Positions 1-64,000 of a DNA stretch of 64,000 nt are shown here, one piece after another (positions within the stretch are counted from its first letter, which is position 1; every line of letters begins with the position of its first letter). Both the position numbers and the translations under genes were made by a program. Origin of the DNA: Climacium dendroides (Eukaryota; Streptophyta; Bryopsida; Hypnales; Climaciaceae); contig OX467083.1 of the NCBI GenBank assembly GCA_950106755.1, positions 49,614,555 to 49,678,554 of the forward strand. The letters run 5' to 3'. The notes beneath the pieces are model-generated. The model saw nothing but the letters and a program-made list of their open reading frames with translations, made no database searches and was not told the origin of the DNA.

Positions 1-3000
1 GGTTTCCTCCTCTGATCTGTTGATCAATCCATTCTGCTGTGAGCGGAACGTTTGACTCTCCCAAAGATTTGTCTTCCAGAACCACGGAACGTGCTGTCTG
101 AGGAACAAGTTCTCGTACTGCATTTGGGAATCCAAAATTCTCTTCAGATTCTTGTTCAAATGCATCTATAAAATAACTTGGGGTAGAATCCAAATTCTCC
201 GGATTTGTCCAATCCAATGTATACCCATCCGATTCGCTTATTTCTCCCAAGTGCTTTTCTACAGCCCAAGGAATTCGGACTGCAGGTTTCCCTACTATCA
301 CTTCCTTGGCTCCCCAATCTACAAGTACTCGGGCGGTGTACAGCCAAGGTCTTTCAAGCAGCATCGAAAAAGTTCTTCCTTTCTGTACTCAAATGATGAT
401 GTAGTTCAGTAGATAATCCTTTCCTCCAATCCGGGTTGGAATTTTAGAAAGTCTCCCAACCGGATGTACTCTGGATTGATCTGCCATCCTTAGAACCTGT
501 TCCGTGGCCTCAAAGGATGTAAATCCTAAGTTGAATGTTGTCTCCTCCAACATCAGGTTTACTCCTGATCCACCATCAATCGAAACACTGGGGATTAAAC
601 ACCCATCAATCTCAATGGTGATTTCAGGAGCTCTGGAATCTTCCGGCCATGAAAAGTTTACTACTACTGAGGGTAGCTTAACTTTCCTCCTCCGCTTTCT
701 AGTCCATGCTTCCCAAATCAACTTCTAATAATTGATATTATCGTATAGAAGTTCTCCAATCGTGACATTGGCCTTCTGGTCCTTGATGTCTTGGACAATG
801 TTATACTCATGTCTTCGTGTATCCAGATTGATAATCATAGGGGCGTCGTCAAAACTAACTGACTTTCGGACTGGTGGGACATTTGTTTTGGAGATCTCTG
901 CACGAACCTCAGTACTGATGTCCCTAGGGATCTGGTCGACTGTGACCCCTTCCTCAAAGTGGACCGCTTGTCTTTCCGATTTCCTTAGTACATGAGGTGG
1001 ATTAGAGTTGCCACTAGATTCTAACTTCCTCTTGTACTTCTTCCTTCCTTTTCTGCTCTTGGTCGGCCACTCCAATTGTCCACTAAAGGCCATATTTGTT
1101 AAATTGAGATTTTTTGCAAATTTTGAGATAGAATGCTAAATATTATAAATTCATTTACAAAAATAATAATTGAAACCAAAAATAAATAATGCTCAAATAG
1201 TGATTGTAAAATGAAGTTCTAAAAGTTGGTGTTGTTACCTATTTATAACAAATATTAATAAAGAGATAAAGCGATTTATCTTCAAGTCAAAGATAAAAAT
1301 GAGACTACAAAAAGTCTCAATATAATAAATATGGCCTTACTGGTGGAACTTCGGGTAGATACTCGATTTACCTCCTCCTCTTCCGGAAGCTCCACCTCAC
1401 ACCGTCATTTTTCTGGTTTTTCAATTCCTTCTGAGTGACCATAGTTAAGTGTCGTCTACTCTTTGGGTAGGATTTGCACTTGCTTATAAACCGGCCTAGC
1501 CCGTACAAGATGTGGGCATTTTCCTTCCGAGTGTCCATACTCCTGACAATTCTAGCATGGAAGAATTTGGGGCGCTCCTAGTGCTTGTCCCTAATTAGGA
1601 CACGCATTGGCATAGTGACCTGGTTCTCCACAACCATAGCAAATTACAACTTGCCTACCTAGATATCCTGAGGGTTGGATCGGCCGATGCATCATCAGCC
1701 CTTGACTTAGTCTAGGTAAGAAATTCCAGTTCAACGGGTTGGACCGGATCAGAATTGCAATTCATTTTCCTCTCCCGTACGTCGACTGCACTTGGTAAAC
1801 TTCCTCTTCTTCATCACCTCCTATGGTGTAGTAGATCTCCTCCTCTAGATACACATAATGTACTAGCTTGTGAGTTGCTCGCTGGCACTCACTAGGATAG
1901 TGATCCAATTCTCCACATCTTCTGCACCATATATTCGCTCTGGAAGTGGGGACGATTCGTCTTGGTTTCCGGTTCTCTGCAAGATTTACTTTGATTGCTT
2001 CCAAAGACTGCTGGATACTCTTCATCATCTTCTTAGAATCCGGATCCTCCGTCTTAACTTTGACAACAGCCTTCTCACGCATACCCTTGGACTTTGACGA
2101 CCTTGGGGGTGAAACACTTCTTTCTTCATCGGAACTCGAAGAGCTGGAATTCGAATCTACTGATTCAAAGCTCTCAGAGCTACTTTTTGAATCAGAAACC
2201 TTCTTCCGGTTCTTCGACCTTCGATCACGTGCCTTGTTCTTCCCCTTGTCTCTCTTCTCACTTCTCCTCAAAGACTTTCAGAGGGACTGTACCGAATTTT
2301 TGTAATTGGTGGCAGCATTCGATCACCTCTTAGAATGTCCTTGGTCTAGCTTGTCGGATCAAAAATCCCATGGATTCCGGTAGTCCGGCTACATACCACT
2401 CCACCTGCAAACTAGGAGCAATCTTCGTTGTTAGCTTTTGGATGAGAGCTTTTACCCGATGCCCATACTTTTGTACGAATTCGAATGATCTCATAGTCAT
2501 CGTGCTCAATCTCCCTAGAGCTCTGGCTTCTCCTCCCATCTCATGGAAAGCTTGTAGGAATTCCGATCGAAGCTAGTCCCAGTTATTTCGAACAGGGTCT
2601 GGAACATCTTGGTACCATTGCAGTGCCTCTCCTTTCAGCAGGCCTTGGAAAATACATTGCTTGGCCGCCTCACTGTCCTGATTTGCAACTACGGTTGCTT
2701 TGAACTTGCACATCCACTCATCTGCATCTTGATCTCCGTCTCCCTTAAAACACTTATACTTCAGGCGAGCTATATGGTCCTCCTTTTCTAGGATCGGATC
2801 TTTCTCTCCTTCCGGTCCTAGATCTGGCTTTGAAGTTTGAGATGTAGGGGCAGATCTAGGATTCGCTTCGTCAGATCTCCCCACCAACACCGGATTATCC
2901 TCGCGATCCGTAACTTCCTGATCACTAAGACCCGGCCTCGATGATTCCTTGGCTTGTTGATTCTTCCTGATTCGCTCTGACTTCCTCCCGTCACTACTGC

Positions 3001-3067
3001 TCTTTTCATTAGTTAGGATTTTGGTTTCTACAGCAATTAAATTTCCGGTTTCCCAGATAATCAACAA
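1..3067 (-). pseudogene. gag-protease region of an LTR retrotransposon (broken, runs off left edge)
   Basis: Reading leftward from 3067, the translation shows a retrotransposon Gag domain around 2575-2800 (FKGDGDQDADEW, LKGEALQWYQ). A Ser/Lys-rich stretch follows, then three CCHC zinc knuckles CX2CX4HX4C at 1885-1926, 1600-1641 and 1516-1557. The third knuckle has a stop codon inside it. A retropepsin-like segment at 389-1093 contains the SIDGGSGVNLM active-site motif, and the frame continues to position 1 with ERPWLYTARVLVDWGAKE, typical of the end of the protease domain in plant elements. Stops at 2573-2575, 2330-2332, 722-724 and 389-391 and a frameshift near 2271 show it is dead. AT-rich sequence at about 1095-1330 looks like a small insertion. 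Reverse transcriptase and integrase would lie left of the window. The primer-binding site and LTR at 3131-4735 belong to the same element. Confidence 0.85.
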
Positions 3068-3130
3068 AGGGAGTTAATAAATACTAACTTTGTTTCTTTT
3101 CCAGTTCATAGTAACACTAACAGCTTTAGA

Positions 3131-3146
3131 GTCCCCGGCGGCGCCA
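3131..3146 (-). other. retrotransposon primer-binding site
   Basis: On the minus strand TGGCGCCGCCGGGGAC lies about a dozen bases after the LTR terminus TGCGACA. It resembles the TGGCGCCGTTGCCGGGGA sites of plant Ty3/gypsy elements, which pair with the 3' end of tRNA-Asp, but lacks a few central bases. The tRNA match is from memory of the family. Confidence 0.65.
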
Positions 3147-3157
3147 GATTTTTGCTA

Positions 3158-4735
3158 TGTCGCAGCATAGGGTAAGTGAAATTCCCTATTATGCTTACAA
3201 AAACCACTTTAAAGCATAACAAAGTGACTCTAAAGATCAAACCCAAGAGACTCTGTGAAGTGTTTCGTGTTGCTAGATAGTTTTGGGAGGAATATCAGTA
3301 CAAATCCTCTTCTTTCTCTCCGGTTCTCCTTTCCCCCAAAATTGGATAACTCTCATGACCAATGATCACTAATCCGGACTATGTTTCTACCTGATTCGAA
3401 CCAAGATCCAGTCACTCACTCAACTCAAGACCAGTCGGACCCAACACATCCGTTCAAATTTTGCTACTACAATCGAGGATCTCTTTCTTCCTCGGTTTCC
3501 GTTCATGTTTTGCTTAACCTCTGTTGGCACTTCAGAGGGATCTACTACTTGATTTTAGAGAGGTAGGCCCACCACTCCTTCCGAAACTTATAGTGACGGA
3601 AGATTCACTTGACTAATCTAATCCCCTATTCTAACAGGACCCAGTTTGATCTATCACAACAAGCTAGAAATGAATCCGGTCTGCAGGTCACATAAAAATC
3701 CCCCATATGATCCCCTCCAACTACAACGACCTTAATATTTCCTTAGATCCGTGCAAAACTAAGGTGGTTGCAAGTGTGTTCGCCCGTACCAGCGCAACCC
3801 AAGGTTCTTCCATTTACAATTTCAAATGGTGAGACCTCTCAAGCGATCGGATGCTAACCCAGATATCCCATTTGGTAATTCTAGCACAGTTGCACAGTTG
3901 AGAATCCCCTCCCTAATTGCCTAGCCTAACACTGGCTATCTCACCCAGAATAATGAACCCTAATCTATTGAGGTGCAATGACTCACTCCCAACACTTACA
4001 ACCCGTTCACATGCATATACAATCACAAGAAAACATCAAGGGGAGAAATTCCTCTTACAATCCGCTCATCTACACTCAATCTCTCATTCCCTCACCCGGA
4101 CACTCTTTGGGAAGGTACGGAAACAATAGAAAATACAAGAAGACACAAAATATGCAAGGGAAAAACTCTCGGTCTCAATCTTGAGACTTGAATTATATAT
4201 AAAATTTTACAAAAAGTAATCCCGGAAATCCGGCACTAATCCGGCCGAGATTTTCGGATCTAAACTTTTCCTAATTTTCCAAGATAAGGTCCGGTCTAAC
4301 AAAATTTTCTACTTCTAAATTCCTAACTACCTACTCATCCTATGGGAGTCCACCACTATTTGGAGTAACTGTTGATGATAGTTTGCTCAGGTTCTTACTC
4401 CTGTCTCCCCCTTTCGGAACGCGTTTCGGTTCCACAGGGAAAGTTTTCCCTGTCATTGGCCTTGGAGCTCCTGACGTGGAAGTTCTTCTTCCTTCCTTCT
4501 CCTTTGAGACTAGAGTCTCAAACTTCCCCTCCAAGATCTCAAGGTCATCTTGTTCATTTGGGATCAAAATCCCGGATAAAGAGATCGGATCACTCTGGAG
4601 CTTCCGGATGCTCTCCTATATCCCTCTAGCATCCTTCCGGAACTCCTTCATCGTGTCCTCTATCTCCTCGGCGAAGTCAGCAAGGATGCGGGCAATCCGG
4701 GTTCCAGAATGCTTCTGGTCTTTCTACACCATTGC
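3158..4735 (-). mobile_element. 5'-truncated LTR of the LTR-gene retrotransposon family
   Basis: This minus-strand LTR ends at 3158 in TGCGACA and is followed at once by the primer-binding site and gag, which is what identifies the whole family's terminal unit as an LTR. It contains a TATATATAA box at 4191-4201 and, upstream of that in element sense, the C-terminal third of the LTR-encoded ORF. Homology to the copy at 49629-59855 stops near 4735, so roughly the first 2 kb of the LTR is missing. The stretch around 4260-4300 is the uninterrupted counterpart of the site where a CACTA element sits at 52033 in the other copy. Confidence 0.75.
4340..4735 (-). pseudogene. C-terminal fragment of LTR-encoded protein, second subfamily
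   Basis: The minus strand reads from a region matching residues near IARILA and FWKDAKGL of the intact 583-codon copy through LEILEGKFETLVSKEKEG to a stop at 4340. It is collinear with that copy's C terminus (ILEGKFETPISKEKEG). An in-frame TAG interrupts it near 4620, where the intact copy has a sense codon in KDAKGLG. The N-terminal two thirds are absent because the LTR is truncated. Function unknown. Confidence 0.7.
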
Positions 4736-5740
4736 ATATGTTTCATTCATCATTCAATAAATTTCTATTGTACATTTCAATATATGCTTACTTATAAAAA
4801 AAATTATACAAAGATTTTAGTCATTTTTATATGAAGATTTATTGAAATTTTTGTTCTGCATTCTATCTAATATATAAAAGTTCTTATAAAATTCTAATAA
4901 TGAATGCGTAGCATAGCAAGCGCCAACTACTAATATCTTTACTAAAAACGTAAGATGTATTCTAAGAAATAAAAGTACAAAAAACAAAACTTATGTTTGA
5001 GAGCTGAGGTGGAGTGCTATAAACTAAATTGCAGAATGAGTTGTTGAGATTAAAGATTGCTTCAATCTTGACTCTTATTTATACTTAACAATTTAAACTT
5101 CTTGGTCACGCTTGAAAAATACTTGAAAAGTTTCCACAAGGTTCCATGAAGTTCCATGAGGTTCCACAAGATTCAAGAAGATTCCATGAAGTTGAAAGCT
5201 TTTTGAGTTGCTTCCGCTAAGTGAGATTGTAAAAAGCTTCTTAAGAAGTTTTTACAATTGTTATGTATTTGTGAGATTGGAGTGGATAAGATTGATATTG
5301 GAAATGCTAAAGGTGGGGTTGTAGAGCATTGCTTGAGTGATGTCATCTTCATTATAATAATAAGTGATGTTTGATTTGCTTTAATACATATTGTTTGCTT
5401 TTACTTTTGCAAATTTTTGTTTCAATCATTTCCTATTGGTTGATCTTGATTGGAGAGTCATTTATTATTCTTGAAATTAGTTTGTTAGAGTATAAGCTTA
5501 TGGTGTCATAATAGCATCTTGATTGAAATTCCTTGAAAATTTGAAAGTGCACATCTTTGGATCTAGTCATAACATCAATGGTATGGGCATGTCACCAAAC
5601 CCTGGATTTGGTGCACAGTCATTGTTTTGATTGTAGTCAATGGTATTATCAATATGAAAGAGGCTACTCATATCTTGGAGATGTGTTTGTTGCACTCTCT
5701 TTTTTGACATGTGCCTCCCTATTTTTTGGCATTTGAAGCT
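4736..5740. other. AT-rich spacer without recognisable gene
   Basis: No coding frame is convincing. The stretch contains a 10-bp tandem array at 5131-5190 and a near-palindrome (GTAAAAAGCTTCTTAAGAAG followed by TTTTTAC) near 5231-5257. It may include decayed retrotransposon LTR sequence, but I cannot define ends. Confidence 0.5.
5131..5190. repeat. 10-bp tandem array, six units
   Basis: Six consecutive 10-base units close to GTTCCATGAA, in strict 10-bp register (for example 5141-5150, 5151-5160, 5161-5170). TTC and GAA blocks alternate, but mostly not at the 2-base spacing of a canonical heat-shock element. Confidence 0.75.
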
Positions 5741-6657
5741 AGTATTGAAGTAATGGAGTGCCCAATGTTTAAGGCACCTAACAATGGTGAGGGGCTTTTG
5801 ATGAGGGAGAAAAAAAAAAAGCTATGAAGGCAAATGTGACCTCTATACAAAAGAAGAAGATTTCCTCCAACACCATCACAAAGAAGTACCAAGAAGTATG
5901 GGCAATCAAATTCATGTAGGTGGAGGGAGAGTTTGATGCTAATGGTGATTTGACAAGGATGGTGTGCCAACATTCTACTACAATTATTACTTATTAGGAG
6001 CAATTATGTTGGATTGAACAAAAAACATCAGCTAGAGTAATGTAGATTTCTTCTAGTGCAACCTTCTTCAAATTTTAAGCTATAGCCATCCTATGTGCAA
6101 CTATGAGATTGAACAATACTTGCTTACATACCTTAAGGTAAAGAATTTACCTAGAAGCACTAGTCACAGACAACAAGGTAGGAGATGAGTGAACATTTAT
6201 ATGATTCCATTTTGTGTTCACTCTAAAGTCCATTGTTTAATCTATGAAAACCATCTCCATTAATGCTAATAAAGTAACAACAATTGACAACACCTCCTAA
6301 GATAGTATACATGGTTGTGCTATAGATTGTTAAAAAAGAATCTCTCATTTTCTTCACCTTTCATGTGAATTTGACATTGGCATTTGTCGCAACGTGAATT
6401 TTTGGTTTTGTTTAGCTTATCCAAAATTTGGAACGGAAACTAGTGAAGAGGAACCGGATTTGAATACAAGCTGTAGGAAAACTGGAAATATATACGGAAA
6501 ATGAAATAGTAGATAGACCCTAATCCAGTCCAAAGTTCAAATTGGTGGAAATCGGAAACCCATCCGAAATTAACCTATGAACCAGATTAGGGTTAGACCG
6601 GATGTCAAGCCGCCAGAATCGGAAATAGTCATAATGACCAAGGCGGGGTCCTGAGAC

Positions 6658-6665
6658 TATTTAAG
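6658..6665 (+). promoter_or_regulatory. TATA-like box upstream of the LTR gene (P1, copy A)
   Basis: GACTATTTAAGGACT lies about 250 bp before the LTR gene's ATG. The same sequence occurs at the equivalent place in the copies at 42738 and 47467, inside a conserved block. Proposed as the promoter of the embedded gene; not tested. Confidence 0.4.
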
Positions 6666-6841
6666 GACTGACCTTGCCAATCTTACCTCTTTTCATTTCC
6701 TCGCGATTTAGGCGCACTTTGTGTGATTTCCAGCACCTCGTGTTTTCGTGTGGTAGTTGTATGGTGAGTGTGAGAACATACTTATAGAAATTGATAGTGC
6801 GTGACATTGTTCCGGTTGAGATCGGAGAGAGAAAGTGAGGA

Positions 6842-6861
6842 ACGGGACGTGCGGCTAGGAG
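6842..6861 (+). promoter_or_regulatory. conserved 20-nt leader motif of the LTR gene
   Basis: ACGGGACGTGCGGCTAGGAG lies about 50 bases before the ATG. It is identical at 42895-42914, 47666-47685 and 50174-50193, including in a copy whose protein belongs to a different subfamily. Its role is unknown. Confidence 0.6.
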
Positions 6862-6911
6862 AAGGTAAGGTAGAATCGGTAAGGAATCCATGTGAGAGGT
6901 GATCAAAACCC

Positions 6912-8582
6912 ATGCCGGTGTTCCGTAGGAAGAAAACGGGGTCGGCTAGTTCCGTTCCGGTCGAGGTGAAGCTCCGGAAGGTAGTTCCGGTGAGTCCCTC
7001 CAACGAATAGGAAAAGGCCCAACTCATAGAAGACTTAACTTCTATGGGTTGCCAAGGGTTTGCCGAGAAACCCTGGGGATTCCGAGATGAGCGAATGGTG
7101 AAATAACTCTTGGGCAAGTTGTCCAATGAGTTCGACAACACCTTGAGAGGGAATCTATCCCTCTGGACCGAAGAAGTCTGGAAGACGGTGTATGATTTCC
7201 GAGTAGGGGGGCTTGGAATGGCCAGCCGGAAGAATGAATTCATCCGGGGCAAATTCCATAGTGTCCCCAACTCAAAGGACAGATATGCAGTTGAGGATTG
7301 CATAAACGACCAACATCGGCGTCTTCTTAAGTTCCTTATTTCGGTCCTTCATCCAGAGAAACTGACAAGGGTGATGATCACCCTTGGAAACACCATTTTT
7401 GGTTTCCTATGCGGAACCTGGAACGTGGATTGGACCCGGATTATTTTTGATCTGGTTACCCAGCTCATTGGGAGGACAGGGAAGAGTAGGGCTACACCAA
7501 TATGCCCCTACCTCTACCACATGTACCATAACCACCAGTTCTTGACGAATGAGGAGGAGAAGGAGTGGAAGACCCAAGGAGCTCTCCTGAAATACGGAGA
7601 GTTAGAGGAAGACGAAGAGGTGGAATCCGTTCCTGGATCGGATCCGAAATCGGAGGAGGAGGAGGAAGAATTGTTGTCGCCGATTAAGCAACAGAAGACA
7701 ACGCCTCCCCATAGGCGAGGGACACCACCAAGTCACGGTATGTCAACTCCGGAAGGAAACCGGAAGGCTGTCGATGGGGAAGAATTGGATCCACGGGATC
7801 CATTTAGCAATTTAATATCCATCCTTTGTAGTGTCTGAGCGGATTGGGAAGTCAAGTACCGGACCCTGGAAGCGATCGGGAAGTTGGTGGGTGCGCCACC
7901 AAATAGTAAGTTGCCAAAGAAGGTAGCAAATTGTATCACCAATCCGGGCGAGTTCCGGAGGGAGGAGGAAGAGTTAATCCATCTGCAGAAAGAAGTGGAT
8001 ACCTTGAAGGCGGAAAACTTTGCTTTAAAGGAGGATGCGACCACCACTCGGAAGATGGTGGAGAAAACTCGGAAGGTAGCTGAGCAGGTGAAGGACACCC
8101 TAGGAGTATCCGGGATGGCCGCCGCCAAGGCTAAACTATTTGATGAGAAAGTTCAGAAGGAGAAGAAACTATCCGGTTCTAGGATAGTGAGGATTCTCAC
8201 AGATTACGTCGAGCAGGTCGAGATAGTGATGATGGAGGCAAGGATATTGGCGGACCGGATTGAGGAGAGTAGCCGAAAGCTGACGGGAGCTACGTGTTCT
8301 AAGGAGATCCACCTTTCGGACATCTTTCTACCGGAATCATTTCCGGATGAGTTAGTTGCCGAGGATGGAAAGGATAGGACTCCTAAGTCCAAGGCATCTG
8401 AGCGAGTAACCAAACCGGCCAACACACCAGCATCCACCATTGATCTGGAATCTACACCCGATTCCGGCCAAGGCGAGCCGGTTCCTAAACCTGCAGATAG
8501 AGAACGGAATTGGAACCTAATTGAAATCTTTGAAGGGATGGAAGTCAAGCCGAAAAGTCCCACCTTAGGTTTAGGATTGTAA
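6912..8582 (+). pseudogene. LTR-encoded protein gene, copy A (three stops)
   Basis: The frame starts MPVFRRKKTGSASSVPVEVK at 6912 and ends KSPTLGLGL at 8582, about 556 codons. The N-terminal block of ~200 residues (GCQGFAEKPWGF, GKLSNEFDNTLRG, VYDFRVGGLGMA, GKSRATPICPYLYH) is followed by an acidic linker and a predicted coiled coil (LQKEVDTLKAEN). Three in-frame stops interrupt it, at about 7007 (TAG), 7105 (TAA) and 7837 (TGA). Comparison with sister copies suggests the TAG and TGA come from CAG and CGA. It lies between the two LTR TATA boxes in the same sense as the element. I do not recognise the family. Confidence 0.75.
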
Positions 8583-8733
8583 ATTAGTTAAAGTTTGTAC
8601 ATACTAGAGGGAGTTAAGAACGGATCCGGATTTTGTTCCGATCTGGCAGGGTAGTAGGTAGGATCGGAAGTCCAGCCTGAAAGTGTGGCAGGATTCCGTG
8701 GCACTTTTTGCCTTTTTGTACTTTAGGGTTTTG

Positions 8734-8741
8734 TATATAAA
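8734..8741 (+). promoter_or_regulatory. TATA box for retroelement RNA (P2, copy A)
   Basis: TATATAAA lies about 150 bp after the stop of the embedded gene, preceded by the conserved ACTTTTTGCCTTTTT. Counterparts occur at 44776 (GTATAAAC) and, in the other subfamily, at 58816. It is placed where the U3 promoter for genomic RNA is expected, about 750 bp before the LTR end. Confidence 0.45.
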
Positions 8742-10250
8742 CCAGTCCCTAAAGGGAGAGGGAGAAAAAAAACTTCTTTTGCAATTTTCCTTGTGTTTTT
8801 GCCTCGCTCCCTTATTATGCCGCTTCTATGTGTGTGTGTTAGTATTGTATGATAGGAAGTAAGGAGGGCAGGAAGGGAGTTGCAATCGGTTTTCTTTCCC
8901 TAGTGTTTCTATTCTCATTTTAAGTGTATGTAAGTAGGTAGTAAAGAGTTGGGAGTGCGCTTTAGTTCCTCAATCCGGAGTAATATCTAGGTTGTTGTGA
9001 AGGACCAAACCGGATCCACAGTAAGTAGAAGATTAGAAGATAGGATAGTGGATCTTCAGCCACTATAAGTTATGGAAGGAGTGGTGGGCCTACCACTCTG
9101 AAAATCAAGAGGCGACCCCTTTGATGGTAAAACAGAGGCTAAATTAAACTGGATAGGATTAAGAAGGTATGTAGGTAGATTGAAGCGGATTGCTCTACAA
9201 AGGTAACCAAGATCGGATTTTGTAGGATTCTTGGGTGTTGGTGTTATACGGACCGGATAGTTAGTAGGACCAGAATGGTGGTAGAAAACCATCCCTCAGC
9301 TTTCCGGGTATTACAGTGTTTCCGGTATTAGACATAGAACCGGAAAGTAGGTTTGTGTACTAACCTAGCCTAAAACGCTTAATGAAGCTAGATACTTCAC
9401 AGGATCTCGTGGGTTCGACCTTTAGAGTCACTTAGTTATACTCTAGAGCGGTTTTGGGGACTATAACGGGGAAATTACTTACCTTGTACTGCGATAGCAT
9501 TGTTGACAACTTGACAATTGTTATCATGTATGCTTTATTGGACAAGAGAAGGTTGATTCATGAGGAGATTGTTAATAAATATGTTTGTTTGGGGGCTAAT
9601 AGAGTTAGCACATATCAAGGACCAAAGACTAGTGTAAATTTCTAAATTCAAGATAAATAGACTCCATTCATTCTTGGTGCTAGTTGCAACAATTGTAGGA
9701 TCAACCTTGTTGTTGAAACCATGTCTAACTATCCAATGGTCTTTTGCTTAGAGGGCCTTTTTCAGTTTGTATACTCATATTTTTATTACAACAATAAGTG
9801 ATATATTGAATTGTAGTTCTAAGCTTGCTAATTTCATGGAAATTAAAGGAAATAAAATGTTAAAAAATATTAAGACATGTTGGATATCCATAAGGAAGTC
9901 AACTCAAAGCTAAAGATCATGTCTAAATATACAACTTTGCTTGCAAAGATGGACATAGGTATGTCAATAAGTCCTGGGCAAAAACCTAATCTTCGAGCTA
10001 CTAATAACTTCACTATCTTTGTTGATATTGAGGTGTTATTATCATTGATATGCTTCATTCCAATGTTGAATGACTTACATTACTTGATAAAGGTCCCCTA
10101 AGCTCATGATATTTTCATATTTGACTTAATGCAATCCATTATTGTGTACCAAGATGAACTTGTAAAGATGCTCATTGATGAATCTACATCTTACAATAAA
10201 ATAGACTTATCTTATTACTCTGAAATGTGAGAAAATTCCTTTGCAATTAA

Positions 10251-12540
10251 TTGAGTTGCCTAGAAATAGTGGTATTTGCCATCTTTTCTTCAATTTTGAC
10301 TAGCTACTCTCACATCTTTGCTTGCTACTATGACAAACAAATAGGGCAACAACTTTTTGTGACTCAAAAGGAAGATATCATGTTCAAAATAATATTGAAA
10401 AGCAATTTGTTGGCAAGCTTCTACATTTTCTCTTTTAGATGGTTTAAGTTCTATTTTTTTCAATATGTTGTATGGTTTCTATACATTGTTGCATTTTATT
10501 TTTTTAATTTCTTTAATTGAGGTGTAGCAATTTGTTCACAATGAGATTACTTGGTGTGCTTATTGCTTACTATAGAGATTGTTTAATCACTTTGTGATGA
10601 ATTGGATAAGATATTTGTACAACATTTATCTATACTCATACAAAAAATTATGAACAAAGTTTAGCCATTTACATGAAGAAGGGAGTCTTATATTGCCCTT
10701 GAGATGCTTTTAGAATTGAATTTAGACAACCAACAAGGCATTCTTAAAATGAAGATAAAAGTCAATTGTAAGGTTGCATGTGCACATTAATCTAATTATC
10801 AAACTTTGGTGCAAACTTTCATAATATTTCTAATTGTAGTTGAGATAGGCTATTGTTTGGTGCTAGGCTCACTGAGGATGAGTGGTTAGCTTCTTGACTT
10901 TATTTGAATTTCTTCAAGTCTTACCAAAGAAATAGACCTAGCAAACATTTGCCCCTTGTGCACATGTTTAACCAAAAGTATTAATCTCTTTAGAATTTTC
11001 CTTACAAAGAAACTATTGTGACTGTTGAAAAAGTGTTATTAAAGTTACTTAATAAGAAAAATGTTTGATTTAGGGCTAGTGGATTATTATCCTCACAATT
11101 AACATTCCTTTGCTTTGTTTTCATGAGATTCAACATACTTTGTGGCTCAAATTTGAAAAGTTCAACTTAACTTCAAAATTTGCAATGAATTGTTCTTTCT
11201 ATTGTACAGTACTAGAGCAAGGTGGAGAGCGAGCATCATCAACTTTGTGGCACCTTCTGTAACTTGTTGTCAAGTATTCTTCATTCTAATCTTTACTTTT
11301 GATGTGGATTTTTTTGTGTTGTGTTGTGTAGAATACTAACATTGCAATTGAATAGTCTTGTTTATAACAAATAGGATTCAGTTCTCTTACTAGTGACATA
11401 CACTTTGCTAAAAAGCTTATAATTCAACAAAAGAATTGAAATAATTGTTCATTTTCTAGGATTACAAAATGAACATTTTTCTAAGACATTTAGAAAAAAA
11501 ATTACCATTATTTGACATATTTTTATATGACTTAGCAATTGGAGCAATTAGAAAAGAAGAAATCTAGCCATGACTAATGTACTAAATTTTCCTAAAGTAT
11601 CTCAATTTTTAGTTTATGTCTACCCATTTTTACTAATGCAATTCCTTGTTGCAAAAATAACTCCTTTTACACATAATATGGGTATAACATCTTCACAAAT
11701 TACCCTAAATTTGCTCTTGGATAGCTAGTGAATAGTATTGCAAATTCCTTCATTAAGGTGTTATTGATTTTTTTGAAGAAAAAGATGCTTCATCCACTGA
11801 TCATCCTTGTAGTGTATAACTTTGACCATTCCTTACCATTTATTCTTCATTTCATTAGTTGAACTCAAATTCAAAAAACAACATTTTTATAGTTGAAATT
11901 CATATCAAGAATAAAAGACTAAAAATAGGCTCAGTAGAAAAAAGTGGCAGTTTGGGGGGTACCTACCTTATAAGAGGCCCAAAATCAAGTGCACTTTCTA
12001 TTCCAATTAGAAATTTTGAAAAATTCTTAAATTTCAATATTTTATAGCAATATGAAATGTGGACCTATAACCATAGTTTGTTGATTGTCTAATTTTAGAG
12101 TGACGCAATAACTTTGGTTTATATCGTGCCATTATATACCGTAATATACATATATGGTGAAAACTTTAGAATTTTGAATATTTTTTACATTTGTTATGAA
12201 TTTTCTTCATTTTCTTCTCAAGAAATTCACAGTAATTTCAAAATTTCCTTCACAAATTTGAAATTTTTATGCCTTGTAGTACACATATGACTTCATCTCT
12301 TGAAAGGAGAAAGGGAAAAAAAAAGTTGAACAAAATTTTGATTTCTATTTAACCCTTAAAGGATGGGTCCATGACCACTGATTTATAGACCTGATTTATA
12401 GTTTAGGGTCAAAACTGAATTTAAAGAATGCTTAGTTTTAAATATCTTAGAGCGTTACTTAGAAAATGGAAGTTCCAATAATCTACTGTGATTCTTTCTT
12501 TAATTAAAATTTCTTTCAAATGACATACTACAATATCCTC
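10251..12540. other. AT-rich region without recognisable gene
   Basis: Strongly AT-rich DNA with no frame I can support. The left part may be further decayed hAT-like sequence; a short reading around 11215 (LEQGGERASSTLWHL) has no match I can name. Confidence 0.5.
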
Positions 12541-12622
12541 CACACTGTCACCGACTGTAGCACACTTGTCACACATTTAAGCTATGGTAAGTGAGAAGGT
12601 TGGGACCCCAGGTGGTAAGATT
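12541..12622. repeat. dispersed duplicate shared with an IFT122 intron
   Basis: About 82 bp just beyond the IFT122 stop codon (its 3' UTR or flank) resemble 16572-16655 inside an intron of the same gene, in the same orientation. Shared blocks include CTGTAGCACACTT and AAGTGGTAAGATTA-like ends. It is probably a small mobile or duplicated sequence. Confidence 0.6.
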
Positions 12623-12706
12623 ACACTGGTTGAGTACGTGCTCTGTAAACTTACTCTTTAATAAAATGCAGTGGCACAGTTAATATGCTTCGTGGTTTTC
12701 AGTAAC

Positions 12707-15700
12707 TTAGCCTCCATTCACCAGGTCCTGCCTGGTCATACAGAACAGCCCCTGTGGCTCTTTCTGGAGTTTGATGTTGCTTTTCTTCGGTTCCAGGAGG
12801 AGAGCCTTGGCAGGACGTAATTGACTTGCGTCTCTCCTGGAGCTTGGCAGCGGAAGTAATGGCAACAGGGTTCCTTCGACCTGCCCAGTCATTGGACCGC
12901 TGCTCAAAGGAAAATTTGGTGAGACTCCACAGAATGGACATGAGCCGTGCTCCAGCATGGCCAGGTCCAGTTCTTCCTGCTCAAAAAAATGGTTGCAGGA
13001 GCTGCACTGCGTCACGGTCAATGTGAGATCGACCATGTAAAAATACCTCGGCTTCTCGTATCGAGCAGGACATGTCTGGACCAGGACCTGCGCTGCCTGC
13101 ACGTTTGACAGCATAGTCTTGGTAGCAACAGGAAGGCCCTGCTTTGGTGTTCGTTGCTGCCCCAGTTCCAAAGGATTATTGTTGATGGCACAGTGTGAAT
13201 TTTTGGTTGTAGCGGCAATTAACAGGTTTGCTTGTTCGTCAGCGACACCTTCGTCCAGGACAAACTCTACCTGTTTCAACCGAAACACCGCATCTTATTA
13301 CTCACCCGGGATCACATTGGACAATTGCGAGAGGCACTTGTACTATTTTGCATCACACAATACGTAATCTACCTTTTTTTACAGCAGTACGCAAGTTGTA
13401 AGCAATAACGAATTTTTATTGGATTTATTTAGATTTCCACTGATTATTTAAGATGCAAACATCGAAGAATCGATTCTCCGTGGAAAAATTACGACTGAGT
13501 ACTTCAAAGTACTGCATGGTCCTCCACTATTACTTTAAATATATGAATCAAAGATTGAACCGCAAGGTGTACATGATTGACAAGGTTGAAGACATAGTAG
13601 TACATAGTATTGAAGTACCCCACTGTACAAATCAAATAATGGGTGAAATGCAATAGATAGTACAAGTGTTTCCTGCAATTGCTCATTTAGTAATGAAATC
13701 TCGTTGTACGTAGTATTGGATTGATCAAGGTTGTGCTAGCTTACCAGTGGTAGCTGATCAAATGTAATGAAAGAGCGGAAGATAGGCTGAGAGCAGTTGC
13801 TGCAAACGTCTCCTGCTGCGGATGAGGTCATAGGTAAAGGCAAGGAGCAAGCATAGCAGATGGGTACGTCTATTGAGGGTTCATCCGGCCTCCGGGATTT
13901 GCCTCGCATCATCAGTGTTGCAACCTCTACTTTGTCCACCCAACTCTGAGGCACTTTGTACTTTTGTAACCTTTCGTAGCTGTGCCTTGATATCTTGTAA
14001 AATCCTGAAACAGATTCCGAGTTCACATGTTGTAACAAACGAAATGCTAAACCAAGAAACTCAACCTCACATCCTACCAGGGTATGAGTCCTTTACTCGG
14101 TAAGAGTCATAATCCAAACTCGAGCTTTCACAGACGTTTATTTGATCTTTAACATCTGCAGAAAGCAGATTAGAGAGAGGTTTTGAAGGCAAATTTTATG
14201 CTTTAATAGACATATCCAAAACTTATGGTGTGAAACTTCTCTTTTGGCCCCCATTTTGAACGCAAGCAACTAATGGAATTGAAGATATCATTCAAGGGCT
14301 TGAATTTGGACAAAAACAACCAATAAAAAACAGCAAGGGGTCTAATCTGTTGTGGCTAACTAGTGGGCTCACCAAGCTGCTCGCTATGCTTGGCAAGAGT
14401 AACCAGTATATTGACAAGCGACATTCGGCGTGGTGGATCTTGTGGTATCCTTGCTAACAGAAAGCGAGAAATATTGAACAGCGTCTCAGGCATTGATGTA
14501 CGAAATGGCTCGTTGATCGACTGATATATGAAGGAGTATGCATAATAAATGTCCGCACGCAGCCTGAACTCCACGTATTCTTCAAATTTCATCTTCTCCT
14601 TCACTGTATCGTTGGTTTTGGCAATCACTGATACCTGTGCCAGGACTTCCATAGCCAACTTCCTGCATAGACGTGCTCCATCCTTGAACCTCTTCTCCTT
14701 CAACTGATGGCCATTTTCCGAATTATGAAAATATTCAGTCAAAATTATTTAGTTGATTCGAATTAGCCACAGTAACCCAGAGGGATATTAAACAATTTAT
14801 GAGTATCGGTTGTTATAGCGGGTTTTGGCATTACATGATGACAGACATGCAGGAACAGATAAAGCTCAATCTGTATTGGAAGTACTCACGGCATTGTCCA
14901 TCAGTTGAGCGAGCAAGCGCTCTGACAAATCTGGTCGTCCTGCATGGGCATACGCCAGTCGAGCATGATCATAGCGGTCATGGTTGATCAGCCACTGCGC
15001 ATATGGAAGCGTAACATCATCTTCGATTTCTGGGTGCAACCTCTTGATGGCAAATGCATCCTCCCATTGCTCTAGCTCCACATGCAAAGAGAGAATGGAC
15101 CTGTCATTGATTTCCAACAGATTCACTACGTGTCACATGAAGGATTTTAACGAATATGACCACGGAACCATGGAATATACACCTCAATATGAACATTCTG
15201 GTGGAATCTCCCAACCCGGATGCTAAAATACAGAGAGAATGAACAAAATCCAATAGCCACAACCCACATACATGAACTTCAAATATCCTATCATTTTAGA
15301 TTCCAGTAAGTATATAGATGCTAAAGCCTGTTTGGGCATATCTATGAAAGCCCAGAGGCTTGGAGACAGACCTAAAATCACCAAGCTTTGTGTATGTCTC
15401 AAAGGCATGTGCAAACTGGCCTCCACGCCTCATTAAAGTTGCACAGCGGATCAACTCCTTCACTTGTGTCTTCTTTAGCCGCCTTGCCACCTGAAACAGA
15501 GTATGACGGCCTCAGGGAGGTGACCTGTGTAATAGCGCTCTCGTGGAATGATGTCGAACCAATACTCATAATAGTTCACCTCAATGAGTTTGGAGGCTGG
15601 GCCGTGCTCCACAAGGAGAGTGAAGGCCCGCTCCGGCTGGCCAGCAACGAGGTACATATCTGCTGCAGTTTCATGATTCTTTGTTTCTTCCGTCCATTCC

Positions 15701-18700
15701 GCTTGACGTTGAATAATTTCCTGCACATCAGCTTCTCTTTTGCTTGGGGTGACGGTATTGTCGATCTCTTCCTGTAGTACCTTGGTTTCAGCCAGTGCCT
15801 TAGCTTCTTCAAACATGCGAAGATCAGTGTACATCTCCATGGCCATGCCCACCTGGCCTGCTTCAATGTACGCATCGGCTGCTTCTTTAAATTTGCCCTG
15901 CCATTGATCAATTGAAAGGCACACAATATCAAGTGAACCCCATATTTTGCGCGTCTCACAGCAGAGACCTTCGCTTTGTTTAAAATGAATAACTTCTACA
16001 TTATTTGTACTGAATTTCAGAGGATGTGCTAACGAACCTGGTAAGCAAGAACAAGAGCACCAATGGTCGACTTTTGGACGTGCGAGCAATGATCTTGTTC
16101 CATCTTGTGGAGAAGATCCAGGTAGCAGACATCCCGCAAGCGGATGAATCCCTTCTTCGCCACATCCCAGGCAGTTCCTTTCAGAGCCGCCAGAGCTAGC
16201 ATTCGCCAGTCTGCCTCGGTGACTCCAAGACATGCCACCTTATAAGCATCGTCATACTGGCCTTTCTCCACATAGTGACACATGCTTGCCGATTGTGGGA
16301 CTTCAATTGTCTGCTCAGTCAGTGCCGGCGCATGCGAGAGTACTTTGATCAACACACATTGACAGAAATTTTCCACCAACTAAAGCCGGCAAATGACCAC
16401 CAAGTAAAGTCAAACTCAATTTGCGTAATAAACATCCAGTTTTATGCTCGGGCTTCCTCTGAGCCAATTGCAACTAAGAATGATCTGTAGATAAAATATT
16501 GGGAATGTATGCATCCTAAAAGAGACCAAGTATGTACACTGAAACCTCTCTGGAAAATCCTGCACATTTGCCACACTATCATTCACTGTAGCACACTTCT
16601 CATTCATTCAAACTATGTCACAGTGCAAAAGTTAGGACTCCCAAGTGGTAAGATTAAAAAGTTTTGAATGTACCTGCATTGAGAGTTGATTTAAGCAAAA
16701 AATCTTGGAGCCTTGAAAGCCAACGACATAACCTTGAAGCTTCTGTCGGTGCACAGGAAAATCAGCTGTCTTGATATTCAGCATGCCGCTTCCCGAGTAA
16801 CAGAGCATATCTTCCATATTTGTGTTCCAGGCAACGGAACTCGCACTCTTTTCCTCAAATCTGATTTCTTTCGTCTATACATGTGATAAGTCTTCGTCAC
16901 AAAAGGAACCCAATTAACAGAGGTCTACTGGACAAGTCTACTTGCGAGCATTGCACAAAAAGCCCACTGCCCCTAATTTTGACAACCACTGCCACATTAA
17001 CGCTATAGCTCTATTTACATTCAGAATACCTGCTGAAATATAGCACTCTAGGAACACATAAGAGCTGACACATACATACCTCAATGTCGTACACCACCAC
17101 ATTAGCAGACTCGTCAACAATGGCAAGGCGAACACGCTGGGATGAGAGGTCAAGGCAACGTATGCCATTTGTGTGCTTGTAAAGACTAATTGGAAAATTA
17201 CTGTTAATCCACACTTTCACGATCAAACCATTCTTCATTCCAATTAGCAGACCCTCGCCCCCTTGAGGACCGCCACAAACCTGTGTTTGAGAAAGATGAT
17301 GACCTTAGAATTCACGAAATATGCAAAAACCCATGAAATAATGCTATCACCTGGGAATAATAATCTATAGGGACTGAAAAATCTTCATTCTATTCACCCT
17401 TCTAATGACGCCAGAGGGGAATATACCTTGATGTATCTTATGGTTGACTCTAAGACCCACTCTCTCTCCTTGATTCCACCTAAGGTGAACAGCTGTAGCT
17501 TGGTTTCCTGAAAGAAGACACACTTACTGGTCATTAACCTTGCATAAGTCTATTATATGTAGGGCAACGCATAAAGCGATAGTGCCTTATAAAAGACTGG
17601 TGTTGGCTTTAGTTAAAGAGTGATAATATTGGAAAAGTGCTGAGAAAAATCATGATCATAGAGTGCAGATCCCGAGCCTGGCAGAGCGTGATGTGCTGAG
17701 AGGTAAGAACAAGGAGATTGCACTCCAAACAGCGGTTAATGCGTGCACAGACACGATATTGAGAAGCTCTAGCCCCAGTGCCTGTCTTGCTCAACTCATA
17801 CACTACAATGCGATTGGAGAGTTGTACCGCCACACGCTCCTGGTACACTGCTATTTTCTTGATGTAGTCCCGACACCGTATTCTCACCTTCATGAACCCT
17901 TACATGTCAATCCATGTCTGTCTAACCTTAACGTTACACAATACAAGGATTGGAATGAATATCCGAGAGTTAAAGCCATAGAATTTGAAATCAAACCCGG
18001 AAATGAAAAATCCAATAACTGCATATGTGGGTGCAGATCATACGTGCGCTTATGCAGAGTCAATACCACTTTACATTCATTTAATTTGTGGGAGGCGACT
18101 ACCTTTTCTTCAGTAATAAGGTGTTGGATGACAACATCAGTCATGGCATCCCGGAATGCATAGCGCTCCAGGTATAATCCATGCACCTGGTCTTTCCATT
18201 ATACCCAACCCCTCTTCCATCTTCATCATCTTGCATCTCAACCAGTCTTTTGTCTTCCTATAAGATAAAAGACGAGGATGCTCTAGCTATACAACAGTGA
18301 AGACACTTCGACAACATAGCAATGACCACAAACGTTAAAGACTCGAGGCCATGTAAGAGTCAAAATAAGAAAAAAGGAAGATATCCTTACAGTTGAAAAC
18401 AGAAGTTGGAGCATAGAGATGCTGCCATCATTGCACCCTACTACCACATAGTCATGCTTGGGTCGTGATCGTATAGTCCAGATCCAGTCGCCAGTTTCAC
18501 ACATTGTAGTCAGTTTCACCCCATCTTTTGAGTAAAGAAACACCTACATGCCTGATGATAGTGTCAGATTTTGAGAACAAAGGATGGCAACGTGAAGATT
18601 AAATACACTCTAGTAGAAACCCATCCCCTCCAAAAGAGAATGTAGCCAGATTAAACTGTTTTAAGGCAGTTTCAAATGTAAACCTTGCCTAGTTTTTCTA

Positions 18701-21587
18701 AAAAAACTTCAAAAGGCTGGATTCTACACGTTGGTTACTTAGGATTACTACTGGTGCTTAGAAAAATTGACACCGTTACTGTTCGGTTCACTCTATCGTT
18801 AGTGGGCGATCAAGTAACTCAAGTTTTGAACCAAAAGAATGGGATTAATGCTCATTCTATCCTCATCACATCAAAGAACCAAGCCAGGAAAAAAAAAAGC
18901 TTCGAAAATGCACCTTTCTATCGGAGCCACCCACACAGATGTACTTGCTGTCATGGTATGTGACACAGCATGGATCAAAATCAAGTTTCTTATCCTTTTC
19001 AACCTGCGGATGACAGTCATAACTCAATACTGGATGGCACTAAATTTATAGAAACTACGATCATAACTAATAGTCAGTCTTAAAAATACGAGCAATTGGA
19101 CTAAGATTTGCTGAGTTAAAATCAAATGAAAAATAAAATTCAAGTACTGGTGACCATAACCTCTACTCATGCCAGGGAACAGTAAAACTAAGTAGGCATG
19201 GTTTTCTGGATTCTTCTCAACGTTTACCAAACGGCACACAAACATATAGATCGAAGTTTGCCAAAGAATAACGAGGTCAATGTCATTTTGCGAGGTACTG
19301 TGGCAAACCTGCTTGCCTGATAAATCATAAAAAGAGAGTGTGCTGTCCCAACATCCAACAACAAGCGTGTCCGACGTCTTGTTTTGCAATATGTTCCACT
19401 GCAATGTCCAAACGGGTCCCGATCTTTCTACTACCGCCTGCAAGTCGAAACACCAATTAGCCCTCTATGAATCCTAAGCGTAATGAACTGATGACTCCTA
19501 TATTTTGAATTATGGAGCATCATATACAGATAAGCCCGTTAATATCGTTATCTTCTTTCTTGGCATAATTAGATTTCAAGAGAGAGAATTTAGTACCTGC
19601 TCTACGCCGCTCTTGTCGCAAATGGAAATGTGGCCATTATACATCCCCAGGGCAAGATGTTGGCCATCTGCAGTCCATGCGGCGCACAATACCTGCATTG
19701 ACATTGATCAACTTTGGGGGGTCACCCTAGGGTTAGGTATAATTGACAACTAACAACTCGTCATACTCCTCTGCGGGTAACAGATATGCCAATGAAGGGG
19801 CTATTCTTATAGCACTTATCAAATAGAATGAATTCACACCACAGAACCGGCAAGTCAAACGGCATCGATGACCTTGGAAATGGCCTTGTGCTTCGAAACT
19901 GACTTCTGCTCCGGAGACCAGATTCCAAAGTCAGTTGCGGTTCCACTCGCAAGCTGCAAATGACGTATTAAGTAAGCTGGCATAGATGATTGTCCATTCT
20001 AAATTCACAATTGAGCTAGTTAGATGTTGCCACGTGAGGTGCTCAACATCGTATGCCACATAAGAAGTATGAAACCTACCTGCTGAGTGACGGGATTGTA
20101 AGCCAAGCATTGAATCGAGTCCCCATGGCTGTACTTAAGTATGCCTTCTGCCTTTGCCATGCAAAAATCATCAAAACTAGTTCAGGTCAATACCAGCGAA
20201 AACGATCCAAATGAAACATCTCATAAGTGAAGGTGAACTCCACGTGCATTTTAATGGCAAAACCCACATAGAAAGTGTCATGCTTTGACGATTCGAGCTC
20301 GACCTTGTGAGTCCATATGATGATAGTTTTGTCAGCTCCTCCAGAAGCAAACCGCTTTCCATCCCGTGAATAAGCCACGCAGTAAACTTCATCCTTATGC
20401 CCTGCACCAGATGCACCCAATTCAACCTCAGAAGAAACGATTGAGAACAGATTAAAAAAGGAAAATTTTGTTCTCTCTTGCAATTGGTGATCACCCTGAC
20501 ACTCCCAGGGATATTAAATGATTTCATCCAGCTTATAGCCAGTACGTTGGATGAAGGACGCTAAATGCGTAACACTTGACGAAATCTCAAATCACAAGTA
20601 AATTGGAGCTTATTGTGAGAAATGAGGCCCTCACCATAAAATCGAGCAAGAATTGTATACTTGCATTATTTAAATCTGCAATAACCTCTGAAAGACCAAG
20701 AACTAAGATTGGGGTTCATGATTTTTTAGCACTTTTGAGTGGGCCATATTGAGGTTTCCTTTTGTTCAATTTTAATTTATCTGTTGGCCAAAACATACAA
20801 TTTTCTTCATTGATGCTGACGATACAAGATTTGGCACCACCTAAATTATAATTCAACAAAATGATCAATTGAATTGAAATGAATTGAATTGAATAAATCC
20901 TCGGCCTTCAGGGTTAAGGTCACAAAACATAGCAGTTTCAGGGCTCCAGATGACGTTACCTTTGAGTGAGTGAAGGAGGTCACCGTCAGCTGCATCATAC
21001 ATAAGTACTCTGCTGCCAACTGCTGCTATCAGATGACTCCCGTCTGTAACAAAAAAACTTGATTATGAGTGCGTTTGTTCACATATGCTATTCACCAGGT
21101 ATTTAAGTTTACTAAAAGTCAAAATCAAGTCATCCATTTTCTTCAATACAGGTTCTTTAAATGTACCAGGTCGGAATGCAATATCGAAACACACACTCCT
21201 GACTCCATCGTGCTCTGGCTGTATTGAACCCCAGTGACATTAACCCATCACGCCTGAATCTGCTTCTTTGAAGGCAAATGCATGAGAGTAATCCGTTTCA
21301 AGCAGTGAAACTTAAAGATAAGGCACAGGGTTTTCATTCAAATTAGACTATTTCAGGCTCTCTTATCCATCATCATGAACAGAATCTTCCCCAATGTATC
21401 ATGCAATGATCACGATGAACATAGGAAGGAGGTTCTCCTTTACGATGACGTTGATGTCCAAAATTACCTGAAACAATCTAATTATACTGCAAACCCTAAT
21501 TAGGTTTTGCATCTACCATGAAAAACGGCCCAAGGAAGTGAACGATGTGCATACCACATGGTCTGTCCACGCTACCACGGCTCGCAT
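12707..21587 (-). CDS. IFT122: intraflagellar transport protein 122 (IFT-A core), 22 exons
   Basis: IFT122 is a core subunit of the IFT-A complex, which drives retrograde transport inside cilia. Exons on the minus strand: 21587-21555, 21218-21167, 21043-20960, 20401-20304, 20151-20080, 19953-19873, 19692-19597, 19437-19309, 19003-18914, 18543-18391, 18186-18103, 17887-17678, 17507-17427, 17280-17080, 16874-16674, 16310-16038, 15897-15580, 15490-15372, 15100-14890, 14703-14373, 14004-13745, 13270-12707. These sum to 3,741 nt, 1,246 codons, close to the ~1,240 of animal orthologues. The start [11 protein letters not shown] matches the family start. WD40 repeats follow ([35 protein letters not shown]), then a second propeller ([39 protein letters not shown]), helical TPR-like repeats ([13 protein letters not shown]) and two C-terminal zinc ribbons (CYAC...CSNC; CSSC...CPFC). 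All introns are GT-AG except the one after 17678, which appears to be GC-AG. The acidic loop seen in the human protein's first propeller is missing. The last ~60 residues beyond the final zinc ribbon have no counterpart I know. Exon limits are hand-called. Confidence 0.93.
16572..16655. repeat. dispersed duplicate within an IFT122 intron
   Basis: Partner of 12541-12622, lying in the intron between the exons ending at 16674 and beginning at 16310. Roughly three quarters of positions match by eye. Confidence 0.6.
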
Positions 21588-22943
21588 GATGCAGAAGCTG
21601 CTGAGTTGGGAAGAGCTCAATTCACATTCAAGCCTCAGACGGGAGGCATGGTCTAGAATACCCTCGTGAACCCCAAACACTTCAGATCTGCCACCCTAGT
21701 TATGGCGAATGTGGACTAACCACAGTCGAGAGATTATCAAAGCTTATATGCTTCTTTTTCCCTGCATCTGGTTCAATGAACAGGAGCTGACGACGTGAAC
21801 ATAGAATAAACTGTAAATTCAAATCTGGACGGATCTACCAAGACTCTCACTCCCTTGTGAAATTGGGTCCTCATCTGGAAAATGTGGGATCTAAGTGAAC
21901 CTGGGTTGGAGGTGGAATGGCAGGAGCAGTCGGCTGTAACAATTGTTGCAAGGCGGAGTGGAGGTGCCAAATTCAGGATACAGTTGCAGTGTCCTGGGCT
22001 CAAGACATATCGTTGGCAAGACGGATGATAAATGGTACCGTTAGGAGTAATTAACCCTTAAATGATGCTGCGGCCATTGTTTGGCTGATGAATGACAAAG
22101 AATCTTTCCATGTAGGATATAAGTGCAACTATTCATCTTCAAAGTTTGTATTAAAAGGGAGGTCTTCTCCAGTAGTTTGACTTCCAATGACTGCTTTTGA
22201 ATTTTTTTTTAAATCAATCATTTACAAAGTACCAACATAAATGATTTCCATAGTCACCAATCCATCCCTCAAGGATTAACAAATGAACACCTCTATCTCG
22301 TTGTGGTAAACAATTGTATTGTATGCAAAAGTGACATTGAAGAATTTCTTAGAAGTTGCAAAAGGATTCAAGAAGATGTTCTATATTCATTTCAACACTT
22401 TTTGAATTCCTTTTTGTAGTGTTTGTACGCAACTTCTTATGACTTAATCTTACAAGGACAACACCTAAATTACCTAAACTATAGGTACTCGGTTCAACAT
22501 GATTCAATATTTGAACCAGTAGGTACATTGTATGTTTTATATGGTAACATGCAATGAGGTAGGAGGTCCATAAATCGCCCATTTAAAAGTGAAACTACAT
22601 TTTGAGGAGGTTAAGCTTCTTGAAATATTTTTTGGTAAATTTTCCTTAAAAGATAAGTGGAATTGGCATCTAATCCAAGTTGTTTCATTTTTTTTGAGCT
22701 TTGTAGAATTAGTTATGAAATTCTAAAGTTGAAATGGCATAAGGTTGTAAAATCGCCCACCTCTTAAAGTGTACATTGTTTGTACATTGTTGAAGGCTAT
22801 GAAAAAGCAATAAGTACAAATAGTTTTCATTTGAGGAAGTGGATAATTATAGAGCTTGTGCCCTTTTAGAACATCCTACCTCCATAGGAAACTATTGTTT
22901 TTGACGTCCTTTTAGGATTAATAGAATGTTATAATCACATGCA

Positions 22944-23140
22944 ATGTATTTGTTCATTGACCACTTAATATTGTCTTTTGACACCATGCACTTATCCATT
23001 GGACACTTAATATTATCTTTGATGCCGTGCACTTATCAATCAACACTTAATATTGTCTTCAACATCATGTACTTATCCATTAGACACTTATTGTCTTTGA
23101 CGTCATGTACTTATTTATTGTCTTTGATGTCTTTTAGGAT
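22944..23140. repeat. degenerate minisatellite of about 45-55 bp units
   Basis: Four to five diverged copies of a unit containing CACTTAATATTGTCTTTGA, then CATGCACTTATCCATT. Unit length varies as small pieces drop out toward the right. Confidence 0.65.
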
Positions 23141-23741
23141 CATGAAGCAAATCTTGTTCAACCTATAAATGCTGTCGCAGACATTCGATGAATGCAAGAA
23201 AATCCTTTTGTGCCAACAAAAATGCAACAATTCATCCTCAAAATTTTGTTGTAAAAAGGGGTGGTTTTCTATAGTAGTTTGACTTCTAATGAGTGTTTTT
23301 GCATTTTTTTTAAGTCAATGATTCCCACAATATCCAAAGGGATGATTTTCACTATCACCAATCCATCTTTTAAGAATTAATGGCATGACAAATGGTGATA
23401 TTAAGAAAAAATTGTCTTTGATTAAAACCCTTACACAAACTAAACCCTTTCTCTACATACAAAAAAGAATTGAGAAGCCTCTCTAGATTGATGAAGAATC
23501 TAAAATCTAAAATTTGACTCCAAACAATATACAAAAAGTCAAGTAAATAAAATGTTTACTTTCACATTATAGCCCTCTATTTAGTATGCCACTTAGTTGT
23601 TAGTGAGAGAACATAAAATGTGATATTTGAAAAAGAGATATTAAAGAATTCACCATTGTAATGATGTATAGTATACACTCCCCAAATTCCAAATGTATTT
23701 TGAACATATGTTCAAGCTAATGTACAACACAATCTATGAAG

Positions 23742-23844
23742 TGCAAAGTCCAAAACTGAATTATATGTTTCTTTGCCTATAATATAAGGTCATGCAAAGT
23801 CCAAAACTGAATTATATGTTTCTTTGCCTATAATATAGGGTCAT
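23742..23844. repeat. 52-bp tandem duplication
   Basis: Two almost identical head-to-tail copies (23742-23793 and 23794-23844) containing CCAAAACTGAATTATATG. Confidence 0.85.
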
Positions 23845-24307
23845 GTTTATAATTTGTAATGCCTTCCATGAATATATCCTATCTTATGTAATTGAATGAA
23901 TATAAATAATAATTATATGATGTTCATGATTAATAAATATTCTATAAAGGTTATATTTCATGCTTTTATAAACATTGATGACTCTATGTTATAAGCAAAA
24001 AACATATAATTTTTACTTCAAAGTATTAAATGGCACCTTAAATATCTTTGCACTCCATAAAGGAGTGTTTCTACAATTGTATAAGGTAGTTTTGTGCCTT
24101 TAAGCAATTTAGCATAGTTGGAGGCACCAACATTAGCAAATGAAAATCATGAATTCAAACAAACCAAAAAAAGAATTTTTGGATAAGGCATCTGTTTTTT
24201 GTGAATTTTCAAAGGAAAATTCCCTAGGGCACCTAAAACAACACTTTGGTAAAGTTGCCTTGATTTTGATATGGAAATAATCACCTACCAACCATAGTTA
24301 AGCATGG

Positions 24308-24377
24308 GGATGGTTTCAAGGTACTTTGGGGGACACTTTAAAGGATGGTTTCAAGGTACTTTAGAGGACACTTTAAG
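24308..24377. repeat. 35-bp tandem duplication
   Basis: Two copies (24308-24342 and 24343-24377) of a unit beginning GGATGGTTTCAAGGTACTTT, differing at a few bases. Confidence 0.8.
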
Positions 24378-24837
24378 GGAATTGAACTCTACAATCAATC
24401 AATGGGTACATAGACTTAAATGGGTGCTTCTACCTTAGTAAACATTTTGGCAACGATGAAAATACATTAATCATATTCCTAGCTAGAGAATGATTAAGAT
24501 ATCTATAAACTCATGAAAGAAAATTGTTTAGGCTTTGGAGCTTCAACATGTCAATAAGCATTTTTGATTAAAGATTATTCTTAAAGTTTAAAAACCAATT
24601 TTTTTTGGTTTTTCATTGATTGAAAGACTTGCACCTTAGAATGCATGGAGGCCAAGGACAAAATAGATTGAATCATCCCTATGTATATACAATATTATCT
24701 ATTATTAGTAATTTTAATCAAAAATTGAAAAATCTAATTTTTTTGTTTGTTTGCTATGCTACTTCATCCAAATATATTCACCCATTTTTCTTTTGTGTCA
24801 AAATAGTCAATGCCAATATGAAGTAAGATGCTAGCAA

Positions 24838-24853
24838 CCCCCCCCCCCCCCCC
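24838..24853. repeat. C16 homopolymer
   Basis: Sixteen consecutive C on the plus strand inside AT-rich DNA. Its true length may vary or be uncertain in the assembly. Confidence 0.9.
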
Positions 24854-25755
24854 AACAATTTGGCTACAACTTGTGTTTGACATTGCAGCTATGCATTATA
24901 AAAATCCATACCTTAAGTTATGGTGAGATCTCCTAGCCCGTATGTCCCCTACTCACATTCTTGGTACCGTCGGAAAGCTCTCTACAAGGAGGGGTGCACG
25001 GGCTTTGTTTCACGGAGGGCGGGCCTCACAATGTGAAAATTATAGATTTTTGAGTTATTTTTGAATTCAAAAATTCAGAAATTCCTTTCACTTTTACATA
25101 CTGTGGCAACGGCACAGGGCAGTGGTATACCTGCAAATCCAAATAGAATCCCAGTCCCACACACTCGATACAATGCCAAAAAGCACTTGTCCGCAACTCC
25201 ATGGACCACTCCCAGGTGTCCTTTTGGTCCTCCATCAAAGTGAGGAATTCAAAGGATTGGTCCACCACAAAACTCCGTTGCATCGAGGATCAGGAAAGCT
25301 CGACGTCCAAGTCTACAGTTGAAGTTCAACAGCCAGTCATTCATGAACGCCGGCAACCCTCGATGTTGTTCCATCAGAGGAAGCTACAGTAGTGCACAGA
25401 ACTGGAGTACGTGGGGGGTCCAGCAATCTGAAAACGAGCAAATCAAGCAACCGGAATTACAAGAGCCACACAAGTGTGAGGACATGGATGCCACATCGAA
25501 ATGGCTTCCGCCTGCAAGTGGCCAAAGTCTGAGAGTTGCAGTTCGCAAATGACGGAGTCTCCTATTGTTTACAATAATCCAAACTTGAAAGCCTCAGCCA
25601 CAGCTTGAATTGGGTGATTTTATGGTAGAAACAATCTCCTCATGGGAGATAGGAAGGCGGACATGGGAAGTATATTCGTCAGTCACCACTGGAACGGAAA
25701 ACTTTGACACACAATGGATAACTCTGCACTATCTGGCGGCGAATTACCTGCGGAT

Positions 25756-25904
25756 AGAAGCAAGGCACTTGCAGGAACACGGGCAGACAGAGGGTCTGCC
25801 CGCGAAACAAATCTTAGGGTAGGGTAGGGTAGAAGCAAGGCACTTGCAGGAACACGGGCAGACAGAGGGTCTGCCCGCGAAACAAATCTTAGGGTAGGGT
25901 AGGG
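25756..25904. repeat. 75-bp tandem duplication with hairpin and telomere-like tail
   Basis: Two near-identical 75-bp units start at 25756 and 25831, about 520-670 bp before the pyrophosphatase start codon. Each contains an inverted repeat GGGCAGAC / GTCTGCCC with a 5-base loop and ends in TTAGGGTAGGG-like sequence reminiscent of, but not equal to, plant telomere repeat. Confidence 0.9.
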
Positions 25905-26421
25905 GAAGGGAAGGGAAGGAGAAGCCAAGGCGACGGTGATGGACCTGCTGCTCCTCGTTTATGGTTTGTGTCACCGCCTGTGCAGGCTCCGCTTCGTGCA
26001 TCAAGCTCCTCCACCGTCACCGTCACAGGTTTGTCTTGTTTGCCCGCTTTCAGTGTTGCTGCTTTGAAGTTTTCATCTACTTGGATTCGTCAGGTTGGGT
26101 CTGTGCTTGCGTTTCTTCCGCATGTCAGGGTTATCGGCATGCGTCAATATCTGGGTTTTTCAGACAATGCGCTGTTTTGGCGGTGGTGGTAGTAGTAGGC
26201 GTCGTGTGTGAGTGGTGATGCCGCGTCGTGTCCGATCGTTTCTTGGGCTGCTGCATCTGGATTTTTGCCGGATTTGGTATAGATCGGGGACGTACTGGGG
26301 AAATTTCTGCGTTCATTGCTCTGCAGTTGCGAGTGGATTGATAGTCTCTTAACCCTGCGGTGGATGTGCTCCGGCAGGTTCGGTAGCATCGACTGGCGGT
26401 AGGCGATTAGTGAGGTCCGCG

Positions 26422-29400
26422 ATGGTGCTGGGCGACGTGTTCGTGCTGGCCTTTGTGCCGTCAGCGTGCGTGGTGGGCATTCTGTTCGCGCTGACGCAGT
26501 GGTTCATCGTGTCGCGCGTGACGGTGGGCGGAAGCCATGAGAGCAACAATGGCTACAGGCACGTGGACGAGGACGGCATTGACGACTCCGACGTCGTGGC
26601 CAAGTGCGCCGAGATCCAGGCCGCCATCTCGGACGGTGCGTCTCTCTCTCTCTCTTTGCGTGTCTGCGTGTGCGACTACTGCATTCCCGATGTGGTGGAG
26701 TGCAAATGTGTGATTGCTTTCAGATCTGCGGGTTTTCTGAGATTGGTTTCGAGTTGTCGGATTGCATTTGGTTGCGCCATGGGTGCGGAGGATTTAATTT
26801 GTCTCCGGCACGGCCAAAACCCTCCGTGGTGTTGAGGATGGAGTAGTGTGTGTAATGTGTCTGTGAGCCCGAGCTTGCTTGATCGGGCTCAATGAGGAGC
26901 ATAAAAGTGTTTCCTTAGGGGTATTCCGTGGGCCTCTCGCGACGGATCCAGCAGATCATCATCTCCGTCAAAAAATCGATGTGTGAGGGTTTTTGTGTGA
27001 ATGACAGGTTTGGTATGTATGCATGCGTTTTGCAGGTTCGGAGTCGTTCCTGGCGACGGAGTATCAGTATCTGGGCGTGTTCATGGGCATCTTTTCGGTG
27101 ATCATTTTCGTGTTCCTGTCTTCCGTGGGTGGCTTCAGTTTCGACCGTCAGCCGTGCGACTTCGACCCGTCGCAGTCGTGTCCGTCGTCGATCGCCAACG
27201 CCTTTTTCAGCACCGTGGCTTTCATTTTGGGCGCCCTCACATCCACGTTGTCCGGTTACTTGGGCATGAAAATCGCGACTTACGCAAACGCGAGGACGAC
27301 TCTGGAGGCTCGTCGTGGCGTTGGCAAGGCTTTCATCGTGGCGTTCCGTTCTGGTTCCGTGATGGGTTTCTTGCTGGCCGCCAACGGTCTTCTTGTTCTT
27401 TTTTTGACGATTTTGTTGTTCAAGCTGTACTTCGGCGACGACTGGGTGGGTCTGTACGAAGCCATCACCGGTTACGGTTTGGGCGGTTCCTCGGTGGCCC
27501 TGTTCGGTCGCGTGGGTGGCGGCATTTACACGAAGGCCGCGGATGTGGGCGCTGATTTGGTGGGTAAGATCGAGCAGAACATTCCCGAGGACGATCCCAG
27601 GAACCCCGCTGTAAGTAAATCTCCAGTCTCCACTGCGTGTGCATTTGTCGGTAATTGTGAAGGTGCAATATCTGATCACGTGCAAGTGGTTGTGAGCGGT
27701 TTCTGTTTCTGAAGATGCAAATTGTTCTTATCATTTGAGGCACAGGCGATGGTCACTACCCGACAATGTCAGAATCCACACATTTGTGAATGAATTCCGT
27801 GTCTATTGGGAGAATCGCGATGCTCTTGCTTATTGATGCAAGTAAAGATATTCAGAAGCGTCATCTCAGCTGATAAGCCTTTTTCCATCTGCAGAAGCCT
27901 TGGATGACAAGTGTTCTTGTTACCTCTTCGTCTCCAGTTTCCAGTCCGATTGTTTTGTGGTTTCCATCGATTTCGGTGGTTGTGTGAATTTCTGAATTGT
28001 TTCGTTGTTGTTTAGGTGATTGCGGACAACGTGGGCGACAATGTGGGCGACATCGCAGGTATGGGAGCGGACTTGTTCGGTTCTTTTGCGGAGTCGACTT
28101 GCGCGGCTCTGGTGGTGTCTTCGATTTCTTCGTTCGGCACGGACCGCAACTTCGTGGCTATGTGCTTCCCTTTGATCATCAGCGCCGCCGGTATCTTCGT
28201 GTGCCTGTTGACGACTTTGTTTGCGACGGACCTTTTCACGATCAAGGAAGTGAAGGAGATCGAGCCGACTTTGAAGCGTCAGTTGATCATTTCTACGATC
28301 TTCATGACCGTGGCCATTTTCTTGGTGTCTTGGTTTGCGTTGCCTGCGACGTTCACCATCAACGTGGTGGGTCACTTGCCGAAGGTTGTGAAGAACTGGT
28401 GAGTTGCCTGCACTTGGAAGCTATTTTTTTTTTTCCCTCTGTGTGTGCGTTTGGATGTGCCTGTGCGTCTGTTCTGTGGTTGATCCTTTTCGGAGTGTCG
28501 TGCATTGCTGTTGTGATGCGGTGTTCCCAGGCTGACATGTGCTGGTCTTGCGTTTTTGTACTTGCAGGCACATTTTTTTCTGTGTGGGTTCCGGGCTTTG
28601 GGCCGGTCTGATCATTGGCTTTGTGACGGAGTACTTCACCAGCAATGCCTACCAGTACGTTTTCTGCAGGCTCTGCGTGTCGTGGATGTTTTTTGTTGTC
28701 TGGACCAGGTTTCCCTGAAAAGATGGATTATTCTGTTCGTCTAGCAAGTGCCTCTTGAATGTGCTCGACCGAGTGCGTTGGATTGTTCGTCGTTTCGATG
28801 TTCCCACTTGGAAGCCTGAACTTTTGGTTGTGTTTCAGGCCCGTGCAAGACGTTGCTGATTCGTGCAGGACTGGAGCGGCCACGAACATCATCTTCGGTC
28901 TGGCTTTGGGTTACAAGTCTGTGATCGTGCCTGTGTTCGCCATCGCTGGCGCCATCTACTTGAGTTACAGTTTGGCTGCCATGTACGGCATCGCCGTGGC
29001 TGCTTTGGGCATGCTGAGCACGTTGGCGACTGGTTTGGCCATCGACGCTTACGGTCCCATCAGCGACAACGCCGGCGGTATTGCCGAGATGGCTGGTATG
29101 AGCCACGAGGTTCGCGAGAGGACGGACGCCCTTGACGCCGCCGGCAACACCACCGCCGCCATTGGAAAGGTGTTTTGTGGCTCTATGCATTTTTGTTTAT
29201 GAGCGTGTTGGAATGTCCATTTGGTGTATGAGTGCCGGGTTATGTGAGTTGAAGAATGCTGGTGCTTGAGGTTTAGAATTTCCTGCACTTGGTGTTTCTA
29301 TCTGGCAGTAGTTGACATTTGTGGAGTGTTGGTTTTTTTTTTTTTCGTTTTTGAAACATGTTTTTCTTTCTGTGTGCATGGGTTTTCAGGGCTTCGCTAT

Positions 29401-30325
29401 TGGATCCGCTGCTCTTGTTTCGCTTGCGTTGTTCGGAGCGTACGTGAGCCGTGCCGGCATCGCGAGCGTGGACGTGATCCAGCCGAAGGAGTTCGTGGGT
29501 TTGATCGTGGGCGCCATGTTGCCGTATTGGTTCTCGGCGATGACGATGAAGAGCGTGGGCAAGGCGGCTTTGGCTATGGTGGAGGAGGTGCGTCGGCAGT
29601 TCCGCACCATCCCCGGTTTGATGGAGGGCACGACGAAGCCCGACTACAAGCGTTGCGTGCAGATCTCGACGGACGCTTCCATCAAGGAGATGATTCCTCC
29701 CGGCGCTTTGGTGATGCTGACGCCTTTGATCGTGGGCACATTGTTCGGAGTGGAGACATTGGCCGGTCTTTTGGCCGGGGCTTTGGTTTCCGGGGTCCAG
29801 GTACTTGGGTTTTCCTTGGGAGTTTATTTAATGTGGTTTAGGCCTCCTCCTCAAAATCGAAGCGTGGGCTTGGGCGCTGAGCTTTTTGTGTTCGTATTTC
29901 TATCTCAGTGTGTGGGTGGATGGTGAGAAGTTTTCGTGGTTGACTTGTGAATGTTGTTTGTGTCAGATCGCCATCTCTGCATCCAACACGGGCGGTGCCT
30001 GGGATAACGCGAAGAAGTACATCGAGGTGAGTAGTTTTGTAGTTGTTTAGATCTTTCTCGTCAGTTTCGGTCGGAAGTCCGGCTTTCTGATGTTGTTTGT
30101 ACTTGGTTGTTTCAGGCTGGACGTTCCGAGCATGCGAAGTCTTTGGGTCCGAAGGGTTCCGATTCGCACAAGGCTGCTGTGATCGGAGACACCGTTGGAG
30201 ACCCTTTGAAGGACACCTCGGGTCCTTCTCTGAACATTTTGATCAAGCTGATGGCCGTGGAGTCTCTTGTGTTCGCACCTTTCTTCGCCGCCAATGGAGG
30301 GTGGTTGTTCCGCATCTGGACGTAG
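26422..30325 (+). CDS. VHP1: vacuolar-type H+-translocating inorganic pyrophosphatase, K+-dependent type I, 8 exons
   Basis: This membrane enzyme hydrolyses pyrophosphate and pumps protons into the vacuole. Exons: 26422-26635, 27036-27610, 28016-28398, 28568-28654, 28839-29169, 29390-29800, 29967-30026, 30116-30325. All introns are GT-AG, and the exons sum to 2,271 nt, 756 codons, against about 760-770 in plants. The ATG at 26422 starts [20 protein letters not shown], the first of the usual 16 membrane segments. Catalytic motifs are intact: [11 protein letters not shown] followed by [11 protein letters not shown] across the exon 2/3 junction, [43 protein letters not shown], and near the C terminus [20 protein letters not shown] and [30 protein letters not shown] has Ala where K+-independent type II enzymes have Lys, so it is type I. 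Exons are GC-rich compared with the surroundings. A GTG lies in frame 12 bases upstream but is not a credible start. Confidence 0.96.
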
Positions 30326-32706
30326 ACGCCTCGTGTATGTTTTGTTCGCTTGATGAATGCGGCCGTGCATCGACTTTGGGTAGAGTCCGGTACATCTGGG
30401 AGGTCGGTTAGTTGTTGTAACGGAAGTGTTCGGAACCTGGGTTTGTTTTGGGGATTGGGGAGGGAGCCTTCCTTTTGAGCGTAGGTATAGAGATCTTAGT
30501 TACGGGGAGCGTGTTTAGTGAACACCCTCTTATTCTTGTTCCGTTGGGAAGTTGAGACCCACTAGCATGGCATTGGGCATTATGTTCTGACTTCTTGCAA
30601 TCAATGTATCAATTTACTGCTGACACTGTATTGACTTTCTCCTCTCCTCTTTTTTTTTTTTTTTTCTTTTTCACAAAAGCAGTACAAAGCAGCCAGTCCC
30701 CAAGGGTGGATAAGTGAAGAGATTATGAGCATGAAAATGAACAAGGCAGAGAGAGCAAGAGCTTCTCTACATGGACTGGCAAGCTCTGGGGCCACACTTT
30801 TGTTATCTAATGTGATCAGGCACTCTCTTGCCTATAGTACCGGTTGTAATGTTTTTCCCGATTGTAATCGATTTCTGAGTCGCATTCATTGGGCGTAGCA
30901 GAATTGAATTCCGGCATTTGAATAGATAGTTTGAATACAGATTTGTTTTGCCTCAGAAGATGATGGTACTTATCAAGTTGAAATCATGTTGAATCCTGTA
31001 ATGGAATACTACAGGAATTATAAGCAAAGGCATCTAACGAATCATCTTCTAAAAAACTTATCATACATGATTTCTGACTTCTCACTCTATGCAGAGTCCA
31101 TTTGTACACAGCCATCTGATTAGCTCGATCTTTTCACTTATGGTCTTTTCACTTATGGTGTTTAGCTTAGGGCCTATTGATGCTTCCAAAGAGGGTTTTA
31201 AGCTTCGTCATTCTTACAAATCATGCATTCTTCCTTTGGCCATACAGCTAGGCGCATGCTAAACATTGCATGCAGCACCAGAAAGCACATCAATCCCAAC
31301 GATAGTCTATAGAAGCAAGTAAAGCAAAGAGCAACCTAGGAAGCTGAATTGCAGTTGTGAGACGAGAACAACATCCAAGAAGCTGAAGAAAGTCCCTAGA
31401 ATCACAAAATTGAAACACCCAAGTCAAATGTCGTTAACAAGCAAGTTAACAACCAAGGAAGTTATCAACCAAGTCCTTAGTAAATCGTCCATTTGGATTT
31501 CAAAAGCATGTCGCTCTTCAAGGTTCAAGTCTTCTACACCCTTTCAAGCCCGTCATGTCTTCGAAAAGTCGGCCTGCACTCAAAACACATATCAAAACAC
31601 ATATTAAAACACATACACACTCAAACACATATGTTGCAGATATCATTAAGGAATGACCGAGTATTCTTTTCAAAAGCTTAAGAAATAGGGACACTACAGT
31701 TCTCCCAAGATGATCCCAAAAAGAGTTGCATGGAAACTAAGCACTCCACCATCACATCTCAATGCTCGCCTTCAAGCACGAATGGAGCGCAGTAGTGAAG
31801 GAAAAGGGTTTTATGTCGATGTTTTCCACCACCAACTCTGTCATGAGTTTGTCACTGCCTACAGAATCTGTGCATTTTTTACTGTGGTTATAATAGGAAT
31901 GTCAGAGCTAATGATCTACCCTCTCAAAAACCTTGCCTTCTTACATAACTACGGTGTAGTCTCTTCTATGCACACAAATTACATACCAAACTTATCAACT
32001 CATGATTAAAGCTTGTACATCCTTAACTAAAAAGTGAATTTTGTTTGGAAAAAACATGCACTCTAATAGTCAGCCTCACCTCACAAGTTACCAAAAATTT
32101 GCAATTTTTTTGGTAACTCTACGCACTTCAAATGTAGAACTAGAGTGCTAGTCACATCATTGCTTTCAGCTCTTGCCATTTTTCATAGGATGTTCCCTAC
32201 AAATCCATGTTGAAATTCATGGCCAATCAACTTCGAGGCAGTTGCGAGCTTGAATAACACTAAAAATTGAAGCCATACTTTGCCGTCTTCAAAAGTAAAT
32301 ATGATTAAAAATGCTTCAGGAGCAATATAACGTGTGAGATAAGATACTATTAGGCTCTTGAATATGGCCACCTCATTTCGACCCTTTATTTATGTTACTG
32401 TGAGGATAAGTGAAGCTGTTGTTTTCTTTCCTTCCTCAAGATGTTATGCAACTAATAATGAAAAAAATTCATAGGACTGGATCTTGTAAAGGCACAATGT
32501 ATGCATGTGTGGCCATGTGGCATGCATTTGTGGCCATGTGTATTTGTGAAGTTGTGAACCCATTTCTTTCTTGGACATTTCCATTGATGCAAGTGTGTTT
32601 GTTGCAATGTAGGTGCAGGGGATTTTGAACAAAGGTTATAGTAGTACATGTTAGCCTTTAGACCCTAAACCTTAGTTTTGTTCATGGATACATGATATGC
32701 TCATTT
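30326..32706. other. 3' UTR and intergenic DNA without recognisable gene
   Basis: The first few hundred bases are probably the 3' UTR of the pyrophosphatase gene; a long T run at about 30650-30665 may be the tail of an inverted retro-sequence or a simple repeat. Nothing coding is supportable beyond it. Confidence 0.5.
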
Positions 32707-34245
32707 TGGTCCCACTCATTGTACTTGTAAACACAATGAGACCATTATATTTCTTACTACATCATTGTGTACAAAAACTTTGTTTGATGTAGGCCAAAAA
32801 CTATAGTCGAATTTTTTTTTCAATCTAATTTATCATATCATTTATTCTAGAAAATTGGAATTATAAGTAATGCAAGCTCCTTCTCTATTAATCCAAAGTA
32901 GAAAATTACATAATTATAGCATGTCAAAAAAAAAGTAATACCCCCTTATAAAATAGTAGTTGGTCGCTCCTATATCCTTATTTTTTAAGGCACTACACTC
33001 CTTGAGCGTGAGGAGGATGTAAGGGTCATCTACAGAATCATTCTATATGTTGTTTTGGGTTTGCACAATTAGATGGGGTGTTGTATTTTAGCTACCCCTC
33101 AGTTTTCCACCTCCCTTAGGGTACAAGCAGAATGCACAAAAGATTTGAGTCCAACTTCAGTGAGGGCAATGGAGAGTATTGATGTTGTTAATCTTGAGTA
33201 GTACATTCTAGATGTTGCCTTACAGTTGGATGGCAAATATTTTCTAGTGGTGGAGTACGAGAGGAATTTGTTTTTCAAACAATCTATTGAAGATCATCTT
33301 TCCGATTTGGTGAATGCATATGAGGATTACTTTTTGTGTGGTTGGAATGCAAAAGTGAGATCCTTGGCATTGGCAGATTTAGTGGATGCGTATCAAGATT
33401 ACTTTCTATGTGGTCGGAATGCAAAAGCGAGATCCTTGGCATTGGCAGATTTGATGGACGCGTATCAAGATTATTTTCTATGTGGTCGAAATGCAAAAGC
33501 GAGATCCTTGGCGTTGGTGGAGGCTATTCGGAAAGTATACAAGCTTATGGTCAAATTTACTCTAGGTTATATAGTTCTATTTTTTGTAGAGGCATCTTAT
33601 TATGTGCGGCATGTGGATGGTCCTAACTGGATGTACCAAAATTGTTTGGAGGTCTCTAAAGGAACGCTTGGATTGCAAAAGATTCAACAATGCTCAAGGC
33701 ACTTACCTATGTCTTGAATATGGCAGCCAAAGGTCAAAAAGAGTACAAGTTTCAAAATGCTGGTAAATTCATGAGTTTTTATTTATAGGTTTGTAGAGTG
33801 CAATCACAATTGATAAACTCTAAGGAAATAGAAGGGGCTTAATGATTATGTTTTGATTGACTTCAGAGGAATCTGTGATAGTAATGCAAGAAAGTGAAGA
33901 ATGTGAAAGTGAAAGCGACCACTTAAATCAAGATTCAAAAGTGGAATTCAAGAACACCAAAAGACCGAAAATAAATTGTGTTTATGAAACATAGTGAGTG
34001 TTAGAATTTGTTGCCTTTTCTGTACATTTTGGTTAGTGTTATAGTTGTTATTTTCATGACCTTTGCTTCCGGCCATGGATAGTTATGTAGCAAGCATACT
34101 TTAAGCATCCATGTGGTATTCATGTGCCTTTTAATTAGTTTGATTATATGATGTATGTGTTGTTTTGAAGGTAGGAGAAAACAGATAGTGGTTTGTAAGA
34201 GACTGCTATAACAAATTTACATTTGAATGCATATCTTTTTGTTAC
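32707..34245 (+). repeat. left arm of a 1.5-kb inverted repeat
   Basis: This arm reappears reversed at 36832-38299. Identity is very high over most of the length and falls off in the outermost ~30 bp. Relative to the right arm it has about 70 extra bases near 33897-33970. The inner edge is sharp at GTTAC (34241-34245), where an LTR fragment begins. Confidence 0.9.
33226..33717 (+). CDS. unknown 163-residue protein with three 24-residue repeats (left arm)
   Basis: The frame starts MDGKYFLVVEYERNLFFKQS. After residue 28 come three consecutive 24-residue units (72 bp each, 33310-33525) close to VDAYQDYFLCGRNAKARSLA plus LADL. A hydrophobic stretch follows (FTLGYIVLFFVEAS). The identical frame on the opposite arm differs by one residue, Ala versus Thr. 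An in-frame stop lies shortly upstream, so this may be a fragment of a longer dead gene. I recognise no family; expression is unproven. Confidence 0.35.
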   Translation: MDGKYFLVVEYERNLFFKQSIEDHLSDLVNAYEDYFLCGWNAKVRSLALADLVDAYQDYFLCGRNAKARSLALADLMDAYQDYFLCGRNAKARSLALVEAIRKVYKLMVKFTLGYIVLFFVEASYYVRHVDGPNWMYQNCLEVSKGTLGLQKIQQCSRHLPMS

Positions 34246-35343
34246 GAGGTCTAGATTATTTCTGATCTGGTTGCCCAACTCATTGGAAGAACGAGGAAGA
34301 GTAGGGCTACCCCAATATGCCCTTATCTCTTCCATGTGTACCATAACCACCAACTCCTAACTAGTTTAGAGGATAAGGAGTGGAAGATCCAGAAAGTCCT
34401 CTTGAAATATGGAGAGTCGGAGACAGATGAAAAGGTAGAATCTGTTCTTAGATCGGATCCGGAAACAGAAGAAGAGGATCTGTTGCCGCCTATAAAGCGA
34501 TAGAAGACAACGCCTCCCCACAGACAAGGGACGCCACCAAGTCACGGTAGATCAACTCCGAAAGGAAAACAGAAGGCTGTCAATGAGGAGGAATTGGATC
34601 TTCGGGATCCATTCAACAATTTAATAGCCATCTTCTGCATTGTCCGAACGGATTGGGAAATCAAGTACTGGACCTTGGAAGCAATCAGGAAGCTGGTGGG
34701 TGCGCCACCAGATAGCAAGTTGCCGGAGAAGGTAGCAGACTGCATCACCGACCCGGTCGAGTTCCGGAAGCAAGCGGAGGAGATAATTCGTCTGCAGAAG
34801 GAGGTGGATACCTTGAAGACGAAAAACTTCGTCTTAAAGGAGGATGTAACCACCACTAAGGAAATGGCGGAGAAGACTCGGAAGGTAGCTGAGCAGGTGA
34901 AGGACACCCTAGGAGTATCTAGGATGGCCGCCACCAAAGCTAAGCTATTCGACGAAGAGGTGCAAAAAGAGAAGAAACTATCCGGTTCCAGGATAGTGAG
35001 GATTCTCATGGATTATGCTGAACGGATTGAGGCAGTAATGATGGAGGCACGGACATCAGCAGACCGGATTGAGGAGAGTAGCTGGAAGCTAACGGGGGCT
35101 ACATGCTCCAAGGGGATCCAGCTCTCGGATCTTTCCCTACCGGAATCATTTCCGGATGAGTTAGTTGCCGAGGAGGGAAAGGATAGGACTCCCAAGTCCA
35201 AGAAGTCCGAGCAAGCATCCAAACCGGCTAACACCCTAGAGTCCGCCATTGATTTGGAGTGTACGCCCGATTTCGGCCAAGGCGATCCGGTTCCTAAACC
35301 TACAGATGGAGAACGGAATTGGAACCTGAGTGAAGTCTTTTGA
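34246..35343 (+). pseudogene. LTR-encoded protein gene, copy B (C-terminal two thirds)
   Basis: It enters the frame at DLVAQLIGRTRKSRATPICP and runs through the acidic linker and coiled coil (LQKEVDTLKTKN, MAEKTRKVAEQVKDTLG) to a premature TGA at 35343, after NLSEVF. A TAG at about 34501 interrupts the linker (KR*KTTPPH). First subfamily, very close to copy A. The N terminus is lost to the truncation. Confidence 0.75.
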
Positions 35344-36561
35344 ATAAATAGAAGCCGATCCGAGGAGCCCCACTTTAGGTTTAAGACTGTACAATAGCTA
35401 AGCTGTACATACTAGGTAGATTTAGAACGGAACCGGATCCTGTTCCGATCCGGTAGAATAGTAGGTAGGAATGGAAGTCCAGCTTGAAAATGCGGCAGGA
35501 TTCCGTGGTACTTTTTGCCTTTTTGCCTTTAAATAAACCAGTCCCTGGGAAAGGGAAGGAAGAAAAAGTCTTCTTTTGCAAATTTCTTTGTGTTTTCTAT
35601 TCGCTTCTTTGAATGTCGCTTCCATATGTGTGTTAGTATCACATGATAGGAAATAAAGAGAGCAGAAGTGGAGTTGCAAGTGATTTTCCTCCCTTGGTAT
35701 TTCCATTCTTGTTTTAAGTGTATGTGAGTGGATAGTAAAGAGTTGGGAGTGCACTTCAGTTCCTCAACACATTTAGAGTTTGAGATTCCAGGTGAGAAAA
35801 TCGTTGTTAGGCTAGGCGGATAGGGAGGGATTCCTTAGTCGTGCTAGAACTCCCGGGTGGGAAATCTAGTTGAGTGTCCGATCTCCTGTGAGGTCTTACT
35901 GCCCTAGTTGGTAAACGGAATAGCTCTAGTAGATGTTGGAATGGACGGGTTTACTTGCGACCACCTAACTTCGCACGGATAGGAACAGGTATCTAAGGTC
36001 GTTGTAGTATAAGAGGATCGTACGGGGGGTCTTTGTGTGCCCTGCAATCAGGATTAATATCTAGGTTGTTGTGAAGGACCAAACCGGATCCATAGTAATT
36101 AGAAGATAGGATAGTGGGTCTTTAGCCACTATAAATTACGGAAGGAGTGGTGGGCCTACCACTCTTAAAATCAAGTGGCGACCCCTCTGATGGTGAAACA
36201 GAGGCTAAATTAAACCGAATAGGACTAAGGATACATGTAGATAGGCCGAAACGGATTGGCCTACAGAGGTACCTGAGATCGGAATTTGAAGGATTCTGGA
36301 ATGGTAGTAGTATATGGGCCAGATAGTTGATAGGACTGGAACGGTGGGAGAAATCCGTTCCTTAGCTTTCCAGGTGTTGTAGTATTTTCGGTTTTAGATA
36401 TAGGACCGGAAAGTAGTTTTGGGCATTAACTTAGCTTAATCACTTAATAAGGCTAGATACTTCACAAGATCTCATGGGTTTGATCTTTAGAGTCACTTAG
36501 TTATGCTCTAGAGTGGTTTTTGGGAGTATAATGGGGAATTTACCTACCTTGTACTGCGACA
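34246..36561 (+). mobile_element. 5'-truncated LTR of the LTR-gene family (copy B)
   Basis: The copy begins abruptly inside the embedded gene at 34246, exactly where the inverted-repeat arm stops, and ends TTGTACTGCGACA at 36561. It keeps the second TATA region (TTTAAATAAACCAG near 35531), R and a complete U5, including a GAGGATCGTACGGGG block near 36013. No primer-binding site follows. Confidence 0.85.
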
Positions 36562-36683
36562 TATTCTTATTAATCCATGTTACATTCTTACTTGTACAAG
36601 CACTCATAAATGGCGATTATAGGCCCATGCTTCATTTATGAGTGCTTGTACAAGTAAGAATGTAACATGGATTAATAAGAATA
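36562..36683. repeat. perfect 50-bp inverted repeat with 22-bp loop
   Basis: Left arm 36562-36611 and right arm 36634-36683 are exact reverse complements by eye, separated by 22 bases. The left arm starts immediately after the terminal CA of LTR copy B. The RNA or single strand would form a very stable hairpin. Confidence 0.95.
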
Positions 36684-36831
36684 CAATTCAATCTTGCTCA
36701 ATGATAGATCATGACAATCACAATAAACTAAAAAAAGATTCACCTTTGCATAGACTAAACATATTGGCGCAAATTTCACAACAACACGATGACAACCAAT
36801 TTTGCCATGTTCAATATATCTACTCCACTCT

Positions 36832-38299
36832 GTAACAAAAAGATATGCATTCAAATGTAAGTTTGTTATAGCAGTCTCTTACAAACGACTATCTGTTTTC
36901 TCCTACCTTCAAAACAACACATACATCATATAATCAAACTAATTAAAAGGCACATGAATACCACATGGATGCTTAAAGTATGCTTGCTACATAACTATCC
37001 ATGGCCGGAAGCAAAGGTCATGAAAACAACTATAACACTAACCAAAATGTACAGAAAAGACAACAAATTCTAACACTCACTATGTTTCATAAACACAATT
37101 TATTCTTCACTTTCTTGCATTACTATCACAGATTCCTCTGAAGTCAATCAAAACATAATCATTAAGCCCCTTCTATTTCCTTAGAGTTTATCAATTGTGA
37201 TTGCACTCTACAAACCTATAAATAAAAACTCATGAATTTACCAGCATTTTGAAACTTGTACTCTTTTTGACCTTTGGCTGCCATATTCAAGACATAGGTA
37301 AGTGCCTTGAGCATTGTTGAATCTTTTGCAATCCAAGCGTTCCTTTAGAGACCTCCAAACAATTTTGGTACATCCAGTTAGGACCATCCACATGCCGCAC
37401 ATAATAAGATGCCTCTACAAAAAATAGAACTATATAACCTAGAGTAAATTTGACCATAAGCTTGTATACTTTCCGAATAGCCTCCACCAACGCCAAGGAT
37501 CTCGCTTTTGCATTTCGACCACATAGAAAATAATCTTGATACGCGTCCATCAAATCTGCCAATGCCAAGGATCTCGCTTTTGCATTCCGACCACATAGAA
37601 AGTAATCTTGATACGTATCCACTAAATCTGCCAATGCCAAGGATCTCACTTTTGCATTCCAACCACACAAAAAGTAATCCTCATATGCATTCACCAAATC
37701 GGAAAGATGATCTTCAATAGATTGTTTGAAAAACAAATTCCTCTCGTACTCCACCACTAGAAAATATTTGCCATCCAACTGTAAGGCAACATCTAGAATG
37801 TACTACTCAAGATTAACAACATCAATACTCTCCATTGCCCTCACTGAAGTTGGACTCAAATCTTTTGTGCATTCTGCTTGTACCCTAAGGGAGGTGGAAA
37901 ACTGAGGGGTAGCTAAAATACAACACCCCATCTAATTGTGCAAATCCAAAACAACATATAGAATGATTCTGTAGATGACCCTTACATCCTCCTCACGCTC
38001 AAGGAGTGTAGTGCCTTAAAAAATAAGGATATAGGAGCGACCAACTACTATTTTATAAGGGGGTATTACTTTTTTTTTGACATGCTATAATTATGTAATT
38101 TTCTACTTTGGATTAATAGAGAAGGAGCTTGCATTACTTATAATTCCAATTTTCTATGAATAAATGATATGGTAAATTAAATTGAAAAAAAAATTCGACT
38201 ATAGTTTTTGGCCTACATCGAACAAAGTTTTTGTACACAATGATGTAGTAAGAAATATAATGGTCTCATTGTGTTTACAAACATAGTGAGTGGGATCAG
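36832..38299 (-). repeat. right arm of the 1.5-kb inverted repeat
   Basis: Reverse complement of 32707-34245, with a deletion of roughly 70 bases where the sequence reads GTGAAGAATAAATTG (minus strand). Short GAA-rich sequence at the deletion edges suggests microhomology. Confidence 0.9.
37287..37778 (-). CDS. unknown 163-residue repeat protein (right arm copy)
   Basis: Mirror copy of 33226-33717 with the same length and three 24-residue units (37694-37479). The single residue difference is in the second unit (VDTYQDYF instead of VDAYQDYF). Near-identity of both arms means similarity alone cannot show selection. Function unknown. Confidence 0.35.
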   Translation of the reverse strand: MDGKYFLVVEYERNLFFKQSIEDHLSDLVNAYEDYFLCGWNAKVRSLALADLVDTYQDYFLCGRNAKARSLALADLMDAYQDYFLCGRNAKARSLALVEAIRKVYKLMVKFTLGYIVLFFVEASYYVRHVDGPNWMYQNCLEVSKGTLGLQKIQQCSRHLPMS

Positions 38300-40071
38300 T
38301 TTAGGTGGAAAAAGGCTAGGTTACTCTTGCTTGAGCCATTGGAGTTTGATAAACTAACCCTTCCCTAGACTTGCAACATTGTGTCCCAATTGTTGAAAAG
38401 GTTTTGAAAAAATAGAAATCAAGTACATACTACAACCAATAAAGCACAGTTTAGTCTAAACTCACATGCCTCTACCGCTTCTCAAGTTGATAAGAACGTA
38501 AGACTAGATATAGCAAAGTTTTCTAAATTTAGAAAACTCGGAAACCTCAAATTAGCCAATACCAAAGTCGCCAAATAACGGAAAAATGTTGTTAGGCACC
38601 ACTACCTGCTATTCAAAACGCAACACCTTCAGTGATGATAAAGCCTACACAAGATAGAGCAAACTAAGTGCCAAGAACAAAGTACAAAAGAAACGGAGGA
38701 AACCTTTTCTGCAAAAGCTTGAGTGATTGCACAACCACTGACTATCACAAAATCTTCTATCCTTACTACACCCAAACATAGGCCACAAAGCTCTAAGAAA
38801 CCCACACCACCACAAGGAGCAACGCCTAATAAGAACAAAGCAAGATGACAACATAATCGCTCATACACCAAAATGATAAAATAAAATGTCCATCTACGAG
38901 ATCAAATATCAACATGCATCACATGACGCACCATCTGACACCTAGATCGGTGAACGTAGGAAAGAAACATACACCAGACCTCCTTATTCTAATTCTAAAG
39001 GCTAGAAAGACTGAAACCTCTACCAAATTTAATAAGGAAATCAATTGACCAGTTTACCACAAAAGCATGTTCTCACAATTGTACATACCCTAAGCAACAA
39101 GTAAGTATACTAGAGTACGCAAAAATCATCTAAACACCATGGATCTAAAGTCTTTCTAAGATTACATACTTGCTGACATCAATATTTCTTGCATAGATCG
39201 AAGAGTACTTAATTCTTACCAGAGGCATTTTGACCTAGAATGATCATTTGTTGGTCGCAGTTGCTAATCTATTATTATAAGAACTCAAGCTTCGCTTCAA
39301 GTGGTTTCCTCACTTTTGTCCCCGAAGTAGTGGTAATTTCACTTTCTACCCCTTTGAACTCCTTGTTCAACTCTCTTATCGACTATTTCTCCACTTCAAT
39401 TTGTTGTTCCTTCGCTCCAATCTGCTCTCTAAGCTCTCTTATCTCATATTCCTTTGTTCCCATTTAGTCTTGCACTATATGTTCTACCTCCTCCTGTCCA
39501 CTCGTTTGCCGATGATCTTGGTCCATCTAAAGAAAGAAGACTCAACAGTAAATGCTGTTTCATATCTCAGCAAAAAACAATACTGGAAACCTCAACTTAA
39601 ACCACAACGGACCCCATCTAAAATCAACGGGAATCTATTTTGTGCATAACAAATAAACCCCAAATATGTTATGAACTCACTTCAAATCTTGGTTGTCACA
39701 CCAACCGGGTTGGGGTCATCGGACGTCCCGTACAGACGGACAAATCGGACGGGACGGACGAACGGTCCAGACCCCATTTCAGAATTCGAGCAAGAAATTC
39801 TGCCCAAAATCCAATTTTTTTTTAAACCTAACCGCAGATACCTGACATGGCCATTCACGTTTCAGGGAGGGCGTGGACGTTGGGTGTGGACGGATAGGCC
39901 ATGTTGAGACGTAGTTGCATGGATAAGGACAATTTTGGGCGGAGACGTACAACGCATGGGCGTCAATGTATATGTGCACACTAGAAGAAACCCGCGTTTA
40001 ACTTGACGGATTTTTTTGCGTATCATGTTACAATTTCATGTTGTTATGTCAAAAATTACGTCCAATGTAAC
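38300..40071. other. region without clear gene; one coiled-coil remnant
   Basis: Apart from a short minus-strand coiled-coil frame at 39275-39463 I see nothing coding. A GC-richer patch at 39700-39960 with ACGGAC-type short repeats (near 39725-39765) interrupts the AT-rich background. Confidence 0.45.
39275..39463 (-). pseudogene. possible coiled-coil protein remnant
   Basis: The minus strand reads MGTKEYEIRELREQIGAKEQ, then QIEVEK, a TAG, then SIRELNKEFKGVESEIT to a TAA. Heptad-like spacing and charge suggest a coiled coil, perhaps a gag remnant. Too short to assign. Confidence 0.25.
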
Positions 40072-40891
40072 ATCTTGATTCTTCTTAAACTTGGACAATT
40101 CCATCTTCGTGCAACTACTATGGCACTGCTAGTTGATTCTTCATTTCTTGATCAAGTTCGTACAACATCGAAAACGGATCCTTTAATTCTTAATATCAAG
40201 CATCGATCTTATCATGACGACAACAATTTCAAGTTATCAAACGACCTCTTGTATTTTGAAGAACGTCTATACATTCCAGAAGGCCCTCTACTTCTTCAAG
40301 TTCTTCAAACTCGACATGACTTTCCTGCTGTTGGACACTTTGGATTCAACAAGACGTTGGAACTTGTGTCTCGAGACTTTTGGTGACCTCAAATGTAGAA
40401 GGCTATTAAAGAGTTTGTACTTTCATGTGACACTTATTCAAGATCCAAAAATCCAAGACATCGACCGCATAGACTTCTTCAACCGTTACCAATTCCGAAG
40501 CGGCCATGGTCTTCAATTTCTATGGACTGTATTACGGATTTGTCTTCATCAGCATCTTTCGATTCTATTTGCGTGATTGTAAATCGTCTTACCAAAATGG
40601 CTCACTTTTCTCCATGTTAAAAAACAATTATCAGTGAAGAAACAACAAGGCTATTTTTTGACACTATCTATCAATATCATGGCTTACTTGATGATATCGT
40701 ATTTGATCGAGGATCGCAATTTGTCTCTAAATTTTTGAAGTCTCTTTGAAACCTTGAAGATGAAAATTAATCTTTCTTCTACTTTTCATCCACAAACTGA
40801 TGGACAAACAGAACGTGTAAATCAAGTGCTAGAGCAATATCTACGTTGCACCATCAACTACCAATAAGATGATTGGATTTCACATTTAACC
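40072..40891 (+). pseudogene. integrase zinc finger and catalytic core remnant
   Basis: LLYFEERLYIPEGPLLLQVL, then a zinc-binding pattern (HDFPAVGHFGFNKTLEL) and SRDFW, then in other frames FVLSCDTYSRSK, MDCITDLSSSASFDSICVIV, RLTKMAHFSPC and LDDIVFDRGSQFVS. This is the HHCC and DDE core of a Ty3/gypsy integrase broken by several stops and frameshifts. Confidence 0.75.
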
Positions 40892-41551
40892 GTGGCGGAA
40901 TTTGCGTACAACAATACCGTCCATACTTCTACTCGTAAAACGCCATTCTATGCCAACTATGGATATCATCCCAATTTTGATTTACTCAATGTTTATCAGA
41001 TGGACAATCCAGCAGTTCAAAATTTAACTTTAAGGTTATCAGAAATTCAAGAAACCATGAAACTTCATCTTCAAGAAGCTCAAGAACGTTACAAAACAGC
41101 AGCAGACACGTTGAGTACAGAATCGCCTCCATTTCAAATTGGAGACAAGGTTTGGCTTCTTCGACGCAACATTAAGACTACTCGATCATGTGACAAATTG
41201 GATTATCGACGACTAAGATCATTTCCTATAGTCAAACAAATCAATGCTATTGCCTACCGTTTAGAACATCCAATTTTTCATGTTTCTCTTTTTGAACCAT
41301 ACAGAGAGTCCAATTTACTTGGACGAAATCAACCGCCACCACCTTTCATTGAAATCAACAATAATGTAGAATACGAGGTGAAAAAAGTACTTGATTCACG
41401 AAGGCGACGTGGCAAATTGGAGTATCTTATACATTGGCGTGGCTATGAAATTAATGAGAGAACATGGGAAGCAGCAACAAATTTAGTCAACGCGCCGCAA
41501 AAAGTACAGGAGTTCCACCAAATGTATCCTGATAAATTGCGATCTATCTAA
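40892..41551 (+). CDS. integrase C-terminal part with chromodomain
   Basis: An open frame of 219 codons. It begins MAEFAYNNTVHTSTRKTPFY, the end of the integrase core. It continues through the GPF/GPY-like region (FQIGDKVWLLRRNIKTTRSC, HVSLFEPY) into a C-terminal chromodomain at about residues 160-214 (YEVKKVLDSRRRRGKLEYLI, HWRGYEINERTWEAATNL). In chromoviruses this domain guides integration to marked chromatin. The start Met is internal to the original polyprotein, so this is an open remnant, not a separate gene. Confidence 0.75.
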   Translation: MAEFAYNNTVHTSTRKTPFYANYGYHPNFDLLNVYQMDNPAVQNLTLRLSEIQETMKLHLQEAQERYKTAADTLSTESPPFQIGDKVWLLRRNIKTTRSCDKLDYRRLRSFPIVKQINAIAYRLEHPIFHVSLFEPYRESNLLGRNQPPPPFIEINNNVEYEVKKVLDSRRRRGKLEYLIHWRGYEINERTWEAATNLVNAPQKVQEFHQMYPDKLRSI

Positions 41552-41672
41552 TTAGTAGCTTCTTTAAGAAGCTTTCTCTTCTAAGGCTTGATATAAAGAG
41601 GGGAGAGTCACTACAGAAACATTCACTTCAAAACTTCAATAGTTCTTAGGTAACTACCATAGTATCTCCAAC

Positions 41673-42104
41673 ATGTTTAATTGGAGGATTTTTAGAGTCT
41701 CGTTAAAACCTGAGCTTGAACTTTCTATATCACAATTACCAGACCGACCTTTACAACTTTCAGCTTCTTTAGCACCACAACTTGAAGATGAAGATGGATC
41801 TTCGGCACAACAAAAGCGACCTCGCATAGATCAACCCTGGCACGACAATCTTCAATCCGATGTTCGAGTCTTGGTAATATTGTTGCAAGTTGGAAGTCTT
41901 GAACCCAACGGTCCAGAAATAACATTACAAGGATGTTTTGAAGGTTTGAACATTGAGCACTTTTGCCCTGGAGTTCGCCCTATAGAAGGAGGTCATGGTC
42001 ACAATTGTTGGCTCCAAGGACCAGTACATCTTCTACCACCAGAGCAAAAAATAACTTATGTTGTAAATACTCTTCTTCGTATGCTTAATTTCTTACAGAT
42101 GTGA
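41673..42104 (+). CDS. extra 143-codon ORF between chromodomain and 3' LTR
   Basis: The frame MFNWRIFRVSLKPELELSIS continues to a TGA at 42104, lying after the pol stop and 49 bp before the putative LTR start. Features include acidic EDEDGSS, then QQKRPRIDQPW, a possible nuclear-localisation-like basic patch, then hydrophobic helices. Position and orientation suggest an accessory element protein. I do not recognise it. Confidence 0.4.
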   Translation: MFNWRIFRVSLKPELELSISQLPDRPLQLSASLAPQLEDEDGSSAQQKRPRIDQPWHDNLQSDVRVLVILLQVGSLEPNGPEITLQGCFEGLNIEHFCPGVRPIEGGHGHNCWLQGPVHLLPPEQKITYVVNTLLRMLNFLQM

Positions 42105-42142
42105 AGCATACATCACACAAGCTCCTCTTGGAACTCGTTGCT

Positions 42143-42153
42143 AGAGAGGGAAG
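42143..42153 (+). other. polypurine tract
   Basis: AGAGAGGGAAG directly before TGATGTCACGG, the likely start of the chromovirus 3' LTR. Confidence 0.6.
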
Positions 42154-42457
42154 TGATGTCACGGACATTTTAGGACCTTCAAGGCTTTTTCATGGTCTTC
42201 TAGTACCTTCTAGAAACTTCCAAAGCCTTCCAGAAGCTTTTAGAGTCTTCCAGAAGCTTCCATTATGTTCCGGAAGCTTCCATAGTATTCCGGAAGCTTC
42301 CATAGTATTCCGGAAGCTTCTATAGTATTCCGAAAGCTTTCATAATGTTCTAGGAGCTTCCATAGTATTCTAAAAGATGGTATATTGCCCTGGAAGTTTC
42401 CAATAGAATTCTAGAAGCTTCCATAGAATTCTAGAAGAACCTTTTAGGTAGTAGTAT
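42154..42457 (+). mobile_element. chromovirus LTR, left part
   Basis: Begins TGATGTCACGG after the polypurine tract and is dominated by repeats of TTCCGGAAGCTTCC-type sequence. The LTR is cut by the solo LTR at 42458 and resumes at 45832 with ATATAAGAAGTCGAG. The right terminus of this LTR is not identified. Confidence 0.6.
42248..42320 (+). promoter_or_regulatory. array of four perfect heat-shock elements
   Basis: TTCnnGAAnnTTC occurs at 42248-42260, 42268-42280, 42288-42300 and 42308-42320, at a strict 20-bp period, with degenerate copies on both sides. This matches the heat-shock-factor consensus of alternating GAA blocks. In the uninterrupted LTR it would lie about 135 bp upstream of the TATATAAG at the insertion point. 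Confidence 0.55.
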
Positions 42458-45400
42458 TGTCGCAATGTAAATTTTTGGTTTTGTTTAGCTTATCTAGAAT
42501 TCAGAGCGGAAACTAGTGAAGTGGAACCGGAATTGAGTGCAAGTTGTAGGAAAATCGGATATATACACGCGAAAAATGAAATAGTGGGTAGACCGGATTT
42601 CATTCAGTTGGAAATTTCAAATTGGTCGGGACTGGAAAACCATCCGAAATTAGGGTAAATACCGGATTAGGGTTGGACCGGATGTCAAGCTGTCAAACCG
42701 GAACACAATCATTATGACCACGGCGGAGTCCTGGGACTATTTAAAGACCAACTCTGCTAGTTTTACCCCTTTCATTTCCTCGCGAGATTGGGCGCTCCTC
42801 ATGTTGTTTACAGCATTTGGTACCCTTGTGTCAGGATAGTGTGATTCAGTAGAATTCTAGTACTTCCGGTTGAAATCGGAGAGAGAAGTAAGGAACGGGA
42901 CGTGCGGCTAGGAGCGGGTGAGGTAGAATCGGTGAGGAAATCCGTGTGAGAGGAGATCCACTCCATGCCGCTGATACGTCGGGAAAAAACGGGGTCGTCA
43001 GGATCCGGTCCGGTCGAGGTGAAACTCCGGAAGATATTTCCGGCGATTCCCTCAGACGACCAGAAGAAGGACCAACTCATAGAAGACTTAGCTTCTATGG
43101 ATTGCCCGGGATTCATTGAGAAACTTTGGGGATTCCGGGAGGAGAGAATGGTGAAGGAACTCTTGGGCAAATTGTCCAATGAGTTCGATAACACCTTGAG
43201 AGGGAATCCGTCCCTTTGGACTGAGGAAGTCTAGAGAGGAGTGTATGATTTCCGAGTAGGGGGTCTTGGGATGGCTGGCTGGAAGGATGAATTCATCCGG
43301 GGGAAGTTCCATGGCGTTTCCAACCCTAAAGACGGATATGCAGTTGACGACTACATAAACGACCGACACCGTCGTCTTTTGAGGTTTCTAATTCCGATCC
43401 TTCATCCGGAGAAACCGACGAGGGTGACAATCACCTTAGGGAATACCATCTTCGGTTCCCTGAGCGGAAGCCGGAACGTGGATTGGGCCCGAATCCTTTT
43501 TGATCTGGTAACCCAGCTCATCGGGAGGGTAGGAAAGAGTAGGGCTACATCCATATGCCCGCACTTGTACCACTTGTACCACAACCATTAGCTCCTGACG
43601 GTTGATGAGGAGAAGGAGTGGAAGGCTCAAGGAGCTCTCCTGAAGTATGGTGAATCAGAAGAAGACAATGAAGCGGAATCGGTTCCAGATTTGGATCCAG
43701 AAACGGAAGAGGATGAGGAGGATGTAATGCTGCCGATCAAGCGACAGAAGACAATTCCTCCCCATGGTCGAGGAACACCTCCAGGTCATGGCCCGTCAAC
43801 TCCAGAGGAGAAACAGAAGGGTGTTATGGAGGAAGAAGTGGATCCACGGGATCCATTCAATAATTTGATTGGCATTCTTTCCAGTGTCCGGGCGGATTGG
43901 GAGGTGAAGCATCTGACCCTGCAGGCGATCGGAAGACTGGTGGATGCGCCACCAGATAGCTAGCTACCAGCGAAGGTAGCCGACTGTATCACCGATCCGG
44001 TCGAGTACCGGAGGCGGATGGAAGAAGTAATCCGACTTTAGACAAAGGCAGATATCCTGAAGGCGGAAAATCTCGTCCTGAGAGAGGATGCAGCCGCCAC
44101 GTTGGAGATAGTAGAGGAAATACGTCGGGTAGCGGATTAGGTGAAGGACATTCTTGAAGTACCCAGGGCGGCCGCCACCAAAGCCAAGCTATTCGATGAC
44201 GAAGTCCATAAGGAGAAGAAGCTATCCGGTGTTAGGATAGTAAGGATTCTCACGGACTATGCGGAGCGGGTTGAGACGGCACTGAAGGAGGTGCGGATTT
44301 CAGCGGATCGGATTGAAGAGAGCAGTCGAAAGTTGATAGGAGCTAAGGAGGTCCCTCTGTCGGAATTCTCCCTACCGAAAGAGTTTCCGGATGTGACAGT
44401 TGCTGAAGAGGAGAAGAATAAGACTCCCAAGCCTAAAATGACTGCACAGGCATCTAAACCGGCAAACACTCCAGAATCCACCGTCGATCTAGAATCCACA
44501 CTCGATTCCGGTCAAGTTGATCCAGTTCCTAAACCTGTGGATGGGGAACGGAACCGGAACCTAACTGAAATCTTCGAAGGGATGGAAGCCGAGCCGAAGA
44601 GTCCTACTTTAGGGTTAGGATTGTAGATAGTAAAAGTTTTTGTACATACTAGAGGAATTAGATTAGAACCAGATTCTATCCGGTGGATGATAGGTAGGTA
44701 GGATCAGAATTTTAGCCGGAAAATGCGGCTGGATTCCGTGGCACTTTTTGCCTTTTTGCACTTTTGTGGTGTTGTGTATAAACCTACCCTGAGAAGGGAA
44801 GAGAGAGAAAAAAACCTTCTTTTGCAAAATTCTTTGGTGTCCTCTGTTTTTGCTGTTGTATGTCTGTGCCATTAGAGTTGTGTGCCTGCTGTATGATCGG
44901 AAGTGAGGAGAGCAAAGAGAGAAGCTAAGAGTTGACATCTTCTCCCCTTGGTGTATTTTATTCTTTAAGTTTCAGTGCATGTGAGTAGGTATTAAAAGAG
45001 TTGGGAGTGCGCTTCAGTTCCTCAGCGTGTCTAGAGTTTGAGATTCCGGGTGAGAAAACCGTTGTTAGGCTAGGCAGATAGGGAGGGATTCCCTACTTGC
45101 GCTAGAACTCATGGGTGGGAAATCCGGTTGAGTGTCCGATCTTTTGTGAGGTCTTGCTGCCATACTTGGTAAATGGAATAGCTCTAGTAAGTGTTGGAAT
45201 GAACGGGTTCACTTGTAACCACCTAACTTCGCACGGATAGGAGAGGATGCCCAAGGTCGTTGTAGTATCAGAGGATCGTACGGGGGGTCTTTGTGTGACC
45301 TGCAATCCGGATTAATACCCAAGTTGTTGTAAGAGACCAAACTGGATCCGTAGTAAGTAGGAGAATAGAAGATAGAAGAGTGGGATCTTCCGCCACTATA

Positions 45401-45831
45401 AGTTACGGAAGGAGTGGTGGGCCTACCACTCTAAAAAAACTAAGGGGCGAACCCTCTGATGGTGAAACAGAGGATAAATTAAACCGAGTGGTATCCAGAA
45501 GAGTACCGTTAGGTTGGAACGGATAGGTCTACAGAGATAACCAGGGACGGAAATTATAGTCTCCCGGGGTTGTGATTGTTGTTCAGACCGGATAGTTGGT
45601 AGAACCGGAATAGTGGTGGGAAGCTAATTCTCCATTTTCCGGATTTTATAGTTTTTCCGGTAATTGACTTGAAACCAGAAGTTGGGTTTATAAGCAAACC
45701 CATCCAAAATTGTGTAATGAAGCCAAATACTTCACAGGATCTCGTGGGTTCGATCTTTAGAGTCACTTAGTTATACTTTAAAGGAGTTTTCGGGAGTATA
45801 ACAGGGAGTTTACTTACTTTGTACTACGACA
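42458..45831 (+). mobile_element. solo LTR with embedded gene (copy C)
   Basis: Begins TGTCGCAATG and ends TACTACGACA, flanked by a perfect 5-bp duplication AGTAT (42453-42457 and 45832-45836). It has the same internal plan as copy A: TATA-like box at 42738, leader motif at 42895, gene at 42965-44626, second TATA at 44776, R/U5. The insertion split the TATA box of a chromovirus LTR. Confidence 0.88.
42965..44626 (+). pseudogene. LTR-encoded protein gene, copy C (five stops)
   Basis: From MPLIRREKTGSSGSGPVEVK to KSPTLGLGL, collinear with copies A and D and about 553 codons. In-frame TAG codons lie at 43232, at about 43589, 43962 and 44039, and near 44138. Sister copies have Trp, Gln or Lys there, so most are single transitions from TGG or CAG. 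All conserved blocks (GKLSNEFDNTLRG, GKSRATSICPHLYH, VREDAA-like coiled coil) remain readable. Confidence 0.75.
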
Positions 45832-47187
45832 AGTATATAAGAAGTCGAGACTTAGGTAGTCCTCAGTCTCGACATCTTTTGAGTATTATTCTTATAATTC
45901 GAGTTCCAGCCTTGTACTCTTCTTGACTCTAATAGCAATTTTGTTCCTAGAAACTTATCTTGTCTTGTTCTCTTTGCCGTTCGTAACAGTTTATTTGGAT
46001 GACATTCTTATATATTTCAAAGATGAAAAACAACATGAAAAACATGTCAAGTTGGTCCTTGAAAAACTTCAAAACAATGGTTTATATGCAAAATTAGAAA
46101 AATGTATTTTTCATACATCTAAAGTAGAGTTTCTTGGTTGTATTGTCTCAAATAAAGGAATATCAATGGATTCTAAGAAGATTCAAGCTATGTTAGATTA
46201 GAGCACACCAGAAACGAAACGCGACGTTCAATGTTTTCTTGGTTTTGCAAACTTCTATCGAATGTTTATACAAAATTATTCACAAATTGTAGCTCCCCTT
46301 ACACGGCTTACTCGCAAGGATAAATTGGATTGGAATCAAAAAGCAGAAAAAGCTTTTCAAACATTAAAAAGGGCTTTTACTACAACTCCAAATTTAACCC
46401 ATTCTGATTTTTCAAAGCCATTTTTTATAGAGACAAATGCTTTAAATTTTGCTTTAGGAACAGTGCTATCACAATCGAGAGAAAATGAAAAACTACATCC
46501 TATTGCATTTTATTCAAGGAAATTCAATGTTGTAAAAATCAACTATGAAATTCATGATAAAGAGTTGTTTGCTATTGTGGACACTTTTGAAGAATGGCGT
46601 CATCTATTTGAGGGAGCTACCCATCAGATAACAATATATACCAATCACAAAAATCTTAAATACTTCATATCTACTCATGTATTGAATTGTTGTCAAGCTT
46701 GTTGGAATATGTCTTTATTAAGATTTAATTTTTGTATTACATATCGACCCAAAAAACAACAAGGGCTATCTCATGCTCTATTTAGACAATCCAATTTTAT
46801 GCCAAAAGCGGAAGAAGAAGCATATGATTTATAATGAACTACTCTTCTGAAGCTTGAACGTCTTCATTTACAAACAACTCATGTTTCCATTCTAGTTGAC
46901 TCTAATTTCTTAGAAAAAGTTTGAATAACCTCAAACAAAAACTCTTTTGTTTTTGATATCTGGCAACGCTTTAGAAATGGGATTGAAAATTTAAGTAAAT
47001 TCAAAATTGAAAATCAACTTTTGTATTTTGAAGAACATTTGTATATTCCTGAAGGACCTCTCCGTCTTCAAATTTTGCAAGCTTGTCATGACCTTCCAAC
47101 CATTGGACATTTTGGATACAACAAGACTTTGGAGCTCATTTTTCATGACTTTGGGTGGCCTAAAATGTAAAAAACTATTAAAGAATC
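45832..47187 (+). mobile_element. chromovirus remnant: LTR tail plus reverse transcriptase-RNase H-integrase
   Basis: Begins with the remainder of the LTR split by copy C. Internal sequence follows from about 45965 without gag or protease, so a large deletion or tandem recombination joined the LTR to the pol gene. It ends inside the integrase zinc-binding domain at 47187, where LTR copy D is inserted. Confidence 0.75.
45965..47165 (+). pseudogene. reverse transcriptase, RNase H and integrase N-terminus fragment
   Basis: Opens at the reverse-transcriptase active site (VTVYLDDILIYF), continues through GLYAKLEKCIFHTSKVEFLG and, after a TAG at about 46199, the connection and RNase H regions (FLGFANFYRMFIQNYSQIVA, HPIAFYSRKFN, NYEIHDKELFAIVDTFEEWR). 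A stop is at 46834. Degraded integrase zinc-finger sequence follows (LLYFEEHLYIPEGPLRLQIL, GHFGYNKTLEL). Same family as the copy at 40072. Confidence 0.8.
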
Positions 47188-48739
47188 TATCACAACGTGA
47201 ATTATTGGCTTTGCTTAGCTTACCTAAAAGATTGGAGCGGAAACTAGTGGAAAGGAATTGAATCTGATTAAGAGCTGTAGGAAAACTGGAATTATACACA
47301 GATAATGAAATAGTAGATGGACCGGATCTAATCCAGTCCAAAGTTCAAATTGAACGGAACTGAAAACCCATCCGAAATTGGTCTACAAATCAGATTAGGG
47401 TTAGACCGGATGTTAAGTCGTCAAAACCGGAAAAAGGTCATAATGGCCAATACGGGGTCCTGAGACTATTTAAGGACTGGTCTTACCAGTCTCACCTCTT
47501 TTCATTTTCTCGTGGTTTAGGCGCTCCTTGTGTTCTTCTTTGTTTTCAGCACTTCATTTCTCCGTGTAATATTTGTATGGTAGTGTGTGAGAGTGTACAA
47601 ACAAAGACTTGATAGCGTGTGACACAAATACTACTTCCAGTTGAGATCAGAGAGGAAAGTAAAGAACGGGACGTGCGGCTAGGAGAGAGTAAGATAGAAT
47701 TGGAAAGGTATTGAAGTGAGACGATCTATGTCCATGTCATTGTTGCATAGGAAGAGAGCGAGATCAGCTAGCTCCGTTCCGATTGAGGTGAAGCTCCGGA
47801 AAGTAGTTCCGGTTATTCCCTCCGAAGAACTAGAAAAAGTCCAACTCATGGAAGATTTAACTTCCATGGGTTGCCAAGGGTTTGTGGAGAAGCCTTGGGG
47901 ATTTAGAGACGAACGGATGGTGAAAAAACTCTTGGGCAAGTTGTCCAATGAATTCGACAACACCTTGCGAGGGAATCCGTCCCTTTGGACTAAAGAAGTA
48001 TAGAGGGCAGTGTATGACTTTTGGGTATGTGGTCTAGGAATGGCAAGCCGAAAGGATGAGTTCATCCGAGGCAAATTTGAGGGTGCCCCCAATCCAAAGG
48101 AAGGATATGTAGTCGAGGATTGCATAGATGATCAGCACCGTCGCCTTCTTTAGTTCCTGATTTTGGTTCTCTACCCGAAAAAACCAACCAGGGTAACGAT
48201 CACCCTTGATAACACTATTTTCGGTTTCCTATGTGAGATCCGGAACGGTGATTGGGCCTGGATTATTTTTGATCTGGTCGCCCAACTCATTGGGAGAACG
48301 GGGAAGAGTAGGGCTACTCCGGTTTGCCCCTACCTCTTCCACCTGTACTATAACCACCAACTCCTAACTAGTGCAGAAGAGAAAGAGTGGAGGATCCAAG
48401 AAGTCCTCTTGAAATACAAAGAATCAGAGATAGACGATGAAGTGGAATGTATTCCTGGATCGGATCCGGAAATAGAAGAGGAGGAGGAATAGGCTCCGCT
48501 GCCGCCTATCAAGTGACACAAGAGGATGCCTCCTTACATGTGAGGGACGCCACCAAGTCGCGACAAGTCAACTCCAGAAGGAAGACCGGAAGAGGGAAGA
48601 TTGTCACTAAAGAAGAAATGGATCCCCGGGATTCATTCAACAACTTAATAGCCATCCTCTGCAGCGTCCGAGCGGATTGGGAGATCAAGAACCGGACCTT
48701 GGACGCGATTGGAAAGCTGGTGGATGCACCACCAGACAA
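47188..48739 (+). mobile_element. LTR of the LTR-gene family (copy D), cut by a CACTA element
   Basis: Starts TATCACAACGTG (mutated TGTCGCAACGTG) directly inside chromovirus integrase. It has the TATA-like box at 47467, leader motif at 47666 and gene start at 47734, and stops at 48739 where a CACTA terminus begins. Its other half should lie right of the window. Confidence 0.8.
47734..48739 (+). pseudogene. LTR-encoded protein gene, copy D (N-terminal part)
   Basis: MSLLHRKRARSASSVPIEVK leads into the conserved N-terminal block, with TAG stops at 48001 and near 48150 and more stops plus a frameshift in the acidic linker (48490-48600). The frame reaches VDAPPD and is cut by the CACTA terminus at 48740, at the point where other copies read VDAPPDSKLP. 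Confidence 0.7.
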
Positions 48740-49316
48740 CACTACAAGGAAAACGTATCCGCCACAACCACGTCAAGAATGACTCGCTGTCTCCAATGAC
48801 TATGCTATGACTAGAGCTCTGTTATCTCACACTGTGCACGATGTAACAAAATTGTAGTCATTTTGGAGTCATTGTGTAGTCAGAGGGATGAAGAATTTTC
48901 GGTCTGCCAGCTCGATCGTATTTCATCCGTTCGTTTCTGTGATTGCGTCGTCCGATGGTGTGACGTGGACAGTTCAGAAGGTATGTTGGATGTACTTAGT
49001 TATACATTAGTTTGGATTGACTCTGTGTTAACTGCGCTTGCTTGCATGAATGACTTTATTTTGACTACGAAATGACTAATTCCATTGGAAAATGACTGAG
49101 GTTGAGGCCGTTCATGCATTCATGCCTTCAAAAGCTTCTTTGCCCATTTCTGTACTAGAAGGTATCCTATGGTCTTGGAAATGAACATAAAAAAAATATG
49201 GAAGCAATGAAAGAAGAAAATAGTCATGCGAAGATGGTTTACTTCTTCTATTTGGATTTGTAAGGCATATGGAAGGGTATGCGCAAAGTTCAATAAAAAA
49301 ATGAATACTTAACTAA

Positions 49317-49628
49317 CTAGTACGCTGCATGTGCTAGTAAGTTGTCCTCATGTGACAATTCAATGGCCCGAATTACAGACGGTACTGCTGAAGGTGTTGA
49401 CACTAGTTGTGGAGCTGTAAGACCCGGAGTTTCCACAATGGTGGTTATAAACACATTAGGACTATCAAGGACCTCCCTTTTCGCTTGTGCTTCTTTTTGC
49501 AAAACAATTTTCCATCCTGGTTTGTCGGGCACATCTGAGAAGAAGACTTGTGTTGCCTGACTGGAAAAAATGAAGGGCTCCGACATGCGTGGTAGCGAGT
49601 GCTGGAAGTTGACCATCAAAAAGCCAAC
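49317..49628 (-). pseudogene. CACTA transposase C-terminus (DUF4216 tail)
   Basis: Reads MVNFQHSLPRMSEPFIFSSQ, then QVFFSDVPDKPGWKIVLQKE to a stop at 49317, the conserved end of the DUF4216 region of plant CACTA transposases. It is the continuation of 59856-60259, separated by the 10.2-kb LTR insertion. Its 5' edge sits on the insertion point. Confidence 0.8.
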
Positions 49629-50173
49629 TGTCGCAACCTAACTTTTTGATTTTTCTCTCTATCGTGTTTTGAAACACGAAATCCGGATTAAGTAGACCCG
49701 GATTGGCACGGAAAGGGAAGGAAAAGCCAAGGGTTAGGAAGACTAGAACCATAAGCCCTGAATGAACCGGATTATGGAATGGAACGGATATCGGAGACGA
49801 ATCCAGTCTAGTCCCATAACCGAAGGAACGGATCCAGGATTCGCGTTCGGAAAATCGGAAAAAGTAATAATTAGGTTTTTAGGGTACAAAAGAGGCTGCT
49901 TTAGGGTTTGATTGTCATTTGCACTTGAGAGCACCAGCGTACTTGGCGCGCTCTCAGTGCTTTGTGTTTGTGTCTGCAAATTGAGTGTATTTGTGCAAAA
50001 TTGTGCAAGGTTTGAGAGTTGTGTGTAAGCGTGTTTGTTTCCTTTACACGAGCGTAGAGATTAGGGAGGAATTGGTTGCGTGAGCGTGATTGAAATTGAG
50101 AGAATACCACGAGAATTGTGTGAGGTTGGCGCATTGAGCAACTCGGTTGAGACCGAGGAGTGAGTGTGAGGAA

Positions 50174-50193
50174 ACGGGACGTGCGGCTAGGAG
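50174..50193 (+). promoter_or_regulatory. conserved 20-nt leader motif (copy F)
   Basis: ACGGGACGTGCGGCTAGGAG, 32 bases before the ATG. Identical to the motif in copies A, C and D although the downstream protein is highly diverged. Confidence 0.6.
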
Positions 50194-50225
50194 AGAAGTG
50201 AGGTAGCGATCTAATAGAGAGACGA

Positions 50226-51977
50226 ATGCCGCAATTAAAGCGCGGACGGAATCAGATACAAGCGAGCGCACAAAGGATAGAAATCAAAGTGAGGAAGGTG
50301 GCTCCTTTAGAGCCCAGTAGTGAGCGGGAGAGAGGAGAATTGATGGAAGACCTCTCCGCCATGGGATGCATGGGGTTCCTGGGGAAACCCTGGAGCTTTC
50401 GGAGCGAGGCAATAGTTAGGGAGCTCATTGAAGGAGGCCCTAACCAGTTCGACAACTCTCTCAGACCGGTTCTGCCTATGTGGATACGAGAGATTTGGAG
50501 GAAAGTTTACGACTTGGAGGAAGGTGGCATAGAACAGGCCAACCGGAAGGGAGACTTCGTGCGCGGGAAGTTCAGGGGAGCAGCTAACCCCAAGGACGGA
50601 TACGCCATTGAAGACTGTGTCAATGCGCGACATCGGCGGTTGCTCGAATTCCTGGTCCCGATCCTACATCCGGAAAAATCCACCCAGATGACTTCCACAA
50701 TCGGAAATGCGATCTTTGGAGCCCTGAACGGAGAGAAGCGGATGGATTGGGCGGCCTACATTCAGACGTTGGTGAATGTTTTGGTCTCAAATGTGGGAAA
50801 GAGTAGGGCTACTCCAGTATGCCCCTACCTTTTCCACCTGTACAAGAATCAGAGTCTCCTGACTTTAGAGAAGAACAAGGAGTGGAGAGCTCAAATGGCT
50901 CTTCGGACATGCGGTGGATCGGATGAAGAATCCAAGACGGAACCGAAGGATAAGGGTGAGAACCCTAAGAAGAAGAATTGGACAGAAGAGAAAGAGGAGG
51001 AAGAGGACATTCCTCTCAACCGGAGGAGGATCAAGAGGATGTCCAATCTAAGGGGCTCTCCTTCAGGGCTTTGGAAGGACAAGGGACCGAAAATAGTGGA
51101 GTCAGTCGTCCCAAAGAAGCAGGAGCCGGTGGAAATGGTCAAGCCGAGATCCGTTCCATCGTCTCAGTTGATGGACCTGACAGGCCCATACAACGACCTA
51201 ATCCGGATTCTCAGTGCAGTGAGAGCAGATTGGGAGGTGAAGACCACGACACTTCGAGAGGTGGCGGATTTGGTGGGAAGCGCTCCAACTAGTTCTCTAC
51301 CGGAAGCCGTGGTGAATTGCATCAGCAATCCGGACAAAGTTAAGGAGTTGGAAGATAGATTGCTGAAGCAGAACATCAACCAGCGAGAGACAGACGAGCA
51401 GGTGGTCCGATTGCGAGGAGAGATCCAAAGTTACCGGAAGGACTTGGATGCTAGTCGCGACCAAGTGAAGGCCGCAATGTCTCTACAGGAGGAGACCAGG
51501 GCTGCGATCGACCGGATGACGGTAGTGGTAGGGGCATCCGGTGACGTAATGGCGAAGGCCAAGCTGTTTGATGAGGAGGTACATAAGGATCAGAAACCTT
51601 CAGGTACCTGCATTGCTCGCATCTTGGCTAACTTTGTCGGAGAATTAGAAGAGGCCATGAAGGAATTCTGGAAGGACGCAAAGGGGTTGGGGGACACCGT
51701 CCGGAAGTTCCAGAGTGGGTTAGTCTCTTTATCCGGGATTTCGATCCCAGATGAGTTCGATGAGGTACAGATATTGGAGGGGAAGTTCGAAACTCCAATA
51801 TCGAAGGAGAAGGAGGGCGGAAGGACTTCCACTTCAGAGGCCCCACGGACCATGACAGGGGTGACTTCCCCTGTAGAACCGGAACGAGTTCCGGAAGGGG
51901 GAGATAAGAGTAGGAATTTGAGTGAATTCTCCCCCATAGCTACTCCAGATAGTGGTGGACCCTCTCAGGAGGGATAG
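50226..51977 (+). CDS. LTR-encoded protein, intact 583-residue copy
   Basis: An uninterrupted frame from MPQLKRGRNQIQASAQRIEI to SGGPSQEG. Residues ~40-220 form the conserved block shared with all copies: MGCMGFLGKPWSF, NQFDNSLRP, VYDLEEGGIEQANRK, NPKDGYAIEDC, RHRRLLEFLVPILHPEKS, VGKSRATPVCPYLFHLYKNQ. Residues ~230-300 are charged and rich in Lys/Glu. Residues ~330-350 (DLTGPYNDLIRILSAVRADW) are again conserved, followed by a coiled coil (~385-450) and the motif AKAKLFDEEVHKDQK. No signal peptide, catalytic motif or zinc knuckle is visible. It is encoded in LTR sense, after the leader motif and before the LTR's second TATA. I do not recognise the family; a structural or Gag-like accessory, or silencing-suppressor-type role, would be a guess. 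Confidence 0.75.
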   Translation: MPQLKRGRNQIQASAQRIEIKVRKVAPLEPSSERERGELMEDLSAMGCMGFLGKPWSFRSEAIVRELIEGGPNQFDNSLRPVLPMWIREIWRKVYDLEEGGIEQANRKGDFVRGKFRGAANPKDGYAIEDCVNARHRRLLEFLVPILHPEKSTQMTSTIGNAIFGALNGEKRMDWAAYIQTLVNVLVSNVGKSRATPVCPYLFHLYKNQSLLTLEKNKEWRAQMALRTCGGSDEESKTEPKDKGENPKKKNWTEEKEEEEDIPLNRRRIKRMSNLRGSPSGLWKDKGPKIVESVVPKKQEPVEMVKPRSVPSSQLMDLTGPYNDLIRILSAVRADWEVKTTTLREVADLVGSAPTSSLPEAVVNCISNPDKVKELEDRLLKQNINQRETDEQVVRLRGEIQSYRKDLDASRDQVKAAMSLQEETRAAIDRMTVVVGASGDVMAKAKLFDEEVHKDQKPSGTCIARILANFVGELEEAMKEFWKDAKGLGDTVRKFQSGLVSLSGISIPDEFDEVQILEGKFETPISKEKEGGRTSTSEAPRTMTGVTSPVEPERVPEGGDKSRNLSEFSPIATPDSGGPSQEG

Positions 51978-52307
51978 GTAGTTAGGAATTAGAAGGTAGA
52001 AAATTTTGTTAGACCGGACCTTATGCCGGAAACACTACAAGGAATTGGGGGTTACCGTGACTGCGGCAAATGACTGCAAAACTGTCATGTTGCAGTCGCA
52101 AAACGAGAATGTGACTTGAAAAATGAAAATGTGACTCCGGGGACCTACAGTCATTTCGGACAAGTCATTTATAAGAATGACTACAGATTTATTATCACCC
52201 AACGAAGTGGGGATGGATGGAACTTTGGATGAGAAGAGGCTTAGTTGAGGGAGATAAAGAAAATGAGACTAAGGAAAGATGGCTTGGGTTGAGTTGGACA
52301 AGCATGG

Positions 52308-52710
52308 GACCCCTCTAAAATCTGACGTGGACATTTTTGCAGCAGTCACATGTAAGTCATTCTGGAGTCGTGTATGACCCCTTTTAAATCTGACGTGGAC
52401 AGATTGGGCGTAGTCACAAGGAAGTCATTCTGAAGTTGCGTCCGACCCCTTTTAAATCTGACGTGGACATTCTGAACCGATCGTCCTGCAGTCATGCTAG
52501 AGTCGCGCGTGACTCCTCTTAAATTTGACGTGGACATCAGTCGCAGTCATTGTGTAGTTATGTTGAAGTTGCATCTGACCCCTTTAAAATCTGACGTGGA
52601 CGTCACTCGCAGTCATGGTGAAGTCACGTTGCAGTGGTGTCTGACCCCTCCTAAATCTGACGTGGACATTCCAAACAGAGTCATATTGCAGTCACGTTGC
52701 AGTCGCAAAT
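52308..52710. repeat. six tandem ~67-bp subterminal units of CACTA 1
   Basis: Units start at 52308, 52376, 52444, 52511, 52577 and 52643, each beginning GACCCCTTTTAAATCTGACG and ending in GCAGTCAC-like motifs. Subterminal repeats of CACTA elements bind the element-encoded protein; these are the candidates here. Confidence 0.85.
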
Positions 52711-53127
52711 GAACATGATGTAGGCAACAATTTAGGGGCAGCATGGAGTCATTCACAGGTCGTGCTGCAGTGTAGATGGAGTTGCGTCACAGTAGCACAT
52801 GCACTATTCCGCTAGTAGTGCTGAAGTCACGGCAACTTCGAAGGGGTCATTCACCAGTCGGTTCATCTACACTACATTCAAGTAATATGTACTACCTAAT
52901 TACGTACAAACGAGCAAGAACAACATTGCAAACGCAGAGCCGTGGTTGAAGAAACGGTAAGCCAACGAAAATTGACACAACAATGACAAATTTACAAGCA
53001 CGGAGTTAGAAATTGAGTCCTCTATTGCAAAAGGAATGGAGTGGGATAGAATAGCAGCCCAAATATACATGGCGTCCACAAGTGGGTTTAGGGTGCAGGA
53101 AGTCTCCAACAAAATTTACAAGCTAAG

Positions 53128-53403
53128 TCAAGTACCATTAAAAAGCTTCATTGACTTCTCCGACCATATTGCGCAAGACCCCTTCACGTCCTCTATAAAC
53201 TCGTGGTCCACTACGTAATTGGGAACCATGAGGCTTACCCCTATTTGTAGAACCTCATGGACGTCCACCCCCACCCACAATGCTGATATGTCCTTACCAT
53301 GATACTTGTGAGACCCTGGAAGTCCGCTGACCATTCCAAGGGCCACCTTCTGCCGTACAACGCATGGATTCATGAGGAAAACTTCATCGCTAATGATGAA
53401 ACC
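53128..53403 (-). pseudogene. possible exon of a CACTA accessory protein
   Basis: After a CAG acceptor at 53404-53406 the minus strand reads GFIISDEVFLMNPCVVRQKV, then ALGMVSGLPGSHKYHGKDIS, to CAIWSEKSMKLFNGT and a stop at 53128. The late CAIWSEKSMKLF recalls the IAWP-type module near the ends of plant CACTA accessory proteins. It could be a downstream exon of the HAD gene or a separate remnant. Confidence 0.3.
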
Positions 53404-53929
53404 CTGTGGCATGCAAGACATAGCACAATTCAGTTAACAGTTACATAATCAAAAAAGCGCAAGATGCGATTTACTTGAGACATCACGCATTCTAGAATGG
53501 CCTACAAGGTTCACAAGAGCATTACTTAGTGCAGTGTTGCGGAGCCTGTGAATATACCACTTCATCGTGGGACTGACTCACGATGGACACTTGAATGACC
53601 AACAACAATGCTGATAGGCGGGATGAACTCATATCCCACAACAACAACGCAAGAAAAAACTACAAACAACAATTGGTAGTCGATCTTGGCAGTGGCGTCC
53701 ATTTTTGTTCTCAGAGTAACACCCTGCATTGCATACGCCATTGAGTCATTATGAAGTCATGAAGCAGTCATGGACAGAATTCACGACTTTCCCGACACTA
53801 CAGTACGACTCGATGACCAGCCATGACTGGAACGTCACTTCTGGGCAACTTATACACGACAAGAACGCAACTAAAGGGTGGACTGCTTGAACAAAAAAAT
53901 GAAATGAGTGCTATGTAGTGCCTACCTTA

Positions 53930-55128
53930 TCATGGCGTGACCCCGTGGCAGAGGTTGACTTCGATCGTGTGTTCTGCTTCCCCGTCCTTGCCTGCAAAAA
54001 CAAGGAGTAGAAGTTAAAAATCAAAAAAATATGAAGGTGAGGGTCGTAGGGTGTTCGAACCAGCCGGACTGCAAGTCCCTCACCTCCCACCATGTTCACA
54101 AAATTGTATCCAGTTCCACTTCTGTGCTTCAGGAGCCACTGAGATTTGGACTTGTTCACAACTTGTGGGTACTTTGCACGGAAGGTAGTCACGTCAGGGC
54201 ATCTCCAGAAGGCTTCCAGCAAAGGCCACAGGTATAACTTCAAATATTCCTTGTCGTCAGCCAAGGTGCGCAGCCACTTCACATAGAAAGGATTTGTGAT
54301 GAGCACGTTGGATTGTGCATTCTCCGTGACCCTACAAAGCTTACTATCTACAATGATTGTGTTCTCTGGATTGAACTCAGGGTACTGTCCGTACACTACA
54401 GATAAGTTTTTTTGATCTGAGGTTCCCTTATCTTGCTCCCCTCCACTTTCGGAATCAACTGCGCAAGACCAACAAAAGAGTGGATCCCTATCATAGGCAC
54501 GACTGTAAAACCCTGCCAACATTTGAGGGACCACATCCTCCATGTACGGAGCACTTTTACTACCCCAAAATGCAACTTTGAAGTGCCTGAAGCATCGGTC
54601 CAAAAAGTGCTTCAGCCATGGTCGAAAAACTACTCTATGGAACTGCGTATGGTTGCTAGCATAGATACTACAGTTCGGGTTTGGAGTAGCAAACAAACTG
54701 TAGTCCAACATGGTTCCTTGTACATTGAAAATGACAAGCTTCCGAACATGTAAACTACTGCCGCCCATTCGATTAGTCACGAGGTCCTGCAATGTAAGGA
54801 AAGGCACTCCGGGAATGGACGCACATGGACTTGTGTGCTTGGAGATACAAACCTTAAGAGACTTGGGAGCTTTCTTAGCCTTCCTTAACAGCGCTGCTGC
54901 GACATTGGCTACAGTTAAGCGGTTAGTGGAGGCGCCCTCGAAACCTCCCTCGCCTCCTTCATCGGGGCTGACCTCCACGGTGCCGCTTAGAAGGGCTGGC
55001 TCCTCAAAGGACTGGGCCGCATTAGCGTCTGCTGCAACGACTGCTGGAGCCGCTCCCATATCTGCTACAATGGCGGGTGAACCTACAACGGTGCTTTCAG
55101 GGCGTCTTCTTGCTTGTCCCCGGACCAC
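53930..55128 (-). CDS. FCP1/SCP-like HAD pseudophosphatase carried by CACTA 1
   Basis: Exon 55128-54084 opens MVRGQARRRPESTVVGSPAI; an acidic Ala/Gly-rich leader of ~110 residues precedes an FCP1-homology HAD domain at about residues 130-300. Recognisable parts are KLVIFNVQGTMLDYSLF (motif 1), FRPWLKHFLDRCFRHFKVAF then WGSKS (motif 2), KNLSVVYGQYPEFNPENTII (motif 3 Lys) and VDSKL (motif 4). Motif 1 is normally DxDxT; here both Asp are replaced (NVQGT), so phosphatase activity should be lost. An 86-92-bp GT-AG intron to exon 53991-53930 gives a 368-residue protein ending NLCHGVTP; unspliced, the frame runs to 53911 (405 codons). It lies on the strand opposite to the element's transposase remnant. 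It may be a captured host gene. Confidence 0.55.
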
Positions 55129-57200
55129 GGAACACGATAATGAGCGCCACGAGCAAACGCTAGGATAGATAGTCGCTAAGAATCAGTTGCAAAAATGATC
55201 GCAAAGCCAAAAAATGATCCCCTCTACGTGGAGGTGACATTAGGGTTTGCCAGTGCGGCGTAGGACGCCTGCTCCCACGAGCGTAGTGGATTCCACGTGG
55301 ACCGGCAACTTCAAATGCAAATGAGGCTTTTCCAACTTCAGAATGACTACGACGGAGGCCTGTACAAGACGACTATACTGTTTGGATAGATGCATGCGAC
55401 GGAGGCCTGTACAGACTAACGTTTGCATGCAGCACAGTCGATCGAGGGAGGCACTACATGCATGCAAGAAACAAATCTGCGACAATTCATAAGGCGCAGT
55501 TAAGTGGAACTCACAACTCTCTCCTCGTGCGGAGAACGGGTTCCAAGGCCTTCAGCATCTTGGCCTTCTTCTGGTCGCGCAGGACCTCATAAGTTGTCTT
55601 CGGATGAGGCGGGCTCCTTGACGACGACTCCATAACACAACGACTGTCGCGTTAGATGCAAGCATGCACAAAATTTGCAGTAGGCCGTTCCGGACGTTGA
55701 TTGTCGACAAAATCGCGGAGACAAGTTGTTGCTCCAAGGCGCTAAATCGAAACAATTCAGAAGGCAGCGGAGCGGGGAGGAGGCTGTAACGCAAATGGCA
55801 GAGTCGCGGACTGCCTTGTAAGTGCTGAAACCTTACTTTGAACTCTGATGGCGGGGCAGGGAGTGGTCATGATGGGGTCCCGGTAGTTGGCGGTGCATCA
55901 TAAAGTCCCTCGCAAAGGCGGCGGACGTGGGGCGGAGTTGCGCAATGAACACGGGCGACTGTGAGGAGTGAATGCATATACATCGGTTTTCAAGTGTGGT
56001 GTGACCGTGTACTTTTCAATCTTTTGTTCATGATGATGATTGATGGATAGAATTATGCATTGTCGTCCTCATTTTTCGTGTGCATGGTACGGTGGGTGGC
56101 GGTCCCCCTGGTCGGTAGTGCATTGGAGTCCACTTCAGCATGAGTTCGTTGTCCCGTAAAGAAAAGTCACCCGGAAATCACGATGAAGTCATTTTGAATC
56201 GTGAACAACTCCTACGTGACTTCTGTCAGTCATTTCTCTGTCATGACTTGATTTTCGTTACTCGGAAATGACTCCTGGAAGTTAGTTTGTGGTGCTGAGT
56301 CTAAATCTGTGTGTAGTAGAAGCCTTCTGTTCCAATTCCTTACGATGCATAGACCACTTCTTTTCTTTGTAATTCGTTGTAATCTCTTCCCTAAGGACCT
56401 TAAACCTTACAGCACTCCCATTACAATTGCTCAATCAGAAACCACCTTATAAATTACGGAGTATGGAAGCCTTGGAAGAGGAGTATGTGTGTAGTGTAAA
56501 GTTTGAGCCTCTTCCCAAATGCAGCCCATTAACTTCAATGCCTTGTTCAGGTCTCATGCATCCTGAATTCAGTACATAGGATAGTCAGGCTAGATGAAGG
56601 TGTGTCAGAACGATAGACACTATAATAATTTGGGACCCGGAAGTCACGCTGTAGGACAATGACTATTTCCATGGATAAGAATATAAGTATGACCAACGAT
56701 AATGTCCATGACAATGGACGTACATGCTTAAGAATACCCATTTAAAGAAAGGTTAATTGTTTGTTGATGAAAGATTGTGAAGCCAAAAAAAAAATGGAAT
56801 AAGAATTGTCATGAATTGACCTCAATTTTAGCTGCCCTTAGACTCATGTCTGACGCGAAAATGGAATTTGGCTAATCATACCACATGCTCTAACTTTCAT
56901 ACGTGCAATATGACAGACAGTAGTCGAAGATGAGGATACAACTACAGAGTGACTTCACTGTGGGTAAGTCCATCGTCCCGTCCACAGACACAGAACCCTT
57001 AGAAGTCATATAGAAGTCAGTACGTAGTCCCTGGCCTCTACGCGATTTGCTCATCACTCCGTCGGCAGTCACACTAAAGTCACATTTCCGTCTTTCATTT
57101 CAATCCCATAATTGCACACCGTAGCAATTATAAGTGTCTGTAGTGTGTTTCTCCAAATAGGAGTTCCTGAAACAGTGTTTGCAGACATGACTACACTATA
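55129..57200. other. CACTA 1 interior without recognisable gene
   Basis: GC-richer up to about 55980, possibly promoter of the HAD gene, then AT-richer. Short motifs of the AGTCA type recur at 56150-56290. No frame here matches a family I know; the DUF4218 part of a transposase is absent. Confidence 0.5.
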
Positions 57201-57206
57201 CTATGG

Positions 57207-57566
57207 GTGAAACCAATTAACACGCGAGAGAACCCTACGTATGTGCGTGATGACTCAGGATTCCTTTTGGTGAACTTCCGCCATAAACTCCCTCGCATGG
57301 CCGAGCCATTCATCTTCCCGAGTCAAGCCACACAGGTATTTTTCTCCGATGCGGCGGACAGACCTGGCTGGAAAGTGGTCTTACGCCACGAAACCCGTTC
57401 GAAATGAGAGGTACTCAACCACACAGATGCCTTCATCACAACTAATGGCGAGGCCATGGGACTTACAGCTCCACGAAGAGTGTTGGATAGAAGCTCCACC
57501 GCCAATCTAGTCGGAGCCATCGAATTATCGGTGGAAGAGAACTTATTGGCGCAAGAGCAATATTAG
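57207..57566 (+). pseudogene. CACTA transposase C-terminus (DUF4216 tail) in CACTA 1
   Basis: NPTYVRDDSGFLLVNFRHKL, PRMAEPFIFPSQATQVFFSD, then after an in-frame TGA at 57405 (CGA in origin, judging by the sister copy), EVLNHTDAFITT to LAQEQY and a TAG at 57564. It matches 49317-49628 of CACTA 2 over its whole length. Confidence 0.75.
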
Positions 57567-58680
57567 GTACAGTCCTACTTAGGTCCGTAGTTGGAAGGTA
57601 GTCACGTCGTTTTTAGTGTCCCTCATTGTGTCATGGGTCGCGGAGCATCACAGAAGCTAAACGTGTCATGCAGCAATCAGGCAAGTAGACCACTTGCAAA
57701 CATTTCGGGAGTTAGTAGTTATACTAGAGTCATTAATTAGACTCTCCAGTCGTGCTTTAGTCATTCTGTAGTTGCATCACAGTCATGGTGAAGTCATACT
57801 GCAATCAGTTAGGCTTCACTTCCCACAAGGTGTCCCTTCCTCTCAATGTCATTCCATTTATTGGGTGATGACCTTGCCTTTGTCATTGTCCTTCATTCAT
57901 ACTCAATACAATTTTCCGCTTGTGCAGGTACTGTATTAGACACATTTCTATGAACCTTGGTGTCCAATGCATGAATGCAAACTTTATCAACCAAGTGTGA
58001 ATGCCAAAACCGCAAATATGATGTGGGAGTAGTATTCACTTCATCTTTGAGACATTGGCATGCTAGTTGCCGCCTCAAACGCCTCCATGTTCAATGAGCT
58101 TCCACCCCGAGTAGTATTATACCTTCTTTGTACACTTCATGTTGTATGTGCTTCATTTGAATAATGACACTCCCACATCTCTCTCTTTGTACCTAAATGT
58201 TGTTTCATTTCAGGCTTCCTGCATCACATCTTATCGGAAGTTCCATCCATTTGCAGCATGGCCCCCATTCTCCTAAACACCTTATTGCATGCCCCTAGTT
58301 ATATGTACAAGAAGTCCTAGTGATTCTGTAGTCATATTAAAGTCACATACCCGATACTGTAGTTGCCCGCTCTTGTCCTCCGTGGACCGCTCTGGGGCTT
58401 CACTTCTTTTTCTTTACGTATAAGTAAAAAGAAAACATCTTCCCTGTGACTTCTTTCAGTCCTAGAGTCATACTGCAATCACTTGGCAGTCCCCTGTAGT
58501 CTCCAGTCGCGTTTCTGGTAGCCATGTCACTTCCTCCTGGACCCTGTGGACGGAACGTTGTGGATGAACCTCCAGCGCAGTCACTGTTCATCCCACTGTG
58601 AATCGCGCGACTACAGAATGACTGAATCACGACTACAACGTTGTGAAGATCGGCCCACTGGTGCAATTACGGAGGTGAAG
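57567..58680. other. right subterminal region of CACTA 1
   Basis: No gene seen. Repeated AGTCATNCTGCAATCA-like motifs (for example 57766-57810 and 58440-58520) mirror the left subterminal region. Confidence 0.55.
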
Positions 58681-58815
58681 TCACGATGCAGTTGCAAAAT
58701 CCCTGCAGTCACGATAACCCCCAATTCCTTGTAGTGAAAGTTAGGAAAAGTTCAGATCCGAAAATCTCGGCCGGATTAGTGCCGGATTTCCGGGGAGACC
58801 TTTTTGTAAATTTTG

Positions 58816-58823
58816 TATATAAT
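58816..58823 (+). promoter_or_regulatory. TATA box for retroelement RNA (P2, copy F)
   Basis: TATATAAT lies 80 bp right of CACTA 1 and matches the minus-strand TATATATAA at 4191-4201 in the paralogous LTR. CACTA 1 separates it from the embedded gene and any U3 sequences upstream. Confidence 0.45.
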
Positions 58824-59855
58824 TTGAGTCTCAAGATTGAGACAAGGAGTTTTTTCCTTCTTGTATATGCTGTCTCTTGTGTATTTTCTATTGTTTTTCC
58901 TTGTCTTCCCAAAGATTGGCCGGATAAAGGAGGGAGAGATTGAGTATAGATGAGCAGAGTGTGGGAGGATCTTCTCCCCTTATTGTCTTTTTGTGATTGC
59001 CGATGCATGTGAACAGGTTGTAAGTGTTGGGAGTGAGTCAAGACACCTCAGTAGGTTTAGAGCTCATAATTCCGGGTGAGATAGCCAGTGCTAGGCTAGA
59101 CAGCAAGAAAAAGGATTCTCAAACTGTGCTAGAGCTACCAGATGGAATGTCTGGGTTAGCCTCCGAACGCTTGAGAGGTCTCACTATCTGAGGAAGTAAA
59201 CGGAAGAGTGCTAGATTGTGCTGGCACGTGTAGACACACTTGTAGCCACCTTAGTTTCGCACTGATTTCAAAAGATAGTAAGGTTGTTGTAGTGGATGAG
59301 GATCGTACGGGGGATTTTTGTGTGACCTACAGACTAGGATTACTTCTAGTTTGCTGTGAAAGATCAAACTGGATCCTGTTAGAATAGGAGGATAGATTAG
59401 CTGAGTGAATTTTCCATCACTATAAAGACCGGAAGGAGAGGAGCGCCTACCTCTCTGAGAACAAGTGGCAGATCCCTCTGAAGTGCCAACAGAGGTTAAG
59501 CAAAACCGGAACAGAAACTGAGGAAAGGAAGTCCTCGATCAAAGTAGTAAGAGAACCGGTCGGGAGTGTGAGTTCCGGTTTGGTTCTTGTGGGTTGTCAA
59601 TTGATTTTGATTCGGGTCAGTATTAGTCTGGACCGGATCCGTCTATAGAAAGAGGAGGAAGTTATCCGGTATTTGGGAAAAAAAGTGAAGAGTGATAAAG
59701 AAGAGTAATCTAATTGAGAAACTTTTCTTAAATCATCTAGTAACATGAAACACTTCACAGAGTCTCTTGGGTTCGATCTTTAGAATCACTTTGTTATGCT
59801 TTAAAGGGGGTTTTGTGAGCATAATAGGGAATTTCACTTATCTTGTACTGCGACA

Positions 59856-60259
59856 CCAGCATCATCTTGGACATATGTTGCATTGCCTCTATTGTCTGTA
59901 GTCTTCATCCATTGGCATCGTAAAAGCACGATTGGTGTATGCAATGGTCCGTAGTCAAGCTTCAATATGTCCTTCAAAACTCCAACGTAATTCACGGACA
60001 CATCCCTTACATCGTCGGTCAGTATGTCAAAAACGGAAGCTACTTCAGAATTGTATGTCCGGAAACGATGGGTATCACCGTCATCTACTCTGAAATGGAT
60101 ACCGAAGGACTTCTGCTTGGTGTAGCGTAATGCCGTCTGTGAGGGTTTTTGGATGAGCAGTAGCCGATCGTTGTCGTCAGGGTCTGTCACATCAAATGGT
60201 GCGTTCTGCACGACGTTTGGGATCCAGTCCTCAAACGTTGGAATAGTCACATCTTGCAA
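59856..60259 (-). pseudogene. CACTA 2 transposase, DUF4216 N-terminal part
   Basis: Reads DVTIPTFEDWIPNVVQNAPF, then YVGVLKDILKLDYGPLHTPI, VLLRCQWMKTTDNRGNATYV, QDDAG, the DUF4216 domain. At 59856 the frame runs into the end of LTR copy F. Removing the LTR and one target copy rejoins the frame with 49628-49317. Confidence 0.85.
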
Positions 60260-60635
60260 GCCTTCGGCCTTCCAGATCCTGAATGTACTTTGGAACTGTT
60301 AACCTCTCATACATATAGCTCAAAATACAAATCATTCACAGAATATTGAAATGGCAAGAGAAGGCGTCCCCAGTTGACGTCGTCAGTGCTCCGTGGTGGT
60401 CTATTACTCAGTTACTTCTTGACACAGTCATTTCATGGATCTACTAAGTGTCTGTGACTCACAATTGACTAAATTCCAACTCACATGTGACTAGATGAAT
60501 GCCAGAAACATGGACGACTCTAGCGCTGCTGATGTGCGTTTTGCATTTTCACTGTATTGGAAATGAATAACCTTTTCAAAAACTAGAGCTCACAACATAC
60601 AACAACATGACAAACATAAACGGCGAAGGGTTTGC

Positions 60636-61364
60636 TTACAAATACTTTTCTTGTAGACAAGAGACGTTGGCCAAAACGTATTGATGTGTCAAGTCTCGTA
60701 GTGCAGGAGTCATGACAAAGGCTCTTCCTCCGCCTTGCAAGACCTCCTCTGCATCGCCGTACTCTTCGTCAGCATCCCAAACATGCCTCTTAGTGAACTG
60801 GAAGCTATGTAGGTACTCAGTTACAAATCCAATGTTTTCATCATTGAGATATCCCTCGGCCATACAAGCTTCAGGGCGAGCCATATTTCTCACATGATTC
60901 TTCAACGTTTTCATGTACCGTTCTATTGGATACATCCACCTTGCACTCATTAGACCACATATGTCCAATTCCTGAACCAAATGATATGGGTGATACGTCA
61001 TGATGTCAAAGAATGAAGGAGGGAATTCCATCTCCAACAAGGCCATACTCTCTGCCACATCGGCTTCTAATGAAGAGAAATCAGTAAGATTGTATACTGT
61101 ACTGCAAATTCTTCGAAACACTTTGCTCATCCTCATCACAGCCATCCTAGGACCTAGTTCCATCAAACCTCTCAAAGCCAATGGTAATATCTGCTGCATT
61201 AAAACATGATAATCGTGAGACTTCAGTCCACCAAAGTTTTTCTTCCGTAAGTGCTTGCTCAAGTCGGATGAATAGCCTGTCGGTGTCTTCAAACACTCCA
61301 TGCACGTCAAAAACACTTCGAGCTCATTATCCTTCAAAAGGTACGGCGCTGCGGGTTTCACCAT
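60636..61364 (-). pseudogene. CACTA 2 transposase, DUF4218 domain
   Basis: From VKPAAPYLLKDNELEVFLTC the exon reads LKSHDYHVLMQQILPLALRG, LEMEFPPSFFDIMTYHPYHL, then LMSARWMYPIERYMKTLKNH, VRNMARPEACMAEGYLNDEN. This is the DUF4218 domain found C-terminal to the Transposase_21 core in plant CACTA elements. A donor-like AAAG/GTATTT near 60641 marks the probable exon end. The first ~20 residues of the longest open frame come from the MITE and do not belong. Confidence 0.9.
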
Positions 61365-61579
61365 CACTACAAGAGAAACGCGTCCTAATTGACAAAAATC
61401 AGCTTGTCCTAATCTACAGAAAATTGACAAATTTTTGTCAATTTGGACAATTTTCTGTCAATTCGGACAGTTTTTTGTCCTAATTGACAAAAATCTGTCA
61501 ATTTTCTGTAGATTAGGACGGGCTGATTTTTGTCAATTAGGACGCGTTTCTGTCATTTTGGACAGGTTTTCTTGTAGTG
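61365..61579. mobile_element. CACTA-type fold-back MITE, 215 bp
   Basis: Ends CACTACAAGAGAAACGCG at 61365 and (reversed) CACTACAAGAAAACC at 61579, flanked by the 3-bp duplication CAT (61362-61364 and 61580-61582). The inside is nearly all inverted repeat built from GTCCTAATTGACAAAAATC, so it folds into a long hairpin. It lies within the transposase coding region of CACTA 2. Confidence 0.92.
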
Positions 61580-61768
61580 CATCTTTGCGGAATTCCTCGG
61601 GTGCGGAGTTAGCCATAGATGCGATCGTATATTCTGCCTCTGTAAGTCCCGCCTAACTTTCACAGTGTCTTTCCTCCCAATGATGGTTTTCAGGAAGTTC
61701 TTAGCCAGATTCATTTTGCAGTGCATGACATCTAGTGTATAACGAATAAGCAATTTCTGAATGCACAT
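61580..61768 (-). pseudogene. CACTA 2 transposase, end of Transposase_21 core
   Basis: TLDVMHCKMNLAKNFLKTII, GRKDTVKVRRDLQRQNIRSH, LWLTPHP matches the LDVMHxxxNL...T...G..KD...R.D motif at the end of the Transposase_21 domain. The MITE separates it from the DUF4218 segment. The rest of the catalytic core is not visible upstream. Confidence 0.8.
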
Positions 61769-61835
61769 GGTTCACAGTAGAAGGGTGAAAATGGTCAGTG
61801 CTTCATTAGTTGGAGCAATCAAGAAATGCATATTG

Positions 61836-61970
61836 ATTGAATAACTAGGAAACGACTGGGAAATGACTATATCCGGTCGATCCTCAGTTTCATATGAGTC
61901 TATTAATTGAATAACTAGGTCACGACTGGGAAATGACTAGTTCTAGTCAATCCCCAGTTTCATATGAGTC
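61836..61970. repeat. 70-bp tandem duplication in CACTA 2
   Basis: Two copies (61836-61905, 61906-61970) beginning ATTGAATAACTAGG and ending CAGTTTCATATGAGTC, about 85-90% alike. They lie in non-coding DNA between the transposase remnant and the next retroelement. Confidence 0.85.
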
Positions 61971-62272
61971 ACTACTGACTTGCCTCCGCCCACCTTACTG
62001 GACAACCTAACTTGTGCATATGGTGCATACTCATACTTGTGCTTATCAATTGACACACTAGAATCTTATGTACTCAATTACAAAAAATGATATACATTGT
62101 TATCTTAAATATACAAAAGAAGAAAACGAAGATGGCTTGCATAGCAAGCTGAGGCATTGAAGTGCACCGACTTTTACATGCAAATCAAAAAATAGGAACT
62201 CCATGAAACTCTCAATCAGTAATTATAGAACTACCATTCCTGCTATAAGACGGAATTACCTTCCAGTAAGGC

Positions 62273-64000
62273 TGTGGGAATCCGGAATCCGGAAACGGAT
62301 CAATAATACAAGAAGTAGGTACGAAAAATAAAATAAAAATAAAAAAAATAATAGTTAGAGTGTGATTTTTGGACCAGATAACTTGAATTAGGAAATAAGT
62401 GTTCCGGTACCACCCGTAACCGGAACTTATCCGGATCCGGAATCCGGACTCATTCAGAACACAGGAACCTACCGTATAGGCCCTGTAGCTACGGAAGTAG
62501 GATATCGTTGAGGCAACGGACCTGTAGCCGTTGTCCTTAAGACCGTAGAGAGACAGTTTAGTACTTAAGCCGTCTTCCTAGGGTTTCCTCTTCCCTTTTC
62601 TGTTCTGTGTACCCGAGACTGTTTGTGTGAGTAGTTGAGGGAAAGAGTGGTGAGTTAGCGACTGAGGAAGGACTACTTTCTTTTCGTTCTCACTTAGATC
62701 TTATGGCATCCGGACCAGTACGGAGGACAGCGGTATCTGCCCGGGTTATCTCTCCGGCCATTCCGGATAGCCCGGAACTACACAAACAGTTAGAGGAGGA
62801 CTTGACTAGATTAGGATGTGTCGGTTTACTACACCGACCGTGGAATCTCAAGAGTGAGGAGATGATTCAGGAGCTACTTCACGGTGTTCCGAATCAGTAT
62901 GAGCTTACTTTGAGAGGGCGGCCAGTCGCGTGGACCGAGGACATCTGGGCGGATGTTTATCAGTTCCGGAAGAGTGGGAACGGTTTAGCATCGAGGACGG
63001 ACCGTTTTGTAGCCGGGAAGTTCACCGGGACTGCAAACCCTAAGGACGGCTTTGCTATCAGCGAGTGTAAGGACGAGAGACATAGGCGGATTCTAGAGTT
63101 TCTAATTCCGATCTTATATCCGGAAAAGCCAACGTGGGTTACCATTACGGTGGCCAACACTATCTTTGGAGCTATGGAGAACCGGATAGTCCACTGGGGT
63201 AGGATCATAGCCGGGATAGTGGCTAAATTAGCGGATCACGTGACCCGAGCTAAGGTGAGTCCGGTTAGCACGTATTTGTTTCATCTGTACCATCAACAGG
63301 AACTTTTGAGTGCGGCGGAAATAATTCAGTATGACACCGGAAAGACACTCTTGTCATACGGACTTTCCGGGGAGGAAGCGGAGGAACCGGTCGAGTCAGA
63401 ACCAGAGGAACTTCCCGAGGAACGTCTGATGGACCCAAGGACCAAGAAGAGGAAGTCAACCGATCCGGGGTCGAGAATCAAGCCACCGACACTAGAGAGG
63501 GGGGAGTCCAGCAAGGGACCGGAGATGGAAACGGAATCTGCATTTTTCAATGCGGGGCTCGATTGGATACGTGAAGCCAAGGTACTTCACGACGGATTGT
63601 CGGATCTGGTGATAGACACCGCGGAAGTACTGAAGGTGGATCCGGATCAGATCGTGGAAGCTGTCAAGCGACTGCCCAAGCCGGAGGATCTGAAGAAGAG
63701 GGATGAGCGGATCCAAGAATTGGAGGCGGAACGGAATATACTCCAGGCTCGGGTGAATTGGGCGGAAGGAGAAATGGTAGCTGCAAAGGAGAAAGAAAAG
63801 GAGGCCCTCGCGCTGGTCAAGAATCTAACCGGGGCAGTCAACATCAAAGCCGACATCATCACGAAGGCTGCCTTGTTTGACTCCAAGATGATATCCGAAG
63901 GCCACATTACCGGAACCAAGGTAGTTACCATCCTCGTAGACTTCACCGCGAGAATAGAGCGAGTTTTCAAGGAGATCCAAAAATTGCTGGCGGCCATCGA
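62273..64000 (+). mobile_element. probable third LTR-gene retroelement (runs off right edge)
   Basis: Sequence character changes near 62273 (TGTGGGAATCCGG) from CACTA 2 to CCGG-rich DNA like that of the other LTR copies. A related ORF follows at 62703. I infer an LTR start here, but neither the usual TGTCGCA terminus nor a target duplication can be checked. Confidence 0.5.
62703..64000 (+). CDS. LTR-encoded protein, third subfamily (partial, open at right edge)
   Basis: An open frame of at least 432 codons with no stop, starting MASGPVRRTAVSARVISPAI. It aligns with the other copies through LEEDLTRLGCVGLLHRPWNL, GVPNQYELTLRG, AGKFTGTANPKDGFAISECK, RHRRILEFLIPILYPEKPTW and VSPVSTYLFHLYHQQELLSA. 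An acidic linker follows (EEAEEPVESEPEELPEE), then NAGLDWIREAKVLHDGLSDL and a coiled coil (ELEAERNILQARVNWAEGEM), ending in the AKAALFDSK-type motif shared with AKAKLFDEE. Nucleotide similarity to the other copies is low while protein blocks persist. The ATG follows a long leader beginning near 62273. Confidence 0.7.
   Translation, partial: MASGPVRRTAVSARVISPAIPDSPELHKQLEEDLTRLGCVGLLHRPWNLKSEEMIQELLHGVPNQYELTLRGRPVAWTEDIWADVYQFRKSGNGLASRTDRFVAGKFTGTANPKDGFAISECKDERHRRILEFLIPILYPEKPTWVTITVANTIFGAMENRIVHWGRIIAGIVAKLADHVTRAKVSPVSTYLFHLYHQQELLSAAEIIQYDTGKTLLSYGLSGEEAEEPVESEPEELPEERLMDPRTKKRKSTDPGSRIKPPTLERGESSKGPEMETESAFFNAGLDWIREAKVLHDGLSDLVIDTAEVLKVDPDQIVEAVKRLPKPEDLKKRDERIQELEAERNILQARVNWAEGEMVAAKEKEKEALALVKNLTGAVNIKADIITKAALFDSKMISEGHITGTKVVTILVDFTARIERVFKEIQKLLAAI

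What the first reader, a model, noticed from the sequence alone, without database searches (positions are those of the whole stretch)
49629..59855. A retrotransposon family whose LTRs encode a conserved ~560-580 residue protein
Seen: six units with ends TGTCGCA/TGCGACA (mutated in some). Three have both ends plus 5-bp target duplications (GCATT, AGTAT, CCAAC/CCAGC), and one at 3158 abuts a primer-binding site and gag. Each contains all or part of one gene in element sense, inside the LTR. Known: LTRs normally lack long genes; the MMTV sag ORF is a classic exception. Inference: this is a plant-lineage family with an LTR-borne gene, present twice per full element and left behind whole when an element collapses to a solo LTR. 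I do not recognise the protein.
Basis: partly seen in the sequence, partly recalled or inferred. Interest (0 to 1): 0.88.

Follow-up and report, generated by a model that had tools for sequence, protein, structure and literature searches.

The report
Retrotransposon with gene inside its LTRs
A jumping gene, apparently of a plant, carries a conserved protein gene inside its end repeats, so that even stripped-down copies keep it; the predicted shape of the protein and a short DNA word that crowds the element suggest that it shields the element from being switched off by its host.

Summary
The unit at 49629-59855 is a 3,523-bp LTR split by a 6.7-kb CACTA transposon; its 583-aa ORF is intact. The unnamed 412.6-Mb host genome holds 326 sites matching this LTR's start (control 0). 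One element (C16) has two gene-bearing LTRs and a 5-bp target duplication; another (C40) shows PBS, gag, RT, RNaseH, integrase and PPT beside a gene-bearing 3' LTR. Only 26 of 326 LTR starts follow a PPT, so solo LTRs dominate. The gene is under purifying selection (median dN/dS 0.17 over 91 pairs; about 1 in shifted frames), much as gag is.

The parts
49629..52032 (+). U6, first part of a 3,523-bp LTR: head (start TGTCGCA), gene, start of tail
   Evidence: the same head-gene-tail order in ten other copies
50226..51977 (+). LTR-borne ORF, 583 aa: conserved N-domain (about 18-235), acidic linker, long coiled coil (about 320-500), disordered tail
   Evidence: purifying selection
52033..58736 (.). 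CACTA transposon inserted in the LTR (32-bp inverted ends, AAA duplication); not part of the LTR
58737..59855 (+). U6, rest of the LTR tail (end TGCGACA)
50144..50206 (+). conserved block just before the ATG, shared by both subfamilies
   Evidence: blastn 81-84% to U2 and U4; alignment of ten heads
3158..4729 (-). U1, 5' LTR of a full element, its own 5' part missing (gene residues 452-578 kept)
1..3157 (-). primer-binding site, gag and protease region of the element of U1 (frames broken)
   Evidence: gag and protease 80-81% to C40; junction recurs
6385..9496 (+). U2, solo LTR of subfamily B, duplication GCATT
34247..36561 (+). U3, LTR of subfamily B without its 5' part
42458..45831 (+). U4, solo LTR of subfamily B, duplication AGTAT
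47188..48738 (+). U5, LTR of subfamily B cut short by a CACTA insertion
62703..64000 (+). U7, divergent copy of the gene, runs off the window; LTR ends not fixed

Best explanation
A Ty3/gypsy retrotransposon family carries a conserved gene inside each LTR (shown). A full element therefore has it twice, and LTR-LTR recombination leaves solo LTRs that keep it (shown). Element lineages hold the protein under purifying selection (shown). The protein joins an N-domain with a VANC21-like fold to a long coiled coil (model and structural alignment only). I infer that it dimerises, binds the ATCCGG/CCGGA word repeated through its own LTRs and internal region, and counters host silencing of the family in trans, as VANC21 does for VANDAL21. 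TATA-like blocks before and after the gene suggest a promoter of its own and a place in U3, as for MMTV sag; this is inferred and unproven.
Confidence: 0.5

Rival explanations
1. Same anatomy, other function: the LTR gene encodes a coiled-coil accessory protein (particle or Gag cofactor, integration targeting, transcription activator) and not an anti-silencing factor; the CCGGA word serves another purpose.
For: Long coiled coil in the model; purifying selection fits any useful protein; the word is also dense in coding DNA.
Against: The N-domain's lone structural match is to a DNA-bound anti-silencing protein, and the word is crowded in noncoding DNA of both subfamilies and of U7 at mostly different places.
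Confidence: 0.32
2. The gene lies in R-U5: transcription starts before it, it is the first ORF of the genomic RNA ahead of the PBS, comparable to extra ORFs upstream of gag. Its function is open.
For: A TATA-like block about 340 bases before the ATG in the ten aligned heads, and GT-containing donor-like letters just before the ATG in most rows.
Against: Two further TATA-like blocks after the gene in the ten aligned tails fit a start downstream of it.
Confidence: 0.1
3. A captured gene that rides along without use to the element.
For: No Pfam family is matched above its cut-off.
Against: dN/dS near that of gag and protease; kept in two subfamilies about 40% identical and in relatives elsewhere.
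Confidence: 0.04
4. The 3.5-kb unit is an independent mobile element that lands next to gag by chance.
For: Units without internal regions and with 5-bp duplications predominate.
Against: PBS and PPT junctions recur at exact positions on both sides; the C16 LTR pair is much more alike than unrelated copies and lies inside one target duplication.
Confidence: 0.02

Closest known systems
VANC21 of VANDAL21 (Arabidopsis non-TIR Mutator-like transposon), anti-silencing protein
   Different: Carried in the LTR of a Ty3/gypsy element, not in a DNA transposon; no DUF1985 by sequence; the word is not in tandem arrays and is frequent in coding DNA too; no binding or methylation data.
MMTV sag, superantigen gene in the retroviral LTR
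   Same: Conserved gene inside the LTR, mostly seen in solo LTRs (490 of 527 contigs for sag, PMC4667437 passages); low dN/dS among copies (0.289 for sag, same passages).
   Different: Other protein, plant-type Ty3/gypsy element; placement in U3 is shown for MMTV but only inferred here.
Extra ORFs (eORFs) of plant LTR retrotransposons such as Ogre, Retand and Athila
   Same: Additional gene of unknown or debated role in a plant LTR retrotransposon (PMC6317226 passages).
   [quoted passage not shown] here the gene is inside the LTR and so doubled. Their named domains (plant mobile domain, Transposase_28, Athila ORF-1) do not appear in the lists of ten proteins scanned.

Membership tests
Ty3/gypsy LTR retrotransposon | two LTRs with TG..CA ends inside one short target duplication | tested here: met
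   C16: gene-bearing LTR pair, CGTTT on both sides; the last bases of its 3' LTR are mutated
Ty3/gypsy LTR retrotransposon | PBS after the 5' LTR and PPT before the 3' LTR | tested here: met
   C40 sequence; 34 of 41 junction matches; 36 PPT junctions, control 0
Ty3/gypsy LTR retrotransposon | gag, RT, RNaseH, integrase in that order | tested here: met
   Pfam on C40 frames; frames are broken in this copy; the protease stretch gave no Pfam match
Ty3/gypsy LTR retrotransposon | lineage (Tat, Athila, Phygy or other) by RT-RH-INT tree | not tested
   no reference set at hand
VANC anti-silencing protein | DUF1985 / DUF287 by sequence | tested here: not met
   absent from the complete lists of ten proteins and from the 25 of 77 families shown for 50 members; the genome search for PF09331 did not complete
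VANC anti-silencing protein | fold of the DNA-binding chain of VANC21 | tested here: inconclusive
VANC anti-silencing protein | short motif crowded in noncoding parts of its own element | tested here: met
   ATCCGG, 35 against 1.7; 4.72 against 0.84 per kb
VANC anti-silencing protein | target motifs in tandem repeats | tested here: not met
   no tandem array holding the word in the LTR units of the window or in L044
VANC anti-silencing protein | carried by a VANDAL (Mutator-like) DNA transposon | tested here: not met
   inside the LTR of a Ty3/gypsy element
VANC anti-silencing protein | causes loss of DNA methylation at its targets | not testable with these tools
   no methylation data
LTR-borne gene of MMTV sag type | ORF inside the LTR | tested here: met
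LTR-borne gene of MMTV sag type | ORF in U3 | tested here: inconclusive
   TATA-like blocks on both sides of the gene in alignments; no RNA data

The most novel reading that the evidence does not exclude
An LTR retrotransposon has placed a VANC-like, sequence-specific anti-silencing gene inside its LTRs. Every solo LTR is then a stand-alone cassette of gene plus target words, so copies that recombination has stripped down could go on defending the remaining full elements in trans.
Probability: 0.4. Interest if true: 0.93.

Novelty: new variant of a known kind. Interest (0 to 1): 0.86.

Why it matters
A gene in the LTR changes what a solo LTR is: not a scar but a possible gene dose. If the protein counters silencing, LTR-LTR recombination, normally a loss for the element, would leave protective copies behind. 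It would carry VANC-type self-recognition from DNA transposons of flowering plants to retrotransposons, and it gives a direct test of how such a reader and its DNA word evolve together, since two subfamilies keep the density of the word at mostly different places.

Tried and rejected
Independent mobile unit and chance adjacency at 3158: rejected. Transposase_32 (PF20167) in this genome: 0 matches, but no control genome rang either, so absence is not shown. Viral contigs: 59 stretches matched a pattern, none encodes a relative. Foldseek: two models against the PDB and the full model against BFVD, nothing with E<=0.001. PDB by sequence: 24 weak matches, all at profile position 229 or later, mostly coiled coils. 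tRNA-like letters in the tail (recalled resemblance): no ARAGORN gene in the window, no tRNA match in Rfam on the tail. C38 at 27.7 Mb looked like a two-LTR element, but its flanks differ (TGTAT against ATTGC), so it is not counted. C38 at 2.89 Mb: remnant of gene and tail with the junction, but no LTR in the stretch 5.7-9.7 kb downstream. C38 at 13.1 Mb: complete 3' LTR, 5' LTR lost but for its very end. C40: 5' LTR truncated. Of ten copies, C39 shows no target duplication, C34 has 3 of 5 bases, C1a a truncated tail and could not be tested. One search held three copies in the wrong orientation; rows with them are dropped and subfamily A was rerun. U7's ends were not found. Ten library searches listed no paper whose listing tells of an LTR-borne VANC-like gene; only listings and the passages named in the report were seen, and most subscription journals are not in that library.
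Full report
WHAT IS THERE. The window holds seven copies or parts of copies of one gene, six of them in LTR units. U6 (49629-59855) is a 3,523-bp LTR with ends TGTCGCA and TGCGACA and flanks CCAAC/CCAGC. It is interrupted by a CACTA transposon at 52033-58736 with 32-bp inverted ends and an AAA duplication. Its ORF 50226-51977 is open for 583 residues. U2 and U4 belong to a second subfamily, B, whose protein is 37-39% identical to that of U6; both have exact 5-bp duplications. U1, on the minus strand, ends at a primer-binding site followed by gag.

IT IS AN LTR. A 20-base LTR start of the U6 subfamily, A, is found 326 times with at most one mismatch, its reversed control 0 times. A 301-base query across U1's LTR end, PBS and gag leader gave 41 matches scored; 34 of 41, the query itself included, run from base 6 or earlier to base 296 or later (counted). 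The PPT-LTR junction was found 36 times with up to 3 mismatches, control 0. Of these 36, 26 have at most one mismatch in the LTR part, so 26 of the 326 LTR starts, about 8%, are recognisable 3' LTRs; old PPTs beyond 3 mismatches are missed. Three of the 36 carry a subfamily-B-like start. From the two junctions lie 5.9-6.3 kb apart on C2 (the element of U1 itself, whose 3' LTR starts 3.2 kb left of the window), C3, C38 (13.1 Mb), C40 and C41.

FULL ELEMENTS. On C16 the 5' LTR (3,537 bp) has head, gene and tail and is followed by a PBS and gag. The 3' side has RT and integrase fragments and the end of the internal region, then a 3' LTR with head, gene (interrupted by about 3.9 kb) and tail. The two LTRs are 95.8% alike in the head, 94.2% from late gene to tail, and 89.4% and 91.2% in two gene pieces with gaps; against U6 the same 5' LTR is 80-87%. 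The element sits in the tail of another LTR copy, with CGTTT on both sides. Its gene copies have stops (six in the 5' LTR). On C40 the 5' LTR is truncated, but PBS, gag, zinc knuckles, RT, RNaseH and integrase (Pfam), PPT and a complete gene-bearing 3' LTR are in place. The family is Ty3/gypsy by these domains; its lineage was not placed.

SOLO LTRs. Ten copies, the best ten protein matches after U6 itself, were fetched. All ten have head and gene; the tail is complete in eight, interrupted in one and truncated in one. Seven of ten have exact 5-bp duplications: TCTGA, AGAAC, CTCTC, ACTTA, CATGG, GCAAT and GCTCA; CTCTC lies in a simple repeat and is weak. One has 3 of 5 bases, one none, one could not be tested. 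None of the ten adjoins PBS or PPT.

THE GENE IS KEPT BY SELECTION. Fourteen subfamily-A copies give 91 pairs with dN/dS 0.10-0.35, median 0.17; in the two shifted frames the medians are 1.00 and 1.21. Three of the 14 copies have no internal stop. Within subfamily B five pairs give 0.13-0.24 (rows not touched by its orientation error). For U1 against C40, gag and protease pieces give 0.13-0.17 and the LTR gene piece 0.20. The measure is Nei-Gojobori, and biased loss of methylated C could raise dS. Tails differ from U6 by about 8-12%, less than dS in the gene, so they may be constrained too.

RELATIVES. Two protein searches gave 129 ids in all, none with a precomputed Pfam domain. In a tree of 106 rows U6 groups with P0129; U2, U4 and U5 form a group; two other clades hold 31 and 56 rows; U7 joins P0084 on long branches, which may be false. 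The sources give no organism names, and whether those relatives are LTR-borne is untested. Host: H+-PPase, IFT122-like and CACTA genes in the window suggest a plant lineage that still has cilia genes (inference).

THE WORD ATCCGG. VANC21 binds a short motif crowded in the noncoding parts of its own transposon, often in tandem repeats (passages of PMC5735166, and PMC10398659). After the VANC21 match I looked for such a word. I had noticed CCGGA by eye, so one search was not blind; ranks all 6-mers. ATCCGG ranks first in noncoding DNA of U6 and U7, level first in U2 and second in U4, behind ACCGGA, which shares its core. Pooled over U6, U4 and U7 it is seen 35 times against 1.7 by order-1 expectation. 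It stands at 4.72 per kb in noncoding LTR, 3.80 in the gene, 2.43 in internal DNA and 0.84 in the rest, which may still hold unmasked relatives. Five other stretches of the window, among them a chromodomain gypsy element, a second CACTA and an RT fragment, have 0-0.42 per kb. In coding DNA CCGGA exceeds synonymous shuffles in seven of seven frames tested (p 0.001-0.041), ATCCGG in five of seven; these frames are not all independent. Against a strict VANC parallel: the word is not confined to noncoding DNA, is in no tandem array of the LTR units, and is only slightly better kept than other CG-containing words (0.49 against 0.44 in heads, 0.59 against 0.45 in tails). For it: 16 of 27 motif columns of subfamily A have no B column within 3 bases, so sites turn over while density stays.

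HOW IT MAY WORK. Shown: gene in the LTR, twice per element, kept in solo LTRs, purifying selection, crowding of the word. From models only: VANC21-like N-domain and coiled coil. Inferred: dimer, binding to ATCCGG, relief of silencing in trans. Ten aligned heads share a TATA-like block well before the gene and a conserved block just before the ATG; ten aligned tails share two TATA-like blocks after the gene. This fits a gene in U3 with its own promoter, as in MMTV sag (PMC4667437 passages), but RNA data are needed.

NOVELTY. LTR-borne genes are known from MMTV-like retroviruses; [quoted passage not shown] VANC is known from VANDAL DNA transposons (PMC13317346 passages). The ten library searches named above listed no report of the combination. 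I call it a new variant of a known kind.

Noticed in passing
52033-58736: CACTA-type transposon carrying a minus-strand ORF (53914-55128) with an NLI-interacting-factor phosphatase domain (Pfam E 8.1e-11) and repeats of about 68 bp near its left end: perhaps a captured gene.
   Followed up: partly
48739-49628 and 59856 to about 62250: Another CACTA-like stretch with a DUF4218 ORF (60639-61430, minus); U6 lies inside it, and a 178-bp inverted repeat is nested at 61374-61551.
   Followed up: partly
32707-34245 and 36832-38298: Two inverted arms 98-99% identical, each with three 72-bp tandem units, enclose the remnant U3.
   Followed up: no
59285-59300 and 59764-59775: GTCGTTGTAGT and GGGTTCGATC letters, the second conserved in most aligned tails, resemble by recall the 5' end and T arm of a tRNA-Asp, the tRNA that the PBS also seems to fit; no ARAGORN or Rfam tRNA match.
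   Followed up: partly
50144-50206: Block around ACGGGACGTGCGGCTAGGAG just before the ATG is shared by both subfamilies; it could be a 5' UTR element or a splice-donor region.
   Followed up: no
62703-64000 and L044 1-1740: U7, a divergent copy with the densest ATCCGG (17 sites in 1,453 noncoding 6-mers); LTR ends and target duplication not found.
   Followed up: partly
12710-16233 and 27023-29923: Host-like genes: IFT122-like pieces (below Pfam's cut-off) and H+-pyrophosphatase exons.
   Followed up: no
40892-41551: Integrase end with a chromodomain (Pfam E 1.4e-15) of another gypsy element, whose region lacks ATCCGG (0 in 4,158 bases).
   Followed up: no
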